A stretch of DNA of 64,000 nucleotides from Alistipes sp. dk3624 (lineage in GTDB: Bacteria > Bacteroidota > Bacteroidia > Bacteroidales > Rikenellaceae). Shown here piece by piece: positions 1-64,000 of this stretch. The stretch is taken from positions 1,860,001 through 1,924,000 of the forward strand of contig NZ_CP045651.1 in NCBI RefSeq assembly GCF_009557455.1, in the 5' to 3' direction. Positions within the stretch are counted from its first letter, which is position 1; each line of letters opens with the position of its first letter. The translations under genes and the position numbers were made by a program. The notes beneath the pieces are model-generated. The model was given only the letters and a program-made list of their open reading frames with translations. It had not been told where the DNA came from and made no database searches.

Positions 1-23
1 GGCCCGATCCGCCGTAAAAGCAA

Positions 24-46
24 AAAGCGGCCCGACAGGCCGCTTT
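24..46 (-). terminator. Rho-independent terminator of the citrate synthase gene
   Basis: Perfect 9-bp inverted repeat (AAAGCGGCC / GGCCGCTTT) with a 5-base loop, followed on the minus strand by a short T run. It lies 27 bp past the stop codon of citrate synthase. Seen directly; the function is inferred from shape and position. Confidence 0.8.
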
Positions 47-72
47 CGGTTGTCAGAGTGAGGTTTTTGCGC

Positions 73-1437
73 TTAGACTTTTGCCTGCCCTCTTTTTTCC
101 ATCGGAATGAATTTCTTTTCGGGTCCGACGTTCCGGTAGGCCGGGCGAATGATCCGTTTGCTGTCGAAGTTCAGTTCTTCGATCCGGTGCGCGGCCCATC
201 CGGTGATGCGGCTCATGGCGAACAGCGGGGTGAAGACTTCGCTCGGGAGCCCGATCATTTCGTAAACGAATCCGGAATAGAAGTCGACGTTCGCGCAAAC
301 TCTTTTATTTACTTTGTTTCCTTTGAAATTCATGAAGTTTTCGACGGCGCGCTCTTCGAGCAGTTCGAGGAAAGCGAACTCCTCTTCGCGGCCTTTCTCC
401 CGGGCCAGATCGCGGGCCATCTCCTTCAGCAGCAGCGCGCGGGGGTCGGAGATCGTATAAACGGCATGTCCGATGCCGTAGATCAGCCCGCATTTGTCGT
501 ATACCTCTTTGCGTAGCATTTTCTGCAGGTAGTCGTCTATTTCGGAGACGCTTTTCCAGTTGCGGATATTTTCTTTCAGGTGGTTGAACATGCTTACGAC
601 TGCGAGGTTGGCTCCGCCGTGCAGCGGCCCTTTCAGCGACCCGATCGCCGCGGCGATCGAAGAGTAGGTATCGGTGCCCGACGAACTGGTCACGCGGACC
701 GTAAACGTGGAGTTGTTGCCGCCGCCGTGTTCGGCATGGAGCATGAGGGCCAGATCCAGCGTCCGGGCATCCAGAGCGGTATAACCTCCTTTCAGCATGT
801 ACAGAAAATTCTCCGCGACCGAAAGGTTCTCTTTCGGGAAACGAATGTGCAGCGAACGTCCCTGGTTGCTGTGGCGCATGATGTTGTACGCGTAAGCGAT
901 GATGGTCGGGAACTTCGAGATCAGGTCCACCGACTGGCGCATCAGGTTGTTCCGCGAAGTGTCGTCGGGGTTTTCGTCGAAGGTATACATCTCCAATACG
1001 CTGCGGGCCAGGATATTCATGATGTTCTGGCCCTCCAGGTCGAGGATGTTCATTTTGGTCTTCTGGGTCAGCGGCATGCACTGGTGCACCATGTTGCTGA
1101 AAGCGGCCAGTTCTTCTTTGTCGGGAAGGTAGCCGGATAGCAATAGGAATGCGGTTTCTTCGAAGCCGAACCGTTTTTCGGCCAGAATGCCCCGAACCAG
1201 GTCTTCGACGTCGATGCCGCGGTAGATCAGCCGTCCCGGGATCGCTTTGAGTCCTCCTTCGGGCAATTTTTCGTAACCTACCACGTTTCCGATTTTAGTC
1301 AACCCGACCAGCACTCCGGAATGATCTTCGTTGCGAAGTCCCCGTTTTACGTTGTATTCGGTAAAAAGTTCGTTATCAATACGGCTGGTCGTTTTAATCG
1401 ATTCCGACAATCTGCTGATTATGCATTCCTTTTCCAT
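73..1437 (-). CDS. gltA: Citrate (Si)-synthase
   Basis: Condenses oxaloacetate and acetyl-CoA to citrate, the entry step of the TCA cycle, in the cytoplasm. The 454-residue product reads as a full-length citrate synthase. Visible family segments are LHAEHGGGNNSTF (conserved His region), GSLKGPLHGGAN (central His), GIGHAVYT (active-site His) and the C-terminal MSRITGWAAHRIEE with the conserved Arg/His region. The length slightly exceeds the usual 430 residues of the type II enzyme, which fits the longer Bacteroidetes form. The start is supported by a consensus AGGAGG six bases upstream, which is uncommon in this phylum. It is transcribed alone, with its own terminator downstream. Confidence 0.95.
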   Translation of the reverse strand: MEKECIISRLSESIKTTSRIDNELFTEYNVKRGLRNEDHSGVLVGLTKIGNVVGYEKLPEGGLKAIPGRLIYRGIDVEDLVRGILAEKRFGFEETAFLLLSGYLPDKEELAAFSNMVHQCMPLTQKTKMNILDLEGQNIMNILARSVLEMYTFDENPDDTSRNNLMRQSVDLISKFPTIIAYAYNIMRHSNQGRSLHIRFPKENLSVAENFLYMLKGGYTALDARTLDLALMLHAEHGGGNNSTFTVRVTSSSGTDTYSSIAAAIGSLKGPLHGGANLAVVSMFNHLKENIRNWKSVSEIDDYLQKMLRKEVYDKCGLIYGIGHAVYTISDPRALLLKEMARDLAREKGREEEFAFLELLEERAVENFMNFKGNKVNKRVCANVDFYSGFVYEMIGLPSEVFTPLFAMSRITGWAAHRIEELNFDSKRIIRPAYRNVGPEKKFIPMEKRGQAKV

Positions 1438-1443
1438 CTTTAT

Positions 1444-1449
1444 CCTCCT
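1444..1449 (-). promoter_or_regulatory. Strong Shine-Dalgarno site of gltA
   Basis: AGGAGG on the minus strand, 6 bases before the gltA ATG. Most genes in this window lack a recognisable Shine-Dalgarno, so this one stands out and fixes the start codon. Confidence 0.75.
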
Positions 1450-1661
1450 TTATTATCAGTTCAAGCCTCGCAATTTATAAAAAAATTTTGTAATTTACTA
1501 TCGCCGGAAACGATCCGGTCGTTCTTTTCGGATTTTTTCCCGATCCGGGGTCGAGGTAGCCGATACGGGAACAAGCCACAAGTAGTTACAGGGATGTCCT
1601 CCGGTCTGGAGAACCCGCAGTTTGCCCGTAAAACCGGCGTCGGAAAAATGGTCGTCCGGTG

Positions 1662-2540
1662 TTAAAAATAGTGTACGGGATTGCCCTCGATGGCCGAGAG
1701 CAGGTTGTTCGCCAGCGAGCTGGCGCCGATCCGGAAACGTTCCGGCGTAAGCCACTCCTCGCCCAGGATTTCCTGTACGATCGTGTAGTAAAGCGCAGCG
1801 TCTTCCGGGGTCGAAATTCCTCCGGCCGCTTTGAATCCCACCTTGCGTCCGGTTTGTGCGGCGAACAGCCTGATGGCTTCGCACATCACTACCGCCGCTT
1901 CGGGAGTCGCGGCGACCGAAGCCTTGCCGGTCGAGGTTTTGATGAAATCGGCTCCGGCGAGCATGGCGATCACGGCGGCCCGGTGGATCAGTTCCGGCTC
2001 GGCCAGGATGCCCGATTCGAGGATCACTTTCAGGGTGATCTCGTCGCCGATCTCCTTACGGAGCGTTTCAATTTCGTTGCCCATCAGGTCGTATTCGCCG
2101 TTGAGAAACTCTCCGATGCTGATAACGATGTCGATTTCGTCGGCGCCGTTCTCGACGGCCATCGCCGTTTCGAGCATTTTGACCTCCAAGTAAGTCTGCG
2201 AAGCGGGGAATCCTCCCGTTACGCTGGTGATCGCCATTTTGGAGTCGCTGATAACCAGGCCTGCCGTTTCGACGAAAGCCGGGTAGATACATACCGATGC
2301 GACGCCCGGGATTCCGGAGAAACGATTCGGAAATTCGACGGCTTTCGTGACGAACCGTTCGATCCGCTCGTGCGAATCGGTGCTGTTCAGCGAAGTCAGG
2401 TCGATGAAACCGAAACAGCGTTTATAGACCTCCGTATTCCGGTTCTTTTCCGCGAGGGGACGGATACCGGCAACGATTTTATCGACCTGTCCGGCCGGGA
2501 GTCCGGCGCCGAACTTTTTCAGATTATTGCTGTATTCCAT
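1662..2540 (-). CDS. deoC: Deoxyribose-phosphate aldolase
   Basis: Class I aldolase that cleaves 2-deoxyribose-5-phosphate to glyceraldehyde-3-phosphate and acetaldehyde, ending deoxynucleoside catabolism. The product is 292 residues. Both family lysines are visible: Lys201 in DFIKTSTGK (Schiff-base Lys) and Lys237 in VGFKAAGGI (proton relay). The frame stays open upstream to another ATG at 2633. That start would lie upstream of a clear promoter (2569..2599), so the start at 2540 (MEYSNNLKKFG) is chosen. No other nucleoside-catabolic genes are adjacent. Confidence 0.93.
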   Translation of the reverse strand: MEYSNNLKKFGAGLPAGQVDKIVAGIRPLAEKNRNTEVYKRCFGFIDLTSLNSTDSHERIERFVTKAVEFPNRFSGIPGVASVCIYPAFVETAGLVISDSKMAITSVTGGFPASQTYLEVKMLETAMAVENGADEIDIVISIGEFLNGEYDLMGNEIETLRKEIGDEITLKVILESGILAEPELIHRAAVIAMLAGADFIKTSTGKASVAATPEAAVVMCEAIRLFAAQTGRKVGFKAAGGISTPEDAALYYTIVQEILGEEWLTPERFRIGASSLANNLLSAIEGNPVHYF

Positions 2541-2568
2541 CTTCGGGGCGGTTAAAAGGTTTCCTTTG

Positions 2569-2599
2569 CAAAGATACGCATTTTCCGGCGATTTTTCAA
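2569..2599 (-). promoter_or_regulatory. Bacteroidetes-type promoter of deoC
   Basis: On the minus strand TTG, exactly 20 bases, then TATCTTTG, matching the Bacteroidetes -33/-7 consensus TTG-N19..21-TAnnTTTG. The leader to the ATG at 2540 would be about 25 nt. It decides the deoC start codon. Confidence 0.7.
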
Positions 2600-2734
2600 T
2601 AGTTTCCGGGGGGAGGAATCGGTTTGGCCGCATTCCGCCGGGTCGGAAGGACGGGGCGGCTTTCCGACGGAATTTTCGAAGAACGGTAAGATTTTCCGGG
2701 CCGGCAGGATAATTTGCGGTACGGAGAAATAAAG

Positions 2735-2762
2735 TCGGGCCGTTCGATGCGGAGCGGCCCGG
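2735..2762 (-). terminator. Probable terminator of the sigma/anti-sigma/OMP operon
   Basis: Stem CGGGCCGTTC / GAGCGGCCCG (one G-T pair) with a 6-base loop and a T-rich minus-strand tail. It lies about 80 bp past the stop of the outer-membrane protein gene. The rest of the 304-bp gap 2541..2844 holds only the deoC promoter; I see no gene in it. Confidence 0.5.
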
Positions 2763-2844
2763 CGTACGTAAACGGGTATGAAAACGGTCGTTTCCGCCGT
2801 TTCGAGCAAAATTGCGGCGCGAAAAACGAACGGCCGCGCGGCGA

Positions 2845-3687
2845 TTACAAAATAAACGACAGCCCGACGTTGATCTGCTGAACCCGGGGGCCTTTGCCGT
2901 CTTTGAAGAGCGTGGAACGGTAATATGTCGCCGAGATGGCGAAATGGTTGTAGCCGATGTTGAGGGTGTAGCCGTAATGAAAATTACGCAGTCCGAAATT
3001 GCTGTGGTTCTTGAATTTGCCGCTCAGCCGCGGGTCGGAAGCTTTGATTTTGGAGTGCGTCCCCATCCGCCATCCGCCGACCATGCCGGCGTTGATAAAG
3101 AAGTCGTTGCGGCGCCCCATCTGGAATTCGACCAGCAGCGGAACATTCAGGTAGCAGGTGTATAGTTTCGATTTGCTCAACCGGATGTGTTGTTCTTCGT
3201 ATTGATAGTCGGGGACGGTGACGCCGTTTTCCTGTTTCAGCGCGATGTTGTTGTCGAAACGGAAGTTATTGAATTCGACGCCGATCCCGGTCAGCAAGCC
3301 TACGTGCCTGCTTTTCAGTAGCGTATAGTCGATTGGATTCAGCGTGACTCCGATCGATTTGGCGCTTTGGGACAGGTATTGCGCGTCGTCCGGAAGCTGC
3401 ATGTCTCCGAGGTTGGTGATCAGGCCGCTGTAATGGATGCCGATCCCGGCCCAGTGGCCGTCGTTCCACAGCAGTTTGCTGTGACGATCCGAGTTCGATT
3501 TTTGGGAAAAGTTATTGACCGCGACGACGAGCTTGCTTTGGTTCGATCTGCTTTTCGATCTGTCGGGGCGTCCCTCTTCCAGGACGAACGTTTCGCGTTT
3601 CTGGGAGACGGTATCCGTGTTTTGCGCCTGTGCCGGACAGATGATATAACCGATGAACAGCGTCGAGAGTAGCGCTTTTTTAATCAT
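2845..3687 (-). CDS. Secreted outer-membrane beta-barrel protein, function unknown
   Basis: A 280-residue product starting MIKKALLSTLFIGYIICPAQAQ, a typical signal peptide with an AQAQ cleavage site. The body alternates polar and hydrophobic residues in short strands and ends in a Phe-Ile-Leu C-terminus (VGLSFIL), as in small porin-like or PorT-like outer-membrane barrels of Bacteroidetes. The frame extends to an ATG at 3735, but the start at 3687 yields a clean signal peptide and an 8-bp overlap with the upstream anti-sigma-like gene, so it is preferred. It is the last gene of a sigma / anti-sigma / OMP operon, so it may be an effector or sensor of an envelope response. The family name is uncertain. 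Confidence 0.75.
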   Translation of the reverse strand: MIKKALLSTLFIGYIICPAQAQNTDTVSQKRETFVLEEGRPDRSKSRSNQSKLVVAVNNFSQKSNSDRHSKLLWNDGHWAGIGIHYSGLITNLGDMQLPDDAQYLSQSAKSIGVTLNPIDYTLLKSRHVGLLTGIGVEFNNFRFDNNIALKQENGVTVPDYQYEEQHIRLSKSKLYTCYLNVPLLVEFQMGRRNDFFINAGMVGGWRMGTHSKIKASDPRLSGKFKNHSNFGLRNFHYGYTLNIGYNHFAISATYYRSTLFKDGKGPRVQQINVGLSFIL

Positions 3688-4519
3688 GAGCTTCCGTTTT
3701 TTGTATTTTGTTGCCGATCCGTAGGATGGATGCAATTTCGATTCCGTGTTCGTTTTCGGTTCGGTAAGTTTTGATCGGAATGATCGGATCGAACGGGGCG
3801 AACAGCGAAATCAGGTTGAATTTTTTGGGTTCGGCGCTCTTTTCCGCGCCGGCCTGCGTCTTTGCGCCCGGAGTTCCGGAGATTTCCGCGCCGGTCTTGA
3901 GCGCCGCCAGGGCGATCGGTTCGCTCGTCGGCGCGATCAGTTGCGGTTCGCTGCCGATCAGCTCCGACAACGGCTGAATGCGCTCGGGCTGTACGGCCTG
4001 GGCGTTCGTCCGGGACGTTGTCGGGACGTTGGTCCGGAGGGCGATGCGGTTGCCGGACGCGGCTCGTTGCGGTACGGCGGCGGCCAGTTGCGGGATGTCT
4101 TGTTTCTCTTCGCTGCCGCCCGTGCTTTCCGAAGCGGTCCATTCGTCCTGTTCGGCCGGAAGCTCTTCGCGGAAAACCTCTTTCGCCCGGTCGGCGAGCA
4201 ACTGCTCCTTCTGCGACGAATGGCTGTCGACCAGCGTAAACAGTCCGATCAGCAGCGATGCCGCCGCCGCTCCGCCCAGAAACGACGTGATCCGGCCGAA
4301 GCTCATTGTTTTTCCTCCCCGCAACAGGGAGCGTTTGTCGGGGTAAACGATCTGTTCGGCGACCATTACCGGCATGTCGTCCTGCAAAGACGCGATTTCG
4401 CGGGCTATGTCCGCATGCCGGGTAAGGAAGGATTCGAACGAGGCGCGCTCCTCCCTGCTCAGATTACCTTCGATGTAATCCAAGGCCCATTCCTGGTAAT
4501 TATCCGGACCGATTTTCAT
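3680..4519 (-). CDS. Single-pass membrane protein, putative anti-sigma factor
   Basis: A 279-residue product with a short cytoplasmic N-terminal part (YIEGNLSREERASFESFL, a helical anti-sigma-like start), one membrane segment at about residues 75-97 (SFLGGAAAASLLIGLFTLV), and a long Ala/Pro/Ser/Thr-rich periplasmic region. Its start codon overlaps the stop of the ECF sigma gene (TAATG-type, one shared base), which is typical of translationally coupled sigma/anti-sigma pairs. It probably holds the sigma factor at the membrane. No zinc-binding HxxxCxxC motif is seen, so it is not a classical ZAS protein. The role is inferred from context and topology. Confidence 0.72.
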   Translation of the reverse strand: MKIGPDNYQEWALDYIEGNLSREERASFESFLTRHADIAREIASLQDDMPVMVAEQIVYPDKRSLLRGGKTMSFGRITSFLGGAAAASLLIGLFTLVDSHSSQKEQLLADRAKEVFREELPAEQDEWTASESTGGSEEKQDIPQLAAAVPQRAASGNRIALRTNVPTTSRTNAQAVQPERIQPLSELIGSEPQLIAPTSEPIALAALKTGAEISGTPGAKTQAGAEKSAEPKKFNLISLFAPFDPIIPIKTYRTENEHGIEIASILRIGNKIQKTEAHD

Positions 4520-5007
4520 TACAAAATATTATTTATGTCTCCAATGTTCTTTTTCAATGCCACCCGCGCCCTGAAAATGTAGACTTTCACCTGCGCTTCG
4601 GTCAGATGGGTCATTTCCGCCATCTCCCGGTAGCTGTATCCTTCGTAATCCCGCAACAGGATCAGGGATTTCTGCATCGGCGGGAGTTCGTTCAAATAGT
4701 GTTCGAGCATTTCCCGTGCGTTGTTATATTCTCTTTCCGCCGGGGAGTGTCGGTTTTTCAGCAAGGTTTCGTCGCCGGTGTAACGCTTTTCGAGACGAAC
4801 ATGATCTACGATCAGCCGGTACGCTATGGTAAAAAGATAGGACTTCTCTTTTCCTTCGATGACGGCTTCCCGGTTTTCCCACAACCTCAGAAAACTCTCC
4901 TGGACAATATCTTTCGCCTGCTCGTCATTGCGTAATGATTTCAGTATGAAACGGTATAAATTATCGGAATATTGTCTGACACATTTATCGTATTCAGAAA
5001 CTGTCAT
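4519..5007 (-). CDS. ECF-family RNA polymerase sigma factor
   Basis: A 162-residue sigma-70 family protein with only regions 2 and 4. Region 2 is seen in the DIVQESFLRLWENRE segment (about residues 34-48). Region 4 with its helix-turn-helix is seen in YEGYSYREMAEMTHLTEAQV and the following VYIFRARVALKK. This is the layout of extracytoplasmic-function sigma factors. It heads an operon with a membrane anti-sigma-like protein and an outer-membrane protein, so it likely senses an envelope or outer-membrane cue. Many such sigma factors are autoregulated; a TAACTTTTG element lies about 40 bp upstream. Confidence 0.9.
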   Translation of the reverse strand: MTVSEYDKCVRQYSDNLYRFILKSLRNDEQAKDIVQESFLRLWENREAVIEGKEKSYLFTIAYRLIVDHVRLEKRYTGDETLLKNRHSPAEREYNNAREMLEHYLNELPPMQKSLILLRDYEGYSYREMAEMTHLTEAQVKVYIFRARVALKKNIGDINNIL

Positions 5008-5044
5008 TAAGTCCGGTATTTGTCATTACAACGTATTTTCAGCG

Positions 5045-5053
5045 CAAAAGTTA
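5045..5053 (-). promoter_or_regulatory. Possible -7 element of the ECF sigma operon
   Basis: TAACTTTTG on the minus strand, one base longer than the TAnnTTTG consensus, about 40 bp before the sigma start. No clear -33 TTG was found, so this is weak. Confidence 0.35.
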
Positions 5054-5071
5054 CAGTCGTTCCGCGTTAAA

Positions 5072-5851
5072 TCAGCCGATTCCCGTAATCGTGTATTCGA
5101 TCTCCTTGAAGAGATACCGGTGCATTTGTCCGTCGCGGTGTCTGACCTCCAATTCGCCGGTCGGAAGAACGCCGCAGATCGTCCCCTCGAAACGGACTTT
5201 CGTCCGTCCGTCCACAAACGAATGCGTCTCGCCGAGGCGGTAAAGCCTGGCGGCGTAGTCCGTATCCATCGCCGCGTACCGTTGTTGCTGCAACTGCCCG
5301 TAGCGGAAACTCATTTTTTCGTAAAATAGTCTAAAAACTTCCGCCCTGTCCAGCTTCCGGCCCGCGGCGACTGCGAGCGATGTCGGATTCGGCAAGGCCG
5401 GATCGAATTCGGTTTGGTTGACGTTGATCCCGATTCCCACGACCGAACGGGAAAGAAAATTTCCCGCCAAATCGTTTTCGATCAAAATGCCGGCCACTTT
5501 CCGTCCGTCGATGTAGATGTCGTTCGGCCATTTGACCTGCGGCCGGACGCCGAAGCTTTCCACCGTGTCGCATACGGCCAGCGATACGGCTTTCGACAGG
5601 TAAAATTGCTGCGCGGTTTCCAGGAATCCGGGGCACAGTACGACCGAGAAAGTCAGGTTCGCTCCGGCGGAGCTGCTCCAACTGTTCCCGCGCTGTCCGC
5701 GTCCGCGGCTTTGCCGTTCGGCGATAACGACCGCTCCGGCGTCGTAGCGCGGGTCGCGGGCGACGTCGTTCGTCGACGTCGTTTCGTCGAGGTAGGCGAG
5801 CGTGAATCCGACCTGCCCGGCGAATCGTTCGAGTTCCTGTTTTATTCCCAT
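5072..5851 (-). CDS. birA: Biotin--[acetyl-CoA-carboxylase] ligase
   Basis: Attaches biotin to the carrier lysine of biotin-dependent carboxylases through biotinyl-AMP. The 259-residue product is the catalytic domain only, without the N-terminal winged helix of E. coli BirA. It therefore should not act as the biotin repressor. Key segments are LDETTSTNDVAR (biotin binding), RQSRGRGQRGNSW (the GRGRxGR-like adenylate loop) and VKWPNDIYIDGRKVAGILIE (active-site KWPND). It follows dapD by 6 bp on the same strand and probably shares its promoter. Confidence 0.93.
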   Translation of the reverse strand: MGIKQELERFAGQVGFTLAYLDETTSTNDVARDPRYDAGAVVIAERQSRGRGQRGNSWSSSAGANLTFSVVLCPGFLETAQQFYLSKAVSLAVCDTVESFGVRPQVKWPNDIYIDGRKVAGILIENDLAGNFLSRSVVGIGINVNQTEFDPALPNPTSLAVAAGRKLDRAEVFRLFYEKMSFRYGQLQQQRYAAMDTDYAARLYRLGETHSFVDGRTKVRFEGTICGVLPTGELEVRHRDGQMHRYLFKEIEYTITGIG

Positions 5852-5857
5852 GATCGG

Positions 5858-6679
5858 TTATACGGATACATTGAATTCCCGCAGGGCGTCGTTCAGCGTC
5901 GTTTTCAGGTCGGTCGAGGCTTTGCGCTGCCCGATGATCAGCGCGCACGGAACCTGGTAAGTTCCGGCGGGGAACTGCTTCGTGTACGAACCGGGGATTA
6001 CGACCGAGCGGGGCGGAACGTACCCTTTGTAAATTTTCGGTTCCCGACCCGTCACGTCGATGATCTTGGTCGAACCGGTAATCACCACGTTGGCGCCGAG
6101 CACCGCTTCGCGGCAGATATGGGCCCCTTCGACGACGATGCAGCGGCTGCCGACGAAACAGTTGTCCTCGATAATCACCGGGGCCGCCTGTACGGGTTCC
6201 AGCACGCCGCCGATCCCTACGCCGCCGCTCAGGTGGACGCGTTTGCCGATCTGGGCGCACGAACCCACGGTCACCCACGTATCGACCATCGTCCCTTCAT
6301 CGACGTAAGCGCCGATGTTGACGTACGACGGCATCATGATTACGCCGGGGGCCAGGTAGGCTCCGTAACGGGCCGTAGCCTGCGGTACGACGCGGACGCC
6401 CAGTTCGCGGTATCCGGTTTTCAGTTTCAGTTTGTCGTGAAACTCCAGCGGGCCGGCTTCGATCACTTCGATCTGCTGGATCGGGAAGTAGAGGATGACC
6501 GCTTTTTTGACCCATTCGTTCACCTGCCACGTTCCGTCGGCGAGCGGTTCCGCCGTCCGCAGCTTTCCTTTGTCGAGCAGGTCGATCGCGTCGCGGATCG
6601 CCTGTTTGACGCGCTCGTCGCCGAGCAATTCCCGGTTATCCCAAGCTTTTTCTACCGTTTTTTTCAATTCTTCGCACAT
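5858..6679 (-). CDS. dapD: 2,3,4,5-tetrahydropyridine-2,6-dicarboxylate N-succinyltransferase
   Basis: Succinylates tetrahydrodipicolinate with succinyl-CoA in the lysine/meso-diaminopimelate pathway, which supplies peptidoglycan. The 273-residue product has the usual DapD length. It has an N-terminal helical domain (about 1-90) followed by a left-handed beta-helix of hexapeptide repeats (GAYVDEGTMVDTWVTVGSCA, IEDNCFVGSRCIVVEGA). The conserved PGVIMMPSYVNIGAYVDEGT run covers the catalytic Asp/Glu region. It is transcribed with birA from a TAACTTTG-type promoter. Confidence 0.94.
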   Translation of the reverse strand: MCEELKKTVEKAWDNRELLGDERVKQAIRDAIDLLDKGKLRTAEPLADGTWQVNEWVKKAVILYFPIQQIEVIEAGPLEFHDKLKLKTGYRELGVRVVPQATARYGAYLAPGVIMMPSYVNIGAYVDEGTMVDTWVTVGSCAQIGKRVHLSGGVGIGGVLEPVQAAPVIIEDNCFVGSRCIVVEGAHICREAVLGANVVITGSTKIIDVTGREPKIYKGYVPPRSVVIPGSYTKQFPAGTYQVPCALIIGQRKASTDLKTTLNDALREFNVSV

Positions 6680-6705
6680 ATCCGTTCTCCGTTAAGGTAT
6701 GATCG

Positions 6706-6713
6706 CAAAGTTA
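6706..6713 (-). promoter_or_regulatory. -7 element of the dapD-birA promoter
   Basis: TAACTTTG on the minus strand, an exact TAnnTTTG match, 27 bp before the dapD ATG. The region about 20 bases upstream has TTTC rather than TTTG. Confidence 0.55.
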
Positions 6714-6745
6714 AAAAAATCTGTCGGATTCCGGGAAACAATCCC

Positions 6746-6753
6746 TATTTTTG
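6746..6753 (+). promoter_or_regulatory. -7 element of the prolyl oligopeptidase promoter
   Basis: TATTTTTG, an exact TAnnTTTG match, 43 bp before the ATG at 6797 and divergent from the dapD promoter. There is no good -33 element. Confidence 0.5.
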
Positions 6754-6796
6754 TGCACTGCCCGTCCCTTGGGGCGGACGGCGGAACGATTCAGAT

Positions 6797-8848
6797 ATGA
6801 GAACGATAGAACTGACCTATCCCGTTGCCCGGCGGGACGATACGACGGACGATTATTTCGGAACCGAAGTGGCCGATCCCTACCGCTGGCTCGAAGACGA
6901 CCGTTCGGACGAAACCGTCCGCTGGGTGGCGGCCGAGAACGAAGTGACCCGCCGCTACCTGTCGCAGTTTCCGGAACGCGACCGGATCGCCGCCCGGCTG
7001 GCCGAATTGTGGGATTATCCGAAGTACGGGATTCCGGAACGCCACGGCGATTCCCGTTTTTTCTTTGAAAACGACGGGTTGCGGAACCAAAGCGTTTTGT
7101 ACCGGCAGCGGGACGGGAAGGGCCCCGAGGTATTCCTCGATCCGAATACGCTGTCGGAAGAAGGTACGGTCGCGCTGACCGGCGTGTCGTTCTCGCGGGA
7201 TAATCGTTACATGGCTTTTTCGGCGGCCGAATCGGGTTCGGATTGGGTGGAGCTTCGCATAAAGGAGCTCGCTACGGGAGACCTGCTGCCCGACCGCATC
7301 CGTTGGGTCAAATTCTCCGGAGCCGTATGGAGCGGAGACGGGTTTTATTACAGCGGGTACGACCGGCCGGCTCCGGAAAAGGCGCTGTCGGCCTGCAACC
7401 ACTCTCAAAAAGTGTTTTTTCACCGGATCGGGACCGATCAGTCGGCCGACCGCACGATATATTGCGACGAAGAGCATCCGCTGCGCTACCTGACTGCGGC
7501 GGTTAGCCGGGACGACCGGCAGCTCTTCGTTACGGTCGCCGAGGGAACCTGCGGCAACGAAGTGCTGTACCGCGACCTTTCGCGGCACGACCGGACGTTT
7601 CGCAAGCTGTTCTTCGGGTTTACCGGCGATTATGCGCTGGTTTATGCGCAAGACGACCGGGCGATTTTCCATACGAACCAGGGAGCGCCGAACGGTCGGC
7701 TGTTGCAGGTGGATTTCAGCGCCGGTTATCCGGAGATCACCGAACTGTTGGCCGCATCCGATCGGCAGTTGGTCGCGGCGTCCGTGGCCGGCGGGGCGTT
7801 GTTCGCGCATTACCTCGATCGCGCGCACAGCGCCGTCGTGCAGTACGACCTGGGAGGCCGGCCGGTGCGGGAGGTGCGGTTGCCCGGCATTGGGACGGTA
7901 ACCGGTTTCAGCGGCGGAGACGTTCCGTCCGAGATATTTTATGCTTACGCTTCGTTCACGCAACCGCCGGCCGTTTACCGCTACGATCCGGCGACCGGGG
8001 CTTCCGAGCCGTACCGGATTTCGCCGGTGAAGTTTTCCCCGGAGGAATTCGTCGTCGAACGGCACGAATACGAGAGCCGGGACGGAACGCGCGTTCCGAT
8101 GTTCCTGGCGCACCGCAAAGAGCTGGAACGGAACGGAGAGAATCCCGTTTACCTGTACGGATACGGCGGTTTCAACATCAATCTGACGCCGGGTTTCTCG
8201 CCGTTGGCGGTGCTGTTGATGGAGCAGGGCGGCATTTATGCGGTGGCGAACCTGCGCGGCGGCGGCGAGTTCGGGGAACGGTGGCACCGGGCGGGTATGC
8301 TTTCCGCTAAGCAGAACGTGTTCGACGACTTTATCGCGGCCGCCGAATACTTGATCGACCGGAAATACACCGCTCCGCATAAGTTGGCGATCGCCGGCGG
8401 TTCGAACGGCGGCCTGCTCGTCGGCGCCTGCATGGTGCAGCGGCCCGACCTCTTTGCCGTGGCGCTTCCGGCCGTCGGCGTGATGGACATGTTGCGCTAC
8501 CATAAGTTTACCGTCGGTTGGGGCTGGGTCGTGGAGTACGGCAGCAGCGACCGCCCGGCCGATTTCGAATACCTGTACCGTTATTCGCCGTTGCACAATA
8601 TCCGGCCGGGGACGTGTTATCCGGCTACGCTGGTCACGACCGCCGATCACGACGACCGGGTGGTGCCGGCGCACTCGTTCAAGTTCGCCGCGACGTTGCA
8701 GGCCGCGCAGGGATGCGACCGGCCGGTGCTGATCCGGATCGATACCGCCGCCGGGCATGGCCTCGGCAAGCCCACCGCGAAAAGGATCGACGAACAGGCG
8801 GATGTGCTCGTTTTCCTGTTCCGGAATACCGGTACGGAGGTAAAATGA
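6797..8848 (+). CDS. Prolyl oligopeptidase, family S9A
   Basis: A serine peptidase that cleaves short peptides after proline. The product is 683 residues, the usual length for S9A. The N-terminal beta-propeller (about 75-405) is preceded by the typical DDYFGTEVADPYRWLEDDRS start. The C-terminal alpha/beta-hydrolase carries the triad: Ser536 in GGSNGG, Asp620 in DHDDRVVP and His654 in AGHG. The frame remains open about 460 codons upstream, but that part is antisense to dapD/birA and lies before the promoter, so ATG 6797 is the real start. No signal peptide is seen, so the enzyme is probably cytoplasmic. Confidence 0.93.
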   Translation: MRTIELTYPVARRDDTTDDYFGTEVADPYRWLEDDRSDETVRWVAAENEVTRRYLSQFPERDRIAARLAELWDYPKYGIPERHGDSRFFFENDGLRNQSVLYRQRDGKGPEVFLDPNTLSEEGTVALTGVSFSRDNRYMAFSAAESGSDWVELRIKELATGDLLPDRIRWVKFSGAVWSGDGFYYSGYDRPAPEKALSACNHSQKVFFHRIGTDQSADRTIYCDEEHPLRYLTAAVSRDDRQLFVTVAEGTCGNEVLYRDLSRHDRTFRKLFFGFTGDYALVYAQDDRAIFHTNQGAPNGRLLQVDFSAGYPEITELLAASDRQLVAASVAGGALFAHYLDRAHSAVVQYDLGGRPVREVRLPGIGTVTGFSGGDVPSEIFYAYASFTQPPAVYRYDPATGASEPYRISPVKFSPEEFVVERHEYESRDGTRVPMFLAHRKELERNGENPVYLYGYGGFNINLTPGFSPLAVLLMEQGGIYAVANLRGGGEFGERWHRAGMLSAKQNVFDDFIAAAEYLIDRKYTAPHKLAIAGGSNGGLLVGACMVQRPDLFAVALPAVGVMDMLRYHKFTVGWGWVVEYGSSDRPADFEYLYRYSPLHNIRPGTCYPATLVTTADHDDRVVPAHSFKFAATLQAAQGCDRPVLIRIDTAAGHGLGKPTAKRIDEQADVLVFLFRNTGTEVK

Positions 8849-8884
8849 ACGGGGAGTTCCGGTATCGTCGCCGGAACTCCCCGT
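8849..8884. terminator. Bidirectional terminator between convergent genes
   Basis: Perfect 14-bp inverted repeat (ACGGGGAGTTCCGG and its complement) with an 8-base loop. It fills the gap between the stop of the plus-strand prolyl oligopeptidase and the stop of the minus-strand epimerase. Confidence 0.8.
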
Positions 8885-8903
8885 TGTCGTTCGTATCGAA
8901 ATC

Positions 8904-9887
8904 CTACATCATTTCGACCCAGCTCATGAACGGGAACGGTTTTTTCTCGGACTTCATCGCGTTTTTGAAATATTTGATCGTGCGTACCAATCCTTCTTCG
9001 ATCGGCACCAGCGGTTCCCAGCCCAGCCTCTGGCGGGCATAGCGGATGTCGGGGATCGCATGCTGGACGGAATCGGCCGTTAGGTTCAAGCGCACCGTTT
9101 TAGACGAGCTGCCGGTCAGGTTCACCACGTCTTCGGCCAATGCGTCGATTCGCATCGGGTCGATTCCGCCGATGTTGATCGGTTTCGACAGGTTGCCGTC
9201 GGTTCCCATCATCCGTACCAACGCTTCGACCGCGTCGTCGATGTACAGGAAGCAGCGCGTCTGCGTTCCGTTGCCGCGGATCGTGATGTTTTCGCCGTAA
9301 AGGGCGTTGCGGATAAATCCGGAGATCACTTTGCCGTCGTTCAACGCCATACGCGGGCCGTAAACGTTGAACAGCCGGGCGATCCGCGTGTCGACGCCGT
9401 ACTGGTTGTGGTAGGCCGTAAAAAGCGATTCTGCGGCGCGTTTGCCCTCTTCGTAAGCGCTGTGTTCGCCGACCGGGTTCACGTTGCCGCGGAACTCTTC
9501 CGGGACGGGGCCCGACTGGATCAGGCCGTATACTTTCGAGGAGGAGGCGTGTACGATGCGGGCCCGCATCCGCTTGGCCACTTCGAGCACGTTGATCGAT
9601 CCGACGAGCGAGGTTTTCAGCGCCATCACCGGATCGTGCATGTAATAGACCGGCGCCGACGGGCAGGCCAGGTTGTAGATGCAGTCGACCTCTTCGAAGT
9701 AGGGGAATGTGATGTCGTGCCGGATCAGGTGGAACTGCGGGTTGTGCAGCAGGTGTTCCACGTTCTGGCGGTTGCCCGTGACGAAATTGTCCACCGCGAC
9801 CACTTCGTGCCCGTCCGCCAGCAGACGTTCGCACAGGTGGCTGCCGATGAAACCGGCTCCGCCGGTAACGAGTATCTTTTTTTTCAT
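8904..9887 (-). CDS. NAD-dependent sugar epimerase/decarboxylase, UDP-glucuronate decarboxylase-like
   Basis: Extended short-chain dehydrogenase of 327 residues. The NAD-binding motif GGAGFIGSH is at the N-terminus (residues 9-17). The catalytic Tyr-x3-Lys is in [12 protein letters not shown], and the nucleotide-sugar contact region is [20 protein letters not shown]. The whole, including [17 protein letters not shown] and the [11 protein letters not shown] run, resembles UDP-xylose synthase (UXS), which converts UDP-glucuronate to UDP-xylose. The exact substrate cannot be fixed from sequence alone. It is a single gene on the minus strand, upstream of which sits a sigma-54-like site. Confidence 0.88.
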
Positions 9888-9914
9888 GATTGCATAAAAT
9901 GTTTAAAACGGATT

Positions 9915-9932
9915 AAGCAAGAACCGTTCCAA
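9915..9932 (-). promoter_or_regulatory. Sigma-54-like promoter site upstream of the epimerase
   Basis: Minus strand TTGGAACGGTTCTTGCTT. The GG and GC dinucleotides are separated by exactly 10 bases, and there is one mismatch to TGGCAC-N5-TTGCT. It lies 28 bp before the epimerase ATG, giving a leader of about 18 nt. No TAnnTTTG element competes with it nearby. Whether this organism has RpoN is not shown in the window. Confidence 0.4.
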
Positions 9933-10080
9933 GAGATTTTGTGGATTTGCGAAGATGGCCGTTCGGCAGACGTTTGTAATGCAATATGTTGTTGTACATC
10001 ATATTGATTGGCATCGATTCGGGTTTTATAGCCCGCTACTCCCGATCGTAGCCGTAATTTTTGAACAATGGTCGAAATAA

Positions 10081-10117
10081 CGAAAAGCGTTTTACCCGAA
10101 CGGTAAAACGCTTTTCG
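10081..10117. terminator. Strong terminator hairpin after sdhCAB
   Basis: Perfect 16-bp stem (CGAAAAGCGTTTTACC and its complement) with a 5-base loop, 43 bp past the sdhB stop. It is T-rich on both flanks and so may act in both directions. In the remaining gap 9888..10080 I see only the sigma-54-like site and no gene. Confidence 0.8.
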
Positions 10118-10159
10118 TTTCGGATGCCGGATCGACTCCGGCAAATAATGCGAGAAAGC

Positions 10160-10903
10160 TTAATCTTTCAGTTTGGCGGAAAGGAATTCGCGGTTCAACC
10201 GGGCGATGTGGGCGATCGAGATCCCTTTCGGACATTCCGCTTCGCAGGCGCCGGTGTTGGTGCAGGCCCCGAATCCGAGTTCGTCCATCTTAGCGACCAT
10301 CGCTTTGGCGCGGCGGGCCGCTTCGACGCGGCCCTGCGGCAGCTTGGCCAGCGACGAAACGCGGGCGGCGACGAACAGCATCGCGGAACCGTTCTTGCAG
10401 GTGGCTACGCAGGCGCCGCAACCGATGCAGGCGGCCGCGTCCATGCTTTCGTCGGCATCCGGTTTCGGGATCGGAATCGTGTTGGCATCGGGCACGCCGC
10501 CGGTATTGACCGAAATGAAACCGCCGGCCTGCAGGATCTTGTCGTAGGCGCTACGGTCTACGGCCAAGTCCTTGATTACCGGGAAAGCGCGCGAACGCCA
10601 CGGTTCGATCGTGATGGTATCCCCGTCCTTGAACTTGCGCATGTGCAACTGGCAGGTGGTGATGTCGGTATCGGGTCCGTGCGCATGACCGTTGATGTGC
10701 AACGAGCACATGCCGCAGATGCCTTCGCGGCAGTCATGGTCGAACACGACGGGTTCTTCGTTGTTCTGGATCAGCTTGTTGTTGAGGATATCCAGCATTT
10801 CCAGAAACGAGGTGTCGGGGGAGATGTTTTCAACGGTATAGTCGACGAACTTCCCCTGCGCGTGGGCGTTTTGCTGACGCCATATCTTTAATTTCAAATT
10901 CAT
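10160..10903 (-). CDS. sdhB: Succinate dehydrogenase/fumarate reductase iron-sulfur subunit
   Basis: Electron-transfer subunit of the membrane succinate:quinone oxidoreductase, 247 residues. The [2Fe-2S] ligands are in [15 protein letters not shown]. The two C-terminal cysteine clusters, [14 protein letters not shown] and [15 protein letters not shown], bind the [4Fe-4S] and [3Fe-4S] centres. It is the last gene of a C-A-B operon with a strong terminator behind it. In gut Bacteroidales this complex usually works as a fumarate reductase for anaerobic respiration; that direction is inferred from the family. Confidence 0.95.
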
Positions 10904-10932
10904 TGTCTTAACGTTTTACCTGTTTGACTCAA

Positions 10933-12876
<1,944 letters not shown>

Positions 12877-12918
12877 ATCTTATTTTTTGTTTTTTTATTT
12901 CTAATTGGTGCAATCAAA

Positions 12919-13611
12919 TTAGTAGCAGAACCCGCCGCACAGGCTGCGCAGGTAGAAAACGACTACGACCAGAGCGAAACCGAGGAAAACGACGGTCGCA
13001 AAGACGTTGGCCAGGCATTTGAGGCGTTTCATCCAGATCTGGTTGTCCCATCCGATCGTCTGGAAGGCGCTCCAGAAACCGTGCGTCAGGTGGAACCAGA
13101 TGGCCAGGAACCAGATCAGATAGATCAGGCAGTAGACCGGGTTGCTGAACAGGTCGGCGATGTAAGCCGCTCCGTCGGTCGGCCCGAACGCTCCGAGCGA
13201 GTGGTCTCCGATGATTTCGGCGAACTGCATGTTATACCAGAAGTTGTAAAGGTGCAGCAGCAATCCCAATACGACGACGAGTCCCAGCACGAACATGTTC
13301 CGCGAAGCCCAGGTTACCGATTTCGGCGTAGCTTCCACGGCATAGCGCTGCGTGCCCCTCGAACTGCGGTTGTGCAGCGTCAGGATCGATGCATAGATGA
13401 TATGCACCACGAAACCGGCGGCCAGGATCAGCGTCCCGGCGAGTGCGTACCAGTTCGCTCCCAGAAATTCACAGATCGCATTGTAGGCCTCGGTGGAAAA
13501 TACGGCTGCAATGTTCATCGACATGTGGAACAACAGGAACAGGATCAGAAAAAGACCTGAGATGCTCATAATCAGTTTCCGTCCGATTGTAGATGTAAAC
13601 AGATTGCCCAT
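12919..13611 (-). CDS. sdhC: Succinate dehydrogenase/fumarate reductase cytochrome b subunit
   Basis: Membrane anchor of the complex, 230 residues with five hydrophobic segments (about 11-35, 55-78, 100-122, 150-172, 202-225). Conserved histidines in LLFHMSMN, GFVVHIIYA, LLLHLYNFWYNMQF and IWFHLTHGFW can ligate the two b hemes of the single-subunit type. It passes electrons between the quinone pool and SdhB. It is the first gene of the operon, driven by a near-perfect promoter at 13678..13708. Confidence 0.93.
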   Translation of the reverse strand: MGNLFTSTIGRKLIMSISGLFLILFLLFHMSMNIAAVFSTEAYNAICEFLGANWYALAGTLILAAGFVVHIIYASILTLHNRSSRGTQRYAVEATPKSVTWASRNMFVLGLVVVLGLLLHLYNFWYNMQFAEIIGDHSLGAFGPTDGAAYIADLFSNPVYCLIYLIWFLAIWFHLTHGFWSAFQTIGWDNQIWMKRLKCLANVFATVVFLGFALVVVVFYLRSLCGGFCY

Positions 13612-13677
13612 AAGTAAAATGAAATTTAGTGATTTTGGTTATTTACGCATTTCGTGTACTTCCGAAAAAACAGAGTA

Positions 13678-13708
13678 CAAAGTTATCCCATTGTTTTTTA
13701 AATAACAA
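13678..13708 (-). promoter_or_regulatory. Promoter of the sdhCAB operon
   Basis: Minus strand TTG, 20 bases, TAACTTTG, a full match to the Bacteroidetes -33/-7 consensus. The leader to the sdhC ATG would be about 60 nt. Confidence 0.75.
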
Positions 13709-13795
13709 TCTTTTGACGGAATATTCTGTCCGGAGTTTTAATTTTTTTGAAAAAAACGGTATCTTCGGATTCCGTTTTTAAACCGGATTTGGAGT

Positions 13796-14374
13796 ATGGA
13801 GTCGAAGAGTGCGTTACGCCGGATCGTTCGCGATCGCGGAGAACTGTACGACGGGCGGACGCGAGCCGCGATGTCGCAGCGGGTCATGGAAGCCGTCGGC
13901 CGTTTCCCGCCGTTCGCCGATGCCGCGAGCGTGGCGCTTTATTGGTCGCTGCCTGCGGAGGTAGATACACATGCTTTCGTCGAAAAATGGGCCGTCCGCA
14001 AAAAGGTTTACCTTCCGGTAATGCGAGGCGACGGACTGTCGCTCAGGAAGTTTACCGGCCGAAACGAACTGCGGGAAGCCCGTTTCGGGATCAGGGAGCC
14101 GGTCGGGGAGGAAGAGACCTGCCTGCGGCGGATCGACCTGATCGTGGTTCCGGCCATGGGGTACGATCCGTACGGAAACCGTCTCGGGCACGGCAAAGGA
14201 TTCTACGATCGGTTGCTGACGCGCGAAGGACCGCTGAAAATCGGCGTTTGTTTCGAATACCAGTTTTTCGAGCATGTTCCCGCCGATGCGCACGACGTGC
14301 CGGTCGACTGGGTCGTATGCGGGTCGGAACGGGAGGCGCGCTGGTACCGGGACGGCGCTTTACGGTCTTTATAA
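13796..14374 (+). CDS. 5-formyltetrahydrofolate cyclo-ligase
   Basis: Converts 5-formyl-THF to 5,10-methenyl-THF with ATP, recycling folate. The 192-residue product has the family start MESKSALRRIVRDRGELY (Lys/Arg-rich ATP loop). It has the C-terminal signature GYDPYGNRLGHGKGFYDRLL, and FEYQFFEHVPADAHDVPVDWVV at the end. Length is normal. It is the first gene of a plus-strand run; the next gene starts 82 bp on. Confidence 0.92.
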   Translation: MESKSALRRIVRDRGELYDGRTRAAMSQRVMEAVGRFPPFADAASVALYWSLPAEVDTHAFVEKWAVRKKVYLPVMRGDGLSLRKFTGRNELREARFGIREPVGEEETCLRRIDLIVVPAMGYDPYGNRLGHGKGFYDRLLTREGPLKIGVCFEYQFFEHVPADAHDVPVDWVVCGSEREARWYRDGALRSL

Positions 14375-14456
14375 TTCGTTCGTATCCCGCGAAATTCGGA
14401 AACCGTTCGCAAAAATCCGCTATCTTTGCATTCGGTACGCCGTCGAAAAAACTTAA

Positions 14457-14936
14457 ATGCGAATCATGATGGATGGAAAAACTTATATAGTCCGGTCGCT
14501 GAAATACCTCGTGTGGCTGTTGTTGCTTTTTACGCTGGTCTTCACGCTGATGCTGGCGACCGGGACGTCGCGAGCGGATGCCGGGCGCGATCTGGCCGAA
14601 CTGTTCGGGTCGCAGCGGGGACGGCTGATGTTGGCTGTGATCGTCGTCGTGGCGGCTTTTTATCCGAAATTCGGGTTTGCCCGGCGGACGGTGGCGGCCG
14701 ATTTTACCGGTGACCGGGAGTTGATTCTCAGTACGTTCCGGGCAAACGGTTTTTCGCTGGTTCGGGAACAGGACGGGACGATGGTCTTCCGGGCTTCGTC
14801 GCCGCTGAAAAGGGCTTTGCTGCTGTGGGAAGACCGGATCGCCGTAACCGATGCGGGCGGTTCCGTCGTGTTGGACGGCATTCGTAAGGAGGTCGTGAAA
14901 GCGGAGTTCCGGCTCCGGTCGCACATCGAAAACTGA
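14457..14936 (+). CDS. Small membrane protein of unknown function
   Basis: A 159-residue product that I do not recognise. Two membrane segments are visible (about 14-36, YLVWLLLLFTLVFTLMLA, and 59-75, LMLAVIVVVAAFYP). They are followed by a soluble C-terminal domain of about 80 residues with alternating strands (ADFTGDRELILSTFRANGFS). Alternative starts exist at Met4 and Met5. It sits between the folate enzyme and the S41 peptidase on the same strand. No function is proposed. Confidence 0.7.
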   Translation: MRIMMDGKTYIVRSLKYLVWLLLLFTLVFTLMLATGTSRADAGRDLAELFGSQRGRLMLAVIVVVAAFYPKFGFARRTVAADFTGDRELILSTFRANGFSLVREQDGTMVFRASSPLKRALLLWEDRIAVTDAGGSVVLDGIRKEVVKAEFRLRSHIEN

Positions 14937-15070
14937 CCGGTTTTCGGAAATGCGTAAAGATTTGGTTGTAAATAATATGATTCGTATTCCCGCTTTGGGG
15001 ATAAAAAAATGAGCGGACGGGGCATACCGCTTTGTTTTTTACGAACGTTAGATAAGGAAATGTTATAAAA

Positions 15071-16744
15071 ATGGAAAGAGTGTATAAGCGACTCAAATAC
15101 GTGTTGGCGATCGGTGCGATCGTGGCGGCAGCGGGATTTTCGCTGGCTGCGTCGCGTCCCGATTTCGCGCTCGGACGGAATATCCAGATCCTGTTCAACA
15201 TGTTCCGCGAGGTCAGTCTCTCTTATGTCGATTCGGTCGATACGGACAAACTGCTCGAGGACGCTGCGGCCGGCATGGTCGAGAACCTGGACCCTTACAC
15301 CGAACTGATTCCGGAGAATAAAATGGCCGATTTCGAAATACAGACGACCGGCAAGTACGGCGGTATCGGGGCCCTGATCCGCAAGAGCGGCGATTACGTG
15401 GCGATCGCCCAGCCGTACGAGGGTTTTCCGGCCGATAAGGCGGGGCTGGTTATCGGAGACAAGTTGTTGGCCGTCGACGGCGAGAACCTGAAAGGGTACG
15501 ACGTTTCGAAAGTTAGCGAATTGTTGAAAGGAACGCCCGGCACTTCGATGAAACTGACCGTCGAGAAACTGCTGACGGGCAATCCGGTCGATGTTTCGGT
15601 CAAGCGGGAGCGGATCGTGATCTCAGGGGTACCTTATTACGGCGTGATCGACGGCGATGTGGGTTATATCTTGCACGACGATTTCTCGGAGGATTGCAGC
15701 GACGATATGCGGACCGCTTTCGAGAAACTGAAAAAACAGGGGATCACTTCGCTGATCATCGACCTGCGGGGCAATGGCGGCGGCATTTTGCAGGAAGCCG
15801 TGAAGATTCTTTCGATGTTCGTGCCCAAAGGCACCGAAGTCGTGTCGATGCACGGCCGCACGAAATCATCCGACGCGACGTTCGTGACGCAAGCCGAACC
15901 GCTCGATACGCAAATTCCGATCGCCGTGCTGGTGAACAGTATGACGGCCTCTGCCGCCGAGATCGTGTCGGGAGCGTTGCAGGATCTCGACCGTGCCGTG
16001 CTGGTCGGACAGCGGACGTTCGGCAAAGGATTGGTGCAGACTCCGCGTCCGCTGGGGTACAACGCTTTCCTGAAAGTGACTACCGCGAAATATTACATTC
16101 CCAGCGGCCGTTGTATCCAGGCGATCGATTATACGCACCGCAACGACGACGGCAGCGTGGGGCTGGTGCCGGATTCGTTGATTCGGGAGTACGAGACCGC
16201 CGCCGGGCGGAAAGTGTACGACGGGGGCGGCGTAATGCCGGACGTCCGTCTCGACCCGGTCTATACCAGCCGTTTCACGATGGCGCTTTACGGCAAAGGA
16301 TATATCGAGGATTTCGCGAACGATTACTACAAACGGCACCGCGAAGGCGTGGATGCGGATACGTTCGAATTGCCGGACGGGGAATACGGTCTTTTCGTCG
16401 CTTTCATGCAGGACAAGGAGATGGATTTCGAGTCGGAAACTCAGGAAGCCGTCAAAGATCTGCGTAAGAAAGCCGAGCGGGAAAAATACCTCGACCGAAT
16501 CTCCGGCGAACTCGACGCGATCGGCGAAAAACTGAAAGACGATAAAAATACCGACCTCGAATTGTTTGGCGACGAGATTCGTAAGCTGATCGGCGACGAG
16601 ATTATCTTGCGTTACCATTACGAGACCGGAGTCGCCCGTCATACGGCGCTGCACGATCCGGAAGTACGACAGGCCGTCGAAGTGCTGAAAGACCAAAACC
16701 GTTACCGGCAGATCGTGACTTCGCAGGATACTCCGCGCAAGTAG
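15071..16744 (+). CDS. C-terminal processing peptidase, family S41
   Basis: A periplasmic, membrane-anchored serine peptidase of 557 residues. The N-terminal segment LKYVLAIGAIVAAAGFSLAA is an uncleaved anchor or signal peptide. A PDZ domain follows (about 90-170, IGALIRKSGDYVAI to GTPGTSMKLTV). The tail-specific protease domain then has the Ser-Lys dyad: Ser294 in NSMTASAAEIVSG and Lys319 in RTFGKGLVQ. A C-terminal helical extension of about 150 residues is characteristic of Bacteroidetes Ctp proteins. It probably trims envelope proteins or peptidoglycan enzymes. It is followed by a histidine kinase 51 bp downstream. Confidence 0.92.
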   Translation: MERVYKRLKYVLAIGAIVAAAGFSLAASRPDFALGRNIQILFNMFREVSLSYVDSVDTDKLLEDAAAGMVENLDPYTELIPENKMADFEIQTTGKYGGIGALIRKSGDYVAIAQPYEGFPADKAGLVIGDKLLAVDGENLKGYDVSKVSELLKGTPGTSMKLTVEKLLTGNPVDVSVKRERIVISGVPYYGVIDGDVGYILHDDFSEDCSDDMRTAFEKLKKQGITSLIIDLRGNGGGILQEAVKILSMFVPKGTEVVSMHGRTKSSDATFVTQAEPLDTQIPIAVLVNSMTASAAEIVSGALQDLDRAVLVGQRTFGKGLVQTPRPLGYNAFLKVTTAKYYIPSGRCIQAIDYTHRNDDGSVGLVPDSLIREYETAAGRKVYDGGGVMPDVRLDPVYTSRFTMALYGKGYIEDFANDYYKRHREGVDADTFELPDGEYGLFVAFMQDKEMDFESETQEAVKDLRKKAEREKYLDRISGELDAIGEKLKDDKNTDLELFGDEIRKLIGDEIILRYHYETGVARHTALHDPEVRQAVEVLKDQNRYRQIVTSQDTPRK

Positions 16745-16795
16745 CTTTCCGGGACGATTCGCAAAACACAGGGGACATCGGGTTCCCGTAAAACT

Positions 16796-17956
16796 ATGAA
16801 AAAAAGAGCGCTGCATAAGATGCTTTCTTTTCGGAGCCGGGTGGTCATCATCGTTCTGGGGATGGTGATCGGGATCTCGTCGCTGTTGTTTACCAACGAC
16901 ATGGCGCGCCAGCTCCGGGAGAAAGAACAGAACGAGGTGGCGATCTGGGCGGCGGCCTTCCGCGAGCTGGGGGCCGACCCGGGGAACCCCCTGTTGCTGT
17001 CGATCATCACCACGCGCAACAACATTCCGTTCATTCTGACCGACGGGGCGTTGCGGGTGGAGTATTCGCATCTGATTCCCGATTACATCCTGAATCATCC
17101 GAACCTGTTGCGCGACAAGCTCGACCAGATGACGAAGGTCAATCCGCACCTGAAGGTGCAGACGCTGTACAACGAGACGCTGTATATCTTTTTCGACGAA
17201 TCCCGGCTGCTCAAGACGCTGGTCTATTTCCCGTACATCCAGTTGCTGGTGATCATCGTGTTTGTCGTGTTCGGATACATCACGTTCCGTTCGACGAAGC
17301 AGGACGAGCAGAACCGCGTCTGGATCGGGCTGGCGAAGGAGACGGCCCACCAGTTGGGTACGCCGACCTCTTCGCTGCTCGGGTGGCTCGAATACCTGAA
17401 AACCCAGAACATCGACCAGACCGCCATCGACGAGATGGGCAAGGATATCGTCCGGCTGACCAAGGTGGTCGACCGGTTCTCGAAAATCGGGGCCGCGACT
17501 CCGCTCAGCGAAGGGGTGATCAACGAGATCGTCGGCAACAGCGTGATCTATTTCCGCACGCGCGTACCGAAGAACGTCACGCTGACCTATAACGGGCTGG
17601 CGATGGCTCAGCAAAAGGCGATGATCAACGAAGCGCTTTTCGAATGGGTGATCGAAAATCTGTTGAAAAACGCGATGGACGCTTTGTCGGGAACCGGGAC
17701 GATCGACGTCAAACTCTCCAGCGACGCCAACTGGATTTACGTCGATGTCCGGGACAGCGGCAAGGGGATCGCGAAGGGGAATTTCAAACGGATCTTCGAA
17801 CCCGGTTTTACGACCAAAACGCGCGGTTGGGGGCTCGGACTTTCGCTCAGCAAACGGATTATCGACGGATACCACGGCGGTAAGATCTTCGTGCTCGATT
17901 CCGAGATCGACAAAGGAACGACCATCCGCATCGCCCTGAAAAAAATCTATTCATAG
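16796..17956 (+). CDS. Membrane sensor histidine kinase without a neighbouring response regulator
   Basis: A 386-residue kinase. Membrane segments at about 16-34 and 140-162 enclose a short periplasmic sensor. The phospho-acceptor motif is the variant KETAHQLGTPTSSLLGWLEY. The HATPase domain shows the N box ENLLKNAMDAL, the G1 box DSGKGI and the G2 box GWGLGLSLSK. The HQLGTP form of the H box occurs in Bacteroidetes kinases next to envelope genes. No response regulator lies nearby; the next gene (DUF4271) starts 6 bp on. The partner and signal are unknown. Confidence 0.88.
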   Translation: MKKRALHKMLSFRSRVVIIVLGMVIGISSLLFTNDMARQLREKEQNEVAIWAAAFRELGADPGNPLLLSIITTRNNIPFILTDGALRVEYSHLIPDYILNHPNLLRDKLDQMTKVNPHLKVQTLYNETLYIFFDESRLLKTLVYFPYIQLLVIIVFVVFGYITFRSTKQDEQNRVWIGLAKETAHQLGTPTSSLLGWLEYLKTQNIDQTAIDEMGKDIVRLTKVVDRFSKIGAATPLSEGVINEIVGNSVIYFRTRVPKNVTLTYNGLAMAQQKAMINEALFEWVIENLLKNAMDALSGTGTIDVKLSSDANWIYVDVRDSGKGIAKGNFKRIFEPGFTTKTRGWGLGLSLSKRIIDGYHGGKIFVLDSEIDKGTTIRIALKKIYS

Positions 17957-17962
17957 ACCGGT

Positions 17963-18793
17963 ATGATGGAGTCCCGCTACGTTGCCGATTGCGACTGTTA
18001 CCTTCCGGAAATCGAGCCGCTCGAAGGGGCGAGCGTTCCTTCGCAGGCCGATATTTTCGGCGTGTCGGGGACAGTGGCCGAACGGCCGGACGGGTACGAT
18101 CCTTTGGCGCTGCCCGCCCTGCAGCCGCACCTGACGGACAGTTATGCTTACCAGGGAGTCGTGCTGGCCGTGTTCATGGTTTTCTGTTACCTGATCCACA
18201 GCTACCGGAGCAGTATCGGGATCGTGTTCAAGATCCTGACCGGGCGGGTTTCATCTGACAAGGTTTACGACGAGTATCCGTTGTTTTTCCGCAAGTTCCT
18301 GTCATGGACGGCTCTGTGGGGGATGCTGCTGATCGGCGGGCTGTTGATTCGCTACGGCGGACTGTACGGCGTCGAGGGGTGGTTGCCCCGGCAAATCCCT
18401 TTTGCGACCGACCTGGCCTGCCTGGCCGTGCTGTTTGCCGCCGCCGCCGTTGCGGTTTACCGCAAGATCGTGACGCGGATCATCGGCGGAGTGATCCGGA
18501 ACGATCTTTTTTTTGAGAAACTCCGGTTCACGATCCGTATTTTTTCGTCGTTTATATATATCCTGCTGACTCCTCTTTTTTTGGTCGTAGCGCTCACCGA
18601 AGGCCCCGGAATCGACCGGCTACTGCACGGTACCGCCGTTTTCGCCGCTGCGCTCTATCTGCTGTATTTGGCGAAAAGTTATCGTTTCTTTGTGGCGCGG
18701 GATGTTTCAATTCTGCAATGGATTTTGTACCTTTGTGCCGTCGAATTGTTTCCGATAAGCTTTTTCGTGCTTGTTGTAGCCAGAAATTGCTGA
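17963..18793 (+). CDS. DUF4271-type multi-pass membrane protein
   Basis: A 276-residue integral membrane protein with about seven hydrophobic segments after a 65-residue soluble start (for example VVLAVFMVFCYLIHSYR, ALWGMLLIGGLLIRYGG, IFSSFIYILLTPLFLVVAL). It resembles the DUF4271 proteins that sit directly before hemD in many Bacteroidetes; this match is from memory of that neighbourhood and topology. It overlaps no other gene and is 6 bp from the kinase. The function is unknown. Confidence 0.78.
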   Translation: MMESRYVADCDCYLPEIEPLEGASVPSQADIFGVSGTVAERPDGYDPLALPALQPHLTDSYAYQGVVLAVFMVFCYLIHSYRSSIGIVFKILTGRVSSDKVYDEYPLFFRKFLSWTALWGMLLIGGLLIRYGGLYGVEGWLPRQIPFATDLACLAVLFAAAAVAVYRKIVTRIIGGVIRNDLFFEKLRFTIRIFSSFIYILLTPLFLVVALTEGPGIDRLLHGTAVFAAALYLLYLAKSYRFFVARDVSILQWILYLCAVELFPISFFVLVVARNC

Positions 18794-18872
18794 GTGTTTT
18801 TCCGAGGAGGAGGAGCAGTTCCGTCTCACGGCGGAGTTATCAGAAGAAGCTAACTATAAACAAGTTATTGTT

Positions 18873-19811
18873 TTGAAAATTAAAAATGTTTTAGTCTCGC
18901 AACCGGCTCCGGTCATCGCCGAGAAATCTCCCTTTCATGAGATCGTGCTCAAGCACCGCGTGAATGTGGAATTCCATCCGTTCATTAAGCTGGAGGGGGT
19001 CTCCCTGAAAGAGTTCCGCAGCCAGCGGGTGGATATCCTGGCGCATACGGCTGTTATTTTCACGAGCCGCGTTACGATCGATAATTTCTTTCGGATTTGC
19101 GAGGAAGCCCGCGTTACGATTCCCGAAACCATGAAATATTTCTGCAATACGGAGGCGATCGCCCTGTACTTGCAAAAATATATCGTTTACCGCAAGCGGA
19201 AAATCTTCTTTGCCGAAGGGACTTTCTCTTCGCTGGTCGAACTGATCGCCAAGCACAAGGACGAGAAATTCCTGCTGACGCTTTCCGAGCCGCACAAGCC
19301 CGAGATGCCGCTGGCGATGGAGAAGATGAAACTTCAGTTCGGCAAGGTGATCCTGGCCCGTACGGTGAGCGCCGACCTGGATGCGGTCGATGTCCGCAAG
19401 TACGATCTGTTGGTCTTTTACAGTCCGTCCGAGATCGCCTCGCTGACCGGAAAATTTACGCTCGGGGAGAACGCTCCGAAAATCGCGACGTTCGGCCACG
19501 GGACGGCCAAGGCCGCGCTGACCGAAGGACTGACCGTCCATGTGATGGCGCCTACGCCCGAAGTTCCGTCGATGACCAAGGCGCTCGATATTTATATCCG
19601 GAAAATCAATGCCGGAGAGGAGGTTCCGCCGGTGACGCTTGAGGAGCGGTCGCCCGACCTGACTTTCATCGAAAGTTCGAAATACGCCAAAGGCAGACGG
19701 GTGCGCACGGCCGCCAGACCGGGAGCAGCTTCCGGCGAACAAGCGTCGTCCGCGCTGAAAAAAGCCTCGGTAAAAACGGCAGGGGCCGCAACCAAAAGCG
19801 CCGGGAAATAG
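18873..19811 (+). CDS. hemD: Uroporphyrinogen-III synthase
   Basis: Cyclises and inverts ring D of hydroxymethylbilane in tetrapyrrole synthesis. The 312-residue product begins KIKNVLVSQPAPVIAEKSPF, as in Bacteroidetes HemD proteins. The family part spans about 1-260, with FTSRVTIDNFFRICEEARV, MKYFCNTEAIALYLQKY and YSPSEIASLTGKF. The only start consistent with that beginning is TTG at 18873; the nearby ATG at 18886 is out of frame. The last 45 residues form an unusual Lys/Ala/Arg-rich low-complexity tail. It precedes rnpA by 10 bp. Confidence 0.88.
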   Translation: MKIKNVLVSQPAPVIAEKSPFHEIVLKHRVNVEFHPFIKLEGVSLKEFRSQRVDILAHTAVIFTSRVTIDNFFRICEEARVTIPETMKYFCNTEAIALYLQKYIVYRKRKIFFAEGTFSSLVELIAKHKDEKFLLTLSEPHKPEMPLAMEKMKLQFGKVILARTVSADLDAVDVRKYDLLVFYSPSEIASLTGKFTLGENAPKIATFGHGTAKAALTEGLTVHVMAPTPEVPSMTKALDIYIRKINAGEEVPPVTLEERSPDLTFIESSKYAKGRRVRTAARPGAASGEQASSALKKASVKTAGAATKSAGK

Positions 19812-19821
19812 CCCGGCGGGA

Positions 19822-20220
19822 ATGATGGAGAGTTCGGATCATACGTTTCCCCGTGCGGAGCGGCTTCGGTCGCGCAAGCAGATCGCCCGCCTGTTCGAAA
19901 AGGGCGAAAGCGGTGTCGTCTACCCGATCCGTTACGTATTTCTCACCGGGGAGGACGATGCCGGCGACGCGACGGACGAAGGCGGGCTGTCGGTGCTGGT
20001 TTCCGTTTCGAAGCGCAATCACAAACGGGCCAACGTGCGCAACCTGTTGAAACGCCGGATACGGGAGGCTTACCGCCTGAACCGGAATCCCCTGCGGGAG
20101 ATCTCGGGAGGCGGACGGTTCAACCTGGGCCTGTTGTATGTTTCCAAAGAGATAGCCGATTATACGTCGATCGAAAATGCCGTGCAGAAGATCATCCGGA
20201 ACCTTTCCGAAAGGATTTAA
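19822..20220 (+). CDS. rnpA: Ribonuclease P protein component
   Basis: Protein cofactor that helps the RNase P RNA cut tRNA 5' leaders. The product is 132 residues. The RNR motif region is visible as [22 protein letters not shown], preceded by [20 protein letters not shown]. Normal RnpA lacks the Asp/Glu-rich insert [14 protein letters not shown] (about 49-62), which lies in a loop. It overlaps yidD by 44 bp, the usual rnpA-yidD coupling. Confidence 0.93.
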
Positions 20221-20437
20221 GGGGCTTATTTTAGCCCCTTTGCTGGGGTTGATCTGGATATATCGTCATTGCATCTCTCCTTTTACGCCCCCTTCCTGCC
20301 GTTTCACGCCCACCTGCTCGGAGTACTGCGCCGAAGCCCTGCGAAAGCACGGCCTGTTCAAGGGGAGCTATCTGGGCCTGAGGCGAATTCTGCGTTGCCA
20401 TCCGTGGGGAGGAAGCGGTTACGATCCGGTTCCGTAA
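20177..20437 (+). CDS. yidD: Membrane protein insertion efficiency factor YidD
   Basis: An 86-residue protein of the YidD family that aids YidC/Sec membrane insertion. The conserved core is [20 protein letters not shown], then [13 protein letters not shown] and [17 protein letters not shown] at the C-terminus, with the family cysteines intact. The ATG at 20177 lies inside rnpA. A later start near [11 protein letters not shown] without ATG is possible, so the first ~14 residues are uncertain. A perfect hairpin sits inside the coding region right at the rnpA stop. Confidence 0.88.
20219..20240 (+). other. Hairpin at the rnpA stop codon inside yidD
   Basis: Perfect 8-bp inverted repeat AAGGGGCT / AGCCCCTT with loop TATTTT, starting on the rnpA TAA. 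It could act as a 3' stabiliser of rnpA mRNA or a partial terminator. Its position within yidD (codons for LILAPLL) makes the function uncertain. Confidence 0.45.
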
Positions 20438-20486
20438 ACGGAACGGACGGACTTCCCGGAGCGATTTTAGTAAGCAATAAAAGGGA

Positions 20487-21869
20487 TTACTCGACCGGCC
20501 CGGAAACGCCGAAGACGATGCGTCCCAGCTCTTCCAGTTTGTTGATATAGACGACTTCGATGCCTTTTGGCGGCTTCGGAAGGCTTTTGCGTAGATAGCC
20601 CGATACGACGATCCGTCGGAAGCCGAGCCGGGCCGCTTCGCCGATGCGTTGTTCGCTGCGGGGAGCGGGACGTACTTCGCCGGACAGGCCGATCTCTCCG
20701 GCGAAACAGGTTTCCCGGTCTACCGGCCGGTCGAAATACGACGACAGGATAGCCGCGATGACGCTCATGTCGAGCCCCGTGTCGCTGATCTTGAACCCTC
20801 CCGCAAAATTTAAAAAGACGTCTTTCTGGTACATCTTCAGGCCGATCCGTTTTTCGAGTACGGCCAGCAGCATGTTCAGCCGCCGCGAGTCGAATCCGGT
20901 CGCCGAGCGCTGCGGCGTGCCGTAGGCGGCCGTGCTGACCAGCGCCTGGGTCTCGATCAGGTATGACCGGGCCCCGTCGACGGCCGCGCCGACGGCGATG
21001 CCGCTCAGCGGTTCGTCGTAGTGCGACAACAGGATTTCGGACGGATTGTCGACCTCGATCAGCCCTTCGCCGCGCATTTCGAATACGCCGATCTCGAATG
21101 TCGCTCCGAACCGGTTCTTGATGCTGCGCAGGATGCGGTAGATGTTGTTGTTGTCGCCTTCGAATTGCAGCACCACGTCGACGATGTGTTCCAGGATTTT
21201 CGGACCGGCGATGATGCCGTCCTTGGTGATGTGTCCGATTACGATGATCGATGTGCCGGTCTGCTTGGCATATTTTTGCAGCAAGGCGGCCGATTCGCGG
21301 ATCTGCGACACGCTGCCCGGCGACGAGTCGATCGTTTCGGTGTAAATTGTCTGGATCGAATCGATCACGACCAGGTCGGGGCCGTGCTGCGTGATCTGGG
21401 TGATGATGTTTTCGAGGTTCGTCTCGCTGTAAATGTAGCACGCTTCGTTCACGATACCGATCCGTTCGGCCCGCATCTTGATCTGGTGCGGGGACTCCTC
21501 GCCCGATACGTACAGCGTTTTCAGCCCGGCGGCTTTCAGCGCGAGTTGCAGGCTCAGCGTCGATTTGCCGATGCCCGGTTCGCCGCCCAGCAGGATGATC
21601 GAGCCCTGCACCAGGCCGCCGCCCAGCACGCGATTCACCTCGCCGTTGGCCAGGTCGGTGCGCGTGAAAGCCTGCCGTTCGATCTCGTGCACCGGCACGG
21701 GGCGGTTGCTGCCGCGCGCCGGTGCGAACGAGGTCGTACGCGACGATTCCTTGCCGACGACCTCTTCGACCAGCGTATTCCACTCGCCGCACGCCGGGCA
21801 TTTGCCGACCCATTTGGTCGACTCGTACCCGCAACTGCGGCAGAAAAACGCTTTTTTTAATTTGGCCAT
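20487..21869 (-). CDS. radA: DNA repair protein RadA
   Basis: A RecA-like ATPase that processes recombination intermediates, 460 residues. The N-terminal zinc finger uses Cys10, Cys13, Cys24 and Cys27 (FFCRSCGYESTKWVGKCPAC). The Walker A motif is GGEPGIGKST, the RadA-specific KNRFG motif is in SIKNRFGATFEIG, and the C-terminal Lon-like domain follows. It is the last gene of a minus-strand run, 16 bp after rseP. Confidence 0.95.
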   Translation of the reverse strand: MAKLKKAFFCRSCGYESTKWVGKCPACGEWNTLVEEVVGKESSRTTSFAPARGSNRPVPVHEIERQAFTRTDLANGEVNRVLGGGLVQGSIILLGGEPGIGKSTLSLQLALKAAGLKTLYVSGEESPHQIKMRAERIGIVNEACYIYSETNLENIITQITQHGPDLVVIDSIQTIYTETIDSSPGSVSQIRESAALLQKYAKQTGTSIIVIGHITKDGIIAGPKILEHIVDVVLQFEGDNNNIYRILRSIKNRFGATFEIGVFEMRGEGLIEVDNPSEILLSHYDEPLSGIAVGAAVDGARSYLIETQALVSTAAYGTPQRSATGFDSRRLNMLLAVLEKRIGLKMYQKDVFLNFAGGFKISDTGLDMSVIAAILSSYFDRPVDRETCFAGEIGLSGEVRPAPRSEQRIGEAARLGFRRIVVSGYLRKSLPKPPKGIEVVYINKLEELGRIVFGVSGPVE

Positions 21870-21885
21870 CGCGGGTCGGAACGGT

Positions 21886-23217
21886 TTATTTGATGAAGAA
21901 GCGGTAAATGTCGTTGCCGTTCGCGTATATCAGCAGCGCGAACAGGATGATGATGCCGAAGAGTTGCGCCCGTTCGAGGAATTTATCGCTCGGTCGTCGC
22001 CCGGTGATTACTTCGACCAGTAGGAACAATACGTGTCCGCCGTCCAGCGCCGGAATCGGCAGGATATTCATGACAGCCAGAACGACCGACAGGAATGCCG
22101 TGATGCGCCAGAATTGCTCCCAGCTCCAGTAGTTCGGAAAGATGTTGCCGATGGCGATCACGCCTCCCAGCGATTTGTAGGCTTCGGTCTTCGGTGTGAA
22201 CATCAGTTTGATTTGCTTGGCGTAGCTGCTGATTTCGCTGCCCGTCCGTTGGATACCGGCCGGGATCGCCTGCCAGAAATTGTACCGGTGCGTGCTCAGC
22301 GCGAGCAGGCTGGCCGGGGATACCGGATAGACGCCGATCGTCCCTTTCTCGGAAACTTTGACCGGAAGGGTAATCAGCCGCGTGATTCCCGCCGAATCGC
22401 GCATCACGCCCAGTGTGACCGTGTCGGATGCGTACGTCTCGAAAGCCTGGCGGTACTGGTCGAAGTAGCGCATCGATTCGCCGTTGAACGACACCAGCGT
22501 GTCCCCGGCGAGCAGTCCGGCCTGGGCGGCGGGACCGCCGGCGACCGTCTCTCCGACCACGAACGGGATCCGTACCGTCGCGAAATCGGGCGATTTGAGC
22601 AACTGGGCGATCGCTTCTTCCGGAATGTCGATCCGGACGCGCTGTCCGTCGCGGTCGACCGTGACGGTTTTCGCCTGGTCGATCACGATCGTCTGCCAGA
22701 TCGCTCCGGCGTCTTCGACCGCTTCGCCGTCGATGTCGACGATCTTATCGCCGTTGCGGAAACCCATTTCCCGGGCCAGATCGTTGTAGACGTAGCCGTA
22801 TTTGACGTCCTTGTTGTCGAGGTAGGTCTTTCCCCACGTATAGCTCATCCCGATGTAGATGAATACGGCGAGCAGGATATTCATCAGCACGCCGCCGACC
22901 ATGATCAGCAATCGTTGCCAGGCCGGTTTCGCCCGGAACTCGTACGGTTGGACGGGCTGTTTCATCTGGTCGGTGTCCATCGACTCGTCGATCATCCCGG
23001 CGATTTTCACGTAGCCGCCGAACGGAATCCAGCCGATACCGTATTCGGTGCCTCCCTTTTTGAACTTGAAAAGCGAGAACCACGGGTTGAAAAACAGGTA
23101 GAATTTTTCGACGCGCGTTTTGAATAGCCGCGCGAACAGGAAATGCCCGAATTCGTGGATGATGACCAGCAGCGAGAAACTGAGTATGAATTGCAGAATT
23201 TTAATCAGAATGTCCAT
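21886..23217 (-). CDS. rseP: Site-2 intramembrane metalloprotease RseP
   Basis: A zinc intramembrane protease that cleaves anti-sigma factors and signal peptides. The product is 443 residues. The active site HEFGH is in the first membrane segment (VIIHEFGHFLFARL). A PDZ tandem lies in the periplasmic middle (about 120-300). The third zinc ligand motif NILPIPALDGGHVLF is near the C-terminus. It is in an operon with dxr and radA. In this genome it is a candidate for the protease that would release the ECF sigma factor encoded at 4519..5007, which is only an inference. Confidence 0.94.
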   Translation of the reverse strand: MDILIKILQFILSFSLLVIIHEFGHFLFARLFKTRVEKFYLFFNPWFSLFKFKKGGTEYGIGWIPFGGYVKIAGMIDESMDTDQMKQPVQPYEFRAKPAWQRLLIMVGGVLMNILLAVFIYIGMSYTWGKTYLDNKDVKYGYVYNDLAREMGFRNGDKIVDIDGEAVEDAGAIWQTIVIDQAKTVTVDRDGQRVRIDIPEEAIAQLLKSPDFATVRIPFVVGETVAGGPAAQAGLLAGDTLVSFNGESMRYFDQYRQAFETYASDTVTLGVMRDSAGITRLITLPVKVSEKGTIGVYPVSPASLLALSTHRYNFWQAIPAGIQRTGSEISSYAKQIKLMFTPKTEAYKSLGGVIAIGNIFPNYWSWEQFWRITAFLSVVLAVMNILPIPALDGGHVLFLLVEVITGRRPSDKFLERAQLFGIIILFALLIYANGNDIYRFFIK

Positions 23218-23252
23218 GTTTTATCGTACTAACGTGAGTATTTGAAATCGTT

Positions 23253-24407
23253 TTACAGCATCGATAGGGCGGTTTGCCGCGCTTCGCGATCGGTGCGGCG
23301 GTATTCTTCCAGCGAAACGCATTCGCGCAGCGTCGTCCGGCCGAGCGTCTCTTCGTTGATCCGGGCGATGTCGGTGAAGCGGATTTTCCGGTCGAGGAAT
23401 GCCGCTACGGCCACTTCGTTCGCTGCGTTCAGCACGGCTCCGGCATTGCCGCCGCGCCGCAGGCATTCGAACGCCAGCGCGAGATTCGGGAAGCGCATCG
23501 GGTCGGGTTCGAAAAATTCGAGGCATCCCAACTTACAGAAGTCGATCCGCGGGCCTTGCAGCGGCAACCGCTGCGGAAAGGTCAGCGCGTACTGGATCGG
23601 AAGGTGCATGTCCGGCGTGCCGATTTGCGCCTTGACGGCTCCGTCGCCGAACTGTACCATCGAGTGGATTACCGAGCGCGGGTGGATGACCACGTCGATC
23701 TGTTCGGGCCGCAGTCCGAACAGCCAGCGCGCTTCGATCACCTCGAAACCCTTGTTCATCAGCGAGGCGGAGTCGATCGTGACTTTCGCGCCCATGCACC
23801 AGCTCGGGTGGTTCAACGCCTCTTCGACGCTGACCCGTTCGAGTTCTTCGGCCGGGCGGTGCAGGAACGGGCCGCCGGATGCGGTCAGGATCACCTTTTC
23901 GACCGCCGAATGTTCGCCGGTCAGGCATTGGAAAATGGCCGAATGTTCCGAGTCGACCGGAATGATCGGAGCCCGGTGTTCGGCGGACAGCCTGGTGACG
24001 ATCTCTCCGGCCACGACCAGGCACTCCTTGTTGGCCAGCGCGACTTTTTTGCCGTGTTTCAGCGCGCTGACCGTCGGGAACAGCCCGCTGTAACCGACCA
24101 GGGCCATGACGACCGTGTCGACCTGTTCCGAGCAGACGACCTGTTCGAGCGCATCGCTGCCCGCGTATACTTTGACCGGATGGTCCGCCAACGCGTCTCG
24201 CACGGCGGTATAATGAGTTTTGTCGGCGATCACCACGTTGTCGGGGGTGAATTCGACGGCCTGTTCGACCAACTTTTTCCAGTTGCTGTGGGCCGACAGC
24301 GTCGTTATTTCGAACCGGTCGCCGTATCGCCTGACGATATCGAGCGTTTGGGTTCCGATCGAACCGGTCGAGCCGAGAACGGCTAATCGCTGTTTGCTTT
24401 GTGTCAT
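23253..24407 (-). CDS. dxr: 1-deoxy-D-xylulose 5-phosphate reductoisomerase
   Basis: Second step of the MEP isoprenoid pathway: NADPH-dependent rearrangement of DXP to MEP. The 384-residue product has the NADPH motif LGSTGSIGTQTLD near the start. The metal-binding and substrate residues are in IPVDSEHSAIFQCL (Asp/Glu) and the active-site loop is GGPFLHRPAEEL. VTIDSASLMNKGFEVIEA is the conserved Ser/Asn/Lys/Glu region, and HPRSVIHSMV follows. The dxr-rseP order is common in Bacteroidetes. Confidence 0.95.
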   Translation of the reverse strand: MTQSKQRLAVLGSTGSIGTQTLDIVRRYGDRFEITTLSAHSNWKKLVEQAVEFTPDNVVIADKTHYTAVRDALADHPVKVYAGSDALEQVVCSEQVDTVVMALVGYSGLFPTVSALKHGKKVALANKECLVVAGEIVTRLSAEHRAPIIPVDSEHSAIFQCLTGEHSAVEKVILTASGGPFLHRPAEELERVSVEEALNHPSWCMGAKVTIDSASLMNKGFEVIEARWLFGLRPEQIDVVIHPRSVIHSMVQFGDGAVKAQIGTPDMHLPIQYALTFPQRLPLQGPRIDFCKLGCLEFFEPDPMRFPNLALAFECLRRGGNAGAVLNAANEVAVAAFLDRKIRFTDIARINEETLGRTTLRECVSLEEYRRTDREARQTALSML

Positions 24408-24461
24408 TTCCGTTAAAGGGAAAACCGTGTCGGGTTTTCCGTCGTCTTCATTTAAAATAGT

Positions 24462-25337
24462 TTAAAAAACGATGTATCCTTCCGGATCGATCGGCGTTCC
24501 GTTATGCCACAGTTCGAACTCGAACAGGTTCTGTCCGCCGCCTGCGGATTTTTCGCCGCCGGTGTAACCGACGATCTCGCCGCTCGATACGCGTTCCCCC
24601 GCCTTTTTCAGTACGCTGGTGTTATGCCGGTAAACCGATAGCATATTGCCTCCGTGCTGGATGAACAGCACGAAGCCGTCTTCGGGCGTCCACGACGACG
24701 AGACGACCGTTCCGTCCATCACCGCCATCACCTGCTGGTTGCCTGCGGTGGCGAGCGTCGTTCCGTACCGGTTGTCGATCGGGCTGAATTTTTCGGTGAC
24801 GACGCCTTTGACCGGCGTATAGAGTTCCATCGCGCTGCGCAGGTTCTTGCGCGCCGCGTCCGGATCGTTCAGACTATAAATGCCGCCCGGGGTCTCCATC
24901 TGCCTGCGCAGCAGCGAGTCCTCGACGATGGTCGCCGCCGCGTCCGCGTTTTTTTTCGACAGTGAGTCGGAACTTTGCACGTTATTTCGTGTGACGGGAT
25001 TTTTGCCCGCCATGATGAGCGCAATGTTATCGCTGTATATCTGCATGTTGCGCACTTCTTGTTCCAACGAGTCGAGCCGGATGATGTTTTCGATCAACAT
25101 CGTCCGCGACTTGTTGCCCGGATAACCGGGAATCAGGTCCAGCACCGGCGTGTAGGCCACGGTGATCGTGATGACGATAAACAGGATCAGCACCAGCGCC
25201 AGAAAGCCGGCCAACAGGTTCAACGGGCTGATATACATATACCAAACCTCCGAATCGTTATGCTGATTCCGGATGCTGAGACGGTGCTTCTCGCGCAGGT
25301 TCCGTATGAAGTATGAAACGCTCGTTTTGAAGTTCAT
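24462..25337 (-). CDS. M23 (LytM)-like envelope protein with lost catalytic residues
   Basis: A 291-residue membrane-anchored protein: cytoplasmic start, one membrane segment (about 43-67, LNLLAGFLALVLILFIVITI), a coiled-coil-like stretch, and a C-terminal LytM fold (about 170-291). Active M23 peptidases have HxGxD and HLHFE zinc motifs. Here the first is absent (NRYGTTLATAGNQQ) and the second reads NLFEFEL, so catalysis is unlikely; it may be an EnvC/NlpD-like activator or scaffold. The start at 25337 is chosen because a promoter element at 25364..25371 leaves too short a leader for ATG 25352. It is upstream of dxr on the same strand. Confidence 0.82.
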   Translation of the reverse strand: MNFKTSVSYFIRNLREKHRLSIRNQHNDSEVWYMYISPLNLLAGFLALVLILFIVITITVAYTPVLDLIPGYPGNKSRTMLIENIIRLDSLEQEVRNMQIYSDNIALIMAGKNPVTRNNVQSSDSLSKKNADAAATIVEDSLLRRQMETPGGIYSLNDPDAARKNLRSAMELYTPVKGVVTEKFSPIDNRYGTTLATAGNQQVMAVMDGTVVSSSWTPEDGFVLFIQHGGNMLSVYRHNTSVLKKAGERVSSGEIVGYTGGEKSAGGGQNLFEFELWHNGTPIDPEGYIVF

Positions 25338-25363
25338 AGAACTTTTATGCATAATTCGACCTA

Positions 25364-25371
25364 CAAAGATA
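25364..25371 (-). promoter_or_regulatory. -7 element upstream of the M23-like gene
   Basis: TATCTTTG on the minus strand, an exact TAnnTTTG match. It lies 26 bp before the ATG at 25337. The -33 element is unclear. Confidence 0.55.
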
Positions 25372-25451
25372 ATAATTTCCCTCGGGTAATGACAGAACGG
25401 GGAAAATATGTCAAAGATTATTTGACAGACGGTTTTTTCGGAGGAATCGAT

Positions 25452-25481
25452 TTTGAAAATAAGTTATAAAGTGTAAATTTG
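25452..25481 (+). promoter_or_regulatory. Promoter of the nucleotidyltransferase-galM-permease operon
   Basis: TTTG at 25452 and TAAATTTG at 25474..25481 with an 18-base gap, close to the Bacteroidetes consensus. It would leave a leader of about 115 nt, long for this window, in which I see no clear riboswitch. Confidence 0.5.
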
Positions 25482-25601
25482 CGTAGCGTTTGGACGCGGA
25501 TACCCGCTTTCCGTCCTGTTTTCCGATCCGGGGCGGCGGTATTTCCGATGCGGGACGATGCGTCCGCGGCCGAAACGAAGATTTAAAAAGACGACAAAAA
25601 C

Positions 25602-26516
25602 ATGGTAAAACCTACACTTTTGGTATTGGCTGCGGGAATGGGATCCCGGTACGGTTCGTTGAAACAGATGGACGGCGTGGGGCCGGGCGGAGAGGCCATT
25701 ATCGACTATTCGATCTACGATGCCATCCGCGCCGGATTCGGCCGCGTGGTTTTCGTGATCCGTCACCTGTTCGAAAAGGAGTTCCGGGAGATGTTCACGC
25801 CGGAACGTTTCGGGGGTAAGATCGAGATCGATTTCGTTTTTCAGGAACTGGATAAATTGCCGGCCGGGTTTACGGTGCCCGCCGACCGCGTAAAGCCGTG
25901 GGGGACGAACCATGCGGTGATGATGGCCGCCGATACGATCCGCGAGGAGCCTTTCGCCGTGATCAACGCCGACGACTTTTACGGGGCGGAAGCTTATAAG
26001 ACCATCGCGGATTACCTACGCAGCGTGGCCGCGCAGCGCAACCATTACTGCATGGTCGGTTACGAACTGAAAAACACGCTGTCCGATTATGGGTCCGTAT
26101 CGCGCGGCATCTGCAGCGTCGATAGCAACGGCAACCTGACCTCGATGGTCGAGCGGACGAAGATCGAGCGCCGCGAAGACAAGATCGTTTACGAGGACGA
26201 AAAGGGCAATGTGTTCCCGCTGGCCGGGGATACGCTGGTATCGATGAACATGTTCGGTTTTACGCCCGATTATTTCAAATATTCCGAAGATTTTTTCAGC
26301 GCCTACCTGAAAGACAATATCGGGAATCCGAAATCCGAATTTTACATTCCGACGATGGTCAATAAATTGGTTGCCGACGGAAAGGCTCAGTTGCGGGTGC
26401 TGCACAGCGCGGCCCAGTGGTTCGGCGTAACCTACAAGGAAGACCGCCCGGCCGTCGTCGAACGGATCCGCAAGTTGATCGCCGCCGGGGTTTATCCCGA
26501 CAAACTCTGGGCATAG
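25602..26516 (+). CDS. Sugar-phosphate nucleotidyltransferase
   Basis: A 304-residue NTP_transferase-fold enzyme. The start LLVLAAGMGSRYGSLKQMDG carries the nucleotide-binding GxGxR and downstream Lys signature. VINADDFYGAEAYK carries the metal-binding Asp. The family activates sugar-1-phosphates to NDP-sugars; the sugar and base cannot be told from sequence. It heads a plus-strand operon with an aldose 1-epimerase (23 bp on) and a sugar permease. This suggests a role in processing the sugar brought in by that permease. Confidence 0.82.
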   Translation: MVKPTLLVLAAGMGSRYGSLKQMDGVGPGGEAIIDYSIYDAIRAGFGRVVFVIRHLFEKEFREMFTPERFGGKIEIDFVFQELDKLPAGFTVPADRVKPWGTNHAVMMAADTIREEPFAVINADDFYGAEAYKTIADYLRSVAAQRNHYCMVGYELKNTLSDYGSVSRGICSVDSNGNLTSMVERTKIERREDKIVYEDEKGNVFPLAGDTLVSMNMFGFTPDYFKYSEDFFSAYLKDNIGNPKSEFYIPTMVNKLVADGKAQLRVLHSAAQWFGVTYKEDRPAVVERIRKLIAAGVYPDKLWA

Positions 26517-26538
26517 TCCCGCAAAAGCGCTCGAAACG

Positions 26539-27603
26539 ATGGAAATAGAACAGAATATCTGGGGTTTTACCGCCGAAGGCGAAGCGATCGTCCTTTACAA
26601 GATGACCAATGCGGGCGGCGCATCCGTGAAGTTGACCAATATCGGCGCGACGGTCGTATCGGTGGAGGTTCCCGACCGGGACGGCCGGCTCGCGAACGTG
26701 GCCCTCGGTTACGACGATTTCAAAAGTTATTTCGGCGACGGGCCGTGCATGGGGAAAACGGTCGGCCGGTTCGCCAACCGGATCCGGGGAGCGAAATTTA
26801 CGTTGGACGGTGTGGAATACCGATTGTCGGCGAACTGCTCCGAAGGGCGGCACCATACGCACGGCGGCGGCATCAACGGCTTTGCGAACAAAATTTGGGA
26901 GAGCCGCGTGGAGACCGACCGGGTCGTTTTCTCGCTGTTCAGTCCCGACGGCGACCAGGGGTATCCGGGCGACCTGAACGCCGAGGTCGTTTACGACTGG
27001 AGCGACGATTGCGAGCTGGAGATTACCTATTACGCCAAGACGACCGCTCCTACTATTATCAACCTTACGAATCACTCCTATTTCAACCTCAAAGGCGAGG
27101 ACCGACCGGGCGCGATGGATCAGTTGCTTCAGATCAACGGATCGAAATACCTGCGTTACGACGCCGACTGCGTCTGTACCGGCGAGCTGGTCGACGTGAA
27201 AGGCACGCCGATGGATTTCAGCGAACCGAAAGCGCTGTCCGCGGAGATCGACGCCGATTACGAACCGCTGCGTTTCGGTTCCGGTTACGACCAGAGCTGG
27301 GCGATCGACGGGTATGAAAAGGGAAAACTTTCCGAAGCGGGCGTGCTGTACGACCCGCAGAGCGGACGGCGGATGCGGATCCGGACGACCCAGCCGTCGA
27401 TCCATATCTATGCCGGAAACTATCTGGAAGGCTGTCCGCAAAGTATCAGCGGCCATCCGTACGGGCGCCGCGCCGGCGTGGCGATCGAGTGCCAGGCCTA
27501 TCCGAACAGTCCGAACTGCCCCGGCTTTCCGTCGACCGTATTGCGTCCCGGGGAGATCTATAACGAGAAAATCGTCTTCCGTTTCGAAACGGATGCGAAT
27601 TAA
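26539..27603 (+). CDS. galM: Aldose 1-epimerase (galactose mutarotase)
   Basis: Interconverts alpha and beta anomers of hexoses. The 354-residue product shows the family segments NRIRGAKFTLDGVEY, HTHGGGINGFANKIW (substrate His), NLTNHSYFNLKG (catalytic His) and AIECQAYPNSPNCPGFPS (catalytic Glu in the IExQ position). No signal peptide is seen, so it acts in the cytoplasm on imported sugar. It lies 36 bp before the MFS permease, matching the mutarotase-permease pairs common in Bacteroidetes. Confidence 0.92.
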   Translation: MEIEQNIWGFTAEGEAIVLYKMTNAGGASVKLTNIGATVVSVEVPDRDGRLANVALGYDDFKSYFGDGPCMGKTVGRFANRIRGAKFTLDGVEYRLSANCSEGRHHTHGGGINGFANKIWESRVETDRVVFSLFSPDGDQGYPGDLNAEVVYDWSDDCELEITYYAKTTAPTIINLTNHSYFNLKGEDRPGAMDQLLQINGSKYLRYDADCVCTGELVDVKGTPMDFSEPKALSAEIDADYEPLRFGSGYDQSWAIDGYEKGKLSEAGVLYDPQSGRRMRIRTTQPSIHIYAGNYLEGCPQSISGHPYGRRAGVAIECQAYPNSPNCPGFPSTVLRPGEIYNEKIVFRFETDAN

Positions 27604-27639
27604 TCCGCAGAGCCAATTATTAACCTAAAATAGATAAGG

Positions 27640-28920
27640 ATGGAATCAACTAAACAAAAGAGTTACGCATTGCCGATAGCGATGATGTTCGCGCTCTTCT
27701 TCATGATCGCGTTCGTTACGGGGCTTCAGAACCCGATGGGCATTATCGTGAAGGAACAGTTCCAGGTACCGAACTGGATGTCGCAGTTGGGAAACTTCGC
27801 CAACTTCATCGCTTACGCCTGCATGGGTATTCCGGCGGGTATCATGCTGCAACGCATCGGTTATAAGAAGACGGCTCTTACGGCCATTGTCGTCGGTTTC
27901 GTCGGCGTAGGGATTTCTTTCCTGTCCGGACAGGTCGAAAGTTTTACCGTCTATCTGATCGGCGCTTTCGTATCCGGTTTTTCGATGTGTATGCTGAACG
28001 CCGTGGTAAACCCGATGCTCAATACGCTCGGGGGCGGAGGTAATCGCGGGAACCAGCTGGTGCAGTTCGGCGGTTCGTGCAACTCGATCGGCGCTACGAT
28101 CGTACCGGTGCTGGTCGGCTACCTGATGGGCGACGTATACAGCGCCTCGATCAGCAAGGCCAACCCGGCGCTTTTCCTGGCGATGGGAATTTTCGCGCTG
28201 GCGTTTATCGTACTTTCGTTCGTGAAGATTCCGGAACCGCATCTGGTGACCGCGAAAAAGGAAAAAGAGAAACACAGTCCGTTTTCGTTCCGCCATTTCG
28301 TTCTCGGAACGCTGGCGATTTTCTTTTACGTGGGCGTCGAAGTAGGGATCGCCAACTTTGCGAACCTGTTTATGACGCAGAGCGTCGATAAGGGCGGTCT
28401 CGCTATCGATACGACGGTCGCCGGGACGATCGCCGGAACCTACTGGTTCCTGATGCTGATCGGCCGTTTGACCGGCGCGTCGCTGGGTGCGAAATTTTCC
28501 AGCAAATCCATGCTGACGTTCGTTTCTTCGCTGGGCATCCTGCTGATCCTGCTGGCGATCTTCCTGCCGCTGTCGACGACGGTCAACATGCCGGTGTTCA
28601 AATCCGATATCTCATTCGGTCTGGCTGAAGTGCCGATCGGTATCATGTTGATGATCCTTTGCGGGTTGTGCACCTCGGTGATGTGGGGTAATATTTTCAA
28701 CCTGGCCGTCGAGGGGCTGGGTAAATATACGGCCGCCGCGTCCGGCATTTTCATGGTGATGGTATGCGGCGGTGGTGTTCTGCCGTTGATCCAGGGCGCC
28801 GTTGCAGACGGTTTCGGTTACCTGGCCAGTTTCTGGGTGATTATCGTCGCTCTGGCTTACATCCTGTATTACGCCCAAGTCGGTTCCAAAAACGTGAACA
28901 AGGACATTCCGGTCGAATAA
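27640..28920 (+). CDS. MFS sugar permease, FucP/GluP-like
   Basis: A 426-residue inner-membrane transporter with about 12 hydrophobic segments. The first-half pattern (MFALFFMIAFVTGLQNPM, QLGNFANFIAYACMGIPAG) and VNPMLNTLGGGGNRGNQLVQ fit the fucose/glucose/galactose:H+ symporter branch of the major facilitator superfamily. The transported sugar is unknown. It is the last gene of the nucleotidyltransferase-galM operon and is followed by a terminator. It would take up the monosaccharide released by the neighbouring glycoside hydrolases. Confidence 0.88.
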   Translation: MESTKQKSYALPIAMMFALFFMIAFVTGLQNPMGIIVKEQFQVPNWMSQLGNFANFIAYACMGIPAGIMLQRIGYKKTALTAIVVGFVGVGISFLSGQVESFTVYLIGAFVSGFSMCMLNAVVNPMLNTLGGGGNRGNQLVQFGGSCNSIGATIVPVLVGYLMGDVYSASISKANPALFLAMGIFALAFIVLSFVKIPEPHLVTAKKEKEKHSPFSFRHFVLGTLAIFFYVGVEVGIANFANLFMTQSVDKGGLAIDTTVAGTIAGTYWFLMLIGRLTGASLGAKFSSKSMLTFVSSLGILLILLAIFLPLSTTVNMPVFKSDISFGLAEVPIGIMLMILCGLCTSVMWGNIFNLAVEGLGKYTAAASGIFMVMVCGGGVLPLIQGAVADGFGYLASFWVIIVALAYILYYAQVGSKNVNKDIPVE

Positions 28921-28957
28921 TTCCGCTGTCCGGAGATATTTAAAAAAAGTAAAATCG

Positions 28958-28981
28958 GGAGGGCGGCCATAGCCGCCCTCC
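28958..28981 (+). terminator. Terminator after the sugar permease gene
   Basis: Perfect 10-bp GC-rich stem GGAGGGCGGC / GCCGCCCTCC with a CATA loop and CGCTATTTT after it, 37 bp past the permease stop. The next gene starts 17 bp later, so read-through into it is possible. Confidence 0.65.
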
Positions 28982-28997
28982 GCTATTTTCGAGAACG

Positions 28998-30821
28998 ATG
29001 AGAAAATTATTTTTTATAAGTATCGTGGCGGCCGCTCTGGTTTTTTGGTCGGAAAGGTCGTCCGCACAGGCGGTCGAGAGCGACCAGTGGGCCGCGACGG
29101 ACGGTCTCGGCCGCGCTTTGCCCGGGCGGGAACAGACCCGCGCCCGCAGAGACGACCGCAAAGTGGCGATGTTTTACTGGACGTGGCACACCAGTCCGAT
29201 TACCGACTACCGGCGGATCGGCAACATTACGCAGATTCTCCGCGAACATCCCGAGGCGATCGACGATTACGACCACCCCGCCTGGGATATCGGCGGAAAT
29301 TCTTATTTCTGGGACGAGCCGCTGCTGGGGTATTACAAGACGACCGACCCGTGGGTGCTGCGCAAACATGCCGAAATGCTGGCCGATGCCGGTGTGGACG
29401 TCGTGTTTTTCGACTGTACGAACGCTTCCCTTACCTGGAAATCTTCGTACGACGTATTGATCGACGTCTGGACGAAGGCGCAGGGGGACGGCGTGAATGT
29501 GCCGAAGATTGCGTTCATGCTGCCGTTCGGGCCTGTGGATTGGTCGCTCGTTTCGCTGCGCCAGCTTTATGAGGATATTTACAAGCCGGGCCGGGCCGAA
29601 AACCTTTGGTTTTACCTGCACGGCAAACCCTGTATCATGGCTTATCCGGACAACCTGACCGATTCGCCCGAAGACCGGACGATCCGCGATTTTTTCACGT
29701 TCCGTCCCGGTCAACCCGACATCGTGGACGGCCCCGGGCGTCCCGACCAGTGGGGTTGGCTCGAAACCTATCCGCAGCATAAGTTTGTCGAACGTCCGGA
29801 CGGCGGCTGCGAAGAGATGGTGGTCTGCGTGGCGCAAAATGCGAACGATGCCAGCGGCGGCCACTGCTGTGCTTTCAATGCGCCGGGAACTTACGGGCGC
29901 AGTTATACCCAACAGCGCGGGCAGGATACCCGCGAGGATGCTTACCTGTACGGATTGAATATCCAGGAGCAGTGGGATTATGCGCTGCAGTGCGATCCCG
30001 ACCTGATTTTCGTTACCGGCTGGAACGAATTCATCGCCGGGAAGCACATCGGCTGGCATCCCGCCCGCCCCTATTATCCGTTTGCATTCCCCGATCAGTT
30101 CGACTGGGAACGCAGCCGCGATATCGAACCGGTCAAGGCGTGGGGCGATAAGGGCGATGCCTATTACATCCAGTTGGTCGACAATATCCGCCGTTACAAG
30201 GGCGTTTCGGAGTCGCAGGCGGTGTCGCAGCCCCGGAGCTTCCGGATCGGCCGTTTCGACGGTTGGGACGGCGTATCGCCCGATTTCAGGCATTATCCGG
30301 GCAATACGATGCACCGGAATCACAAAGGTCATGCGAACATGTTTTATACCAATACGACCGGGCGCAACGACATCGTGGACGCGAAAGTGGCCCGCGATCG
30401 CAGGTACGTTTATTTTTACGTCGAAACCGCCGATAAGCTGACCCCGTCGACCGACCGCAACTGGATGATGCTGTTCATTGACGTCGACCGTGACAAAGCG
30501 ACCGGATGGGAGGGGTACGATTTCGTGCTGAACTACGAAAAGCCGCAGGACGGCAAATCCGTATTGTCCCGCCATAGCGGCGACGGCTGGAATTGGGAGC
30601 GCGCCGCGGAGGCGGATTATGCCGTCGACGGCAACCGGATGGAGATTCGGATACCGCGTTCGTTGCTCGGTGAGTTCGGAAAGTCGCTGAACATCGAATT
30701 CAAATGGAGCGACAACATGCAGGAAGAGGGGAATATCATGGATTTTTACGTGAACGGCGATGCGGCCCCGGGCGGCCGGTTCAATTTTGTTTACGACGAG
30801 CGTGCCGGGCAGAATCGCTAA
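28998..30821 (+). CDS. Secreted GH71/99-like protein with C-terminal CBM9-like domain (paralogue E)
   Basis: A 607-residue secreted protein: signal peptide to about residue 25 (MRKLFFISIVAAALVFW to SSAQ), then a catalytic-type domain to about 420, then a beta-sandwich domain to the end. The first domain shares FYWTWH, YYKTTDPWVLRKHAEMLADA, DVVFFDCTNA, FFTFRPGQPD and VTGWNEFIAG with four minus-strand paralogues. The WNE motif and overall pattern recall GH99/GH71 enzymes. The last domain (VARDRRYVYFYVETADKL, NWMMLFIDVDRDKATGWEGYDF) resembles CBM9/DOMON folds. It is the most divergent copy and stands apart on the plus strand behind the sugar-permease operon. Activity is unknown. Confidence 0.78.
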   Translation: MRKLFFISIVAAALVFWSERSSAQAVESDQWAATDGLGRALPGREQTRARRDDRKVAMFYWTWHTSPITDYRRIGNITQILREHPEAIDDYDHPAWDIGGNSYFWDEPLLGYYKTTDPWVLRKHAEMLADAGVDVVFFDCTNASLTWKSSYDVLIDVWTKAQGDGVNVPKIAFMLPFGPVDWSLVSLRQLYEDIYKPGRAENLWFYLHGKPCIMAYPDNLTDSPEDRTIRDFFTFRPGQPDIVDGPGRPDQWGWLETYPQHKFVERPDGGCEEMVVCVAQNANDASGGHCCAFNAPGTYGRSYTQQRGQDTREDAYLYGLNIQEQWDYALQCDPDLIFVTGWNEFIAGKHIGWHPARPYYPFAFPDQFDWERSRDIEPVKAWGDKGDAYYIQLVDNIRRYKGVSESQAVSQPRSFRIGRFDGWDGVSPDFRHYPGNTMHRNHKGHANMFYTNTTGRNDIVDAKVARDRRYVYFYVETADKLTPSTDRNWMMLFIDVDRDKATGWEGYDFVLNYEKPQDGKSVLSRHSGDGWNWERAAEADYAVDGNRMEIRIPRSLLGEFGKSLNIEFKWSDNMQEEGNIMDFYVNGDAAPGGRFNFVYDERAGQNR

Positions 30822-30846
30822 CGGTTTTCGTAAAGCGTGTTCCATT

Positions 30847-30883
30847 AAAAAATCGGGTCGGACTTCAGTCCGACCCGGTTTTT
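30847..30883. terminator. Bidirectional terminator between paralogue E and the GH106-like gene
   Basis: Stem CGGGTCGGACT / AGTCCGACCCG with a 2-base loop, flanked by A-rich and T-rich runs on either side. It lies between two convergent genes and can serve both. Confidence 0.85.
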
Positions 30884-30916
30884 AATTCCGGAAACGATTA
30901 TCCGGCAGTGTTCCGT

Positions 30917-33900
30917 CTATTTTTCGTAGGTAACGCTCTCGATAACGACGGGGCCCATCAAACCTGCCTTTTGCAGCGGGGAATCCGCTGTCCACGGGCT
31001 GCACGGCGTCCATGTCGTGCGTTGTGCTTCGGGCAGTTTTTGGTCGCCGATCAGGCGATTCACCCAAGTGTTTACCACTTCGATTTCCAGTTCGTTGTCG
31101 CCTTCTTTGACAAAGTCGGTGATGTCCAGTTCATACGGAGCCGTCCATACGCCGCCGGCATCCTGTCCGTTGACCTTCACGCGGGCCATGGCCACGAAGT
31201 CGTTCAGGTTGATCAGGATGTTCTCGTCGGTCGGGGCTTTGTCCAGTTTGAAGTTGGTCTTATAGGTGGCCGTACCGGAGTAATATTTGATCTTGTCGTC
31301 GGCGTTGGTCGACCAGTCGGTCAGCGATTCGAATACGACCGGTTCTTGCGGGCCGCGTACCTTGTCGGCGAAATCGACCGTCCACGGGCCTTTCAGATCG
31401 GCGATCTGGGCCGGAACCGGGAAGTTGGCTGCCACGTCGGTCGACGAAGCGGCACCCGCTTTGTCCTTGAACACGATGAACATGCTTTCGTACGGAGCCA
31501 TTTCGAGCGGAACGGCCGTAGCGCCCTGTTTCTGCTCGTAAGCGGGCAGTTTGCGTATCACGCCGGTGGTCGGGGCCCACAGTTCGGGCTGCATACCGGT
31601 TACGCGGAATTCCGGCGTAACGACGATCGTTTCGTCGCTCTGGTTGCTTACGAAATAAATTTCGGCATTGTCCAGCGTGCGGTGTCCGTAGTGTACCGGC
31701 GCGCCTTCCGGAATGTTGAGGTCGGGGATGCAGTCGATCGTGGCGAAGGCTTCTTCCATCGTCATGCCGTTTAGGATCATGCCTTTGCCCAGTTTGCGCG
31801 ATTTGACGTTCACGCCGTCCACGTCGCCCCAGATTTCGGCGGCCATCGCTTTCACCTGCTGGTCGGCGGCCGGCTGATTCTGCAGGCTCGGCGAGCGGCT
31901 TGGGGCCGGGCCCATCACGACGGCGCCTTTCTCGATCAGTTCTTTGATCTTGGCCAGCAGTTCCGGACGCATCGTTTCGAGTTTCGGCAGCACCAGGATG
32001 CGGTATTGCGTACCGTGCGGCAACGTGATCTTACCGTCTTTCACGTCCATGTACTTTTCGATCACTTCGGCGTTCATGTAATCGAACTGGTAGCCGGTCG
32101 GAAGGGCCGGGTCGACGATACCGGTCATCTTCGGAGCGTCTTCGCCGATGAAATAGGCTGCGTCGGCTACGTTCAGACCCTGTTGCAGCATGAAGTTCGC
32201 GCGCTTGAGGTACGTGAGGTAGTTGTCGATCTGCGAGAACCAAGTGTTGTGGCGGTTGAATTCGTTGCCGAACCAGGCGTTGACGCCCGGGAGCCGGTCG
32301 TCCGGCTGCGTGATGTAGACGTGCAGCAGCGTGTTGTTGATGCCTTCGGCGAAGAAACGGTCGCCGCGCTGTTTGATCACGCCCGGGTAACGGGCGTACG
32401 AATTGCCGGCGCAGGTGTTCGATTCGGCCGAGATTTTCGTCTTGCCGTAGATATGGCCGCAGGACGAAGCGGCGCGGTTTTCGATGTCGCCCAGTTCGCC
32501 TTCGCTCCAGAACTCGCCGCCGATCTCGTCGGACTGGCCGCCGTACATCAGGAATTCGCCGGGGAAGCCCCAGTGACCGTAGTTTTCGAGCCAGGTATGC
32601 AGCCCGTGTTGATGGCTGACGTCGCGCAGACCGCCCACATAATCATAAGCGACCTTGTCGGCGATCATCCGGCGCACGTCCCACAGGAAACGGTCGGAGG
32701 CCTCTTCGCTGCCCACTACGATGCCGTTGTATACCGGCAAGTAGGGGGTCGGGTCGTAACCGTAGCGGGTCTTGAACTCTTCGATCATGCCGTCCGTGAA
32801 GTTCTGTCCGCCGGTTTCGTAGCTGTCCTGCACCACGACTTTGAACGTCTTGCGGTCTTCGGCCGGGATGCGGCGTAGGATTTCGCCCATGTGAGCATCG
32901 AAATGACTGGCGATGTGTTCGCGGCTCATTTTGTCGGTTTCATAACCGGTCGCTTCGGGCGCGGCGGGAGAATTGGTCGTCCCGGTCGGAGTCATACCCA
33001 TGCGCAGGATTACCCATTCGCCTTCCGGAACATCCCATGTCAGCGTGCCGTCGGCAGCCAGGTATTGCGAGATGTCCTGTACCTTCGCGGGATCTACCAT
33101 CAGCGCGGCGTCTTCCACAGCGGGCTGTACCGGCCATTGATAGTCTTTCCAGTACGGCAGCGGAGTCGGGTGCATCTTCGCCAGCGTCTTTTCGCTGAAG
33201 CGTTCTACGCGCGGAGCGGCTGCCAGAGCCACTTCGGCCAAGCCGCTGCCTGCATTGGCGCCTTTGATGATTACCCGGAAATCGGTTCCGGTCGTGGCCG
33301 GGATCGATACGACCACCGGTGCGAATTGGTCGAATCCGACGTTCAGCGCGGTATTCGTGCGGTTGATGTCGAATTTCGACAGCGTGCGGTAGTTGTCGCC
33401 TTCTTTAACTTGCAACTCGCCTTGTGCGCCCAACGGGTGCTCGGTGGGTTTTACGGTCAGGCTGCGCGCCGTAAACGGAGCGTTGGCTTTCAGGTCGATC
33501 GTAATTTCGCCGCCCTTCGGGATGGCGATTCCGCTTTTCTGGTCGCCGTCGGTGATTTTCGTCAGGTCGGCCACTTTCGGCGTCGAGGTGATCGTCCCGT
33601 TCGACGCGTTCAGCGTGAGCTGGTCGTCTTTCGGCACCGGGTAAGCGATGACGCGTACGTCCTGGAAAGAGTCGGTCGGCTGTACGAGCTTGGCGTTAAA
33701 CTTTTGCGGGCCTTTGGCGCGCGTTTCCGACGAAGCGAGATAACGCATCGCCTGGTCGGCTTTTACCCACGGGCCGCCGGACTGACTCCAGCCCGGAGAG
33801 TTAAAGATTCCGATTTCGATGTCCAGCTCGGTCGCTTTTTTCAGCGCGGCGTGCAGGATGTCCCACCACTCTTCGCTGAGCATTTTCACGTTGCCGTAGG

Positions 33901-34174
33901 GTACGTCGTCCTGGCCGATGTTGCCGATGAACGCGCGGTTGATTCCGGCTTTTTTCATCGACTCGAGGTCTTTGATAACGCCTTCTTTCGAAATGTTGTT
34001 CGAAATCCAATACCAGTAAACGCTGGTTTGGATCGAGTCGGGCGGGGTTACGAATCCCGAAGCGAGCGCTTCGTGGGAAACGTGTTGCGGACCCGACGCC
34101 CCTGTTCCGCAACAGGCGGCCAGCGCGGCTCCTGCCAAAGCGCAGGCGGAAAGTTTAAAAAGATTTTTTTTCAT
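30917..34174 (-). CDS. GH106-like lipoprotein, putative alpha-L-rhamnosidase
   Basis: A 1085-residue product, normal for GH106. The N-terminus MKKNLFKLSACALAGAALAACC is a lipoprotein signal with a LAAC lipobox. The catalytic part begins YWYWISNNISKEGVIKDLES and includes IGIFNSPGWSQSGGPWV, both typical of GH106. A C-terminal jelly-roll domain (LINLNDFVAMARVKVNGQDA, WTAPYELDITDF) recalls sugar-binding domains of GH2/GH106. GH106 enzymes remove terminal L-rhamnose, but the specificity here is inferred. It is the last gene of the operon, 17 bp after paralogue D, so it is likely co-expressed with the GH71/99-like array. Confidence 0.8.
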   Translation of the reverse strand: MKKNLFKLSACALAGAALAACCGTGASGPQHVSHEALASGFVTPPDSIQTSVYWYWISNNISKEGVIKDLESMKKAGINRAFIGNIGQDDVPYGNVKMLSEEWWDILHAALKKATELDIEIGIFNSPGWSQSGGPWVKADQAMRYLASSETRAKGPQKFNAKLVQPTDSFQDVRVIAYPVPKDDQLTLNASNGTITSTPKVADLTKITDGDQKSGIAIPKGGEITIDLKANAPFTARSLTVKPTEHPLGAQGELQVKEGDNYRTLSKFDINRTNTALNVGFDQFAPVVVSIPATTGTDFRVIIKGANAGSGLAEVALAAAPRVERFSEKTLAKMHPTPLPYWKDYQWPVQPAVEDAALMVDPAKVQDISQYLAADGTLTWDVPEGEWVILRMGMTPTGTTNSPAAPEATGYETDKMSREHIASHFDAHMGEILRRIPAEDRKTFKVVVQDSYETGGQNFTDGMIEEFKTRYGYDPTPYLPVYNGIVVGSEEASDRFLWDVRRMIADKVAYDYVGGLRDVSHQHGLHTWLENYGHWGFPGEFLMYGGQSDEIGGEFWSEGELGDIENRAASSCGHIYGKTKISAESNTCAGNSYARYPGVIKQRGDRFFAEGINNTLLHVYITQPDDRLPGVNAWFGNEFNRHNTWFSQIDNYLTYLKRANFMLQQGLNVADAAYFIGEDAPKMTGIVDPALPTGYQFDYMNAEVIEKYMDVKDGKITLPHGTQYRILVLPKLETMRPELLAKIKELIEKGAVVMGPAPSRSPSLQNQPAADQQVKAMAAEIWGDVDGVNVKSRKLGKGMILNGMTMEEAFATIDCIPDLNIPEGAPVHYGHRTLDNAEIYFVSNQSDETIVVTPEFRVTGMQPELWAPTTGVIRKLPAYEQKQGATAVPLEMAPYESMFIVFKDKAGAASSTDVAANFPVPAQIADLKGPWTVDFADKVRGPQEPVVFESLTDWSTNADDKIKYYSGTATYKTNFKLDKAPTDENILINLNDFVAMARVKVNGQDAGGVWTAPYELDITDFVKEGDNELEIEVVNTWVNRLIGDQKLPEAQRTTWTPCSPWTADSPLQKAGLMGPVVIESVTYEK

Positions 34175-34191
34175 AAAATTTTATGGATGAT

Positions 34192-36006
34192 TTATTTCGT
34201 GGTATAAACATAGTTGAACCGTCCTCCGGGCGCGGTGTCTCCGTTGACGTAGAAGTCCATGATGTTGCCGTTTTCCTGCATGTTGTCGTTCCATTTGAAC
34301 TCGATATCGACGTCGTCGCCCGTGAGGTTCATCAGTTGTTTTGCGATAGCCAGTTCGAGCTTGTTGCCGTTGACGGCGAACTTGCTCTCGCCGACGGCTT
34401 CCCATTCCCATCGTCCGCCGACGTTTTTTTCGATCACGGCTTTTTTACCGTGCGGACTCGTGCGATTGACGATGAAATCGTATCCGTTCCATCCGGTCGT
34501 TTTGTCGCGGTCGACGTCGATAAACAGCATCATCCAGTTGCGGTCGGTCGCCGGGGTCAGCTTGTCGGCGGTTTCGACGTAGAAGTAGACGTTGTCGGCG
34601 TCGCGTGCCACTTTCGCTCCGACGATGTCGTTGCGGCCGGTATTGTTGGTGTAGTACTGGTCATACCGTCCGCGGTGGTCGCGGTGCATGGTGTTGCCTT
34701 TGTACGATGCGAAGTAGGGAGCCACGTCGTCCCATCCGTCGGCCTTGCCGATCTTGACCGTCTTGGGGGCCGAAGCTTTTTCAGGAGCGTTCATTCCCTT
34801 GAATTTACGCACGTTGTCGACCAGTTGCAGGTAATATACGTCTCCTTTGTCGCCCCATCCGGCGTTCGGTTCGATATCGCGGCTGCAGTTCCAGTTGTAT
34901 TGGTCGACGAACGAGAACGGGAAGCCGTTCCAACTGTGCTCAGGTAGCCATTGTCCGGCGATGAATTCGTTCCATCCGGTGACGAATACCAGTTCCGGGT
35001 CGAGTTCGAACGCCCGGCTCCACTGTTCTTGGAAGTTATAGCCGTACAGATATCCGTCCACGCGCGGGTCGAATCCTTTCAGTACGCTGAAATTCCGTCC
35101 GTAAGCGTCTTTCACGTTGAAGGCTCCGCAGTGTCCTTTGCGGTCGGGAGAGGTGTTCTGGGCCACGCCGACCGAAACTTGTTCGAACCCGCCGTCGGGC
35201 CCTTTTATGTAGCCGTGCTGCGGATAGATTTCAAGCCAGCTCCACTGGTCTTTGCGCGTCGGGAACGGGCCGTCCACGTAATCGGGCTGTCCGGGCCGGA
35301 ACGTGAAGAAGTCGCGGATCGCCCGGTCTTCGGGCGAATCGGTCAGGTTGTCCGGATAAGCCATGATACAGGGCTTGCCTTTCCACACGAACCACAGGTT
35401 TTCGTAACGCCCCGGTTTGTAAACGTCTTTGTAGAGTTGGCGCAGCGATACCAGCGAGTGCGGAGCCGGGCCGAACGGCAGCATGAAAGCGATCTTCGGC
35501 ACGTTTACGCCGTCCTTTTGCGCCTGATCCCAGGTCTTCATTAACGCTTCGTACGAATCCTCCCAGGTAAGACTGCCGTTCGTGCAATCGAAGAATACGG
35601 CGTCCACGCCTGCGTCGGCCAGCATTTCGGCGTGTTTGCGCAATACCCAGGGGTCGGTCGTTTTGTAGTAACCCAGCAACGGCTGTTCCCAGAAGAAAAA
35701 GCCCGGACGTTTGTCGCCCCACGCCGGATGGTTGTAATCCTTCATCGCTTCGGGGTATTTGCGGACGATTTCGGAGATATTCTTCACCTGATAGGTGGTG
35801 TCGTCATTGCCTTGATGCCATGTCCAGTAGAACATGGCGATGAACTTGTCCTTTTTCTTGTCGCCGGCATCCTTGTATTCGCTGACTTTGCGTCCGAGCG
35901 CGTCGGTCGCCGCCCACGAATCGCTGTTGACAGTTTGTCCGAAAGCGCTTCCGCCGATCAAGCAGACCGTTCCGAGCGCCACAGTAAATTTGGTTAAGAA
36001 TTTCAT
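34192..36006 (-). CDS. Secreted GH71/99-like protein with CBM9-like domain (paralogue D)
   Basis: A 604-residue protein. The signal peptide MKFLTKFTVALGTVCLIGGSAFG ends before QTVNSDSWAATDALG. The catalytic-type domain (about 25-415) has FFWEQPLLGYYKTTDPWVL, AVFFDCTNGSLTW and VFVTGWNEFIAG with Glu347 as candidate catalytic residue. The CBM9-like domain (about 425-604) is encoded by DNA nearly identical to that of paralogues A and C. In GH99 the WNE glutamate is followed three residues on by a second Glu; here that position is Ala (E-F-I-A). The mechanism may therefore differ or the second acid lies elsewhere. It is the fourth gene of the array, 77 bp after paralogue C. Confidence 0.8.
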   Translation of the reverse strand: MKFLTKFTVALGTVCLIGGSAFGQTVNSDSWAATDALGRKVSEYKDAGDKKKDKFIAMFYWTWHQGNDDTTYQVKNISEIVRKYPEAMKDYNHPAWGDKRPGFFFWEQPLLGYYKTTDPWVLRKHAEMLADAGVDAVFFDCTNGSLTWEDSYEALMKTWDQAQKDGVNVPKIAFMLPFGPAPHSLVSLRQLYKDVYKPGRYENLWFVWKGKPCIMAYPDNLTDSPEDRAIRDFFTFRPGQPDYVDGPFPTRKDQWSWLEIYPQHGYIKGPDGGFEQVSVGVAQNTSPDRKGHCGAFNVKDAYGRNFSVLKGFDPRVDGYLYGYNFQEQWSRAFELDPELVFVTGWNEFIAGQWLPEHSWNGFPFSFVDQYNWNCSRDIEPNAGWGDKGDVYYLQLVDNVRKFKGMNAPEKASAPKTVKIGKADGWDDVAPYFASYKGNTMHRDHRGRYDQYYTNNTGRNDIVGAKVARDADNVYFYVETADKLTPATDRNWMMLFIDVDRDKTTGWNGYDFIVNRTSPHGKKAVIEKNVGGRWEWEAVGESKFAVNGNKLELAIAKQLMNLTGDDVDIEFKWNDNMQENGNIMDFYVNGDTAPGGRFNYVYTTK

Positions 36007-36083
36007 TTCTTGTAGGTTTTATTAAAATTAGGTTTTGATGGTGATTGTTTTGTCTGTGTCGATCCTGTATTATCAATGTTTAC

Positions 36084-37904
36084 TTACTTCGGTTTTGTGG
36101 TATAAACATAGTTGAACCGTCCTCCGGGCGCGGTGTCTCCGTTGACGTAGAAGTCCATGATGTTGCCGTTTTCCTGCATGTTGTCGTTCCATTTGAATTC
36201 GATATCGACGTCGTCGCCCGTGAGGTTCATCAGTTGCTTTGCGATAGCCAGTTCGAGCTTGTTGCCGTTGACGGCGAACTTGCTCTCCCCCGCTTTCTCC
36301 CATTCCCATCGTCCGCCGACGTTCTTTTCGATCACGGCTTTTTTTCCGTGCGGACTGGTGCGATTGACGATCAGGTCGTATCCGTTCCATCCGGTCGCTT
36401 TGTTGCGGTCGACGTCGATCAGCAGCATCATCCAGTTGCGGTCGGTCGCCGGGGTCAGTTTGTCGGCGGTTTCGACGTAGAAGTAGACGTTGTCGGCGTC
36501 GCGTGCCACTTTTGCGCCGACGATATCGTTACGGCCGGTGTTGTTCGTGTAGTAGCGGTCGCAATAACCGTAGTGATCCCGGTGCATCGTGTTGCCTTTG
36601 TACGATGCGAAGTAGGGAGCCACGCCGTCCCATCCGTCGGCTTTGCCGATCTTGATCGTTTGGGGCGCTGAAGCCTTTTCGGGCGGAGTCATCCCCTTGA
36701 ATTTTCGGACGTTGTCGACCAACTGTAGGTAATAGGCATCTCCTTTGTCGCCCCAGCTTTTGTTCGGTTCGATATCGCGGCTGTGATTCGAATCGAACAG
36801 ATCGACGAACGAGAACGGGAAGCCGTCCCATCCGTGTTCGGGCAGCCATTGTCCGGCGATGAATTCGTTCCATTCGGTGACGAACACCAGTTCCGGATCG
36901 AGTTCGAAGGCGCGGTTCCACTGCTCCTGGAAATTCCATCCGTACAGGTATCCGTCCACGCGCGGATCGAACCCGTTCAGCATACTGAAGTTCCGCCCAA
37001 ACGTCTCTTTCGTGTTGAATGCGTTGCAATGTCCTTTGAATGCGAACGAAGTGTTTTGGGCCAAACCGACCGAGACCTGCTCGAATCCGCCGTCGGGCCC
37101 TTTTACGTAGCCGTGCTGCGGGTAGATTTCGAGCCAACTCCACTGGTCGTTCCGGTTCGGGAACGGGCCGTTTACGTAGTCGGGCTGCCCGGGGCGGAAT
37201 GTGAAGAAATCGGCGATGGCCCGGTCTTCGGGCGAGTCGGTCAGGTTGTCCGGATAGGCCATGATCAACGGTTTGCCTTTCCAGCGGAACCACAGATTTT
37301 CGTAACGCCCCGGTTTGTAGACGTCGTTGTAAAGTTGCCTGAGCGATACGAGCGAGTTCGGCACGGCTCCGAACGGCAGTAAAAAGGCGATTTTAGGCAC
37401 CTTTACGCCGTCTTTCTGCGCTTGATCCCAGGTTTTCATCAGCGCTTCGTACGAATCCGAATAAGTCAGCGTCCCGTTGGTGCAGTCGCAGAAAACGACG
37501 TCGATTCCGGCGTCGGCCAGCATTTCGGCGTGTTTGCGCAACACCCACGGGTCGGTCGTCTTGTAATATCCGAACAACGGTTCGTCCCAGAAGAAGATGC
37601 CCGGTTTGGAAGTTCCCCAGGCCGGATGGTTGTAATCTTTCATCGCTTCGGGGTGCTGCCGGACGATTTCGGTGATGTTTTTGACTTGCGAGGTCGTGTC
37701 GTTACGACCCATGTGCCAGGTCAGATAGAAGATCCCGACGAACTTGTCTTTTTTCTTGTCGCCGGCATTTTTGTATTCGCGAACTTTGCGTCCGAGCGCG
37801 TCGGTCGCGGCCCACGAATCGCTGTTGACGGCTTGTCCTGCCGCCGCCGTTGCCAGCAGCAGGAGCATTCCGAGCGACAGACCGATTTTGATTGAGGTTT
37901 TCAT
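36084..37904 (-). CDS. Secreted GH71/99-like protein with CBM9-like domain (paralogue C)
   Basis: A 606-residue protein. The signal peptide MKTSIKIGLSLGMLLLLATAAAG ends before QAVNSDSWAATD. The same two-domain layout as its neighbours is seen. Differences in otherwise invariant positions are VFCDCTNG instead of VFFDCTNG and VTEWNEFIAG instead of VTGWNEFIAG. Both lie next to likely active-site residues, so this copy may have altered specificity. It ends in TTKPK, two residues longer than A and D. The 3' 440 bp are close to identical to those of A and D. It lies 27 bp after paralogue B in the operon. Confidence 0.8.
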   Translation of the reverse strand: MKTSIKIGLSLGMLLLLATAAAGQAVNSDSWAATDALGRKVREYKNAGDKKKDKFVGIFYLTWHMGRNDTTSQVKNITEIVRQHPEAMKDYNHPAWGTSKPGIFFWDEPLFGYYKTTDPWVLRKHAEMLADAGIDVVFCDCTNGTLTYSDSYEALMKTWDQAQKDGVKVPKIAFLLPFGAVPNSLVSLRQLYNDVYKPGRYENLWFRWKGKPLIMAYPDNLTDSPEDRAIADFFTFRPGQPDYVNGPFPNRNDQWSWLEIYPQHGYVKGPDGGFEQVSVGLAQNTSFAFKGHCNAFNTKETFGRNFSMLNGFDPRVDGYLYGWNFQEQWNRAFELDPELVFVTEWNEFIAGQWLPEHGWDGFPFSFVDLFDSNHSRDIEPNKSWGDKGDAYYLQLVDNVRKFKGMTPPEKASAPQTIKIGKADGWDGVAPYFASYKGNTMHRDHYGYCDRYYTNNTGRNDIVGAKVARDADNVYFYVETADKLTPATDRNWMMLLIDVDRNKATGWNGYDLIVNRTSPHGKKAVIEKNVGGRWEWEKAGESKFAVNGNKLELAIAKQLMNLTGDDVDIEFKWNDNMQENGNIMDFYVNGDTAPGGRFNYVYTTKPK

Positions 37905-37931
37905 AGGGTCGGGCGTTTTGCGGGCAAAGAT

Positions 37932-39740
37932 TTATTTCGCGGTATATACGTAGTTGAACCGTCCTCCGGGCGCGGTGTCTCCGTTGACGTAGAAGTCCAT
38001 AATATTGCCGTTGTCCTGCATGTTGTCGTTCCATTTGAATTCGATGTCTACCCCGTTTCCGGAGAGTCCCATCAGGGCCTTCGTTACGGCGAATTCGAGA
38101 CTGTTGCCGTTGACGGCGAACCGGCTTTCCCCGGCTTTCTCCCACTCCCAACGGTTCCCGACGTTCTTCTCGATCACGACCAGGCCGTCGTGCGGACTGA
38201 CTCGGTTGACGATCAGGTCGTACCCGTTCCATCCGGTCGCTTTGTCGCGGTCGACGTCGATCAGCAGCATCATCCAGTTGCGGTCGGTCGACGGGGTCAG
38301 TTTGTCGGCTGTTTCGACGTAGAAATAAAGGTTGTCTTTGTCGCGGGCTACTTTCGCTCCGACAATGTCGTTGCGGCCGGTGTTGTTCGTATAGTGCGTG
38401 TCGTCGTGTCCTTTGTGGTTCCGGTGCATCGTATTTCCTTTGTAAGAAGCGAAATAGGGCGCCACGTCGTCCCACTCGCCCGCTTTGCCGATCTCGATCG
38501 TCTTGGGAGCCGAAGCTTTCTCGGGAGGCGTCATGCCTTTGAATTTTCGGACGTTGTCGATCAGTTGCATATAGTATACGTCGCCCTTGTCGCCCCATCC
38601 GGCGTTCGGCTCGATGTCGCGGCTGCAATTCCAGTCGTACTGGTCGGGGAATGCGAACGGTTTATGGGGCTTGCTGGGCGGCCAGTTCTCGTGTTGCCCG
38701 GCAGTGAATTCGTTCCATCCGGTAACAAATACGATCTGCGGGTCGAGTTCGAAAGCGCGGCTCCACTGTTCCTGAAAATTCCATCCGTACAGGTAACCGT
38801 CCACGCGCGGGTCGAATCCTTTTTGCATCGAAAAACTGCGGCCGAAGGCTTTGGGCGCGTTGAACGCGTAAGCATGTCCTCCGTTCTCGGCGGTAGCGTT
38901 TTGCGCGACTCCGACAGTAACCAGTTCGAATTTGCCGTCGGGTCCCTTCACGTAACCGTGCTGCGGATAGTTTTCGAGCCATCCCCACTGGTCGTTGCGG
39001 CTCGGGCCGTCCACGTAGTCGGGTTGTCCGGGCCGGAACGTGAAAAATTCGGCGATTTCACGATCCGAGGGAGTGTCCAACAACGATTCGGGATAAGCCA
39101 TGATACAGGGTTTTCCTTGCCACACGAACCACAGGTTTTCGTAGCGTTTCCGCTTATAAATATCGTTGTATAACTGCCGGATGGATACCTGCGAAGCAGG
39201 AAGCGGGGCGAACGGCAGCATGAAAGCGATTTTCGGCACGTTCACGCCGTCCTTCTGGGCCTGATCCCAGACTTTCATCAGCGCATCGTAGGACGATTTC
39301 CAGGTGTAGGAACCGTTCGTACAGTCGAAAAATACGACGTCGACTCCTGCGTCGGCCAGCATTTCGGCGTGTTTGCGCAGCACCCACGGATCGGTCGTCC
39401 GGTAGTAGCCGAAGAGGGGCTGTTCCCAGAAACAGGTTCCGTGCTTCCAGGCCGGGTGGTTGTAGTCGAAAGCCGCTTCAGGGTATTTCCGGAGCGTTTC
39501 GGTGATATTCTGTACCGGTTTTCCGTCTCCGTCCGCGACGAAGTCGGTATGCCACGTCCAATAGAACATCGCTACGAGTTTGTCTTTTTTCTTGTCGCCG
39601 GCTTCCTTGTATTCGCGCACCTTGCGTCCGAGCGCGTCGGTCGCCGCCCACGAGTCGCTGTTGACGGTTTGCGCCGGCGCGCCGGCCGCCCATAGGCAGC
39701 ATATTCCGAGAAGAAGTCCGAGGCAAGTTAGGTTTTTCAT
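37932..39740 (-). CDS. Secreted GH71/99-like protein with CBM9-like domain (paralogue B)
   Basis: A 602-residue protein starting MKNLTCLGLLLGICCLWAAG, a signal peptide cleaved before QTVNSDSW. The frame stays open upstream into the end of paralogue A, but ATG 39740 gives the signal peptide and aligns with the other copies. It has FWEQPLFGYYRTTDPWVLRK, VVFFDCTNGSYTW and VTGWNEFTAGQ. Its CBM9-like domain is more diverged (DKDNLYFYVETADKLTPSTD, NRVSPHDGLVVIEKN). Only its last ~100 bp match the near-identical tract of A, C and D. It lies 38 bp after paralogue A. Confidence 0.8.
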   Translation of the reverse strand: MKNLTCLGLLLGICCLWAAGAPAQTVNSDSWAATDALGRKVREYKEAGDKKKDKLVAMFYWTWHTDFVADGDGKPVQNITETLRKYPEAAFDYNHPAWKHGTCFWEQPLFGYYRTTDPWVLRKHAEMLADAGVDVVFFDCTNGSYTWKSSYDALMKVWDQAQKDGVNVPKIAFMLPFAPLPASQVSIRQLYNDIYKRKRYENLWFVWQGKPCIMAYPESLLDTPSDREIAEFFTFRPGQPDYVDGPSRNDQWGWLENYPQHGYVKGPDGKFELVTVGVAQNATAENGGHAYAFNAPKAFGRSFSMQKGFDPRVDGYLYGWNFQEQWSRAFELDPQIVFVTGWNEFTAGQHENWPPSKPHKPFAFPDQYDWNCSRDIEPNAGWGDKGDVYYMQLIDNVRKFKGMTPPEKASAPKTIEIGKAGEWDDVAPYFASYKGNTMHRNHKGHDDTHYTNNTGRNDIVGAKVARDKDNLYFYVETADKLTPSTDRNWMMLLIDVDRDKATGWNGYDLIVNRVSPHDGLVVIEKNVGNRWEWEKAGESRFAVNGNSLEFAVTKALMGLSGNGVDIEFKWNDNMQDNGNIMDFYVNGDTAPGGRFNYVYTAK

Positions 39741-39778
39741 GGTTTGTTGGATTTTATTAGGGTTAGATTTTGAATGGG

Positions 39779-41584
39779 TTATTTCGTGGTATAAACATAG
39801 TTGAACCGTCCTCCGGGCGCGGTGTCTCCGTTGACGTAGAAGTCCATGATGTTGCCGTTTTCCTGCATGTTGTCGTTCCATTTGAATTCGATATCGACGT
39901 CGTCGCCCGTGAGGTTCATCAGTTGCTTTGCGATAGCCAGTTCGAGCTTGTTGCCGTTGACGGCGAACTTGCTCTCGCCGACGGCTTCCCATTCCCATCG
40001 TCCGCCGACGTTCTTTTCGATCACGGCTTTTTTTCCGTGCGGACTGGTGCGATTGACGATCAGGTCGTATCCGTTCCATCCGGTCGCTTTGTCGCGGTCG
40101 ACGTCGATCAGCAGCATCATCCAGTTGCGGTCGGTCGCCGGGGTCAGTTTGTCGGCGGTTTCGACGTAGAAGTAGACGTTGTCGGCGTCGCGTGCCACTT
40201 TCGCGCCGACGATGTCGTTGCGGCCCGAATTATTTTCATAAACGTTTCCTCCGTATCCTTTGTGCCGCCGGTGCATCGTATTGCCTTTGTACGATGCGAA
40301 GTAGGGAGCCACGTCGTCCCATCCGTCGGCCCGGCCGATCCGGATCGTTTTTGGGGCGGAAGCTTTTTCCTGCCTGTACATTCCTTTGAATTTTCGGACG
40401 TTGTCGACCAGTTGCAGGTAATATACGTCTCCTTTGTCGCCCCATCCGGCGTTCGGCTCGATATCGCGGCTGCAATTCCAGTCGTACTGATCGGGGAATC
40501 CCATATAATAAGGCCTGTGGGGCGGCCAATCGGCGACCCGGCCGGCGATGTATTCGTTCCATCCGGTGACGAACACCAGTTCCGGGTCGAGCTCAAGCGC
40601 GCGGTTCCACTGCTCCTGGAAATTCCATCCGTACAGATAGCCGTCCACGCGCGGGTCGAATCCTTTCAGCATACTGAAATTCCGCCCGAAAGTTTCCGGC
40701 TCGTTGAAAGAGCAAAAACGGCCTCCGCTGGCGAAACAGGCGTTTTGGGCCACTCCGACGGGCACTTCTTCGTAACCTCCTTCCGGTAGCGGCGCATATC
40801 CGTTCTGCGGGTAGAGCTCCAGCCATCCCCAGTTATCTTTTCGCTGCGGGCCGTTCACATAGTCGGGCTGTCCGGGACGGAAGGTGAAGAAATCGGCGAT
40901 TTCACGGTCTTCAGGCGTATCGCCGAGGTCTTCCGGCCGTGCCATGATGCACGGCTTTCCTTTCCAGACGAACCACAGTTCCCGGTGCCGTCCCGGTTTA
41001 TAGATGTCTTCGTAGAGCATGTGCAACTGCGGGCCGCCGTATTCCGGCGAACCGAACGGCAGCATGAATGCGATCTTCGGGGCTTTGACGCCGTCTTTTA
41101 GCGCTTCGGACCATACCTCCATCAGTACGTCGTAGGATTCTTTCCAGGTCAGTGTCAGGTTCGTACAGTCGAAAAAAACGACGTCGATCCCTGCGTCGGC
41201 CAGCATCTCGGCGTGTTTACGCAACACCCACGGGTCGGTCGTTTTATAGTATCCGAAAAGGGGTTGCTCCCAGTAGTACCGGCCCGGATTATTCCAGGCC
41301 GGATCGTCGAACGAGCGGATCGCTTCCGGGTGTTCGCGGAGTATCTCGGTCGTGTTGTTGACCTGGCTGCCCGGGGGCATGTCGTAGATGTGCCACGTCC
41401 AGTAGAACATGGCGACGAACTTATCTTTTTTGCGTTCCCCGGTTTCCCCGTATTCCCGAACTTTGCGTCCGAGCGCATCGGTCGCCGCCCAGAAATCGCT
41501 GTTTACGGATTGGGCCGCCGTGTTGCCGGCAAGTGCGAGACAGATTCCCGCGCATAGCGTGACACAAAGCAGATAGGTTTTCAT
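39779..41584 (-). CDS. Secreted GH71/99-like protein with CBM9-like domain (paralogue A)
   Basis: A 601-residue protein and first gene of the array. The start at 41584 (MKTYLLCVTLCAGICLALAG) gives a clean signal peptide; an in-frame ATG at 41602 only adds six residues. Catalytic-type motifs are YWEQPLFGYYKTTDPWVL, VVFFDCTNLTLTW and VFVTGWNEYIAGR (Glu344). Like the others it lacks the second GH99 Glu three residues after the first. Its C-terminal tract matches C at some variable sites and D at others. The 180-bp region upstream, towards the regulator gene, should hold the operon promoter; I could not find an exact TAnnTTTG there. Confidence 0.8.
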   Translation of the reverse strand: MKTYLLCVTLCAGICLALAGNTAAQSVNSDFWAATDALGRKVREYGETGERKKDKFVAMFYWTWHIYDMPPGSQVNNTTEILREHPEAIRSFDDPAWNNPGRYYWEQPLFGYYKTTDPWVLRKHAEMLADAGIDVVFFDCTNLTLTWKESYDVLMEVWSEALKDGVKAPKIAFMLPFGSPEYGGPQLHMLYEDIYKPGRHRELWFVWKGKPCIMARPEDLGDTPEDREIADFFTFRPGQPDYVNGPQRKDNWGWLELYPQNGYAPLPEGGYEEVPVGVAQNACFASGGRFCSFNEPETFGRNFSMLKGFDPRVDGYLYGWNFQEQWNRALELDPELVFVTGWNEYIAGRVADWPPHRPYYMGFPDQYDWNCSRDIEPNAGWGDKGDVYYLQLVDNVRKFKGMYRQEKASAPKTIRIGRADGWDDVAPYFASYKGNTMHRRHKGYGGNVYENNSGRNDIVGAKVARDADNVYFYVETADKLTPATDRNWMMLLIDVDRDKATGWNGYDLIVNRTSPHGKKAVIEKNVGGRWEWEAVGESKFAVNGNKLELAIAKQLMNLTGDDVDIEFKWNDNMQENGNIMDFYVNGDTAPGGRFNYVYTTK

Positions 41585-41773
41585 AATCAGTCGTTTGGAC
41601 ACCCGATCGGTTTGGTTTTTGTTGCAAACACAACATTTTCTGCTTGAAAACGGTCTACGTTTGCAGGCAAAAATCGTCCTGTTACGTATATTTTGAGCTA
41701 CAAATACCTCAATAAAGACAAAGTAAACAAATTTTTCAGACTTTCCCGGCGGTTTATGCGTTTTATTTGCAAA

Positions 41774-44700
41774 TTATTTCGCATGGGATCGTTTGTGCTC
41801 TTCCTTCCATTTCTCTTTGTAGTCTTTCGGACTCACTCCGAAATATTTTTTGAATGCGGTCGAGAAATGGGACTGTGTGCCGAATCCGGTCTGGTCGGAA
41901 ATTTCGGCGATGCTCAGATTTCCTTCGAGGATCAGTTTGGCCGCTTTTTTCATTTTGAAATTCCGTACGTAATCGTTCGGAGCCAGGCCGGTTAGGCTTT
42001 TCATTTTGCGGTAAAAACTGGTTCGGCTGAAACCCAATTCGACGGCGATCACGTTGATGTTGATATCCGGATTTTCGATGCTTTTGTCGATAAACGAATG
42101 CAATTTTTCCATGAAACGTTGGTCGATCTCCGGCAGGTTTCCCGGTATCCGGTCGTTGTCCCCGAAAGGTTCCTCCTGCTCGGCGTGCAGACCTTTGTCG
42201 CTGAAATAGGCTTTCAGCCGGTCCCTGTTGTTCGTTTGGCTGTGGATGACCGAAATCAGGTGGTCGGCGCGGAACGGTTTGTTAATATAGGCGTCGGCGC
42301 CGCAGTTGTATCCTTCGATCCGCTCTTCGATCCGGTTCTTGGCCGTCAGCAGGATGAAAATGGTATGGCTGAGTTGCGGATCGTTTTTAATGGTTTTACA
42401 CAGGGCGATCCCGTCCATTTCGGGCATCCGGATGTCGCTGATGATCATTTCCGGCATCTGTTCCCTGGCCATCTGGACGCCTTCCGTTCCGTTATAGGCG
42501 TGCAGTAGATCGTATTCGATGTGCAGAATTTCGTGCAGCAGCGTGTGAATCTGCGGGTCGTCCTCCACGATCAGTATCGTGCGTCCTTTGGGGGGCGAGG
42601 GCGTTTGAACGACGGGCGTGTCGAAATCCGCTCCGTCGGATTTTGTATTTTCAGGAAGGTTTCCGGGCGTCTGCTGTTCGAAAATTTCGTCGGCCGGGAA
42701 CGCCTCTCTACCGATTGGGATCACGAAACTCATAATCAGACCTTCCGTTTCGGAGAAGACGGCTTTTATCGATCCTTTCTGTCGGCAGACGAGCATTTTG
42801 GTGTAGTGGAGGCCGATGCCGCTTCCCGGAATCTCCTCCGTACTTTCCGTATTTTCCAACCGCCTGAACCGGTCGAAGATGTGTTCCAATTGCTGCGGAT
42901 CGATTGTTTTGCAGGAGTTCACGACTCGAAACTCCAGACATTCGGAACCGGGGGCGTCAAATTCGGGATACCGGTCGACCGCAGTGTTCCGGTCGATTTT
43001 CCGAAAGTCGATCGAAATACGACCTTGCCGGGGAGTGTATTTTACCGCGTTCGAAACGAGGTTGGTCAGTATTTTTTCGAGCACGTCTTCGTCCGTGTAG
43101 ATTTGCAGGGAGTCTTCCGTCAGGTGCAGCGAATAATCGATCTCTTTGGTATGGGCGCTGAAACGGAACGAGCCGGCCACATTCCGGATGAGCGGCACGA
43201 TATCCGTTTGCATGACGTGCAACGGGATCGTTTCGTTACCCATCCGGCTGAAATCCAGCAATTGGTTGACCAGTCGCAGCAGCCGGTTGGAGTTGTAGGA
43301 CAGAGTCGTTATCAGTTTATGCTCGTTGTCTTCGTTCAGCGCGCCATGCGCCAGCAGTTCGATGTTTCCGTTGATCAGGGTCAGCGGAGTCCGTAATTCG
43401 TGGGAGATGTTTCCGTAAAAGTCGATTTTCTGCTGGTTGATCTCCTGTTCGTGGAGTCGCTGTTTTTCGGAGAGGGCGAGCGCTTTTTTATTGTATTTCG
43501 TCCTGAAATACAGCTTGGTGACCGTAATAATGAAGGCCAGAACCAGCAGGATATACAGGGCGTAGGCCCAGCCCGTCAGCCATGGGGAAGCTTTTATCCG
43601 GATATCGATCCCGGTTTCCGGACTCCATTCCCCGTCCCCGTTCTGCACTTTGAGTTTGAACCGGTACTCTCCCGGCGGAACGTTCGCATAAGAGGCCCGC
43701 TTGTTGTTTCCCGCCTCTACCCAGTCTTTATCGAGACCGTCCAGTTTATACGCATAACGAAGTTTGTCCGAGTAATTGTAGTCGATGCCTGCGTAGTCGA
43801 TACTGAATGAATTTTGCCAGTGGTTCAACGTGATCTTCCGCTCGTAAGCGATGCTTTTGCCGATCGGAGCGTGCTTGCCGCCCGGAGTGACGCTCCGGTT
43901 CTGAATCTTAATGTCTTCCAATACGACGGATGGATGGTATCCGTTTTGCTTGACGTCGTTCGGATTGAAACAGTCGGTTCCCAAATTTCCACCGATGTAG
44001 ATCAGCCCGTCGGATGCGGTCAGCATCGCTCGTTCGAAAAACTGGGTGTTGTTCAGTCCGTCGGTTTCGTTGAAATTACGGAACCGTTTCGTTTTGGGAT
44101 CGAACCGTGACAGCCCGTTGGAGGTGGCGAGCCAGATACGTCCGTTTCCGTCTTCGGTCAGGGCCAGGATGTCGTTGCTCGGAAGTCCCTCCGTGTAGGT
44201 GTACTTTGTGATTTTCCGTGTTTTCGGATCGTATTCGAGCAGCCCTTTGTTGTAGCTTCCGATCCATAGGGAGCCGTTTTCGGATCGGCGGATATCGGTA
44301 CATGCGTTCAACGCGTGCATGTTGGCGAACTGACCCTCCGGGATCAACGGTTCCGGTTCGAAATCGCGGTGATCGATCGTGAAAACATTTTGCCCGTAGG
44401 CGGCGTAAACGATCTGATCGGCTTTATAGGGCTGGATCGTGGTGACCGTCACATTTTTTACGACCTGCGAAGGCTCGGCCGTCACATTTTGACCGAAAAA
44501 ATAAAGTCCGGAGAATCCCCCCGCCCAGATATTGCCCGACAGATCCTGTCCGATCGCCGTGATCGGCCCGAAATTTTGCAGCGTCGTAATTTCCGAAAAT
44601 CCGGACGCGTTGAGCTGTCCCACGATCAGGTTACGTCCCGTACTGATCCATATCCTGTTTTGAGAGTCGCAAAACAGGGCCCGTATCGAGTTGTTGCGGA

Positions 44701-45886
44701 TTGAAGCCAATGCAGGATGGTTGTTCTTTGTGAGATTTTTTACGGAACCGTTTTTCGAATAGCAATAGAGTCCGTCGTATTTGGAGCCGAACCAGATCCG
44801 GCCGAACCTTTTGTCTTCGCAAACGACGGTTACCGATTTCCCGTTCAGTGTGACCGAAGATATTTCCGGATGGTTGAACGTATTTTCCGCGGCGTTGACT
44901 TTGACGATGCCCTGTTCGAAAGTCCCGAGCCATAGATTTCCCTGCTTGTCTTTCAATGCACAGGTGATGTCGTTGTTTTGATCGTTTTTTTCGCTTTTTA
45001 CCGGGATGACGGCTATTTCGCCTGTGCTGATGCAATATTTATATGCATAATGTGTTGAGGTGATGAGGTAATTATTCTTGTCTATCAGTTTAATGCTGTT
45101 TATTTTTGCGGCAGATAGCTCCGGGTGTTTCCGTATGGATGGCGGAACGGAGGTCAGTTTCCTTCCTTTGATACTGTAAGCGAGTATTCCCTGGTCGGTT
45201 CCTATCCATATCTGTGAATCGCCGAATTTGGACAGGCAGTTGATTTCGATATAATCCGGGAGCGTGTACAATTCTGCCGTCTGGTCGTCGATGTTGTATC
45301 TGCCGAGCGCCGATCCGGTAGAGTATCCGATCCATAGATTCTGTAAGTCGTCTATAAACAGGGTATGCGCCCGTTGGGAAGCCCGGTTGCCGAACGGGAG
45401 GGGCATCGGAGACAAAATGTCCGTCGTGCGGTTCATTTTGAGAATTCCGTTGCTGTAAGTCGCGATCCATAAATTACCGGTGGAATCTTCGGCGAGATCG
45501 GTTACGAAGTATTCGTCTTGTCCGTTACTGATGGTATAGGGTGTTATTTTGTCGATGGTTAGATCGTATTTACTTAATCCCCTGGATGTCGCTATCCATA
45601 GATTTCCCGTTTTGTCCAAATGCAACCTGTTGATCCGGCTGGATTGGATAGACGTTTCGGGAGCCGATTCGTCCCGGAATAATTGCGCGTATTCATAGCC
45701 GTTGTACCGGTCTACACCGCGGGCCGTCGCAATCCAGAGATACCCCAAGGAATCCTGACAGATATCCCGTATCTGAAGGTTTGAGATCCGGGGTGAAAAA
45801 TGAAAATTTTGTTGGGCTTTTACATCCGTTTTTGACGTTATAAAAGCAAAAACGGACGTAAATAATAAAATGTATCTGCAATTCAT
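41774..45886 (-). CDS. Hybrid two-component system sensor/regulator (HTCS)
   Basis: A one-protein sensor, kinase and transcription factor, about 1370 residues, typical of polysaccharide utilisation loci. In order: signal peptide (MNCRYILLFTSVFAFITS), periplasmic two-component propellers with repeated DSxGNLWIAT-type blades (about 25-680), a Y_Y_Y domain (YAYKLDGLDKDWVEAGN), a membrane segment, HisKA with HELRTPLTLINGNIELL (His about 828), HATPase, a receiver domain with Asp about 1151 in ISDIRMPEMDG, and an AraC-type DNA-binding domain at the end. Longer starts (45973, 45910) lie before or almost on the promoter at 45924..45931, so 45886 is preferred. It probably senses a glycan fragment and activates the flanking operons. 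Confidence 0.92.
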   Translation of the reverse strand: MNCRYILLFTSVFAFITSKTDVKAQQNFHFSPRISNLQIRDICQDSLGYLWIATARGVDRYNGYEYAQLFRDESAPETSIQSSRINRLHLDKTGNLWIATSRGLSKYDLTIDKITPYTISNGQDEYFVTDLAEDSTGNLWIATYSNGILKMNRTTDILSPMPLPFGNRASQRAHTLFIDDLQNLWIGYSTGSALGRYNIDDQTAELYTLPDYIEINCLSKFGDSQIWIGTDQGILAYSIKGRKLTSVPPSIRKHPELSAAKINSIKLIDKNNYLITSTHYAYKYCISTGEIAVIPVKSEKNDQNNDITCALKDKQGNLWLGTFEQGIVKVNAAENTFNHPEISSVTLNGKSVTVVCEDKRFGRIWFGSKYDGLYCYSKNGSVKNLTKNNHPALASIRNNSIRALFCDSQNRIWISTGRNLIVGQLNASGFSEITTLQNFGPITAIGQDLSGNIWAGGFSGLYFFGQNVTAEPSQVVKNVTVTTIQPYKADQIVYAAYGQNVFTIDHRDFEPEPLIPEGQFANMHALNACTDIRRSENGSLWIGSYNKGLLEYDPKTRKITKYTYTEGLPSNDILALTEDGNGRIWLATSNGLSRFDPKTKRFRNFNETDGLNNTQFFERAMLTASDGLIYIGGNLGTDCFNPNDVKQNGYHPSVVLEDIKIQNRSVTPGGKHAPIGKSIAYERKITLNHWQNSFSIDYAGIDYNYSDKLRYAYKLDGLDKDWVEAGNNKRASYANVPPGEYRFKLKVQNGDGEWSPETGIDIRIKASPWLTGWAYALYILLVLAFIITVTKLYFRTKYNKKALALSEKQRLHEQEINQQKIDFYGNISHELRTPLTLINGNIELLAHGALNEDNEHKLITTLSYNSNRLLRLVNQLLDFSRMGNETIPLHVMQTDIVPLIRNVAGSFRFSAHTKEIDYSLHLTEDSLQIYTDEDVLEKILTNLVSNAVKYTPRQGRISIDFRKIDRNTAVDRYPEFDAPGSECLEFRVVNSCKTIDPQQLEHIFDRFRRLENTESTEEIPGSGIGLHYTKMLVCRQKGSIKAVFSETEGLIMSFVIPIGREAFPADEIFEQQTPGNLPENTKSDGADFDTPVVQTPSPPKGRTILIVEDDPQIHTLLHEILHIEYDLLHAYNGTEGVQMAREQMPEMIISDIRMPEMDGIALCKTIKNDPQLSHTIFILLTAKNRIEERIEGYNCGADAYINKPFRADHLISVIHSQTNNRDRLKAYFSDKGLHAEQEEPFGDNDRIPGNLPEIDQRFMEKLHSFIDKSIENPDININVIAVELGFSRTSFYRKMKSLTGLAPNDYVRNFKMKKAAKLILEGNLSIAEISDQTGFGTQSHFSTAFKKYFGVSPKDYKEKWKEEHKRSHAK

Positions 45887-45923
45887 CGTTGAAGGTTTCG
45901 GCAATTTCATATTCTTGATAGCA

Positions 45924-45931
45924 CAAAAATA
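45924..45931 (-). promoter_or_regulatory. -7 element of the HTCS gene promoter
   Basis: TATTTTTG on the minus strand, an exact TAnnTTTG match. With transcription starting a few bases on, ATG 45886 gets a leader of about 30 nt whereas ATG 45910 would get about 7 nt. The -33 element is not evident. Confidence 0.5.
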
Positions 45932-46205
45932 ATCATTCTTTGATAATTTTTTCGTTTTTGTTTCAAAAAACATTTTATCCTTTTATATATTATTGTTAAT
46001 AAGAGTTTTATGGATTATGCTTTTGACCAGAATTTAAATGAATATAGCCCGCATGGGTACAAGAATGAACAGTTTTTGAAAAAAATTGAAACAAATGAGT
46101 CTATTATTAGCTAATATTTGTAGAATTTCGTGCTATCGGAATTTTCTATAAAAATACGCGGGGAAAATTTGGTAAAACAAGAAAATTAAACCTAAATTTT
46201 TATCT

Positions 46206-49200
46206 ATGAACAAAACATTACTTTACTTCAAGACATGGATGAAGGCAACAGGACGCAATCTGGTCAGTGCGAAGGTGCTGAGCCTGGTTGTTTTGTTGTC
46301 GGCAGTTCCATACGCGGCTTTCTCTGGCAATGGGAGCCTATCTGAAGTTTCGGAGTCTATGCAGGCTGGAACTCAGACTGTTTCAGGTACCGTTCAGGAT
46401 CAGGATGGCACTCCCCTGATCGGTGTGACGGTTACTTCGAGTCCGTCGAACGGCGTGGTGACCGACGTGAACGGTAAGTTTACGATCAAAGTTCCCTCGG
46501 GAGCCGAGTTGACATTCAGCTATCTGGGCTATAAGACAGTGAAAGTGAAAGTTGGCGCTCGTACCACGATCAACGTGAAGATGGAAAGCGATTCTCAGCA
46601 GCTCGAAGAGCAAGTCGTGGTCGGTTACGGGACTCAGAAGAAAGTTTCCGTGGTTGCCTCCATATCGTCGGTTAACAGCAAGGAACTTCGTCAGAGTTCT
46701 TCGCCGAACTTGGCCAACGCGTTGGCCGGACGTCTGGCCGGTCTGACCTCGTTGCAGTCCGGCGGTTCTCAGCCGGGTTTCGACGATGCCGACCTGTATC
46801 TGCGTGGGGCTTCCACTACGAACGGTACGAGACCGCTGATCCTGATTGACGGTGTGCCTCGTGACAATATCCGTACGTTGGATGCAAACGAGGTCGCTAC
46901 GGTTTCTGTGCTGAAGGACGCCGCGGCTACCGCCGTATACGGTGTGCGTGGTGCGAACGGTGTGATCCTGATCACGACCAAGCGTGGCGAAGTAGGACAG
47001 ACTAAGTTGGATATCTCTTTCGACCAGAGTTTCCAGGCGTTCACGCGCGAGCCGGAAAGGGTTGATTCGTGGGAATTTATGACTTTGCGTAACGAAGCGA
47101 ACCGGAACGACGGTATGAACGAAGAATATTCCGGAAAGATGATTTCCCGTTCGTTGAATCCGTTGATGGGGCTGGATCCGAATGATCCGGATTATGCATT
47201 GAAAGCGGCCAGAAGGCATTATATGTATCCTAACCACGACTGGTATCGTGAAATTTTCAAAAAATGGTCGCCTCAGAGTCGTGTGAACATCAATATCAGC
47301 GGCGGTACCGAAAAGCTGCAATATTTTGTAAATGCCAGCTATTTGCATCAGGGTGGTAACTTGCATACGGAACCGAAAAGCAAGCTCGGCTACGATCCTC
47401 AGGCAAGGATGACCCGTTACAGCTTCCGTTCGAACTTGGACTATAACATCACGAAGAACTTCAAGGCTTTCCTGAATTTGGGTAGCTACATTGAAAAAGT
47501 GGGCATGCCCGGTACTACGACTTACGGCGGAGACAATAAATGGATGATCCGTGACCTTATCCACTGTACGGTAGGTATGAAGCCGATGACCGTAGGTCCT
47601 ACCACTCCCGATGCGTCTCTGGGCTACGATGTAATTCCGGATAAAGTGATCCGTCCGGTCGAAACCGACCGTTCGCCTTTCGAATCCGTAAACCGTAAAG
47701 GTTACCGGGATGAAACCAGAACGAACCTGAATGCGTCTATCGGAGGCGAGTGGAATATGACCTTTATCACCAAAGGTTTGTCTTTGAAAGGTATGGCTTC
47801 GTTCGATGCCGTAGCCAATACGATTCTGGGCGGCGACATTACGGAAATGTCTTTCGCAACTTCGGTTGATGAAGATAACGACCAGATCTATTTTGCGGCC
47901 GACCGCGAATTGAACGGTACGTTGAGCCTGAGCAAGAGCGGTTATACCAATTATACGGTCAACCTGCAGGGATCGTTGAATTATAGCAGAACTTTTGGCA
48001 AGCACGACGTAGGCGCCATGATTCTGGTACAGCGCGATTTTTGGGAAACCAACGGCGCTCCGCTTAACATGCCTTATAATATGATGGGTATGGCTGCCCG
48101 CGTTACTTACGGCTTCGATAACCGTTATCTGTTAGACGCCAATATGGGTTACAACGGTTCCGAGCAGTTCTCTCCGAAAAACCGGTTCGGTTTCTTCCCC
48201 TCTTTCGCAGTGGGTTGGGTTGTTTCCAATGAAAACTTCCTGAAAGGCAATAAAGTCATCACCAATTTGAAGTTGAGAGCTTCTTATGGTAAAGTAGGTA
48301 GCGATAAGATCGGAAACAACCGTTTCCTTTATTTGAGCAATCATACTTATTCTTCAAGTGGCGGCGTTGCCGTCGGCGGTTACGGTACGATCTATGAGAA
48401 TCGTCCGGGTAACTACAACCTGCAGTGGGAGGTTTCCAAGAAACAGAACTACGGTATCGATCTCCAGTTGTGGAGCGATTGGTCGATTACTTTCGACTAC
48501 TTTATCGAACAGCGTTCGAAGATCCTGAAGACCCAGGGAATGGCTCCGCAGTTTGCGGGTGTGCCCCAGTGGCCTTACTTGAACCTCGGCGTGGTGGATA
48601 ACTCGGGTTATGAACTCGAAATTAACTACAACAAATCTTTCAACAAGGATCTGTTCCTCTCTGTAAAGGGTAATTTCAGTTATAACCACAATAAAGTGAA
48701 ATTCTGGGATGAAGTGCCTTATGCGGACGGTTATTATTACCAGTATCGTACGACCGGACAGTCGCTCAATCAGACTTTCGGTTACAAGATCGACTGGAGC
48801 AACGGCAACGGGTATTTCAATACTCAGGAAGAATTGGACAAGTATACGGAAGGATATGTAGACGAGAACGGCGTCGAACACAAGGGTATTACTTACAACC
48901 TTTCTACGGCTCCCCAGTTGGGCGATTTCAAGTACATCGACCAGAACGGGGACGGAATTATCGACGAGAAAGACCGGGTGCCCATCGGTTACACGAATGT
49001 GCCGCGCGTATCTTACGGTCTCAACGTTTCTCTTAATTACAAATGGTTCGACTTTACGGTCTTCCTTCAGGGGGTAGGTAAATATTCGAGCTATTACAAC
49101 GGTCAGGGTGTGAACGAGAACATCTATCAGGGTACTTTCTTCAAGTATCACAAAACCGCTTGGACCGCCGAACGTTATGCTGCCGGGCAGAAGATCACTT

Positions 49201-49481
49201 ATCCGAGATTGTCTACCGGAGAAACCTGCTCGAAGATCCAAAATGATTTCTTCGTAATGGACCGTGCTTTTATCCGTCTTAAAGCAATCGAATTGGGTTA
49301 TACTTTGCCGTCGAATGCTCTGCGTGCAATCGGTATTAATAAATTGAGAGTGTATTTCCGCGGTGATAACCTGGTTACGTGGGATCGTCTGAGAACAAGT
49401 ACGACAGACCCCGAACAAACGGACCAGATCGGTTATCCTATCGTGAAGACGTTCAACTTTGGATTTAACGTAACATTCTAA
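46206..49481 (+). CDS. SusC-like TonB-dependent outer-membrane transporter (pair 1)
   Basis: A 1091-residue outer-membrane importer of glycan fragments. A long signal region (to about residue 40) is followed by a carboxypeptidase-D-like domain (VSGTVQDQDGTPLIGVTVTS, about 58-135). Next come the linker EEQVVVGYGTQKK, a plug domain (ANALAGRLAGLTSLQSGG, LILIDGVPRDNIRTLDANEV, GVRGANGVILITTKRG) and the 22-strand barrel ending in GFNVTF. The canonical VVVGYGTQ segment marks it as SusC family. It pairs with the SusD gene 18 bp downstream. The 230 bp upstream are AT-rich and shared with the divergent HTCS gene. Confidence 0.94.
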   Translation: MNKTLLYFKTWMKATGRNLVSAKVLSLVVLLSAVPYAAFSGNGSLSEVSESMQAGTQTVSGTVQDQDGTPLIGVTVTSSPSNGVVTDVNGKFTIKVPSGAELTFSYLGYKTVKVKVGARTTINVKMESDSQQLEEQVVVGYGTQKKVSVVASISSVNSKELRQSSSPNLANALAGRLAGLTSLQSGGSQPGFDDADLYLRGASTTNGTRPLILIDGVPRDNIRTLDANEVATVSVLKDAAATAVYGVRGANGVILITTKRGEVGQTKLDISFDQSFQAFTREPERVDSWEFMTLRNEANRNDGMNEEYSGKMISRSLNPLMGLDPNDPDYALKAARRHYMYPNHDWYREIFKKWSPQSRVNINISGGTEKLQYFVNASYLHQGGNLHTEPKSKLGYDPQARMTRYSFRSNLDYNITKNFKAFLNLGSYIEKVGMPGTTTYGGDNKWMIRDLIHCTVGMKPMTVGPTTPDASLGYDVIPDKVIRPVETDRSPFESVNRKGYRDETRTNLNASIGGEWNMTFITKGLSLKGMASFDAVANTILGGDITEMSFATSVDEDNDQIYFAADRELNGTLSLSKSGYTNYTVNLQGSLNYSRTFGKHDVGAMILVQRDFWETNGAPLNMPYNMMGMAARVTYGFDNRYLLDANMGYNGSEQFSPKNRFGFFPSFAVGWVVSNENFLKGNKVITNLKLRASYGKVGSDKIGNNRFLYLSNHTYSSSGGVAVGGYGTIYENRPGNYNLQWEVSKKQNYGIDLQLWSDWSITFDYFIEQRSKILKTQGMAPQFAGVPQWPYLNLGVVDNSGYELEINYNKSFNKDLFLSVKGNFSYNHNKVKFWDEVPYADGYYYQYRTTGQSLNQTFGYKIDWSNGNGYFNTQEELDKYTEGYVDENGVEHKGITYNLSTAPQLGDFKYIDQNGDGIIDEKDRVPIGYTNVPRVSYGLNVSLNYKWFDFTVFLQGVGKYSSYYNGQGVNENIYQGTFFKYHKTAWTAERYAAGQKITYPRLSTGETCSKIQNDFFVMDRAFIRLKAIELGYTLPSNALRAIGINKLRVYFRGDNLVTWDRLRTSTTDPEQTDQIGYPIVKTFNFGFNVTF

Positions 49482-49499
49482 GCTACTAAAATTCTCATT

Positions 49500-51449
49500 A
49501 TGAAAGTGAAATATATATTTTTATCAGCTATAGCGTCGGTCGTTGCATTGAGTTCGTGCTCGGACGCTTTGGATATGGCTCCGGCTGGTTACATCGACAT
49601 GTCCACGATATGGAAGGATAACGATAGAGTCGGGGCTTACCTGAATGCTATTTACAGTGGAAGTTATGTTACAGACAAAGGAATCGGACAGTGGTATTTT
49701 ACTACCAATACTCCGGTTGCCATGTCGGATGATGCGTGGGATGCGGACGCAGAAGTAGAAACGGGATTATATTCGGCTCAGGCTTATAATGGAGTGGCTT
49801 CGGCCAGCAACCATCCGTTGTTAAGAAGCGGTAATATCAGTTGGGGCAATCTGTATGAAGGCGTGCGTAAATGCAATATCTTTTTGACTCATATCGATTC
49901 GGCAACGGTTACCGAAGAGAAGAACCGCGCCCGTTGGAAAGCCGAGGCTTATTTGTTGCGGGCTTATTTCTATGCGGAATTGATTCGTTATTTCGGTTCG
50001 ATGGCTCCGCTTATAAAGACTGCCACTGCTTATACGGATGATTTTGAACAATATGCGATTAAATCTACTTACCGTGAGTTGGTCGAGTCTATCATTGCCG
50101 ATTGCGATTCGGCGCTGGCGGAACCGGCAGTTCCTTGGAGAATTACTACCGGCGGAGAATCGAACCGGGTAACGAAAGCGTTGGCTTGCGCTCTTAAGTC
50201 CCGTTATTCGCTTTATGCCGCCAGCCCGCTGAACGCGACGAATGCGCTGGATGCGATGACTTGGGAAGAGGCCTATCAGATCAATAAGGAAGCGTTGGCT
50301 AGTTTGCGTGAGAACAGCTATGAACTTTATAAAACGTGCAAGAATCCGTCCGAATACGATGTATTCGCTACCAAAGGGCAGGTGAAATGGAAAAAAGGTT
50401 CCGACGCTGCGGCGGCAATGCATGAATATTTCTGTTCAACATTGAGTTATGATGCGAATCCGAACGATAAGGAGACGATTTGGCAAGATCGTGGCGCCCG
50501 CGGTGATATGTGGTTTATCAACGGAATCGGTTTCCAGGGATATTATAAGTGCGGATTGACGCCGACGCAGGAACTGGTCGATCAGTATGAAAATGTAAAA
50601 TACAACAGCAGTACTGCCTTGGAAAGTTATCCGGTTGTCGATTTGGCGTTGCCTTACCGGGATAATACGCATTTGAAACCGAATTTTAATCCTGAAAATA
50701 CGATTTTCGATCAGGTTTCGAATCCTTATGGGGACAGGGATCCGCGTTTCTACGTAACGGTCGTTTACAATGAGTGTGTTCGTACCGCCTTCTGGAAAAA
50801 CGAAGAGATCGACGGTCGTTCGGGAGTTCATTATGTCGGAAATGCCATCCGTTCCAAAACGATCTGGACGAATAAGGAAGACGATTACACCGGTATCCAT
50901 AGCAGTCGTCGTCAGAGAACGCGTACCGGTTACTATCTCAATAAATACTTGAAGCCGTCCGAAGGAGAGAACGCAGGCGGTAGTGTAAAGTATAAAATTT
51001 TCCGTTTGGCCGAAATTATTCTGAATACTGCCGAATGCGCTATTAATGCCGGTCATATCCAGGAAGGCATGACGTTGGTCAATGAGATCAGAGACCGCGC
51101 GGGAATGCCGGCTTGGCCGACGAGTCTTACGCAGGACGAAGCTCTGTTGTATCTGAAACATGAACGCCGTGTCGAAATGGCGATGGAGGATACCCGTTTG
51201 GACGATATGCGTCGTTGGCAGAGGCCCGACGGAGATATGTTGGATTATCAGTGGCCGACGGCTATGGAGATTTCATGGTTGGGCGATGATAAGGAAGGTA
51301 AGCCGATGTATACTTACACTCGTAAGCATATTCGGAACTCTCCCCGCCGTTGTTATTCCAATAAGTGGTTGTGGGTGCCCATTCCGTTGAGCGATCAGAA
51401 TCGGTTGGAAACTTTGACCGGACATGCATGGCAAAATCCCGGATGGTAG
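49500..51449 (+). CDS. SusD-like surface glycan-binding lipoprotein (pair 1)
   Basis: A 649-residue SusD/RagB-family lipoprotein that caps the SusC barrel and binds glycan at the cell surface. The lipobox is ALSSC at about residue 19. Family segments are SDALDMAPAGYIDMSTIWKD at the start, RAYFYAELIRYFGSMAPLI, and the C-terminal FRLAEIILNTAECAINAG with LYLKHERRVEMAMEDTRLDD. The C-terminus ends in WQNPGW, as usual. It is slightly longer than the typical 500-600 residues. Confidence 0.93.
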   Translation: MKVKYIFLSAIASVVALSSCSDALDMAPAGYIDMSTIWKDNDRVGAYLNAIYSGSYVTDKGIGQWYFTTNTPVAMSDDAWDADAEVETGLYSAQAYNGVASASNHPLLRSGNISWGNLYEGVRKCNIFLTHIDSATVTEEKNRARWKAEAYLLRAYFYAELIRYFGSMAPLIKTATAYTDDFEQYAIKSTYRELVESIIADCDSALAEPAVPWRITTGGESNRVTKALACALKSRYSLYAASPLNATNALDAMTWEEAYQINKEALASLRENSYELYKTCKNPSEYDVFATKGQVKWKKGSDAAAAMHEYFCSTLSYDANPNDKETIWQDRGARGDMWFINGIGFQGYYKCGLTPTQELVDQYENVKYNSSTALESYPVVDLALPYRDNTHLKPNFNPENTIFDQVSNPYGDRDPRFYVTVVYNECVRTAFWKNEEIDGRSGVHYVGNAIRSKTIWTNKEDDYTGIHSSRRQRTRTGYYLNKYLKPSEGENAGGSVKYKIFRLAEIILNTAECAINAGHIQEGMTLVNEIRDRAGMPAWPTSLTQDEALLYLKHERRVEMAMEDTRLDDMRRWQRPDGDMLDYQWPTAMEISWLGDDKEGKPMYTYTRKHIRNSPRRCYSNKWLWVPIPLSDQNRLETLTGHAWQNPGW

Positions 51450-51475
51450 TATTTACGGGTTGTGTAAACGATTAA

Positions 51476-54400
51476 ATGATAAATAATATGAGACATAAAG
51501 TAAATATTAAAATAGCGCTGTTGCTCACATGCATGTTTTTGAGTGCATTCGGGGCTAAAATCAGTGCGCAGTCGTCAACCGTCTATACCATCAAGGGTGT
51601 CGTAACGGACGAGTTTGGCAAGCCGCTGTCCGGAGTGGTCGTTAATTCCGAGACGGGAAAGAACGGAACTTCGACAGATATTGAAGGCTCCTATATCCTG
51701 ACTGTGGACGATGGAAGTAAAGATATCGTTTTTTCTTATCTCGGTTATAAAGATAAGAAGGTGGCCATCGCAGAGAAGGAAACAATCGATGCGAAATTGG
51801 AACCCGACGCTTTGAAAAGCGATGAGATTATCGACATGGGTTTCGTTCAGCAACGGCGGGGAGCAATCTCCGGAGCTGTTAGTTCCGTGAAAGGAACTCC
51901 GATAGAAGCCGCTCCCGTTTCGAGTTTCGGTGCTGCTATGAACGGTTTTGTGACCAACTTGATGGTACGGCAGAACAATTATGTGCTTGGTAATGAAACG
52001 GTCAGTATGTTGATCCGCGGCGCTTCGAATCCGCAGAATGGGTGGCAGACCCCGTTGATTATGATCGATGGCGTGATGTCTTCTTATAATAGTAACGATG
52101 TTTTGCGCTATCTGACTGCAAAAGAGGTCGAATCGATTACTTTGTTGAAAGATGCTTCTACGCAGGCTTTGTACGGGGTTAAGGGAAATGCCGGCGTGCT
52201 CGTGATTACGACGAAACGAGGAAAGAAAGGGCCGGTTCGGATCGATGTTTCTTATGATCAGTCTGTACAGCAACCGACGATCTCTCCGAGGTTTTACCAT
52301 TCTTGGGAGTATGCTACGTTTAAAAATGAAGCTACCTATAACGATAACCCGAGTCTGGGTAAAACGCCTGTTTATTCGCCTGTCGATATCGCCAATTATA
52401 TCTCCGGAGAAAACAGGGAGTTGTATCCGGATAACAACTGGCGCGATATGTTCTATAAGAAGTTGACCACCATGTCCCGGGCCAATATAAACGTTACCGG
52501 TGGTTCGGATAAGTTTACCTATTTCACTCAGGTGAATTTCATGCACCAGGGAGGTCAGTTTAAGACGACTAATGAACGTTATAAGTCAGGATTCAATACC
52601 AACTGGTTCAATTACCGTACGAACGTGGATATCAAGGTGAACAAATACCTAAGTTCATACCTGCGGTTGAGCGGTAACGTAAGACGCGACCGCGCTCCCG
52701 GAAGCGATGCCTTTTATAACGCGCAGCAGGGATTATATGAAGATATGTATTGGCGCGGAGCGAATATTTACGGTCCTTTGACGCCTGCCGTATATGATCA
52801 GGCGACCGGAGAGATGTTGGATCCGGGAGGAAAGTTGGTCGTTGAAGAGAAGAATACTTATTCGATTTACGGAGTGTTGAACCGAATGGGTTATAATAAG
52901 GCTACTTCCGTGAACATCAATTCCCAGTTCGGATTGGATCTGGATCTGAGTTTCGTGACCAAAGGGTTGAAATTAGGCGGATATATCGCTTACCAGACTT
53001 ATGGTTACAATTCTCTTACCGCTATTCAGAGCAATGAACTTGTTAAGAGGAAAACGACCGACGATCCGTCCGTACTCGCTTTCGAAACGATCGGTACGAC
53101 GAAAGATTCCGAACTGAGTTACGGGAAAGGTTATTCTTCTTACTATCATTTGGATTATCGGGCTTATTTGGATTATCAGCGTACTTTTGGAAAACATAAT
53201 GTACAGGCTACCGCTTTTATTTACTACCAGAACCTGTCTAAGGCGGATATGGGGTCTTCCAATAATGTTTTGCCTTTCAATACGGTGTTGTCCGGCGTCG
53301 AGGCTGCCTATGGTTATGACAACCGTTATTTCGTAAAAGTCGATCTGGGTTATTCTGCGACCGAGCAGTTCGCTCCCGATCGCCGTTGGATCGCTACGCC
53401 CGCTATTTCCGGCGCGTGGAATCTGGCGAACGAACATTTTATGAAAAATGTGAAATGGCTGAACGAGTTTAAAATCCGTGCTTCTTACGGACGTACTGCC
53501 GAGGACGATTTGCAGAACGGACGTCATGGTTACTTGGATGAGAACCAGTTTGGTACTGGCGGTTCGGTTCCCGTGTTGGCTTATTCTACATGGGAAAATA
53601 AAAAGGGATATGCTTTGCTTCAGGCACAAACGATGCTCAAACAAAATTACGGTATCGACGTAGGATTGTTCAACGGGTTTACGTTCTCTTTCGACTATTT
53701 CAAAGAACGGATGGATAATATGCTGATCCATGCGACCTCGACGATTCCGAGTTATCAGGGTATTCCCATCAACAATTATCCTGCTACGCAAGTCGGTGTT
53801 TACGAGAACAAAGGTTATGATCTGTCGGCTAACTACTACAAACGGATCAATGCGGACTGGAGTTTTAACGTAGGCGGTTGGGTTAGCTATGCCCGTAATA
53901 AGGTTATTTACAAAGACGAAACCGAACTGGGTGAAAGCTATTCTTACAGACGTAAAGAGGAAGGATTCCCGCTCGGAACTTCTTTCGGATTGATGGTTGA
54001 TTATAGCAACGGTAATGGTTATTTCAATTCGCAGGAAGAAATCGATCGTTACGAATGTACTTACGGATGGAACATGCCTTCTCCCAGGGTCGGCGATTTG
54101 ATCTTCAAGGATATAAACGGAGACTATATCATCGATGAGAAAGATCAGGTTCCTTTCGGATACGGTGGCATACCGCAGGTATTCTACGCTTTCAATGGCG
54201 GATTCAAATACAAGAATCTGGAGTTTAGCTTCCTTTTCCAGGGCGTAGCCAGAACGGGGGGATTCGAAAGCAGTACATGGCATCTTAACTACGAAGGGAT
54301 CTATACTCGGTTGCATGAAGGCGCCTGGACGCCTGAAAGGTATGCCGCAGGGAAAGAGATTACTGCTCCGGCTTTGTCCAATAGTCAGACGTCGAGCGAT

Positions 54401-54649
54401 ATGCGTAATAATTCCTACAATTGGAACGACCGGGCATTCCTTCGGTTGAAGAATGTGGAGATCGCTTATACATTGCCGTTGAATGTATCGAAGAAAATTT
54501 CTGCGGATAAAATTCGGTTCTCGCTTAGCGGACAGAACCTGGTTACCTGGGGCCGCATGAAAAACAAGGATATTGAACCGGAATACGGCGGTTTGTATAC
54601 CATTCCTGCCTACCGTGTTTATAACGTAGGTGTCAGTGTTCTTTTCTAA
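51476..54649 (+). CDS. SusC-like TonB-dependent outer-membrane transporter (pair 2)
   Basis: A 1057-residue importer. The signal peptide is within MRHKVNIKIALLLTCMFLSA (alternative start at 51488, probably the real one). A carboxypeptidase-D-like domain follows (IKGVVTDEFGKPLSGVVVNS), then the plug (MLIRGASNPQNG, LIMIDGVMSSYNSND, GVKGNAGVLVITTKRG) and the barrel ending in VGVSVLF. The segment equivalent to EEVVVVGYGTQKK reads DEIIDMGFVQQRRG. This is a clear departure from the SusC norm and from pair 1. It begins 27 bp after the first SusD and is followed by its own SusD 37 bp on. Confidence 0.92.
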   Translation: MINNMRHKVNIKIALLLTCMFLSAFGAKISAQSSTVYTIKGVVTDEFGKPLSGVVVNSETGKNGTSTDIEGSYILTVDDGSKDIVFSYLGYKDKKVAIAEKETIDAKLEPDALKSDEIIDMGFVQQRRGAISGAVSSVKGTPIEAAPVSSFGAAMNGFVTNLMVRQNNYVLGNETVSMLIRGASNPQNGWQTPLIMIDGVMSSYNSNDVLRYLTAKEVESITLLKDASTQALYGVKGNAGVLVITTKRGKKGPVRIDVSYDQSVQQPTISPRFYHSWEYATFKNEATYNDNPSLGKTPVYSPVDIANYISGENRELYPDNNWRDMFYKKLTTMSRANINVTGGSDKFTYFTQVNFMHQGGQFKTTNERYKSGFNTNWFNYRTNVDIKVNKYLSSYLRLSGNVRRDRAPGSDAFYNAQQGLYEDMYWRGANIYGPLTPAVYDQATGEMLDPGGKLVVEEKNTYSIYGVLNRMGYNKATSVNINSQFGLDLDLSFVTKGLKLGGYIAYQTYGYNSLTAIQSNELVKRKTTDDPSVLAFETIGTTKDSELSYGKGYSSYYHLDYRAYLDYQRTFGKHNVQATAFIYYQNLSKADMGSSNNVLPFNTVLSGVEAAYGYDNRYFVKVDLGYSATEQFAPDRRWIATPAISGAWNLANEHFMKNVKWLNEFKIRASYGRTAEDDLQNGRHGYLDENQFGTGGSVPVLAYSTWENKKGYALLQAQTMLKQNYGIDVGLFNGFTFSFDYFKERMDNMLIHATSTIPSYQGIPINNYPATQVGVYENKGYDLSANYYKRINADWSFNVGGWVSYARNKVIYKDETELGESYSYRRKEEGFPLGTSFGLMVDYSNGNGYFNSQEEIDRYECTYGWNMPSPRVGDLIFKDINGDYIIDEKDQVPFGYGGIPQVFYAFNGGFKYKNLEFSFLFQGVARTGGFESSTWHLNYEGIYTRLHEGAWTPERYAAGKEITAPALSNSQTSSDMRNNSYNWNDRAFLRLKNVEIAYTLPLNVSKKISADKIRFSLSGQNLVTWGRMKNKDIEPEYGGLYTIPAYRVYNVGVSVLF

Positions 54650-54686
54650 CCAGTAAAAGTTCTTTTAACGAGTAAAAAAAAATTGT

Positions 54687-56522
54687 ATGAAAAAACATAT
54701 ATATCTTCTTTTTGCAGCATTTGTTGCCGGAGGGCTTTCCTCTTGCAAGGATGCACTCGATCTGCCGGATGACGGACGTATCAGTTACGAGAGTATCTGG
54801 TCGGATCGGAACAGAACGATCGGTTATCTGAATACTTGCTATAATTACGTTTCCGGTCCGAGCTTTGGAGTGATATCTTATACGGACGATGCGCAGGACG
54901 CATATGATTACATGGCGAATTCCGGAGTTACTTACTGGTACTCTGGTTTGGTCAGTGCGACTTCATGGCCGCTGGGAGGATCTTGGAGTAATGCATTTGT
55001 CGGGATCCGTTATTGTAACGTTTTTATTCAGGCATTGCCGAATGCGACCGCCTATGCCCAGGAGGAGGAAAAGAAAGGTTGGATCGCTCAAGCCCAGGCA
55101 TTACGCGCTTATTATTATTTGACGCTGATCAGGGAGTATGGCGGCGTTCCGTTGATTACGGAGCCTTATTCTTATGATCACGATTTTTCTTCCGACAGGC
55201 GTGCTAAAGTTTGGGAAATCGTTAAGCAGATTCTACAGGATACCGATGATGCTCTTGCAGCTCCGGGAGCCGAGGATATGTCTTATACGAGTAAAGGATT
55301 CCGTTGGGTATTGGGCTCGAACTATGCCAATATGATGCACCGCGCATTAGCCTATGCGATCCGTTCGGAAGCGATTATGCTGGCCGTAAGTCCGCTCCAC
55401 GCTAATGAAGAAGGAAATCCTTATACTTGGGAAGATGCCGCTAGAATTACGAAGGAAGCGCTCGACCAATGTCTGGCTCACGATTATTCTTTGTTTACCC
55501 GTCTGCCGGTCGTCCAGACCGATTCGAAGGGCGCCTATGATTATTATTTCTTCACTCCGTACGATTATGACCGTACGAGTGATAAGGAAACGATTTATGG
55601 AGTTGCCGGTATTTCGGTTTGGAATTATTACGGTCTTCCGACTAATTCCAGGCAGTCTTCTGCCGGAATCAGTCCGACTCAGGAGTTGATTGACTCTTAT
55701 GAAACGGCCGATGGACACCCGATTCTTAAGAAAACTGGGGATGGCAAATATTATAAAGATGACTCTCATTTGCAACCGAACTTCAATGAAGCTGCCGGAT
55801 ACGACGATCAGAATCCTTATGAGAACCGCGATCCCCGTTTCTATCAATCCGTTTATTTCAATGGGGCACAGCGTCATTGGGACGATCCGGACGAACTTGT
55901 GAAGATTTATGACAATGCGCCGAGAGACAGTTCCTGCGCAATTGATAAAACGACCATTCGGAATACGAGAACGGGTTATTACATGAGAAAGTACGACAAA
56001 CATACTTCATCTTATGAAACACCTGTTACCGGATATGTACGGAGATTCCGGTTAGCAGAGCTTTATCTGAACTTCGCAGAAGCGGCCAATGAAGCTTATG
56101 GCCCGACTCAGCAGGTAGAAGGATATAGCGGGCAGGCTTCCATGTCTGCCATAGAGGCAGTCAATGCAGTCCGTACGAGAGCCGATATGCCGAATGTTAG
56201 GGATGAATATACTACGGATAGAGATGTGTTCAGGGACAGGATCTGGAATGAACGTCGGGTAGAATTCGCTTTTGAACCGCTTCGTTTCTACGATATTCGG
56301 CGTTGGAAGATCCTTGACGAAGCAGAGACGGTCGTAACGGGTATGCGGGCGACCAAGAACGATAGTGACGGTACGTTTACTTATAAACGGTTCGTTGTCA
56401 GCGAACGCAAATCGAATGCGGATACTTATCTGCTTTTCCCGTTGCCTACGGACGAAGTGAATAAGATGTATAAACTTACCGGGACGAACTGGCAGAATCC
56501 GGGCTACGAATCTCCCGAATAA
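54687..56522 (+). CDS. SusD-like surface glycan-binding lipoprotein (pair 2)
   Basis: A 611-residue SusD-family lipoprotein with the lipobox GLSSC (about residue 20) followed by KDALDLPDDGRISYESIW. The TPR-like segment is LRAYYYLTLIREYGGVPLIT. The C-terminal part has FRLAELYLNFAEAANEA, WNERRVEFAFEPLRFYDIRR and the closing TGTNWQNPGYE. It differs enough from the first SusD to bind another part of the glycan. A strong terminator follows 18 bp after the stop, ending the four-gene susCD operon. Confidence 0.93.
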   Translation: MKKHIYLLFAAFVAGGLSSCKDALDLPDDGRISYESIWSDRNRTIGYLNTCYNYVSGPSFGVISYTDDAQDAYDYMANSGVTYWYSGLVSATSWPLGGSWSNAFVGIRYCNVFIQALPNATAYAQEEEKKGWIAQAQALRAYYYLTLIREYGGVPLITEPYSYDHDFSSDRRAKVWEIVKQILQDTDDALAAPGAEDMSYTSKGFRWVLGSNYANMMHRALAYAIRSEAIMLAVSPLHANEEGNPYTWEDAARITKEALDQCLAHDYSLFTRLPVVQTDSKGAYDYYFFTPYDYDRTSDKETIYGVAGISVWNYYGLPTNSRQSSAGISPTQELIDSYETADGHPILKKTGDGKYYKDDSHLQPNFNEAAGYDDQNPYENRDPRFYQSVYFNGAQRHWDDPDELVKIYDNAPRDSSCAIDKTTIRNTRTGYYMRKYDKHTSSYETPVTGYVRRFRLAELYLNFAEAANEAYGPTQQVEGYSGQASMSAIEAVNAVRTRADMPNVRDEYTTDRDVFRDRIWNERRVEFAFEPLRFYDIRRWKILDEAETVVTGMRATKNDSDGTFTYKRFVVSERKSNADTYLLFPLPTDEVNKMYKLTGTNWQNPGYESPE

Positions 56523-56540
56523 GTCGATCGTCTACATGAT

Positions 56541-56580
56541 AAAGAAACGGAAACCAACGGGTTTCCGTTTCTTTTATTTT
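56541..56580 (+). terminator. Rho-independent terminator of the susCD operon
   Basis: Perfect 15-bp stem AAAGAAACGGAAACC and its complement (to 56574) with a 4-base loop, then a T-rich tail. Confidence 0.88.
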
Positions 56581-56588
56581 AGGCGTTG

Positions 56589-56619
56589 TTGATTATTTTC
56601 GCTATAATCATTATATTTA
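56589..56619 (+). promoter_or_regulatory. Promoter of the glycerophosphodiesterase gene
   Basis: TTG, exactly 20 bases, TATATTTA (last base differs from TAnnTTTG). It lies between the susCD terminator and the ATG, so the gene may be transcribed separately from susCD. Confidence 0.5.
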
Positions 56620-56651
56620 CTCTCTGAATAGAACATAAACAAAAGCATAAA

Positions 56652-57419
56652 ATGGGAATTAAACAGATTTTATTAAGTGTTGTGGCTATGTGTGGTATCG
56701 TCGGTGCCGGGGCAAAGCCTGCGACGGAAGTGGTTGCGCACCGCGGGTATTGGAAGGCGGAGGGTTCCGCTCAGAATTCGGTCGCGTCGTTGAAAAAGGC
56801 GATTGAGATCGGAGCCAGGGGATCGGAATGCGATGTGTATATTACGACGGACGGAGTCGTCGTCGTGCATCATGATCCGACGATCGACGGGAAGCGGATC
56901 GACGAAAGCACATACGCGGCTTTGAAAGATTGCAAATTATCGAACGGAGAAGCAATTCCGACGCTGGACGAGCTTCTTGCGATTGCGCGTAAACAGAAAC
57001 ATACGAAATTGATTATCGAGATCAAGTCGCATAATACCCAGGAGAAGGAGGCGGCGGCAGTCGATGCTGTGTTGAAACTGGTGAAAAAAAACAAGATGGA
57101 TAAGTTGGTCGAATATATTTCGTTCAGTCAAAATGTCTGCGAGCGCCTGATCGCGTTGTCGCCGAAAGCGAAGGTGGCTTATCTTGGCAGCGATCTGACC
57201 CCGAAACAGCTCTCCGACAAGGGGTATACCGGATTGGATTATCATATAGGTGCGATGCGGGCCCATGAAGAGTGGTTCGACGAAGCGAAACAATTGGGGT
57301 TGGAAGTCAATGTTTGGACCGTCGACGACGAGCCGAATATGAAATGGTTGATCGGTAAAGGCGTTACTTATATTACGACGGACGAGCCCGTTATGTTGCA
57401 GAAATTGTTGGCCGAATAG
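56652..57419 (+). CDS. Secreted glycerophosphodiester phosphodiesterase family protein
   Basis: A 255-residue PI-PLC-like TIM-barrel enzyme with an N-terminal signal peptide (MGIKQILLSVVAMCGIVGAG). Catalytic and metal residues are present: His30 in VAHRGYW, Glu59 and Asp61 in GSECDVYITTDG, and His74 in VVHHDP. The usual PENT glutamate is replaced by Gln in GSAQNSVASL, a form I recall from other Bacteroidetes members. It would hydrolyse a glycerophosphodiester or similar phosphodiester in the periplasm. It directly follows the susCD operon, so the imported glycan may carry a phosphodiester group; that is an inference only. Confidence 0.88.
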   Translation: MGIKQILLSVVAMCGIVGAGAKPATEVVAHRGYWKAEGSAQNSVASLKKAIEIGARGSECDVYITTDGVVVVHHDPTIDGKRIDESTYAALKDCKLSNGEAIPTLDELLAIARKQKHTKLIIEIKSHNTQEKEAAAVDAVLKLVKKNKMDKLVEYISFSQNVCERLIALSPKAKVAYLGSDLTPKQLSDKGYTGLDYHIGAMRAHEEWFDEAKQLGLEVNVWTVDDEPNMKWLIGKGVTYITTDEPVMLQKLLAE

Positions 57420-57586
57420 CAAAGGATCGTGTCGGATAAACGATCGTCGGTCTTCTTTTTTCGGATTTTTCGGGAAAAAGAGCGGTGGCGAGGTAAAAAA
57501 GTCGCAAGATTTTGCGGATAATTCGATTAATTTTACGAAATTTGCACTCGCTAAATCCGGTTGTGGGAGCACGATCGTTTGGATTT

Positions 57587-57659
57587 GCCACAATAGCTCA
57601 GTCGGTAGAGCATTTCATTCGTAACGAAAAGGTCGTGGGTTCGAGTCCCACTTGTGGCT
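57587..57659 (+). tRNA. tRNA-Thr (anticodon CGU)
   Basis: A 73-nt cloverleaf. The 7-bp acceptor stem GCCACAA/TTGTGGC, D stem GCTC/GAGC and T stem GTGGG/CCCAC all pair. The anticodon loop is TTCGTAA. The anticodon stem TTTCA/CGAAA has four pairs and an A31-C39 mismatch. CCA is not encoded. A terminator hairpin lies 10 bp downstream. Confidence 0.93.
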
Positions 57660-57668
57660 CAAAAGAAA

Positions 57669-57690
57669 AAGGAACGTGAAAACGTTCCTT
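57669..57690 (+). terminator. Terminator of tRNA-Thr
   Basis: 9-bp stem AAGGAACGT/ACGTTCCTT with a GAAA tetraloop and T-rich tail. Confidence 0.8.
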
Positions 57691-57761
57691 CTTCTTTTGT
57701 TTTGGCCCGGTAAGTTTGTTCTCCCTGAGGGAAAGCTTTGTTGCCGTTTTTGCGTGGGCAG

Positions 57762-57926
57762 TTATTTGCCGTTTTTGCTTTCTTCTTCGGAAAAAGCGTC
57801 CTGCACCTCTTTCTTTTTTTCTTCGTGGTCTTTCTTCGTGTAATTTTTCACGTTGTCGACGATCTCTTTTACTTCGTTCCAGAAATTTTCCTCACAAGGA
57901 TCGCATGTGTTACAATTCTCTTTCAT
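57762..57926 (-). CDS. Small Cys-rich, highly charged protein of 54 residues
   Basis: A short frame beginning MKENCNTCDPCEENFWNEV and continuing with a Lys/Glu-rich helical stretch (KKDHEEKKKEVQDAFSEEES), ending NGK. Three cysteines in CxxCxxC spacing near the N-terminus could bind metal or form disulfides. It has no signal peptide or membrane segment. It lies alone between tRNA-Thr and a decayed region. The clear start, balanced composition and Cys motif argue for a real gene, but I do not recognise a family. Confidence 0.55.
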   Translation of the reverse strand: MKENCNTCDPCEENFWNEVKEIVDNVKNYTKKDHEEKKKEVQDAFSEEESKNGK

Positions 57927-58113
57927 GGCTGTTTTATTTTATTAATGAATAATTCTGCATGAAGACATGCAAAATACGTACTACACCGGCTGCGGACAGG
58001 GAATATTCTCGGGAAAAGGGTTAGCCGACCTTTTGCCGGACGGTATCGATTTTTTGCGTTAGCGGTCGATCGGTCGGCGAAAAGCTGTAATTATGCTATA
58101 CTCTTATTTTGCA

Positions 58114-58895
58114 TTAAGAATTCGCAAGTCGCCTGTTTTTGCGGATAATATAGTGTACGAAGATCGTGGAGGGGGGAATTTCCATAATGACGCCGACATC
58201 GTTTGGGTCCGTGTGCAGATTTAACTGGCGGTAGTTCGTCCGGCTGAATTTTATCCACGGATTGTTGTGCATCGGAATTTTAAAGCGATAGACATGCTGG
58301 AGGCGGCTGTTTTTCGTTTCGTCGATCACGGAATCATCGTCCGCCGATTGGCATATATACACGTCGTTGTCGTCCGAAGAGGTGCAACAGCCGGTTGTTC
58401 CGGACGAAGGAAGAGAGCAATTCCATGGTTCGTGGGCGCCCGATGATGTCCAGCCATTTTTTCATGCCTTCGGTCGATTTGCACTCTCTCTGGTCGATGA
58501 GTTTGTCGGCTTTCGGTCTGTCTCCCGTGTAGATGTTCATGCTTCGGGGATCTTCTATTTTGTACAGGGTCGAATGTCCGCGCACGTGTCCCAGAAAATT
58601 GGATACATAATATTTTCCTTGAACAGAGACTTTGCTTTCCCGAAAGGTTCCAGCTCTGCCCGCGTTTGTCGAAATACAGGGTTCTGGCTCCTTTGCGGCT
58701 ACCTATTCGGGCGACGAGCGTGTCGTTCTGACAATGCAGGTAGTGATAGCTGGTAAATACTTGCGAGATGTCGATTTCTGAGAGTTTCTCCCCTGTTTTC
58801 GAAAAAGCGTAAAACTTATCTGTCCAGTCTCTGAAATTCGTCATGTCGAACATCCGTCTGGAGAGAATGTAGTAGGTGCCGTCGAGCAGAGTCAT
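58114..58895 (-). pseudogene. Decayed gene, frameshifted, family not recognised
   Basis: Three overlapping minus-strand frames read as successive parts of one protein. Frame 1 has MTLLDGTYYILSRRMFDM, ARIGSRKGARTLYFDKRG. Frame 2 has TLYKIEDPRSMNIYTGDRP, KKWLDIIGRPRTMELLSSF. Frame 3 has QHVYRFKIPMHNNPWIKF and ends RKNRRLANS. Frame changes occur near 58640 and 58375. The repeated strand-turn pattern (FYAFSKTGEKLSEIDI, DTLVARIG) suggests a beta-propeller protein such as the six-bladed secreted proteins of Bacteroidales, but this is uncertain. No credible 5' end or signal peptide is left. The stretch 57927..58113 next to it shows nothing recognisable. Confidence 0.6.
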
Positions 58896-58916
58896 CGAAC
58901 CCAGGTCCAGGTCGCA

Positions 58917-59254
58917 ATCGACATAGACTATACCGAAATTATTCCGCCGATATATAAGGACATTGATTTTTACAAGAATGGGCTGGGCATTATACAGGAC
59001 TTCGACGACATGTAGGCTCTGGTGTTGAGCAGCGGTGAAATAACGCCTTTTATATATACTTATATCCCGGATGAGAACGGCAATTATTATATCGTCGTTG
59101 ACGGCGATCCGTATGACGGTAAAAAATTCGGTTTGATGAATGCTAAAGGGAGATATTGATACCGCCCATCTACGACGGGATGGACAACCGGATAACCAAT
59201 CCTTACTATTCGGATGGGTGGGTAGGGGGAGTCGCCAAGACTTATTCTACATAA
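58917..59254 (+). pseudogene. Remnant of a WG-repeat protein gene
   Basis: The plus strand reads DYTEIIPPIYKDIDFYKNG and then stops (TAG at 59013). It resumes in the same frame with PDENGNYYIVVDGDPYDGKK and FGLMNAKG, stops again (TGA at 59157), and continues one frame over with EILIPPIYDGMDN to a TAA at 59252. The IIPPIYxxxD and KxGLMNAKG elements are the hallmark of WG (KWG) repeats. The start is missing. Two stops plus a frameshift make it a pseudogene. It abuts the 5' side of the decayed minus-strand gene. Confidence 0.7.
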
Positions 59255-59310
59255 GATTCTCAGGTAAACGAGGCGCCGGTTCAAATCAAAGATCTCGTAA
59301 TACTTCCATA

Positions 59311-59350
59311 AGACAGACAAGGCTCTCATATATGAGAGCCTTGTCTGTCT
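59311..59350. repeat. Perfect 40-bp palindrome next to initiator tRNA gene
   Basis: Two perfect 20-base arms (AGACAGACAAGGCTCTCATA and its complement) with no spacer, 3 bp from the 3' end of the tRNA-fMet gene. It can fold as a long hairpin and probably ends tRNA transcription, though no good T run follows on the minus strand. Confidence 0.85.
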
Positions 59351-59353
59351 TAG

Positions 59354-59426
59354 TAGCGGGGGAAGGACTTGAACCTCCGACCTTTGGGTTATGAGCCCAA
59401 CGAGCTGCCAACTGCTCCACCCCGCG
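59354..59426 (-). tRNA. Initiator tRNA-Met (anticodon CAU)
   Basis: A 73-nt cloverleaf starting CGCGGGG. The first acceptor position is unpaired (C1 against U72). The anticodon stem carries three consecutive G-C pairs (TTGGG/CCCAA) with loop CTCATAA. These two features are the classical initiator identity marks. The D stem GAGC/GCTC and T stem pair (one G-U). CCA is not encoded. Confidence 0.93.
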
Positions 59427-59598
59427 GTATTATGGTACAAAGATAACCAAAAAAAACAAATCCGCAAAAAATATCGGCTTTATTTGGCGCGTGCCGAAGG
59501 GGTGTTGCGCACAATAGGCTGGTTGTTATTTGTTTATATCGAATATGGAATGATTGCGTGCCGGATTGCCGGATGCGGCGCACCGGTTTCCAGACGCT

Positions 59599-60375
59599 TT
59601 ATCCGAAAATCAGGTTCAGTACGTAAGCCAGCCGATAACCGCCTTTGAGCAGTTGCTTTTCGGCCAGCAGGTTGCCTTCGTAGCGTTCCGTGTCGGAAAG
59701 TTCCGTGTCGGGTCTTACGATGTCGTAAGCGACGATGCAGTTGCGGGCATTGTCGCTCACCCACTCCCTGGGAGTCCCGCTGACCATTTCGGCCTTTTCG
59801 GCTTTCGAACAGCGATCCAGTTGTTCGCACCATTCCGTAACGCTCCATGCGTGGGGGCCGAGCGAAGGCATGTCGTCCCATACGCTGTGGAACAGAATCG
59901 CCTCGCCGTCCACTTTCAGCCAGTAGTTCGACGGGCGGTAATTGTAAATGACGTGAGCCGGACAGTGCATGTCGGGCAGGAAGTGAACCAGGTGTTTGAT
60001 CAGCAGCAATACGGTCGAATCGTCCATGCTCTTGTACTTGCCATCCTTCATCCGGTCGATCGCTTTTTCTACGGCCATCAGCGCATCGCCTGGGAAGTCG
60101 CCTTCCGCATATTCGAAATCCTTGTTGACCGGAACGCAATGGTCGAACCATTCGTTCGAGTAGCCGCTTTTGGTAACGTAGCCGAGGTAGTCCATCCACG
60201 AGGCGTAATAGATGATGTCGTGTCCTTCGAGGTATTTGGCGATGTTCTTTTTCGCTTTTTTTGTCATGTTTTGTTGTGCGATGGCCGCCGAAATGTCGTG
60301 GCCCAATTTGTTCCATCCGAACGAAGAGAAAGGAACGGCCGCCAGCAGGAACGCCGCGATCAGAAGTTTCTTCAT
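59599..60375 (-). CDS. Secreted S1/P1-type nuclease
   Basis: A 258-residue zinc-dependent nuclease for single-stranded nucleic acids, exported to the periplasm. The signal peptide MKKLLIAAFLLAAVPFSSFG is cut before Trp21, which must become the N-terminus because Trp1 and His6 are zinc ligands in P1 nuclease; here WNKLGH gives exactly that spacing. Further ligands lie in ASWMDYLG (Asp), EWFDHCVPVN (His) and HFLPDMHCPAHV (His, Asp, His). Length fits the family. It could supply nucleotides or phosphate. It is transcribed alone. Confidence 0.9.
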   Translation of the reverse strand: MKKLLIAAFLLAAVPFSSFGWNKLGHDISAAIAQQNMTKKAKKNIAKYLEGHDIIYYASWMDYLGYVTKSGYSNEWFDHCVPVNKDFEYAEGDFPGDALMAVEKAIDRMKDGKYKSMDDSTVLLLIKHLVHFLPDMHCPAHVIYNYRPSNYWLKVDGEAILFHSVWDDMPSLGPHAWSVTEWCEQLDRCSKAEKAEMVSGTPREWVSDNARNCIVAYDIVRPDTELSDTERYEGNLLAEKQLLKGGYRLAYVLNLIFG

Positions 60376-60492
60376 AGCGCTTTTTATATATTCGGGTTTA
60401 ACGATGATTTCATCGTAAAGATAGAAATAATTCGGACTGCGACGATGTTTTGCTCGGATTTCCGGCCGAAAAAAGACATTCCGGTTCCGATA

Positions 60493-61392
60493 TCAGCAGG
60501 GAGGATTGCATCCCGGGTCGTCGCACGTCTCTTCCGGCCGTTCGAATTCCAGGGTGGCGTGGGTGATTCCCGTGTGTTCGAGCAGGTGTTTGATCCGGTG
60601 CTTGAGCGCTGGAATTTGTTCCGTGTCGCGAACGGCGATGTGGGCTGTCAGGGCGTTCTCGGTCGTGCTGATGGCCCAGATGTGCAGGTGGTGGACGTTT
60701 GCGATTCCGGGGTCCGCATCGAGGATCTCTTTCCGGATCCGCTCGCTGTCGATCCCGGTCGGGACGCCGTCCAGCGACAGACGCAGGCTGTCGTGCAGCA
60801 AATGCGCGGTCGAGATCAGGATGACTACGGCGATCACCATGCCGATGATGGGGTCGATGACGTACCATCCCGTAAAACTGATGACGATGCCCGAAATCAG
60901 TACGCCGACCGAAACCAGCGTATCGGCCGCCATGTGCAGGTAGGCGCCTTTGACGTTCAGATCTTTCTCCTTGTCTTTCAGAAATAGCCATGCGGTAAAG
61001 GCGTTGATGACGATTCCCACGCCGGCGACCCAGGCGACGCTGCCTCCGGCGATCGGAGTCGGATTTTTCAGCTTGTCGATACTTTCGGCAAAGATGACGC
61101 CGACGGCCACCAGCAGGATACATGCATTCAGCAGCGAGACCAGCACCGTGCTTTTTTTGTATCCGTAAGTGTATTTCGGGGTCGGTTTCAGCCGGGCGAG
61201 CCGGAATGCCAGCAGCGATAGGACGAGGCTGACGACGTCGCTCAGGTTGTGCCCCGCGTCGGAGATCAGGGCGACGGAGTCCAGAAAGAGTCCCGCGCCG
61301 AACTCGACGGCTACGAAAACCAGATTCAGCAGAATGCCCAGTATGAAAGCCCGGTTCAGGTGATCGACCGAATGATTGTGCGTGTGTGCCAT
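60493..61392 (-). CDS. Cation diffusion facilitator family transporter
   Basis: A 299-residue inner-membrane exporter for divalent metal such as zinc. It has six hydrophobic segments. The metal-site motifs are DAGHNLSDV in segment 2 and HMAADTLVSVG in segment 5, giving the HxxxD/DxxxD-type tetrahedral site. The C-terminal cytoplasmic domain follows (VHHLHIWAISTTENALTAHI). A short His run at the start (AHTHNHSVDH) and a Cys-rich end (CDDPGCNPPC) may help metal capture. It is a single gene on the minus strand. Confidence 0.93.
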   Translation of the reverse strand: MAHTHNHSVDHLNRAFILGILLNLVFVAVEFGAGLFLDSVALISDAGHNLSDVVSLVLSLLAFRLARLKPTPKYTYGYKKSTVLVSLLNACILLVAVGVIFAESIDKLKNPTPIAGGSVAWVAGVGIVINAFTAWLFLKDKEKDLNVKGAYLHMAADTLVSVGVLISGIVISFTGWYVIDPIIGMVIAVVILISTAHLLHDSLRLSLDGVPTGIDSERIRKEILDADPGIANVHHLHIWAISTTENALTAHIAVRDTEQIPALKHRIKHLLEHTGITHATLEFERPEETCDDPGCNPPC

Positions 61393-61485
61393 GATGTTTT
61401 GTTTTATAAGCAGGGCAGCCGGCTCTTCGGAAGAAGGGCCGGCTGCCTGTATGTTTAAGACGGAACAGCCGTCTCCCGTTCCGGT

Positions 61486-62466
61486 TTAGATCGAAAGCGT
61501 TCTCAGCGTATTCAACAGCTCCCGTTTGATCGGTTTCTGGTTTTTGATCGCTTTGCTGAACGGGATGTAAACCAGTTCATCGTTCTGGATGCCGACCATT
61601 ACGTTGCGCTGGTCTTCGAGCAGGGCGTTGATGGCGGCTTCTCCGAGCCGGCTCGCCAGAATCCGGTCGCTGGCCGACGGCGAACCGCCGCGCTGAATGT
61701 GTCCCAGGATCGTTACGCGGACATCGTACTGCGGAAATTCGTTCTTGACCCGTTCGGCCAGTCCGATGGCGCCGCCGGTCAGTTCGCTTTCGGCCACCAG
61801 GACGATGCTGCTGTTCTTCGATTTGCGGAATCCCTGTTGGATGAATTCGCCCAGTTGGTCGACCTCCGTCGCGATTTCCGGGATGATGGCCGCTTCGGCT
61901 CCCGAAGCGATGGCTCCGTTCAGCGCGAGGAATCCGGCTTCGCGGCCCATGACCTCGATGAAGAAAATGCGTTCGTGCGAGGTCGCCGTGTCGCGGATCT
62001 TATCGACCGATTCTACGATGGTGTTCAGAGCGGTATCGTACCCGATGGTCGTATCGGTGCCGAACAGGTCGTTGTCGATCGTTCCCGGCACTCCTACGAT
62101 CGGGAAATTGTATTCGGAAGCGAAAATCCGCGCTCCGGTCAGCGACCCGTCCCCGCCGATTACGACCAGCGCCGAGATGCCGTGCTTTATGATGTTGTCG
62201 TAAGCGATCTTCCGGCCTTCCGGCGTCCGGAACTCCTCGCAGCGCGCAGTTTTGAGGATGGTTCCTCCCTGCTGGATGATGTTGCTGACATTCTGGGTCT
62301 GGAACGGAATGATCTCATCGGTTATCAGGCCTTTGTATCCTCTCATGATCCCTTTTACGTCGAATCCGTTGTAAATAGCCGCCCGCGTCACGGCGCGGAT
62401 GGCCGCATTCATACCCGGGGCGTCTCCGCCCGACGTCAGAATACCCACGCATTTCTTTCCTTCCAT
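61486..62466 (-). CDS. pfkA: ATP-dependent 6-phosphofructokinase
   Basis: Commits fructose-6-phosphate to glycolysis. The 326-residue product has [19 protein letters not shown] at the N-terminus, the ATP site GGDGSLTGA and the catalytic [12 protein letters not shown] (Asp as base). The first glycine-rich segment GDGS indicates ATP rather than pyrophosphate use. An in-frame ATG at 62490 exists, but the start at 62466 has a consensus AGGAGG seven bases upstream and is chosen. Confidence 0.95.
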
Positions 62467-62473
62467 AATCGTT

Positions 62474-62479
62474 CCTCCT
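62474..62479 (-). promoter_or_regulatory. Strong Shine-Dalgarno site of pfkA
   Basis: AGGAGG on the minus strand, 7 bases before the pfkA ATG at 62466. It rules out the longer start at 62490. Confidence 0.75.
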
Positions 62480-62503
62480 TTTCGGTTCAATCTTTATCCG
62501 TTA

Positions 62504-62511
62504 CAAAAATA
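62504..62511 (-). promoter_or_regulatory. -7 element of the pfkA promoter
   Basis: TATTTTTG on the minus strand, an exact TAnnTTTG match, 37 bp before the chosen start. The -33 element is unclear. Confidence 0.5.
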
Positions 62512-62582
62512 GTAATTAATCAATTCCCCTGCACATTGGATGCCTGATTTTTTGAACGGAAAGAAAAGAAGAAACCGGAACG

Positions 62583-62948
62583 TTAATTCCGGTTTCTGCG
62601 GTTCAGAATAAAGAAAATTCCTGCGAAGATGAAAAGAAGGGGGAAAATGATCTTTTCGAACGGGATATCCAGGCACAGCCGGTCGACCAGCAGCAGCAGG
62701 ATTCCGATCGCCGTGACGATGCCGCCCGGGATCCACCGGCTCAGCGAAAGCAGGTAGGTTCCGATCAGAACGACCAGCATGTGCCAGGAGAAGATCAGCT
62801 CGAATGCGCTGTCGGATAGCAGCCCGAAGTTGTTCAGCAGCCACAGGATGCCTGCGAGGATCAGGATGATCCCGATAAAAAGATTGCGCGGACGGATTAT
62901 TTCAACCGTTCGGTTGCGTCCGGGTTTGTCGTTTTCGATGATTTCCAT
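62583..62948 (-). CDS. Small four-segment membrane protein, LiaI/LiaF-TM (DUF5668)-like
   Basis: A 121-residue inner-membrane protein with about four hydrophobic segments (NLFIGIILILAGILWLLNNF, FSWHMLVVLIGTYLLSL, GIVTAIGILLLLVD, IIFPLLFIFAGIFFIL) and charged ends. The pattern is that of the LiaI/LiaF transmembrane domain found beside PspC proteins. It lies 70 bp downstream of the PspC-domain gene on the same strand, so both may belong to one envelope-stress operon. The family assignment is by topology and context. Confidence 0.72.
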   Translation of the reverse strand: MEIIENDKPGRNRTVEIIRPRNLFIGIILILAGILWLLNNFGLLSDSAFELIFSWHMLVVLIGTYLLSLSRWIPGGIVTAIGILLLLVDRLCLDIPFEKIIFPLLFIFAGIFFILNRRNRN

Positions 62949-63018
62949 GCCGATGGTAGTTATTGGGTTATGTCGGGTCGGCCGTCGGGATCTGCCGACG
63001 CGCCCCCCGTTTTCCGTT

Positions 63019-64000
63019 TTATTCCGTATAATATTCGATGCGAACGGTGTCGGTGGCCGTCGAGTCGCCTATCGAAACCGTTTCGACGCGCACCGTATCG
63101 TTGACGATCGTCGGAGTCGGGATGACGGTCACGCTCCGGGTTACATTGAAAAAGAGTTCGATGTTGTCTTTTCGCACCGCTTCTTCCAAGCGGTCGTAAT
63201 TCCTTACGACGTATACGCCGATATAGATCAGGATTAGAATCCAGATACCGAACAGCACGGACAGGGTCGTTTTCCGACTCGGCAGGTCGAAAACCAGTTT
63301 CATCAGCAGGTAGATGACGATGAAAACCGGCAGGACGAACACCAGCAGCAACAGGATCACCAGCAGGACGCTCTGGGTGCCGGCGATGTGGAACGGCATT
63401 CCGACGATCGATCCGCCGATCAGGAATGAAATGACGGCGACGACGGCTGCGATGATGCTCAGCGCCAGAATGCCGCCTACGATCAGAACGAAGGCCTTGA
63501 TGCAAAACAGCAATACCCGGCCCAGAACATAAAGCAACTCGGAAAATACCGAGGCCGTCCGTTCGTTTTTCGGCGAAGGATGGGCGCTGTTCAGATCTTC
63601 GCTGATGTTACGGTGGATCGACGAGGCGGTGATTTTTTCCCCGCTCATCTCCAGCCTTTGGCGCGGCGTGCGCGCTTTCGGGATCGAGAACCACAGGATC
63701 AGGTAGAGCAGGGAACTGACGCCGATCAACACCCCGAAAAATCCGCAAAACATATTCAGAAACGGGATGACGCTGATGCAGACCAAGATCAACAGCGGCG
63801 AGCAGAAAATCAGGCGCACCAGGGTCGGGTCTACCCGGAAATAGGTGGCCATTCCGTTGCACACGCCGCCGAGTTTGGCTCCGTCGGGGTTGCGGTAGAG
63901 CCGTCGCGCGAAGTTGTCGGACGGAACGCTGTCTGCCTGAATGTTGTCTGCCGGCGTGCGCGTATCCATGTCGGGCAGACCCAGTTGGCCGATAATGGTA
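63019..64000 (-). CDS. PspC-domain membrane protein, 5' end outside the window
   Basis: Phage-shock-protein-C-like membrane protein. The visible part has the PspC domain (RRLYRNPDGAKLGGVCNGMA, then YFRVDPTLVRLIFC with a membrane segment), further membrane segments, and a Thr/Val-rich end. ATG 63969 exists, but the frame is open through to the window edge (IIGQLGLPD just before it). This matches Bacteroidetes PspC proteins that carry an extra N-terminal domain ending in a similar phrase. It is therefore probably a longer gene cut at 64000. It likely senses or counters membrane stress. Confidence 0.8.
   Translation of the reverse strand, partial: TIIGQLGLPDMDTRTPADNIQADSVPSDNFARRLYRNPDGAKLGGVCNGMATYFRVDPTLVRLIFCSPLLILVCISVIPFLNMFCGFFGVLIGVSSLLYLILWFSIPKARTPRQRLEMSGEKITASSIHRNISEDLNSAHPSPKNERTASVFSELLYVLGRVLLFCIKAFVLIVGGILALSIIAAVVAVISFLIGGSIVGMPFHIAGTQSVLLVILLLLVFVLPVFIVIYLLMKLVFDLPSRKTTLSVLFGIWILILIYIGVYVVRNYDRLEEAVRKDNIELFFNVTRSVTVIPTPTIVNDTVRVETVSIGDSTATDTVRIEYYTE

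Follow-up and report, generated by a model that had tools for sequence, protein, structure and literature searches.

GH99 enzymes are retaining glycoside hydrolases (GHs) that proceed by a 1,2-anhydro route. They carry an E-x-x-E pair of acids, whereas the inverting GH71 enzymes carry a D-x-x-E pair and lack the ∼50-residue beta1-alpha1 loop of GH99 (PMC12394665). The original prediction for the locus described here compared its proteins with GH99 and GH71, but these are not the only characterized relatives, since GH195, an endo C6-sulfate alpha-1,3-mannanase from a Bacteroidota polysaccharide utilization locus (PUL), is also a distant relative of GH99 (PMC13063451). A further Bacteroidota enzyme, PmGH99 of Prevotella melaninogenica (cd11575, GH99_GH71_like_3), has low activity on Streptococcus mutans biofilm (PMC13421300). 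The GH71/GH99-like superfamily is already known to hold unassigned branches, for one of which PMC13421300 cites the CDD model cd11575, and the family examined here is not categorically new. We analyzed a 64,000-nucleotide stretch of an Alistipes genome (here called the window) in which five copies of this family lie in one locus. With a probability of roughly 60%, we interpret the five as exported glycoside hydrolases that belong to an uncharacterized family of the GH71/GH99 superfamily and operate within a SusCD/HTCS PUL, their activity being predicted from sequence and from a structural model.

Translation of the window gave five full-length open reading frames (ORFs) of the family, one on the plus strand and four in tandem on the minus strand (Table 1), in agreement with the original prediction in both position and orientation. 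On the plus strand, the nucleotidyltransferase, epimerase, permease, and P0001 genes follow one another with gaps of 22, 36, and 77 bp. The minus-strand family genes are separated by spacers of 77, 27, and 38 bp, followed by 17 bp to the GH106 gene, and because these spacers are short we read P0004-P0006-P0003-P0002-GH106 as an operon. This operon lies downstream of the HTCS gene and is divergent from the two SusC/SusD pairs. The GH106 gene product scored 763 bits against Pfam PF17132, above the gathering score, which confirms the predicted GH106-like neighbor; its gene shares the operon of the tandem copies. With SusC, SusD, HTCS, and exported GHs co-located, the locus is a SusCD/HTCS PUL, an ordinary frame with unusual enzymes inside.

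Table 1. Positions of the family genes, their C-terminal domains, and neighboring genes, with the second array of the same genome
Feature	Coordinates	Strand	Remarks
Family copy 5 (P0001)	28998..30821	+	607 aa; catalytic domain of a separate type, also kept in two other Alistipes species
Family copy 1 (P0002)	34192..36006	-	604 aa; GH106 follows 17 bp downstream; grouped with L018, L019, and L020 from other Alistipes species
Family copy 2 (P0003)	36084..37904	-	606 aa
Family copy 3 (P0006)	37932..39740	-	602 aa
Family copy 4 (P0004)	39779..41584	-	601 aa; AlphaFold2 model; groups with L032, L042; alternative GTG start possible at 41602
C-terminal CBM9-like domain of P0002	34195..34785 (approximate)	-	homogenized among tandem copies
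C-terminal domain of P0003	36087..36683 (approximate)	-	shares identical DNA of up to 191 bp with P0004
C-terminal domain of P0006	37935..38525 (approximate)	-	
C-terminal domain of P0004	39782..40372 (approximate)	-	
NTP_transferase-family sugar nucleotidyltransferase-like protein	25602..26516	+	Pfam PF00483; opens operon-like run ending in copy 5
Aldose 1-epimerase (GalM-like)	26539..27603	+	PF01263 / NF008277
MFS sugar permease, GluP/FucP/NagP-like	27640..28920	+	PF07690; TIGR01272 below cut-off
GH106 alpha-L-rhamnosidase, with lipobox	30917..34174	-	PF17132; PDB relatives 6q2f, 5mqm/5mqn, 5mwk
Hybrid two-component system sensor-regulator (HTCS)	41774..45973	-	1399 aa; Reg_prop, Y_Y_Y, HisKA, HATPase, Response_reg, HTH_18
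SusC-like importer 1	46206..49481	+	TIGR04056
SusD-like lipoprotein 1	49500..51449	+	PF07980
SusC-like importer 2	51476..54649	+	TIGR04056
SusD-like lipoprotein 2	54687..56522	+	PF07980
Second tandem array, five copies	2960880-2970329		same genome

Between the nucleotidyltransferase and GDPD genes, no GH was found apart from the five and GH106, so that a canonical endo-acting GH is indeed missing from this part of the locus. The further suggestion that these proteins are the whole depolymerizing machinery cannot be upheld because more family copies and other rhamnosidases occur elsewhere in the genome. The host genome is a closed 3.02-Mb chromosome with 17 family matches: the five described here, a second tandem array of five, and matches at five further places. 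Beyond this genome, the family was present in 14 of 101 related genomes. A genome collection yielded 319 stretches encoding a relative, and the 80 that we kept were nearly all from Bacteroidota, with one from Kiritimatiellota. A phylum-wide scan found the family in at least one other genome of 295, a rate that is a lower bound because four candidates were scored per genome.

The five proteins align end to end (mean column identity, 80%), and P0001 is 60 to 61% identical to the other four. All five have the predicted common architecture of a signal peptide, a GH71/GH99-type barrel, and a C-terminal CBM9-like beta-sandwich. We found no lipobox in the five signal peptides, and a hydrophobic leader without the lipobox motif was seen in 82 of 98 close members. 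Because GHs displayed on the surface of Bacteroidota cells are as a rule lipoproteins, the five are probably periplasmic and would act on material already imported, and judging by these leaders, depolymerization by them at the outer surface is unlikely. The proteins are accordingly better described as exported than as secreted.

To place the fold, we used an AlphaFold2 model of P0004 built from an alignment (A2) of 72 family sequences (mean pLDDT, 93.1; pTM, 0.93). Its secondary structure contains a (beta/alpha)8 barrel with a long beta1-alpha1 loop of ∼55 residues (beta1, 56-61; alpha1, 118-131). In a Foldseek search of the PDB, the best 40 matches were all to GH71 AnGH71C or to GH99 enzymes at 11 to 14% identity, with AnGH71C (9fnf) the best, and the CBM9 structure 7nwo was also matched (prob, 0.99; E, 2.2e-3). 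Global superposition on GH99 and GH71 was poor (TM-score to target, 0.40 to 0.57; rmsd, 7 to 18 Å), a result probably explained by differing loops and by the alignment of two domains to one. A profile search of PDB sequences found BxGH99 (4ad1) at E 2.8e-7, and a single-sequence phmmer search against the PDB returned nothing relevant. A global hhalign comparison to two GH99 sequences supported homology (E, 1.9e-14), but its middle region was untrustworthy, and it was therefore not used to place E272. Model, Foldseek, and profile-PDB alignment agree on the GH71/99-like catalytic domain and CBM9-like tail that had been proposed from the sequence.

Pfam GH99 (PF16317) matched 20 of the 72 members (best E, 9.4e-7; best among the five, 26.4 bits), and judged from the best E, none of the 72 reached its gathering score of 33 bits. 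GH71 (PF03659) had no match in the five or in the 72-member tally, although the five share the GH71-type architecture of a barrel with a C-terminal beta-sandwich, which is not proof of membership. WbsX (PF14307) matched one of the 72 (E, 0.005), short of its gathering score, CBM9_1 matched one of the 72 weakly (E, 0.0021), and NCBIfam had no model for the family, for DUF5722, or for several neighbor clusters. None of the five was thus placed in a characterized family by Pfam, NCBIfam, or the PDB, as had been anticipated. As far as these databases and the three papers cited here show, the family is probably uncharacterized, with GH195, compared by its published description, a less likely home.

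WNE is invariant, and all five copies have Ala three residues after its Glu, just as first noticed. In the profile alignment, whose printed residue numbers for BxGH99 reproduce the published numbering, this region is aligned to the BxGH99 string FNEWHEG, with the WNE Glu (E344) on Glu333 and A347 on Glu336; BxGH99 does have a second Glu three residues after the first, as the original prediction stated for GH99 enzymes. Ala occupies the Glu336 position in 70 of the 72 relatives (33 to 75% identity); one of the other two has Gly and one has Val, and none has Glu. The family therefore keeps the first Glu of the GH99 E-x-x-E dyad and lacks the second, and its E-x-x-A motif is not the D-x-x-E of GH71. 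Residues invariant in all 72 include D36, D134, D139, T141, N142, R236, E272, N343, E344, F363, D365, R373, and D386. In the model, D139-T141-N142 come after strand beta2, R236 after beta5, and E344 after the final strand of the barrel, which would place them on the side where barrel enzymes keep the active site. E272, close to where its strand begins, may be structural. Because the other acids are invariant, a catalytic pair other than the GH99/GH71 dyad is likely but unproven; our guess for the partner acid is D139, at the end of beta2, and then D365 or E272.

Loss of the second Glu also raises the alternative that the five descend from GH99-like enzymes but are no longer catalytic and serve as glycan-binding or scaffolding proteins, with a cleft that only binds. 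Robb et al. (cited in PMC13063451) reportedly solved, in 2017, a marine GH99-related protein described in its title as without catalytic machinery, and the C-terminal domain here resembles CBM9. We nevertheless consider this alternative unlikely. While the second acid of GH99/GH71 is absent from 72 of 72 relatives, E344, D139, N142, R236, D365, and E272 are invariant at 33 to 75% identity, and five separate heads have been kept beside GH106. To judge by its title, the marine precedent has none of the catalytic machinery, unlike this family, every member of which retains the first Glu.

We then compared the catalytic domains (heads) with the C-terminal domains (tails), which have evolved apart. 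The heads of P0002, P0003, and P0004 are 69 to 83% identical and their tails 93 to 94%, with identical DNA runs of up to 191 bp in the tails of the tandem copies. In the catalytic-domain tree, the four tandem copies are not a clade but pair with copies in other species: P0002 with L018, L019, and L020, and P0004 with L032, L042, and L063 copy 2, while P0001 groups with L022 and L031. Forcing the tandem four together cost 241 log-likelihood units and was rejected; in a larger catalytic-domain tree the same constraint cost 198 units (p 3e-6). The C-domain tree, in contrast, unites the four in one clade (100/97) and rejects the orthologous groupings of P0002 and P0004 (p 2e-4 and 8e-4, respectively). 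The catalytic-domain tree thus rules out a single recent whole-gene amplification.

This mosaic recurs in at least two other arrays. In sister species, L019, L042, and L032 join by the C-domain (100/97) and not by the catalytic domain, and in the second array of the host genome, L009 and L010 share 65% identity in the head and 98% in the tail. The mosaic is weaker in L063. Gene conversion, or head replacement, between neighbors is the simplest cause. At least three catalytic-domain types are shared between species. Head positions at which the five proteins show three or more different residues fall somewhat more often in loops facing the cleft (odds ratio, 1.9; p 0.024; loop limits set by hand). 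The subdivided specificities of the original prediction gain indirect support from these types and variable loops, with specificity itself still a prediction.

ORFs from 81 loci, many of them truncated at contig ends, were clustered, and the main clusters were named by Pfam. At least one rhamnosidase (GH106 or GH78-type) lay within about 10 kb in 39 of the 81 loci. GH106 was found in 24 loci, 17 of which had it no more than 1 kb from a family gene; DUF5722 was found in 21, a rhamnosidase-like cluster of the six-hairpin type in 20, GH78 in 14, GH127 in 7, and GH20 and GH130 in 8 loci each. Three loci had L-rhamnose isomerase, beside a sugar kinase. One neighbor cluster, c21_754, was an artifact, a long antisense ORF over family genes (e.g., 29007-30845, minus, over P0001), and so family copies are slightly undercounted in these tallies. 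Across the 101 genomes, GH106 was present in 13/14 with the family versus 23/87 without it (Fisher p 3e-6) and DUF5722 in 6/14 versus 3/87 (p 1.6e-4), with relatedness among genomes ignored in both comparisons. The genome that contains the window also encodes L-rhamnose isomerase and several GH106 proteins. Given the frequent rhamnosidase neighbors, a rhamnose-containing glycan is our best guess for the substrate, although the linkage does not prove rhamnose in the substrate of the five. Separately, the epimerase and GluP/FucP-like permease beside copy 5 would fit another sugar for that copy.

These neighborhoods also bear on two other possibilities. If the five belonged to an already characterized GH99-related family, such as GH195, or to another CAZy family, their substrate would already be known. 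GH195 is indeed a distant GH99 relative from Bacteroidota, but its loci have sulfatases and GH92 (PMC13063451), and no sulfatase was seen among the recurrent annotated neighbor clusters of the 81 loci, where rhamnosidases are frequent; we rate this slightly below the binding-protein alternative. Very improbable, in our view, is that they are ordinary GH99-type endo-alpha-mannosidases or mannanases with a shifted acid, acting on alpha-mannan. GH99 is the best Pfam match and one paralogue locus also carries GH92, but all members fall below the GH99 gathering score, the BxGH99 Trp126 and Glu156 positions align to Thr141 and Pro/Asn176, and the main neighbors are rhamnosidases, not GH92 or GH76.

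We therefore return to exported hydrolases working in a PUL. Through the two SusCD pairs, the cell would take up fragments of a rhamnose-containing glycan; in the periplasm, the five enzymes would then cleave linkages, probably alpha, within chains or at branches, while GH106 would remove L-rhamnose. E344 would be one catalytic residue, equivalent to Glu333 of GH99 and Asp265 of GH71, with the partner acid supplied from elsewhere in the barrel. The heads would be paralogues of long standing whose cleft loops differ, so that their preferences for linkage or decoration probably differ as well, and gene conversion between neighboring copies would keep the C-terminal domain uniform. More tentatively, and with somewhat less than even confidence, we propose a new GH family of the GH71/GH99 superfamily in which another acid has taken the place of the E-x-x-E/D-x-x-E dyad, the substrate contains rhamnose, and variable heads sit on a repeatedly homogenized tail. 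Gene anatomy, fold class, the lost second acid, the invariance of the other acids, rhamnosidase linkage, and the mosaic are supported by the analysis itself; new among them are the loss throughout the branch, the rhamnosidase link, and the repeated mosaic.

If the five are enzymes, a large branch of GH71/GH99 hydrolyzes after losing one of two catalytic acids, and the superfamily would then use a third mechanism in addition to retention through a 1,2-anhydro sugar (GH99) and inversion (GH71). To our knowledge, few enzymes are known for internal linkages of rhamnose-containing glycans, and this branch could be a missing tool. The mosaic may be a way for gut bacteria to hold several specificities per locus with one module in common, and such natural sets of heads on one tail make specificity directly testable.

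Among known systems, the C-terminal domain resembles CBM9 (7nwo) in the Foldseek search, and Pfam CBM9_1 matches it weakly in one of the 72 members. GH195, compared by its description, is paired in its characterized loci with sulfatases and GH92 (PMC13063451). Like the five, PmGH99 comes from a Bacteroidota PUL, belongs to the GH71/99 superfamily, and has no assigned function, but it is a single-domain barrel that keeps a DYGE motif (PMC13421300). With GH99 (BxGH99, BtGH99, and human MANEA; endo-alpha-1,2-mannosidase/mannanase), the family shares the barrel, the long beta1-alpha1 loop, the first catalytic Glu in WNE/FNE, and local profile similarity. It differs in having Ala for the second Glu in nearly all relatives and Glu in none, in lacking BxGH99 Trp126 and Glu156, in adding a C-terminal sandwich, and in its 12 to 14% identity and scores below the Pfam cut-off. 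The GH71 alpha-1,3-glucanase AnGH71C (9fnf), the best Foldseek match, shares the order of barrel then C-terminal beta-sandwich, whereas the family, at 12% identity to it, has E-x-x-A in place of DxxE and possesses the long loop.

A protein carrying the DUF5722 domain was found in 21 of the 81 loci compared for the exported GH71/GH99-like family; one example lies elsewhere on the same chromosome as the window. The DUF5722 proteins appear to be glycoside hydrolases of clan GH-A that have not been described before, a prediction that we base on the invariance of their HNEVD and SEN motifs and on an AlphaFold model (pLDDT, 83) whose top PDB matches were GH2, GH1, and GH10 enzymes. Pfam and NCBIfam searches of three other large recurrent neighbors gave no matches or weak ones.

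Coordinates of features in the window and in loci of the GH71/GH99-like family
Feature	Location	Strand	Remark
DUF5722 gene	L127:6214-8463 (own genome 118213-120462)		accompanies the family
Large recurrent neighbor, cluster c9	L063:3-2894		in 7 loci
Large recurrent neighbor	L057:987-2975		
Large recurrent neighbor	L085:15-2003		
Second five-copy family array	own genome 2960880-2970329		loci L125, L126
Long antisense ORF over family gene	window 29007-30845	minus	
GDPD-family phosphodiesterase with signal peptide	window 56652-57419		immediately follows second SusD-like gene

Two GH43 genes lie near the second array, and two of its copies (L009 and L010) were 98% identical in their C-terminal CBM9-like domains and 65% identical in their catalytic domains. 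Long antisense ORFs comparable to that in the window also cross family genes at L104, L109, L112, and L125, and such ORFs can mask the family genes beneath them when genes are picked automatically.

For the AlphaFold2 model of the fourth family copy in the window (P0004), the top structural match in the viral library BFVD was M1HHB3, an unnamed viral protein (379 columns; 22% identity), with a better structural E value than every PDB entry.

Follow-up and report, generated by a model that had tools for sequence, protein, structure and literature searches.

The genome of Alistipes sp. dk3624 (G000) consists of one 3.02-Mb contig, and the window analysed here is a 64,000-nucleotide stretch of it (G000:C1:1860001-1924000). 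It contains an array of related genes, here called paralogues A to D (array 1), together with a more distant copy and two flanking genes:

39779..41584, minus strand: paralogue A, a GH99-like catalytic domain with a CBM9-like C-terminal domain
37932..39740, minus strand: paralogue B, a GH99-like relative and array member
36084..37904, minus strand: paralogue C, array member
34192..36006, minus strand: paralogue D, array member
28998..30821, plus strand: paralogue E, a more distant, unhomogenised copy in opposite orientation that serves as internal control
30917..34174, minus strand: GH106 alpha-L-rhamnosidase-like gene downstream of D (Pfam PF17132, 763 bits)
41774..45973, minus strand: hybrid two-component regulator (HTCS) upstream of A, from its Pfam domains

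The ATG at 41584 was adopted as the start of A, with a GTG at 41602 also possible, and B was taken to start at MKNLTCLGL, within a 715-aa ORF (37932-40079) that begins further upstream. Nine genomes of the genus were searched, G000 included, and five encode relatives at an E-value of 1e-20 or better; one genome per species was compared. The HTCS gene adjoins A in G003, G004 and G005, and the GH106-like gene adjoins D or a D tail in G001, G003, G004 and G005. A plus-strand row at window positions 25602-30821 (nucleotidyltransferase, aldose epimerase, MFS transporter and paralogue E) keeps its order in G003 and G005. Relatives of D occur in several Bacteroidota families and in two Kiritimatiellaeota MAG records, and in the genome collection the closest named relatives of the protein are Alistipes records. 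The leader before B (window 39741-39778) resembles that before D (36007-36083; matched by 0 of 500 shuffles), and B and D may derive from one duplicated unit that included the leader, though B falls with A in its catalytic part.

The family assignment of the catalytic part rests on a structure model of D:

34792..35928, minus strand: GH99/GH71-like catalytic domain of D (residues about 27-405; model pLDDT 87, pTM 0.90; PDB match 4acz)

The model has a GH99/GH71-type barrel fold, with the GH99 structure 4acz as best PDB match (Z 18.6, rmsd 4.5, 270 aligned residues) and GH71 at a Z of about 15. When A, C, D and E were scanned with the Pfam GH99 profile (PF16317, cut-off 33 bits), C (21.8), A (15.7) and E (26.4) stayed below the cut-off and D had no match. 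As reference for the two catalytic-site glutamates of GH99, E333 and E336 in the B. xylanisolvens enzyme were used, as read from entry titles for the variants E333Q and E336Q; in a weak profile alignment the invariant E347 of D falls at the first of these positions and A350 at the second, so that the second catalytic glutamate may be missing. Because of the scores below the cut-off and this perhaps missing residue, we file the proteins as GH99-like and not as GH99. At the conserved WNE motif, paralogue C reads TEWNE and the other window paralogues TGWNE; among the proteins compared, the variant of C occurs otherwise only in L105, a relative from G003, and it may mark an altered active site.

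The C-terminal beta-sandwich, modelled alone, is predicted to have a CBM9 fold, matching the CBM9 structures 1i82 and 7nwo at Z 9.2 (rmsd 3.8-3.9, 145 aligned residues). The nearest structures are Sas6 (Z 11.5), then 4jpq (9.4) and CBM9 (9.2); antibody-type structures score about 6 and other non-CBM9 sandwiches 8-11.5. The Pfam profile CBM9_1 (PF06452) matches two of 38 family members (best E 2e-4) and not D, and a profile of the C-terminal domain found no match among PDB sequences at E up to 1. The domain is accordingly filed as CBM9-like, with carbohydrate binding putative.

It is the 3' end of the genes, which encodes much of this domain, that is unusually alike among the paralogues:

39782..40225, minus strand: homogenised 3' tract of A, from the GRNDI motif to the last codon; it differs from C and D at 12-13 of its 444 nt
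37935..38378, minus strand: patchily homogenised 3' tract of B; it differs from A, C and D at 71-81 of its 444 nt
36093..36536, minus strand: homogenised 3' tract of C, from nucleotide differences and pS
34195..34638, minus strand: homogenised 3' tract of D, from nucleotide differences and pS

Over these last 444 coding bases D and A differ at 13 sites, C and A at 12 and D and C at 25. Among A, C and D, the synonymous distance (pS) in 40-codon bins is 0.29-0.76 up to alignment codon 480 and 0.00-0.25 from codon 481 on. An earlier note on this DNA had described near-identical 3' tails behind diverged catalytic parts, with coordinates for D, C and A that are correct, and had named a synonymous distance near zero in the tract and high elsewhere as the expected support; this drop is found for the A/C/D pairs. 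In the first ~190 bp, where it had counted two differences between D and C, there are three such sites (D-A, two; C-A, one). B does share the 3' end, as the note had said, but not only the last ~100 bp, since a second low-difference patch lies 270-390 nt from the end (30-nt bins against A: 2, 0, 1 and 1 differences).

Codons that encode the same amino acid in both copies give the same picture. Identical and different codons number 184 and 105 before codon 471 versus 124 and 3 at codons 471-613 for A-C (Fisher p=3.9e-16), 185 and 98 versus 120 and 7 for A-D (p=1.3e-11), and 239 and 114 versus 114 and 10 for C-D (p=2.3e-8). A strict run test without mismatches, on the codons common to A-D, was clear for A-C alone (30 of 5,000 shuffles) and not for A-D (2,373) or C-D (1,674). 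After this test had proved weak for most pairs, a best-segment permutation that allows mismatches was added; 0 of 2,000 shuffles reached the observed value for each of A-C, A-D and C-D, with best segments from codon 461 or 471 to 608-610. The signal was weaker for B-C (2 of 2,000) and A-B (9 of 2,000), and not significant for B-D (489 of 2,000) or for pairs with E (113-336 of 2,000). E differs from A-D by pS 0.34-0.96 across the whole tract and is not homogenised, and the SusC and SusD pairs in the window, used as a control, are 35% and 39% identical with pS 0.65-0.95 throughout and no homogenised stretch. Within the tract, the proposal that A is a mosaic of C-like and D-like sites was borne out codon by codon: A has the state of C at codons 488, 501, 516, 517, 522, 526, 533, 562 and 575 and that of D at codons 507, 542-545 and 609, while C shares most sites within codons 542-545 with B.

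Directly upstream of the tract, each paralogue carries a 14-codon loop that departs from this uniformity:

40226..40267, minus strand: loop of A (GYGGN type), left unhomogenised; its sequence differs from D at 26 of 42 nt, with few differences in the flanks on either side, and it follows orthology
38379..38420, minus strand: loop of B, paralogue-specific by sequence comparison
36537..36578, minus strand: loop of C, paralogue-specific by sequence comparison
34639..34680, minus strand: loop of D (RGRYDQYY type), a motif also found in D-type proteins of other Bacteroidota families

In 30-nt bins, D and A show 0-3 differences in the tract; the count rises to 21 at the loop and falls to 6 and 0 in the bins on its upstream side. 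Amino-acid identity between A and D of the same genome is 0.86 upstream of the loop, 0.36 in the loop and 0.98 in the tract for G000, and 0.91, 0.43 and 0.94 for G003; the average over 40 A-versus-D pairs is 0.73, 0.34 and 0.73. By type, mean loop identity is 0.79 among ten D-type proteins and 0.67 among four A-types. The homogenised zone thus flanks the loop on both sides, its upstream part being partly homogenised, and since the loop is conserved by type, homogenisation surrounds an element that follows the catalytic domain. Retention of the loop by selection is the natural reading, and low identity at the loop could also block conversion mechanically. The loop region is modelled with a pLDDT of 58-62 when the domain stands alone and of 80-83 in the full-length protein, an indirect hint that the loop may pack on the catalytic barrel.

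Comparison between species separates the histories of the two parts. In G003, which has A and D, the two genes differ by pS 0.70-0.77 along the catalytic part and, starting at codon 431, by 0.34, 0.23, 0.06 and 0.32 in four bins for which G000-G003 orthologues give 0.45-0.69 (A) and 0.46-0.74 (D). Residues in the tracts are species-specific and those in the catalytic parts type-specific. In the catalytic-part tree, the A-types of G000, G003, G004, G005 and L045 form one group (100/100) with B as sister of the A clade (100/99). In the tract tree, G003_A, G003_D and G005_A are grouped (100/99) and the four G000 copies come together with moderate support (91/94). AU tests reject the four G000 copies as one clade for the catalytic part (p 1e-80) and an A-orthologue clade for the tract (p 6e-43), p-values that are not to be taken literally because the groups were picked after the alignments had been inspected. 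The A tail and D of G004 show no homogenisation (pS 0.58-0.65), and G001 has a single close copy, so that array 1 offers one clean between-species comparison.

G003_A and G005_A have 76 identical and 30 different codons in the tract and 192 and 191 elsewhere (Fisher p 7e-5), a likeness beyond what within-species conversion alone predicts and possibly due to exchange between species. An A-type relative in a Porphyromonadaceae MAG (L045:17090-18574) groups among the Alistipes A genes and looks disrupted, being matched in two pieces; gene transfer is a possible origin. Across orthologue pairs (n = 5), pN is 0.12-0.17 in the C-terminal tract versus 0.06-0.10 in the catalytic part. The C-terminal domain is therefore the part that evolves faster between species while being uniform within a locus, and the catalytic parts are constrained. 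The earlier note's view that conversion homogenises the binding domain fits these data, but the catalytic domains are not free to vary as it had supposed, the A-type and the D-type each being conserved across species.

A second array in the same genome (array 2; G000:C1:2960-2970 kb) holds five relatives of the GH99-like family, four of which are just 35-39% identical to the fifth, D-like gene. Two neighbours in it, L129_7675 and L129_9534, differ by pS 0.55 and pN 0.25 before the linker and by 0.05 and 0.02 after it. The boundary is sharp and lies slightly before RRYKGVEP, and 46 silent codons agree in a row (0 of 5,000 shuffles); here the loop has been overwritten as well. In its catalytic part, 7675 clusters with genes of G003 and G005 and leaves 9534 outside (100/100), and an AU test on this part rejects a clade of the two neighbours (p 8e-6, for a group likewise chosen after inspection), from which it follows that one C-terminal domain was overwritten after those lineages split. 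Between 7675 and G003, pN is 0.25 in the C-terminal part and 0.11 in the catalytic part. Array 2 adds an independent case in the same genome. The array-2 pairs of G003 and G005 show no homogenisation; with the G004 array, they mark homogenisation as episodic. Among 78 same-locus pairs examined in loci from L039 on, five have at least 70% identity (three in L093, one each in L096 and L129), and in all five the final 150 codons have a lower pS than the sequence ahead of them. It is less than half the earlier value in L129 (0.07 versus 0.47) and one L093 pair (0.24 versus 0.52) only, and in none of the other 73 pairs (one of them without a value). In L093 and L096, where loops differ between copies, the signal is weaker than elsewhere and suggestive.

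At the level of sequence, three things are established: a signature of conversion, the fact that it recurs, and the pattern at the loop. Recurrent gene conversion, that is, concerted evolution of the CBM9-like C-terminal domain among A-D, is very probably the explanation. Over the tract, paralogues within a genome are closer than orthologues between species (A-D in G003, A-D in G000, and array 2), and the tracts are bounded, with flanks that have their own history (30-nt bins, loop island, array-2 boundary). The repeated conversion that the earlier note had proposed is thus supported by one informative species pair and a second array in G000. Under this explanation, A, B, C and D would be tandem paralogues of long standing within a Bacteroidota polysaccharide-utilisation locus, and their GH99-like catalytic domains would have separated into types long ago. 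Non-reciprocal conversion between neighbouring direct repeats, through intragenomic homologous recombination, would repeatedly overwrite much of the CBM9-like domain, which would thereby evolve in concert within the species while the 14-codon loop inside it stays with the catalytic type. Selection would keep the loop because it functions with the catalytic domain, and the presumed benefit of conversion would be a common ligand for the C-terminal domain.

Patch-wise conversion is favoured over a single crossover because of the several switches inside the tract, and the same observation bears on repeated unequal crossing-over, in which array expansion and contraction through the repeated tract would have homogenised the tails. 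Copy number does vary (four in G000, an A and a D in each of G003 and G004, a single close one in G001), as does gene number in array 2 (five, three and three in G000, G003 and G005), and the similar leaders before B and D imply that whole units were duplicated at some time. Crossovers alone, however, yield single-switch hybrids, and the old catalytic parts, together with mostly unrelated spacers, speak against recent turnover of units; we consider this route unlikely and infer RecA-type conversion instead. Far less probable still is collapse of repeats during assembly, which the earlier note had named as a potential refutation. Contigs of two MAGs (G003 and G005; L120, L121, L125 and L126) do break off within the tract, their ends overlapping exactly over 84 and 72 nt, and the tract repeats may split the locus in short-read assemblies, but G000 is one contig with differing, mosaic copies, and A and D of G003, where the same pattern recurs, also differ.

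Two further explanations have next to no probability left. The nearly identical tails would suit a recent whole-gene duplication followed by fast diversification of the catalytic part, but catalytic synonymous sites are also highly diverged and other species have A and D types too, so that synonymous distances and orthology refute it. Synonymous constraint, from codon use, RNA structure or overlapping function, might keep the tract alike, and around codons 481-520 pS is indeed slightly reduced, in comparisons between species and with E as well; it is excluded as the main cause because orthologues differ by pS 0.45-0.74 in the tract, and E is not alike.

Gene conversion thus remains the preferred explanation, and what it does for the enzymes is open to a wider, tentative reading that we regard as possible but not probable. 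In such modular concerted evolution, recurrent conversion would keep a fast-changing carbohydrate-binding domain uniform among the enzymes of a tandem GH99-like array, so that binding changes spread to neighbours, and selection would keep the loop that reaches the catalytic domain and sets enzyme specificity. The locus is a natural experiment in which recombination and selection divide the labour within one protein, with one module common and one short element private. The 14-residue loop is a candidate specificity determinant, and in such loci C-terminal sequences can lead to wrong orthology calls and interrupt short-read assemblies.

Gene conversion as such is known; what is new in the finding is the loop-sparing pattern. 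Our search of the open-access literature found no report of binding-domain conversion in polysaccharide-utilisation loci. Concerted evolution by gene conversion has been described in mammalian gene pairs (PMC2720389), where, as here, paralogues are closer than orthologues over stretches of genes; unlike those pairs, the present genes are bacterial and glycosidase-like, and the effect is confined to a single domain, within which a type-specific loop interrupts it. In Mycobacterium tuberculosis, antigen loci are reported as gene conversion hotspots (PMC13061034), likewise through intragenomic conversion between bacterial paralogues, but the title of that work speaks of hotspots of diversity, whereas here the visible result is the uniformity of one domain. 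In the multimodular glycoside hydrolases of Caldicellulosiruptor, CBM3b modules are more than 99% identical and GH48 domains identical (PMC6892212), and, as in our array, a near-identical module is combined with different catalytic domains in one genome; what is described there concerns whole modules of multi-domain enzymes, whereas the Alistipes genes show patchy tracts, a spared loop and recurrence in a second species.
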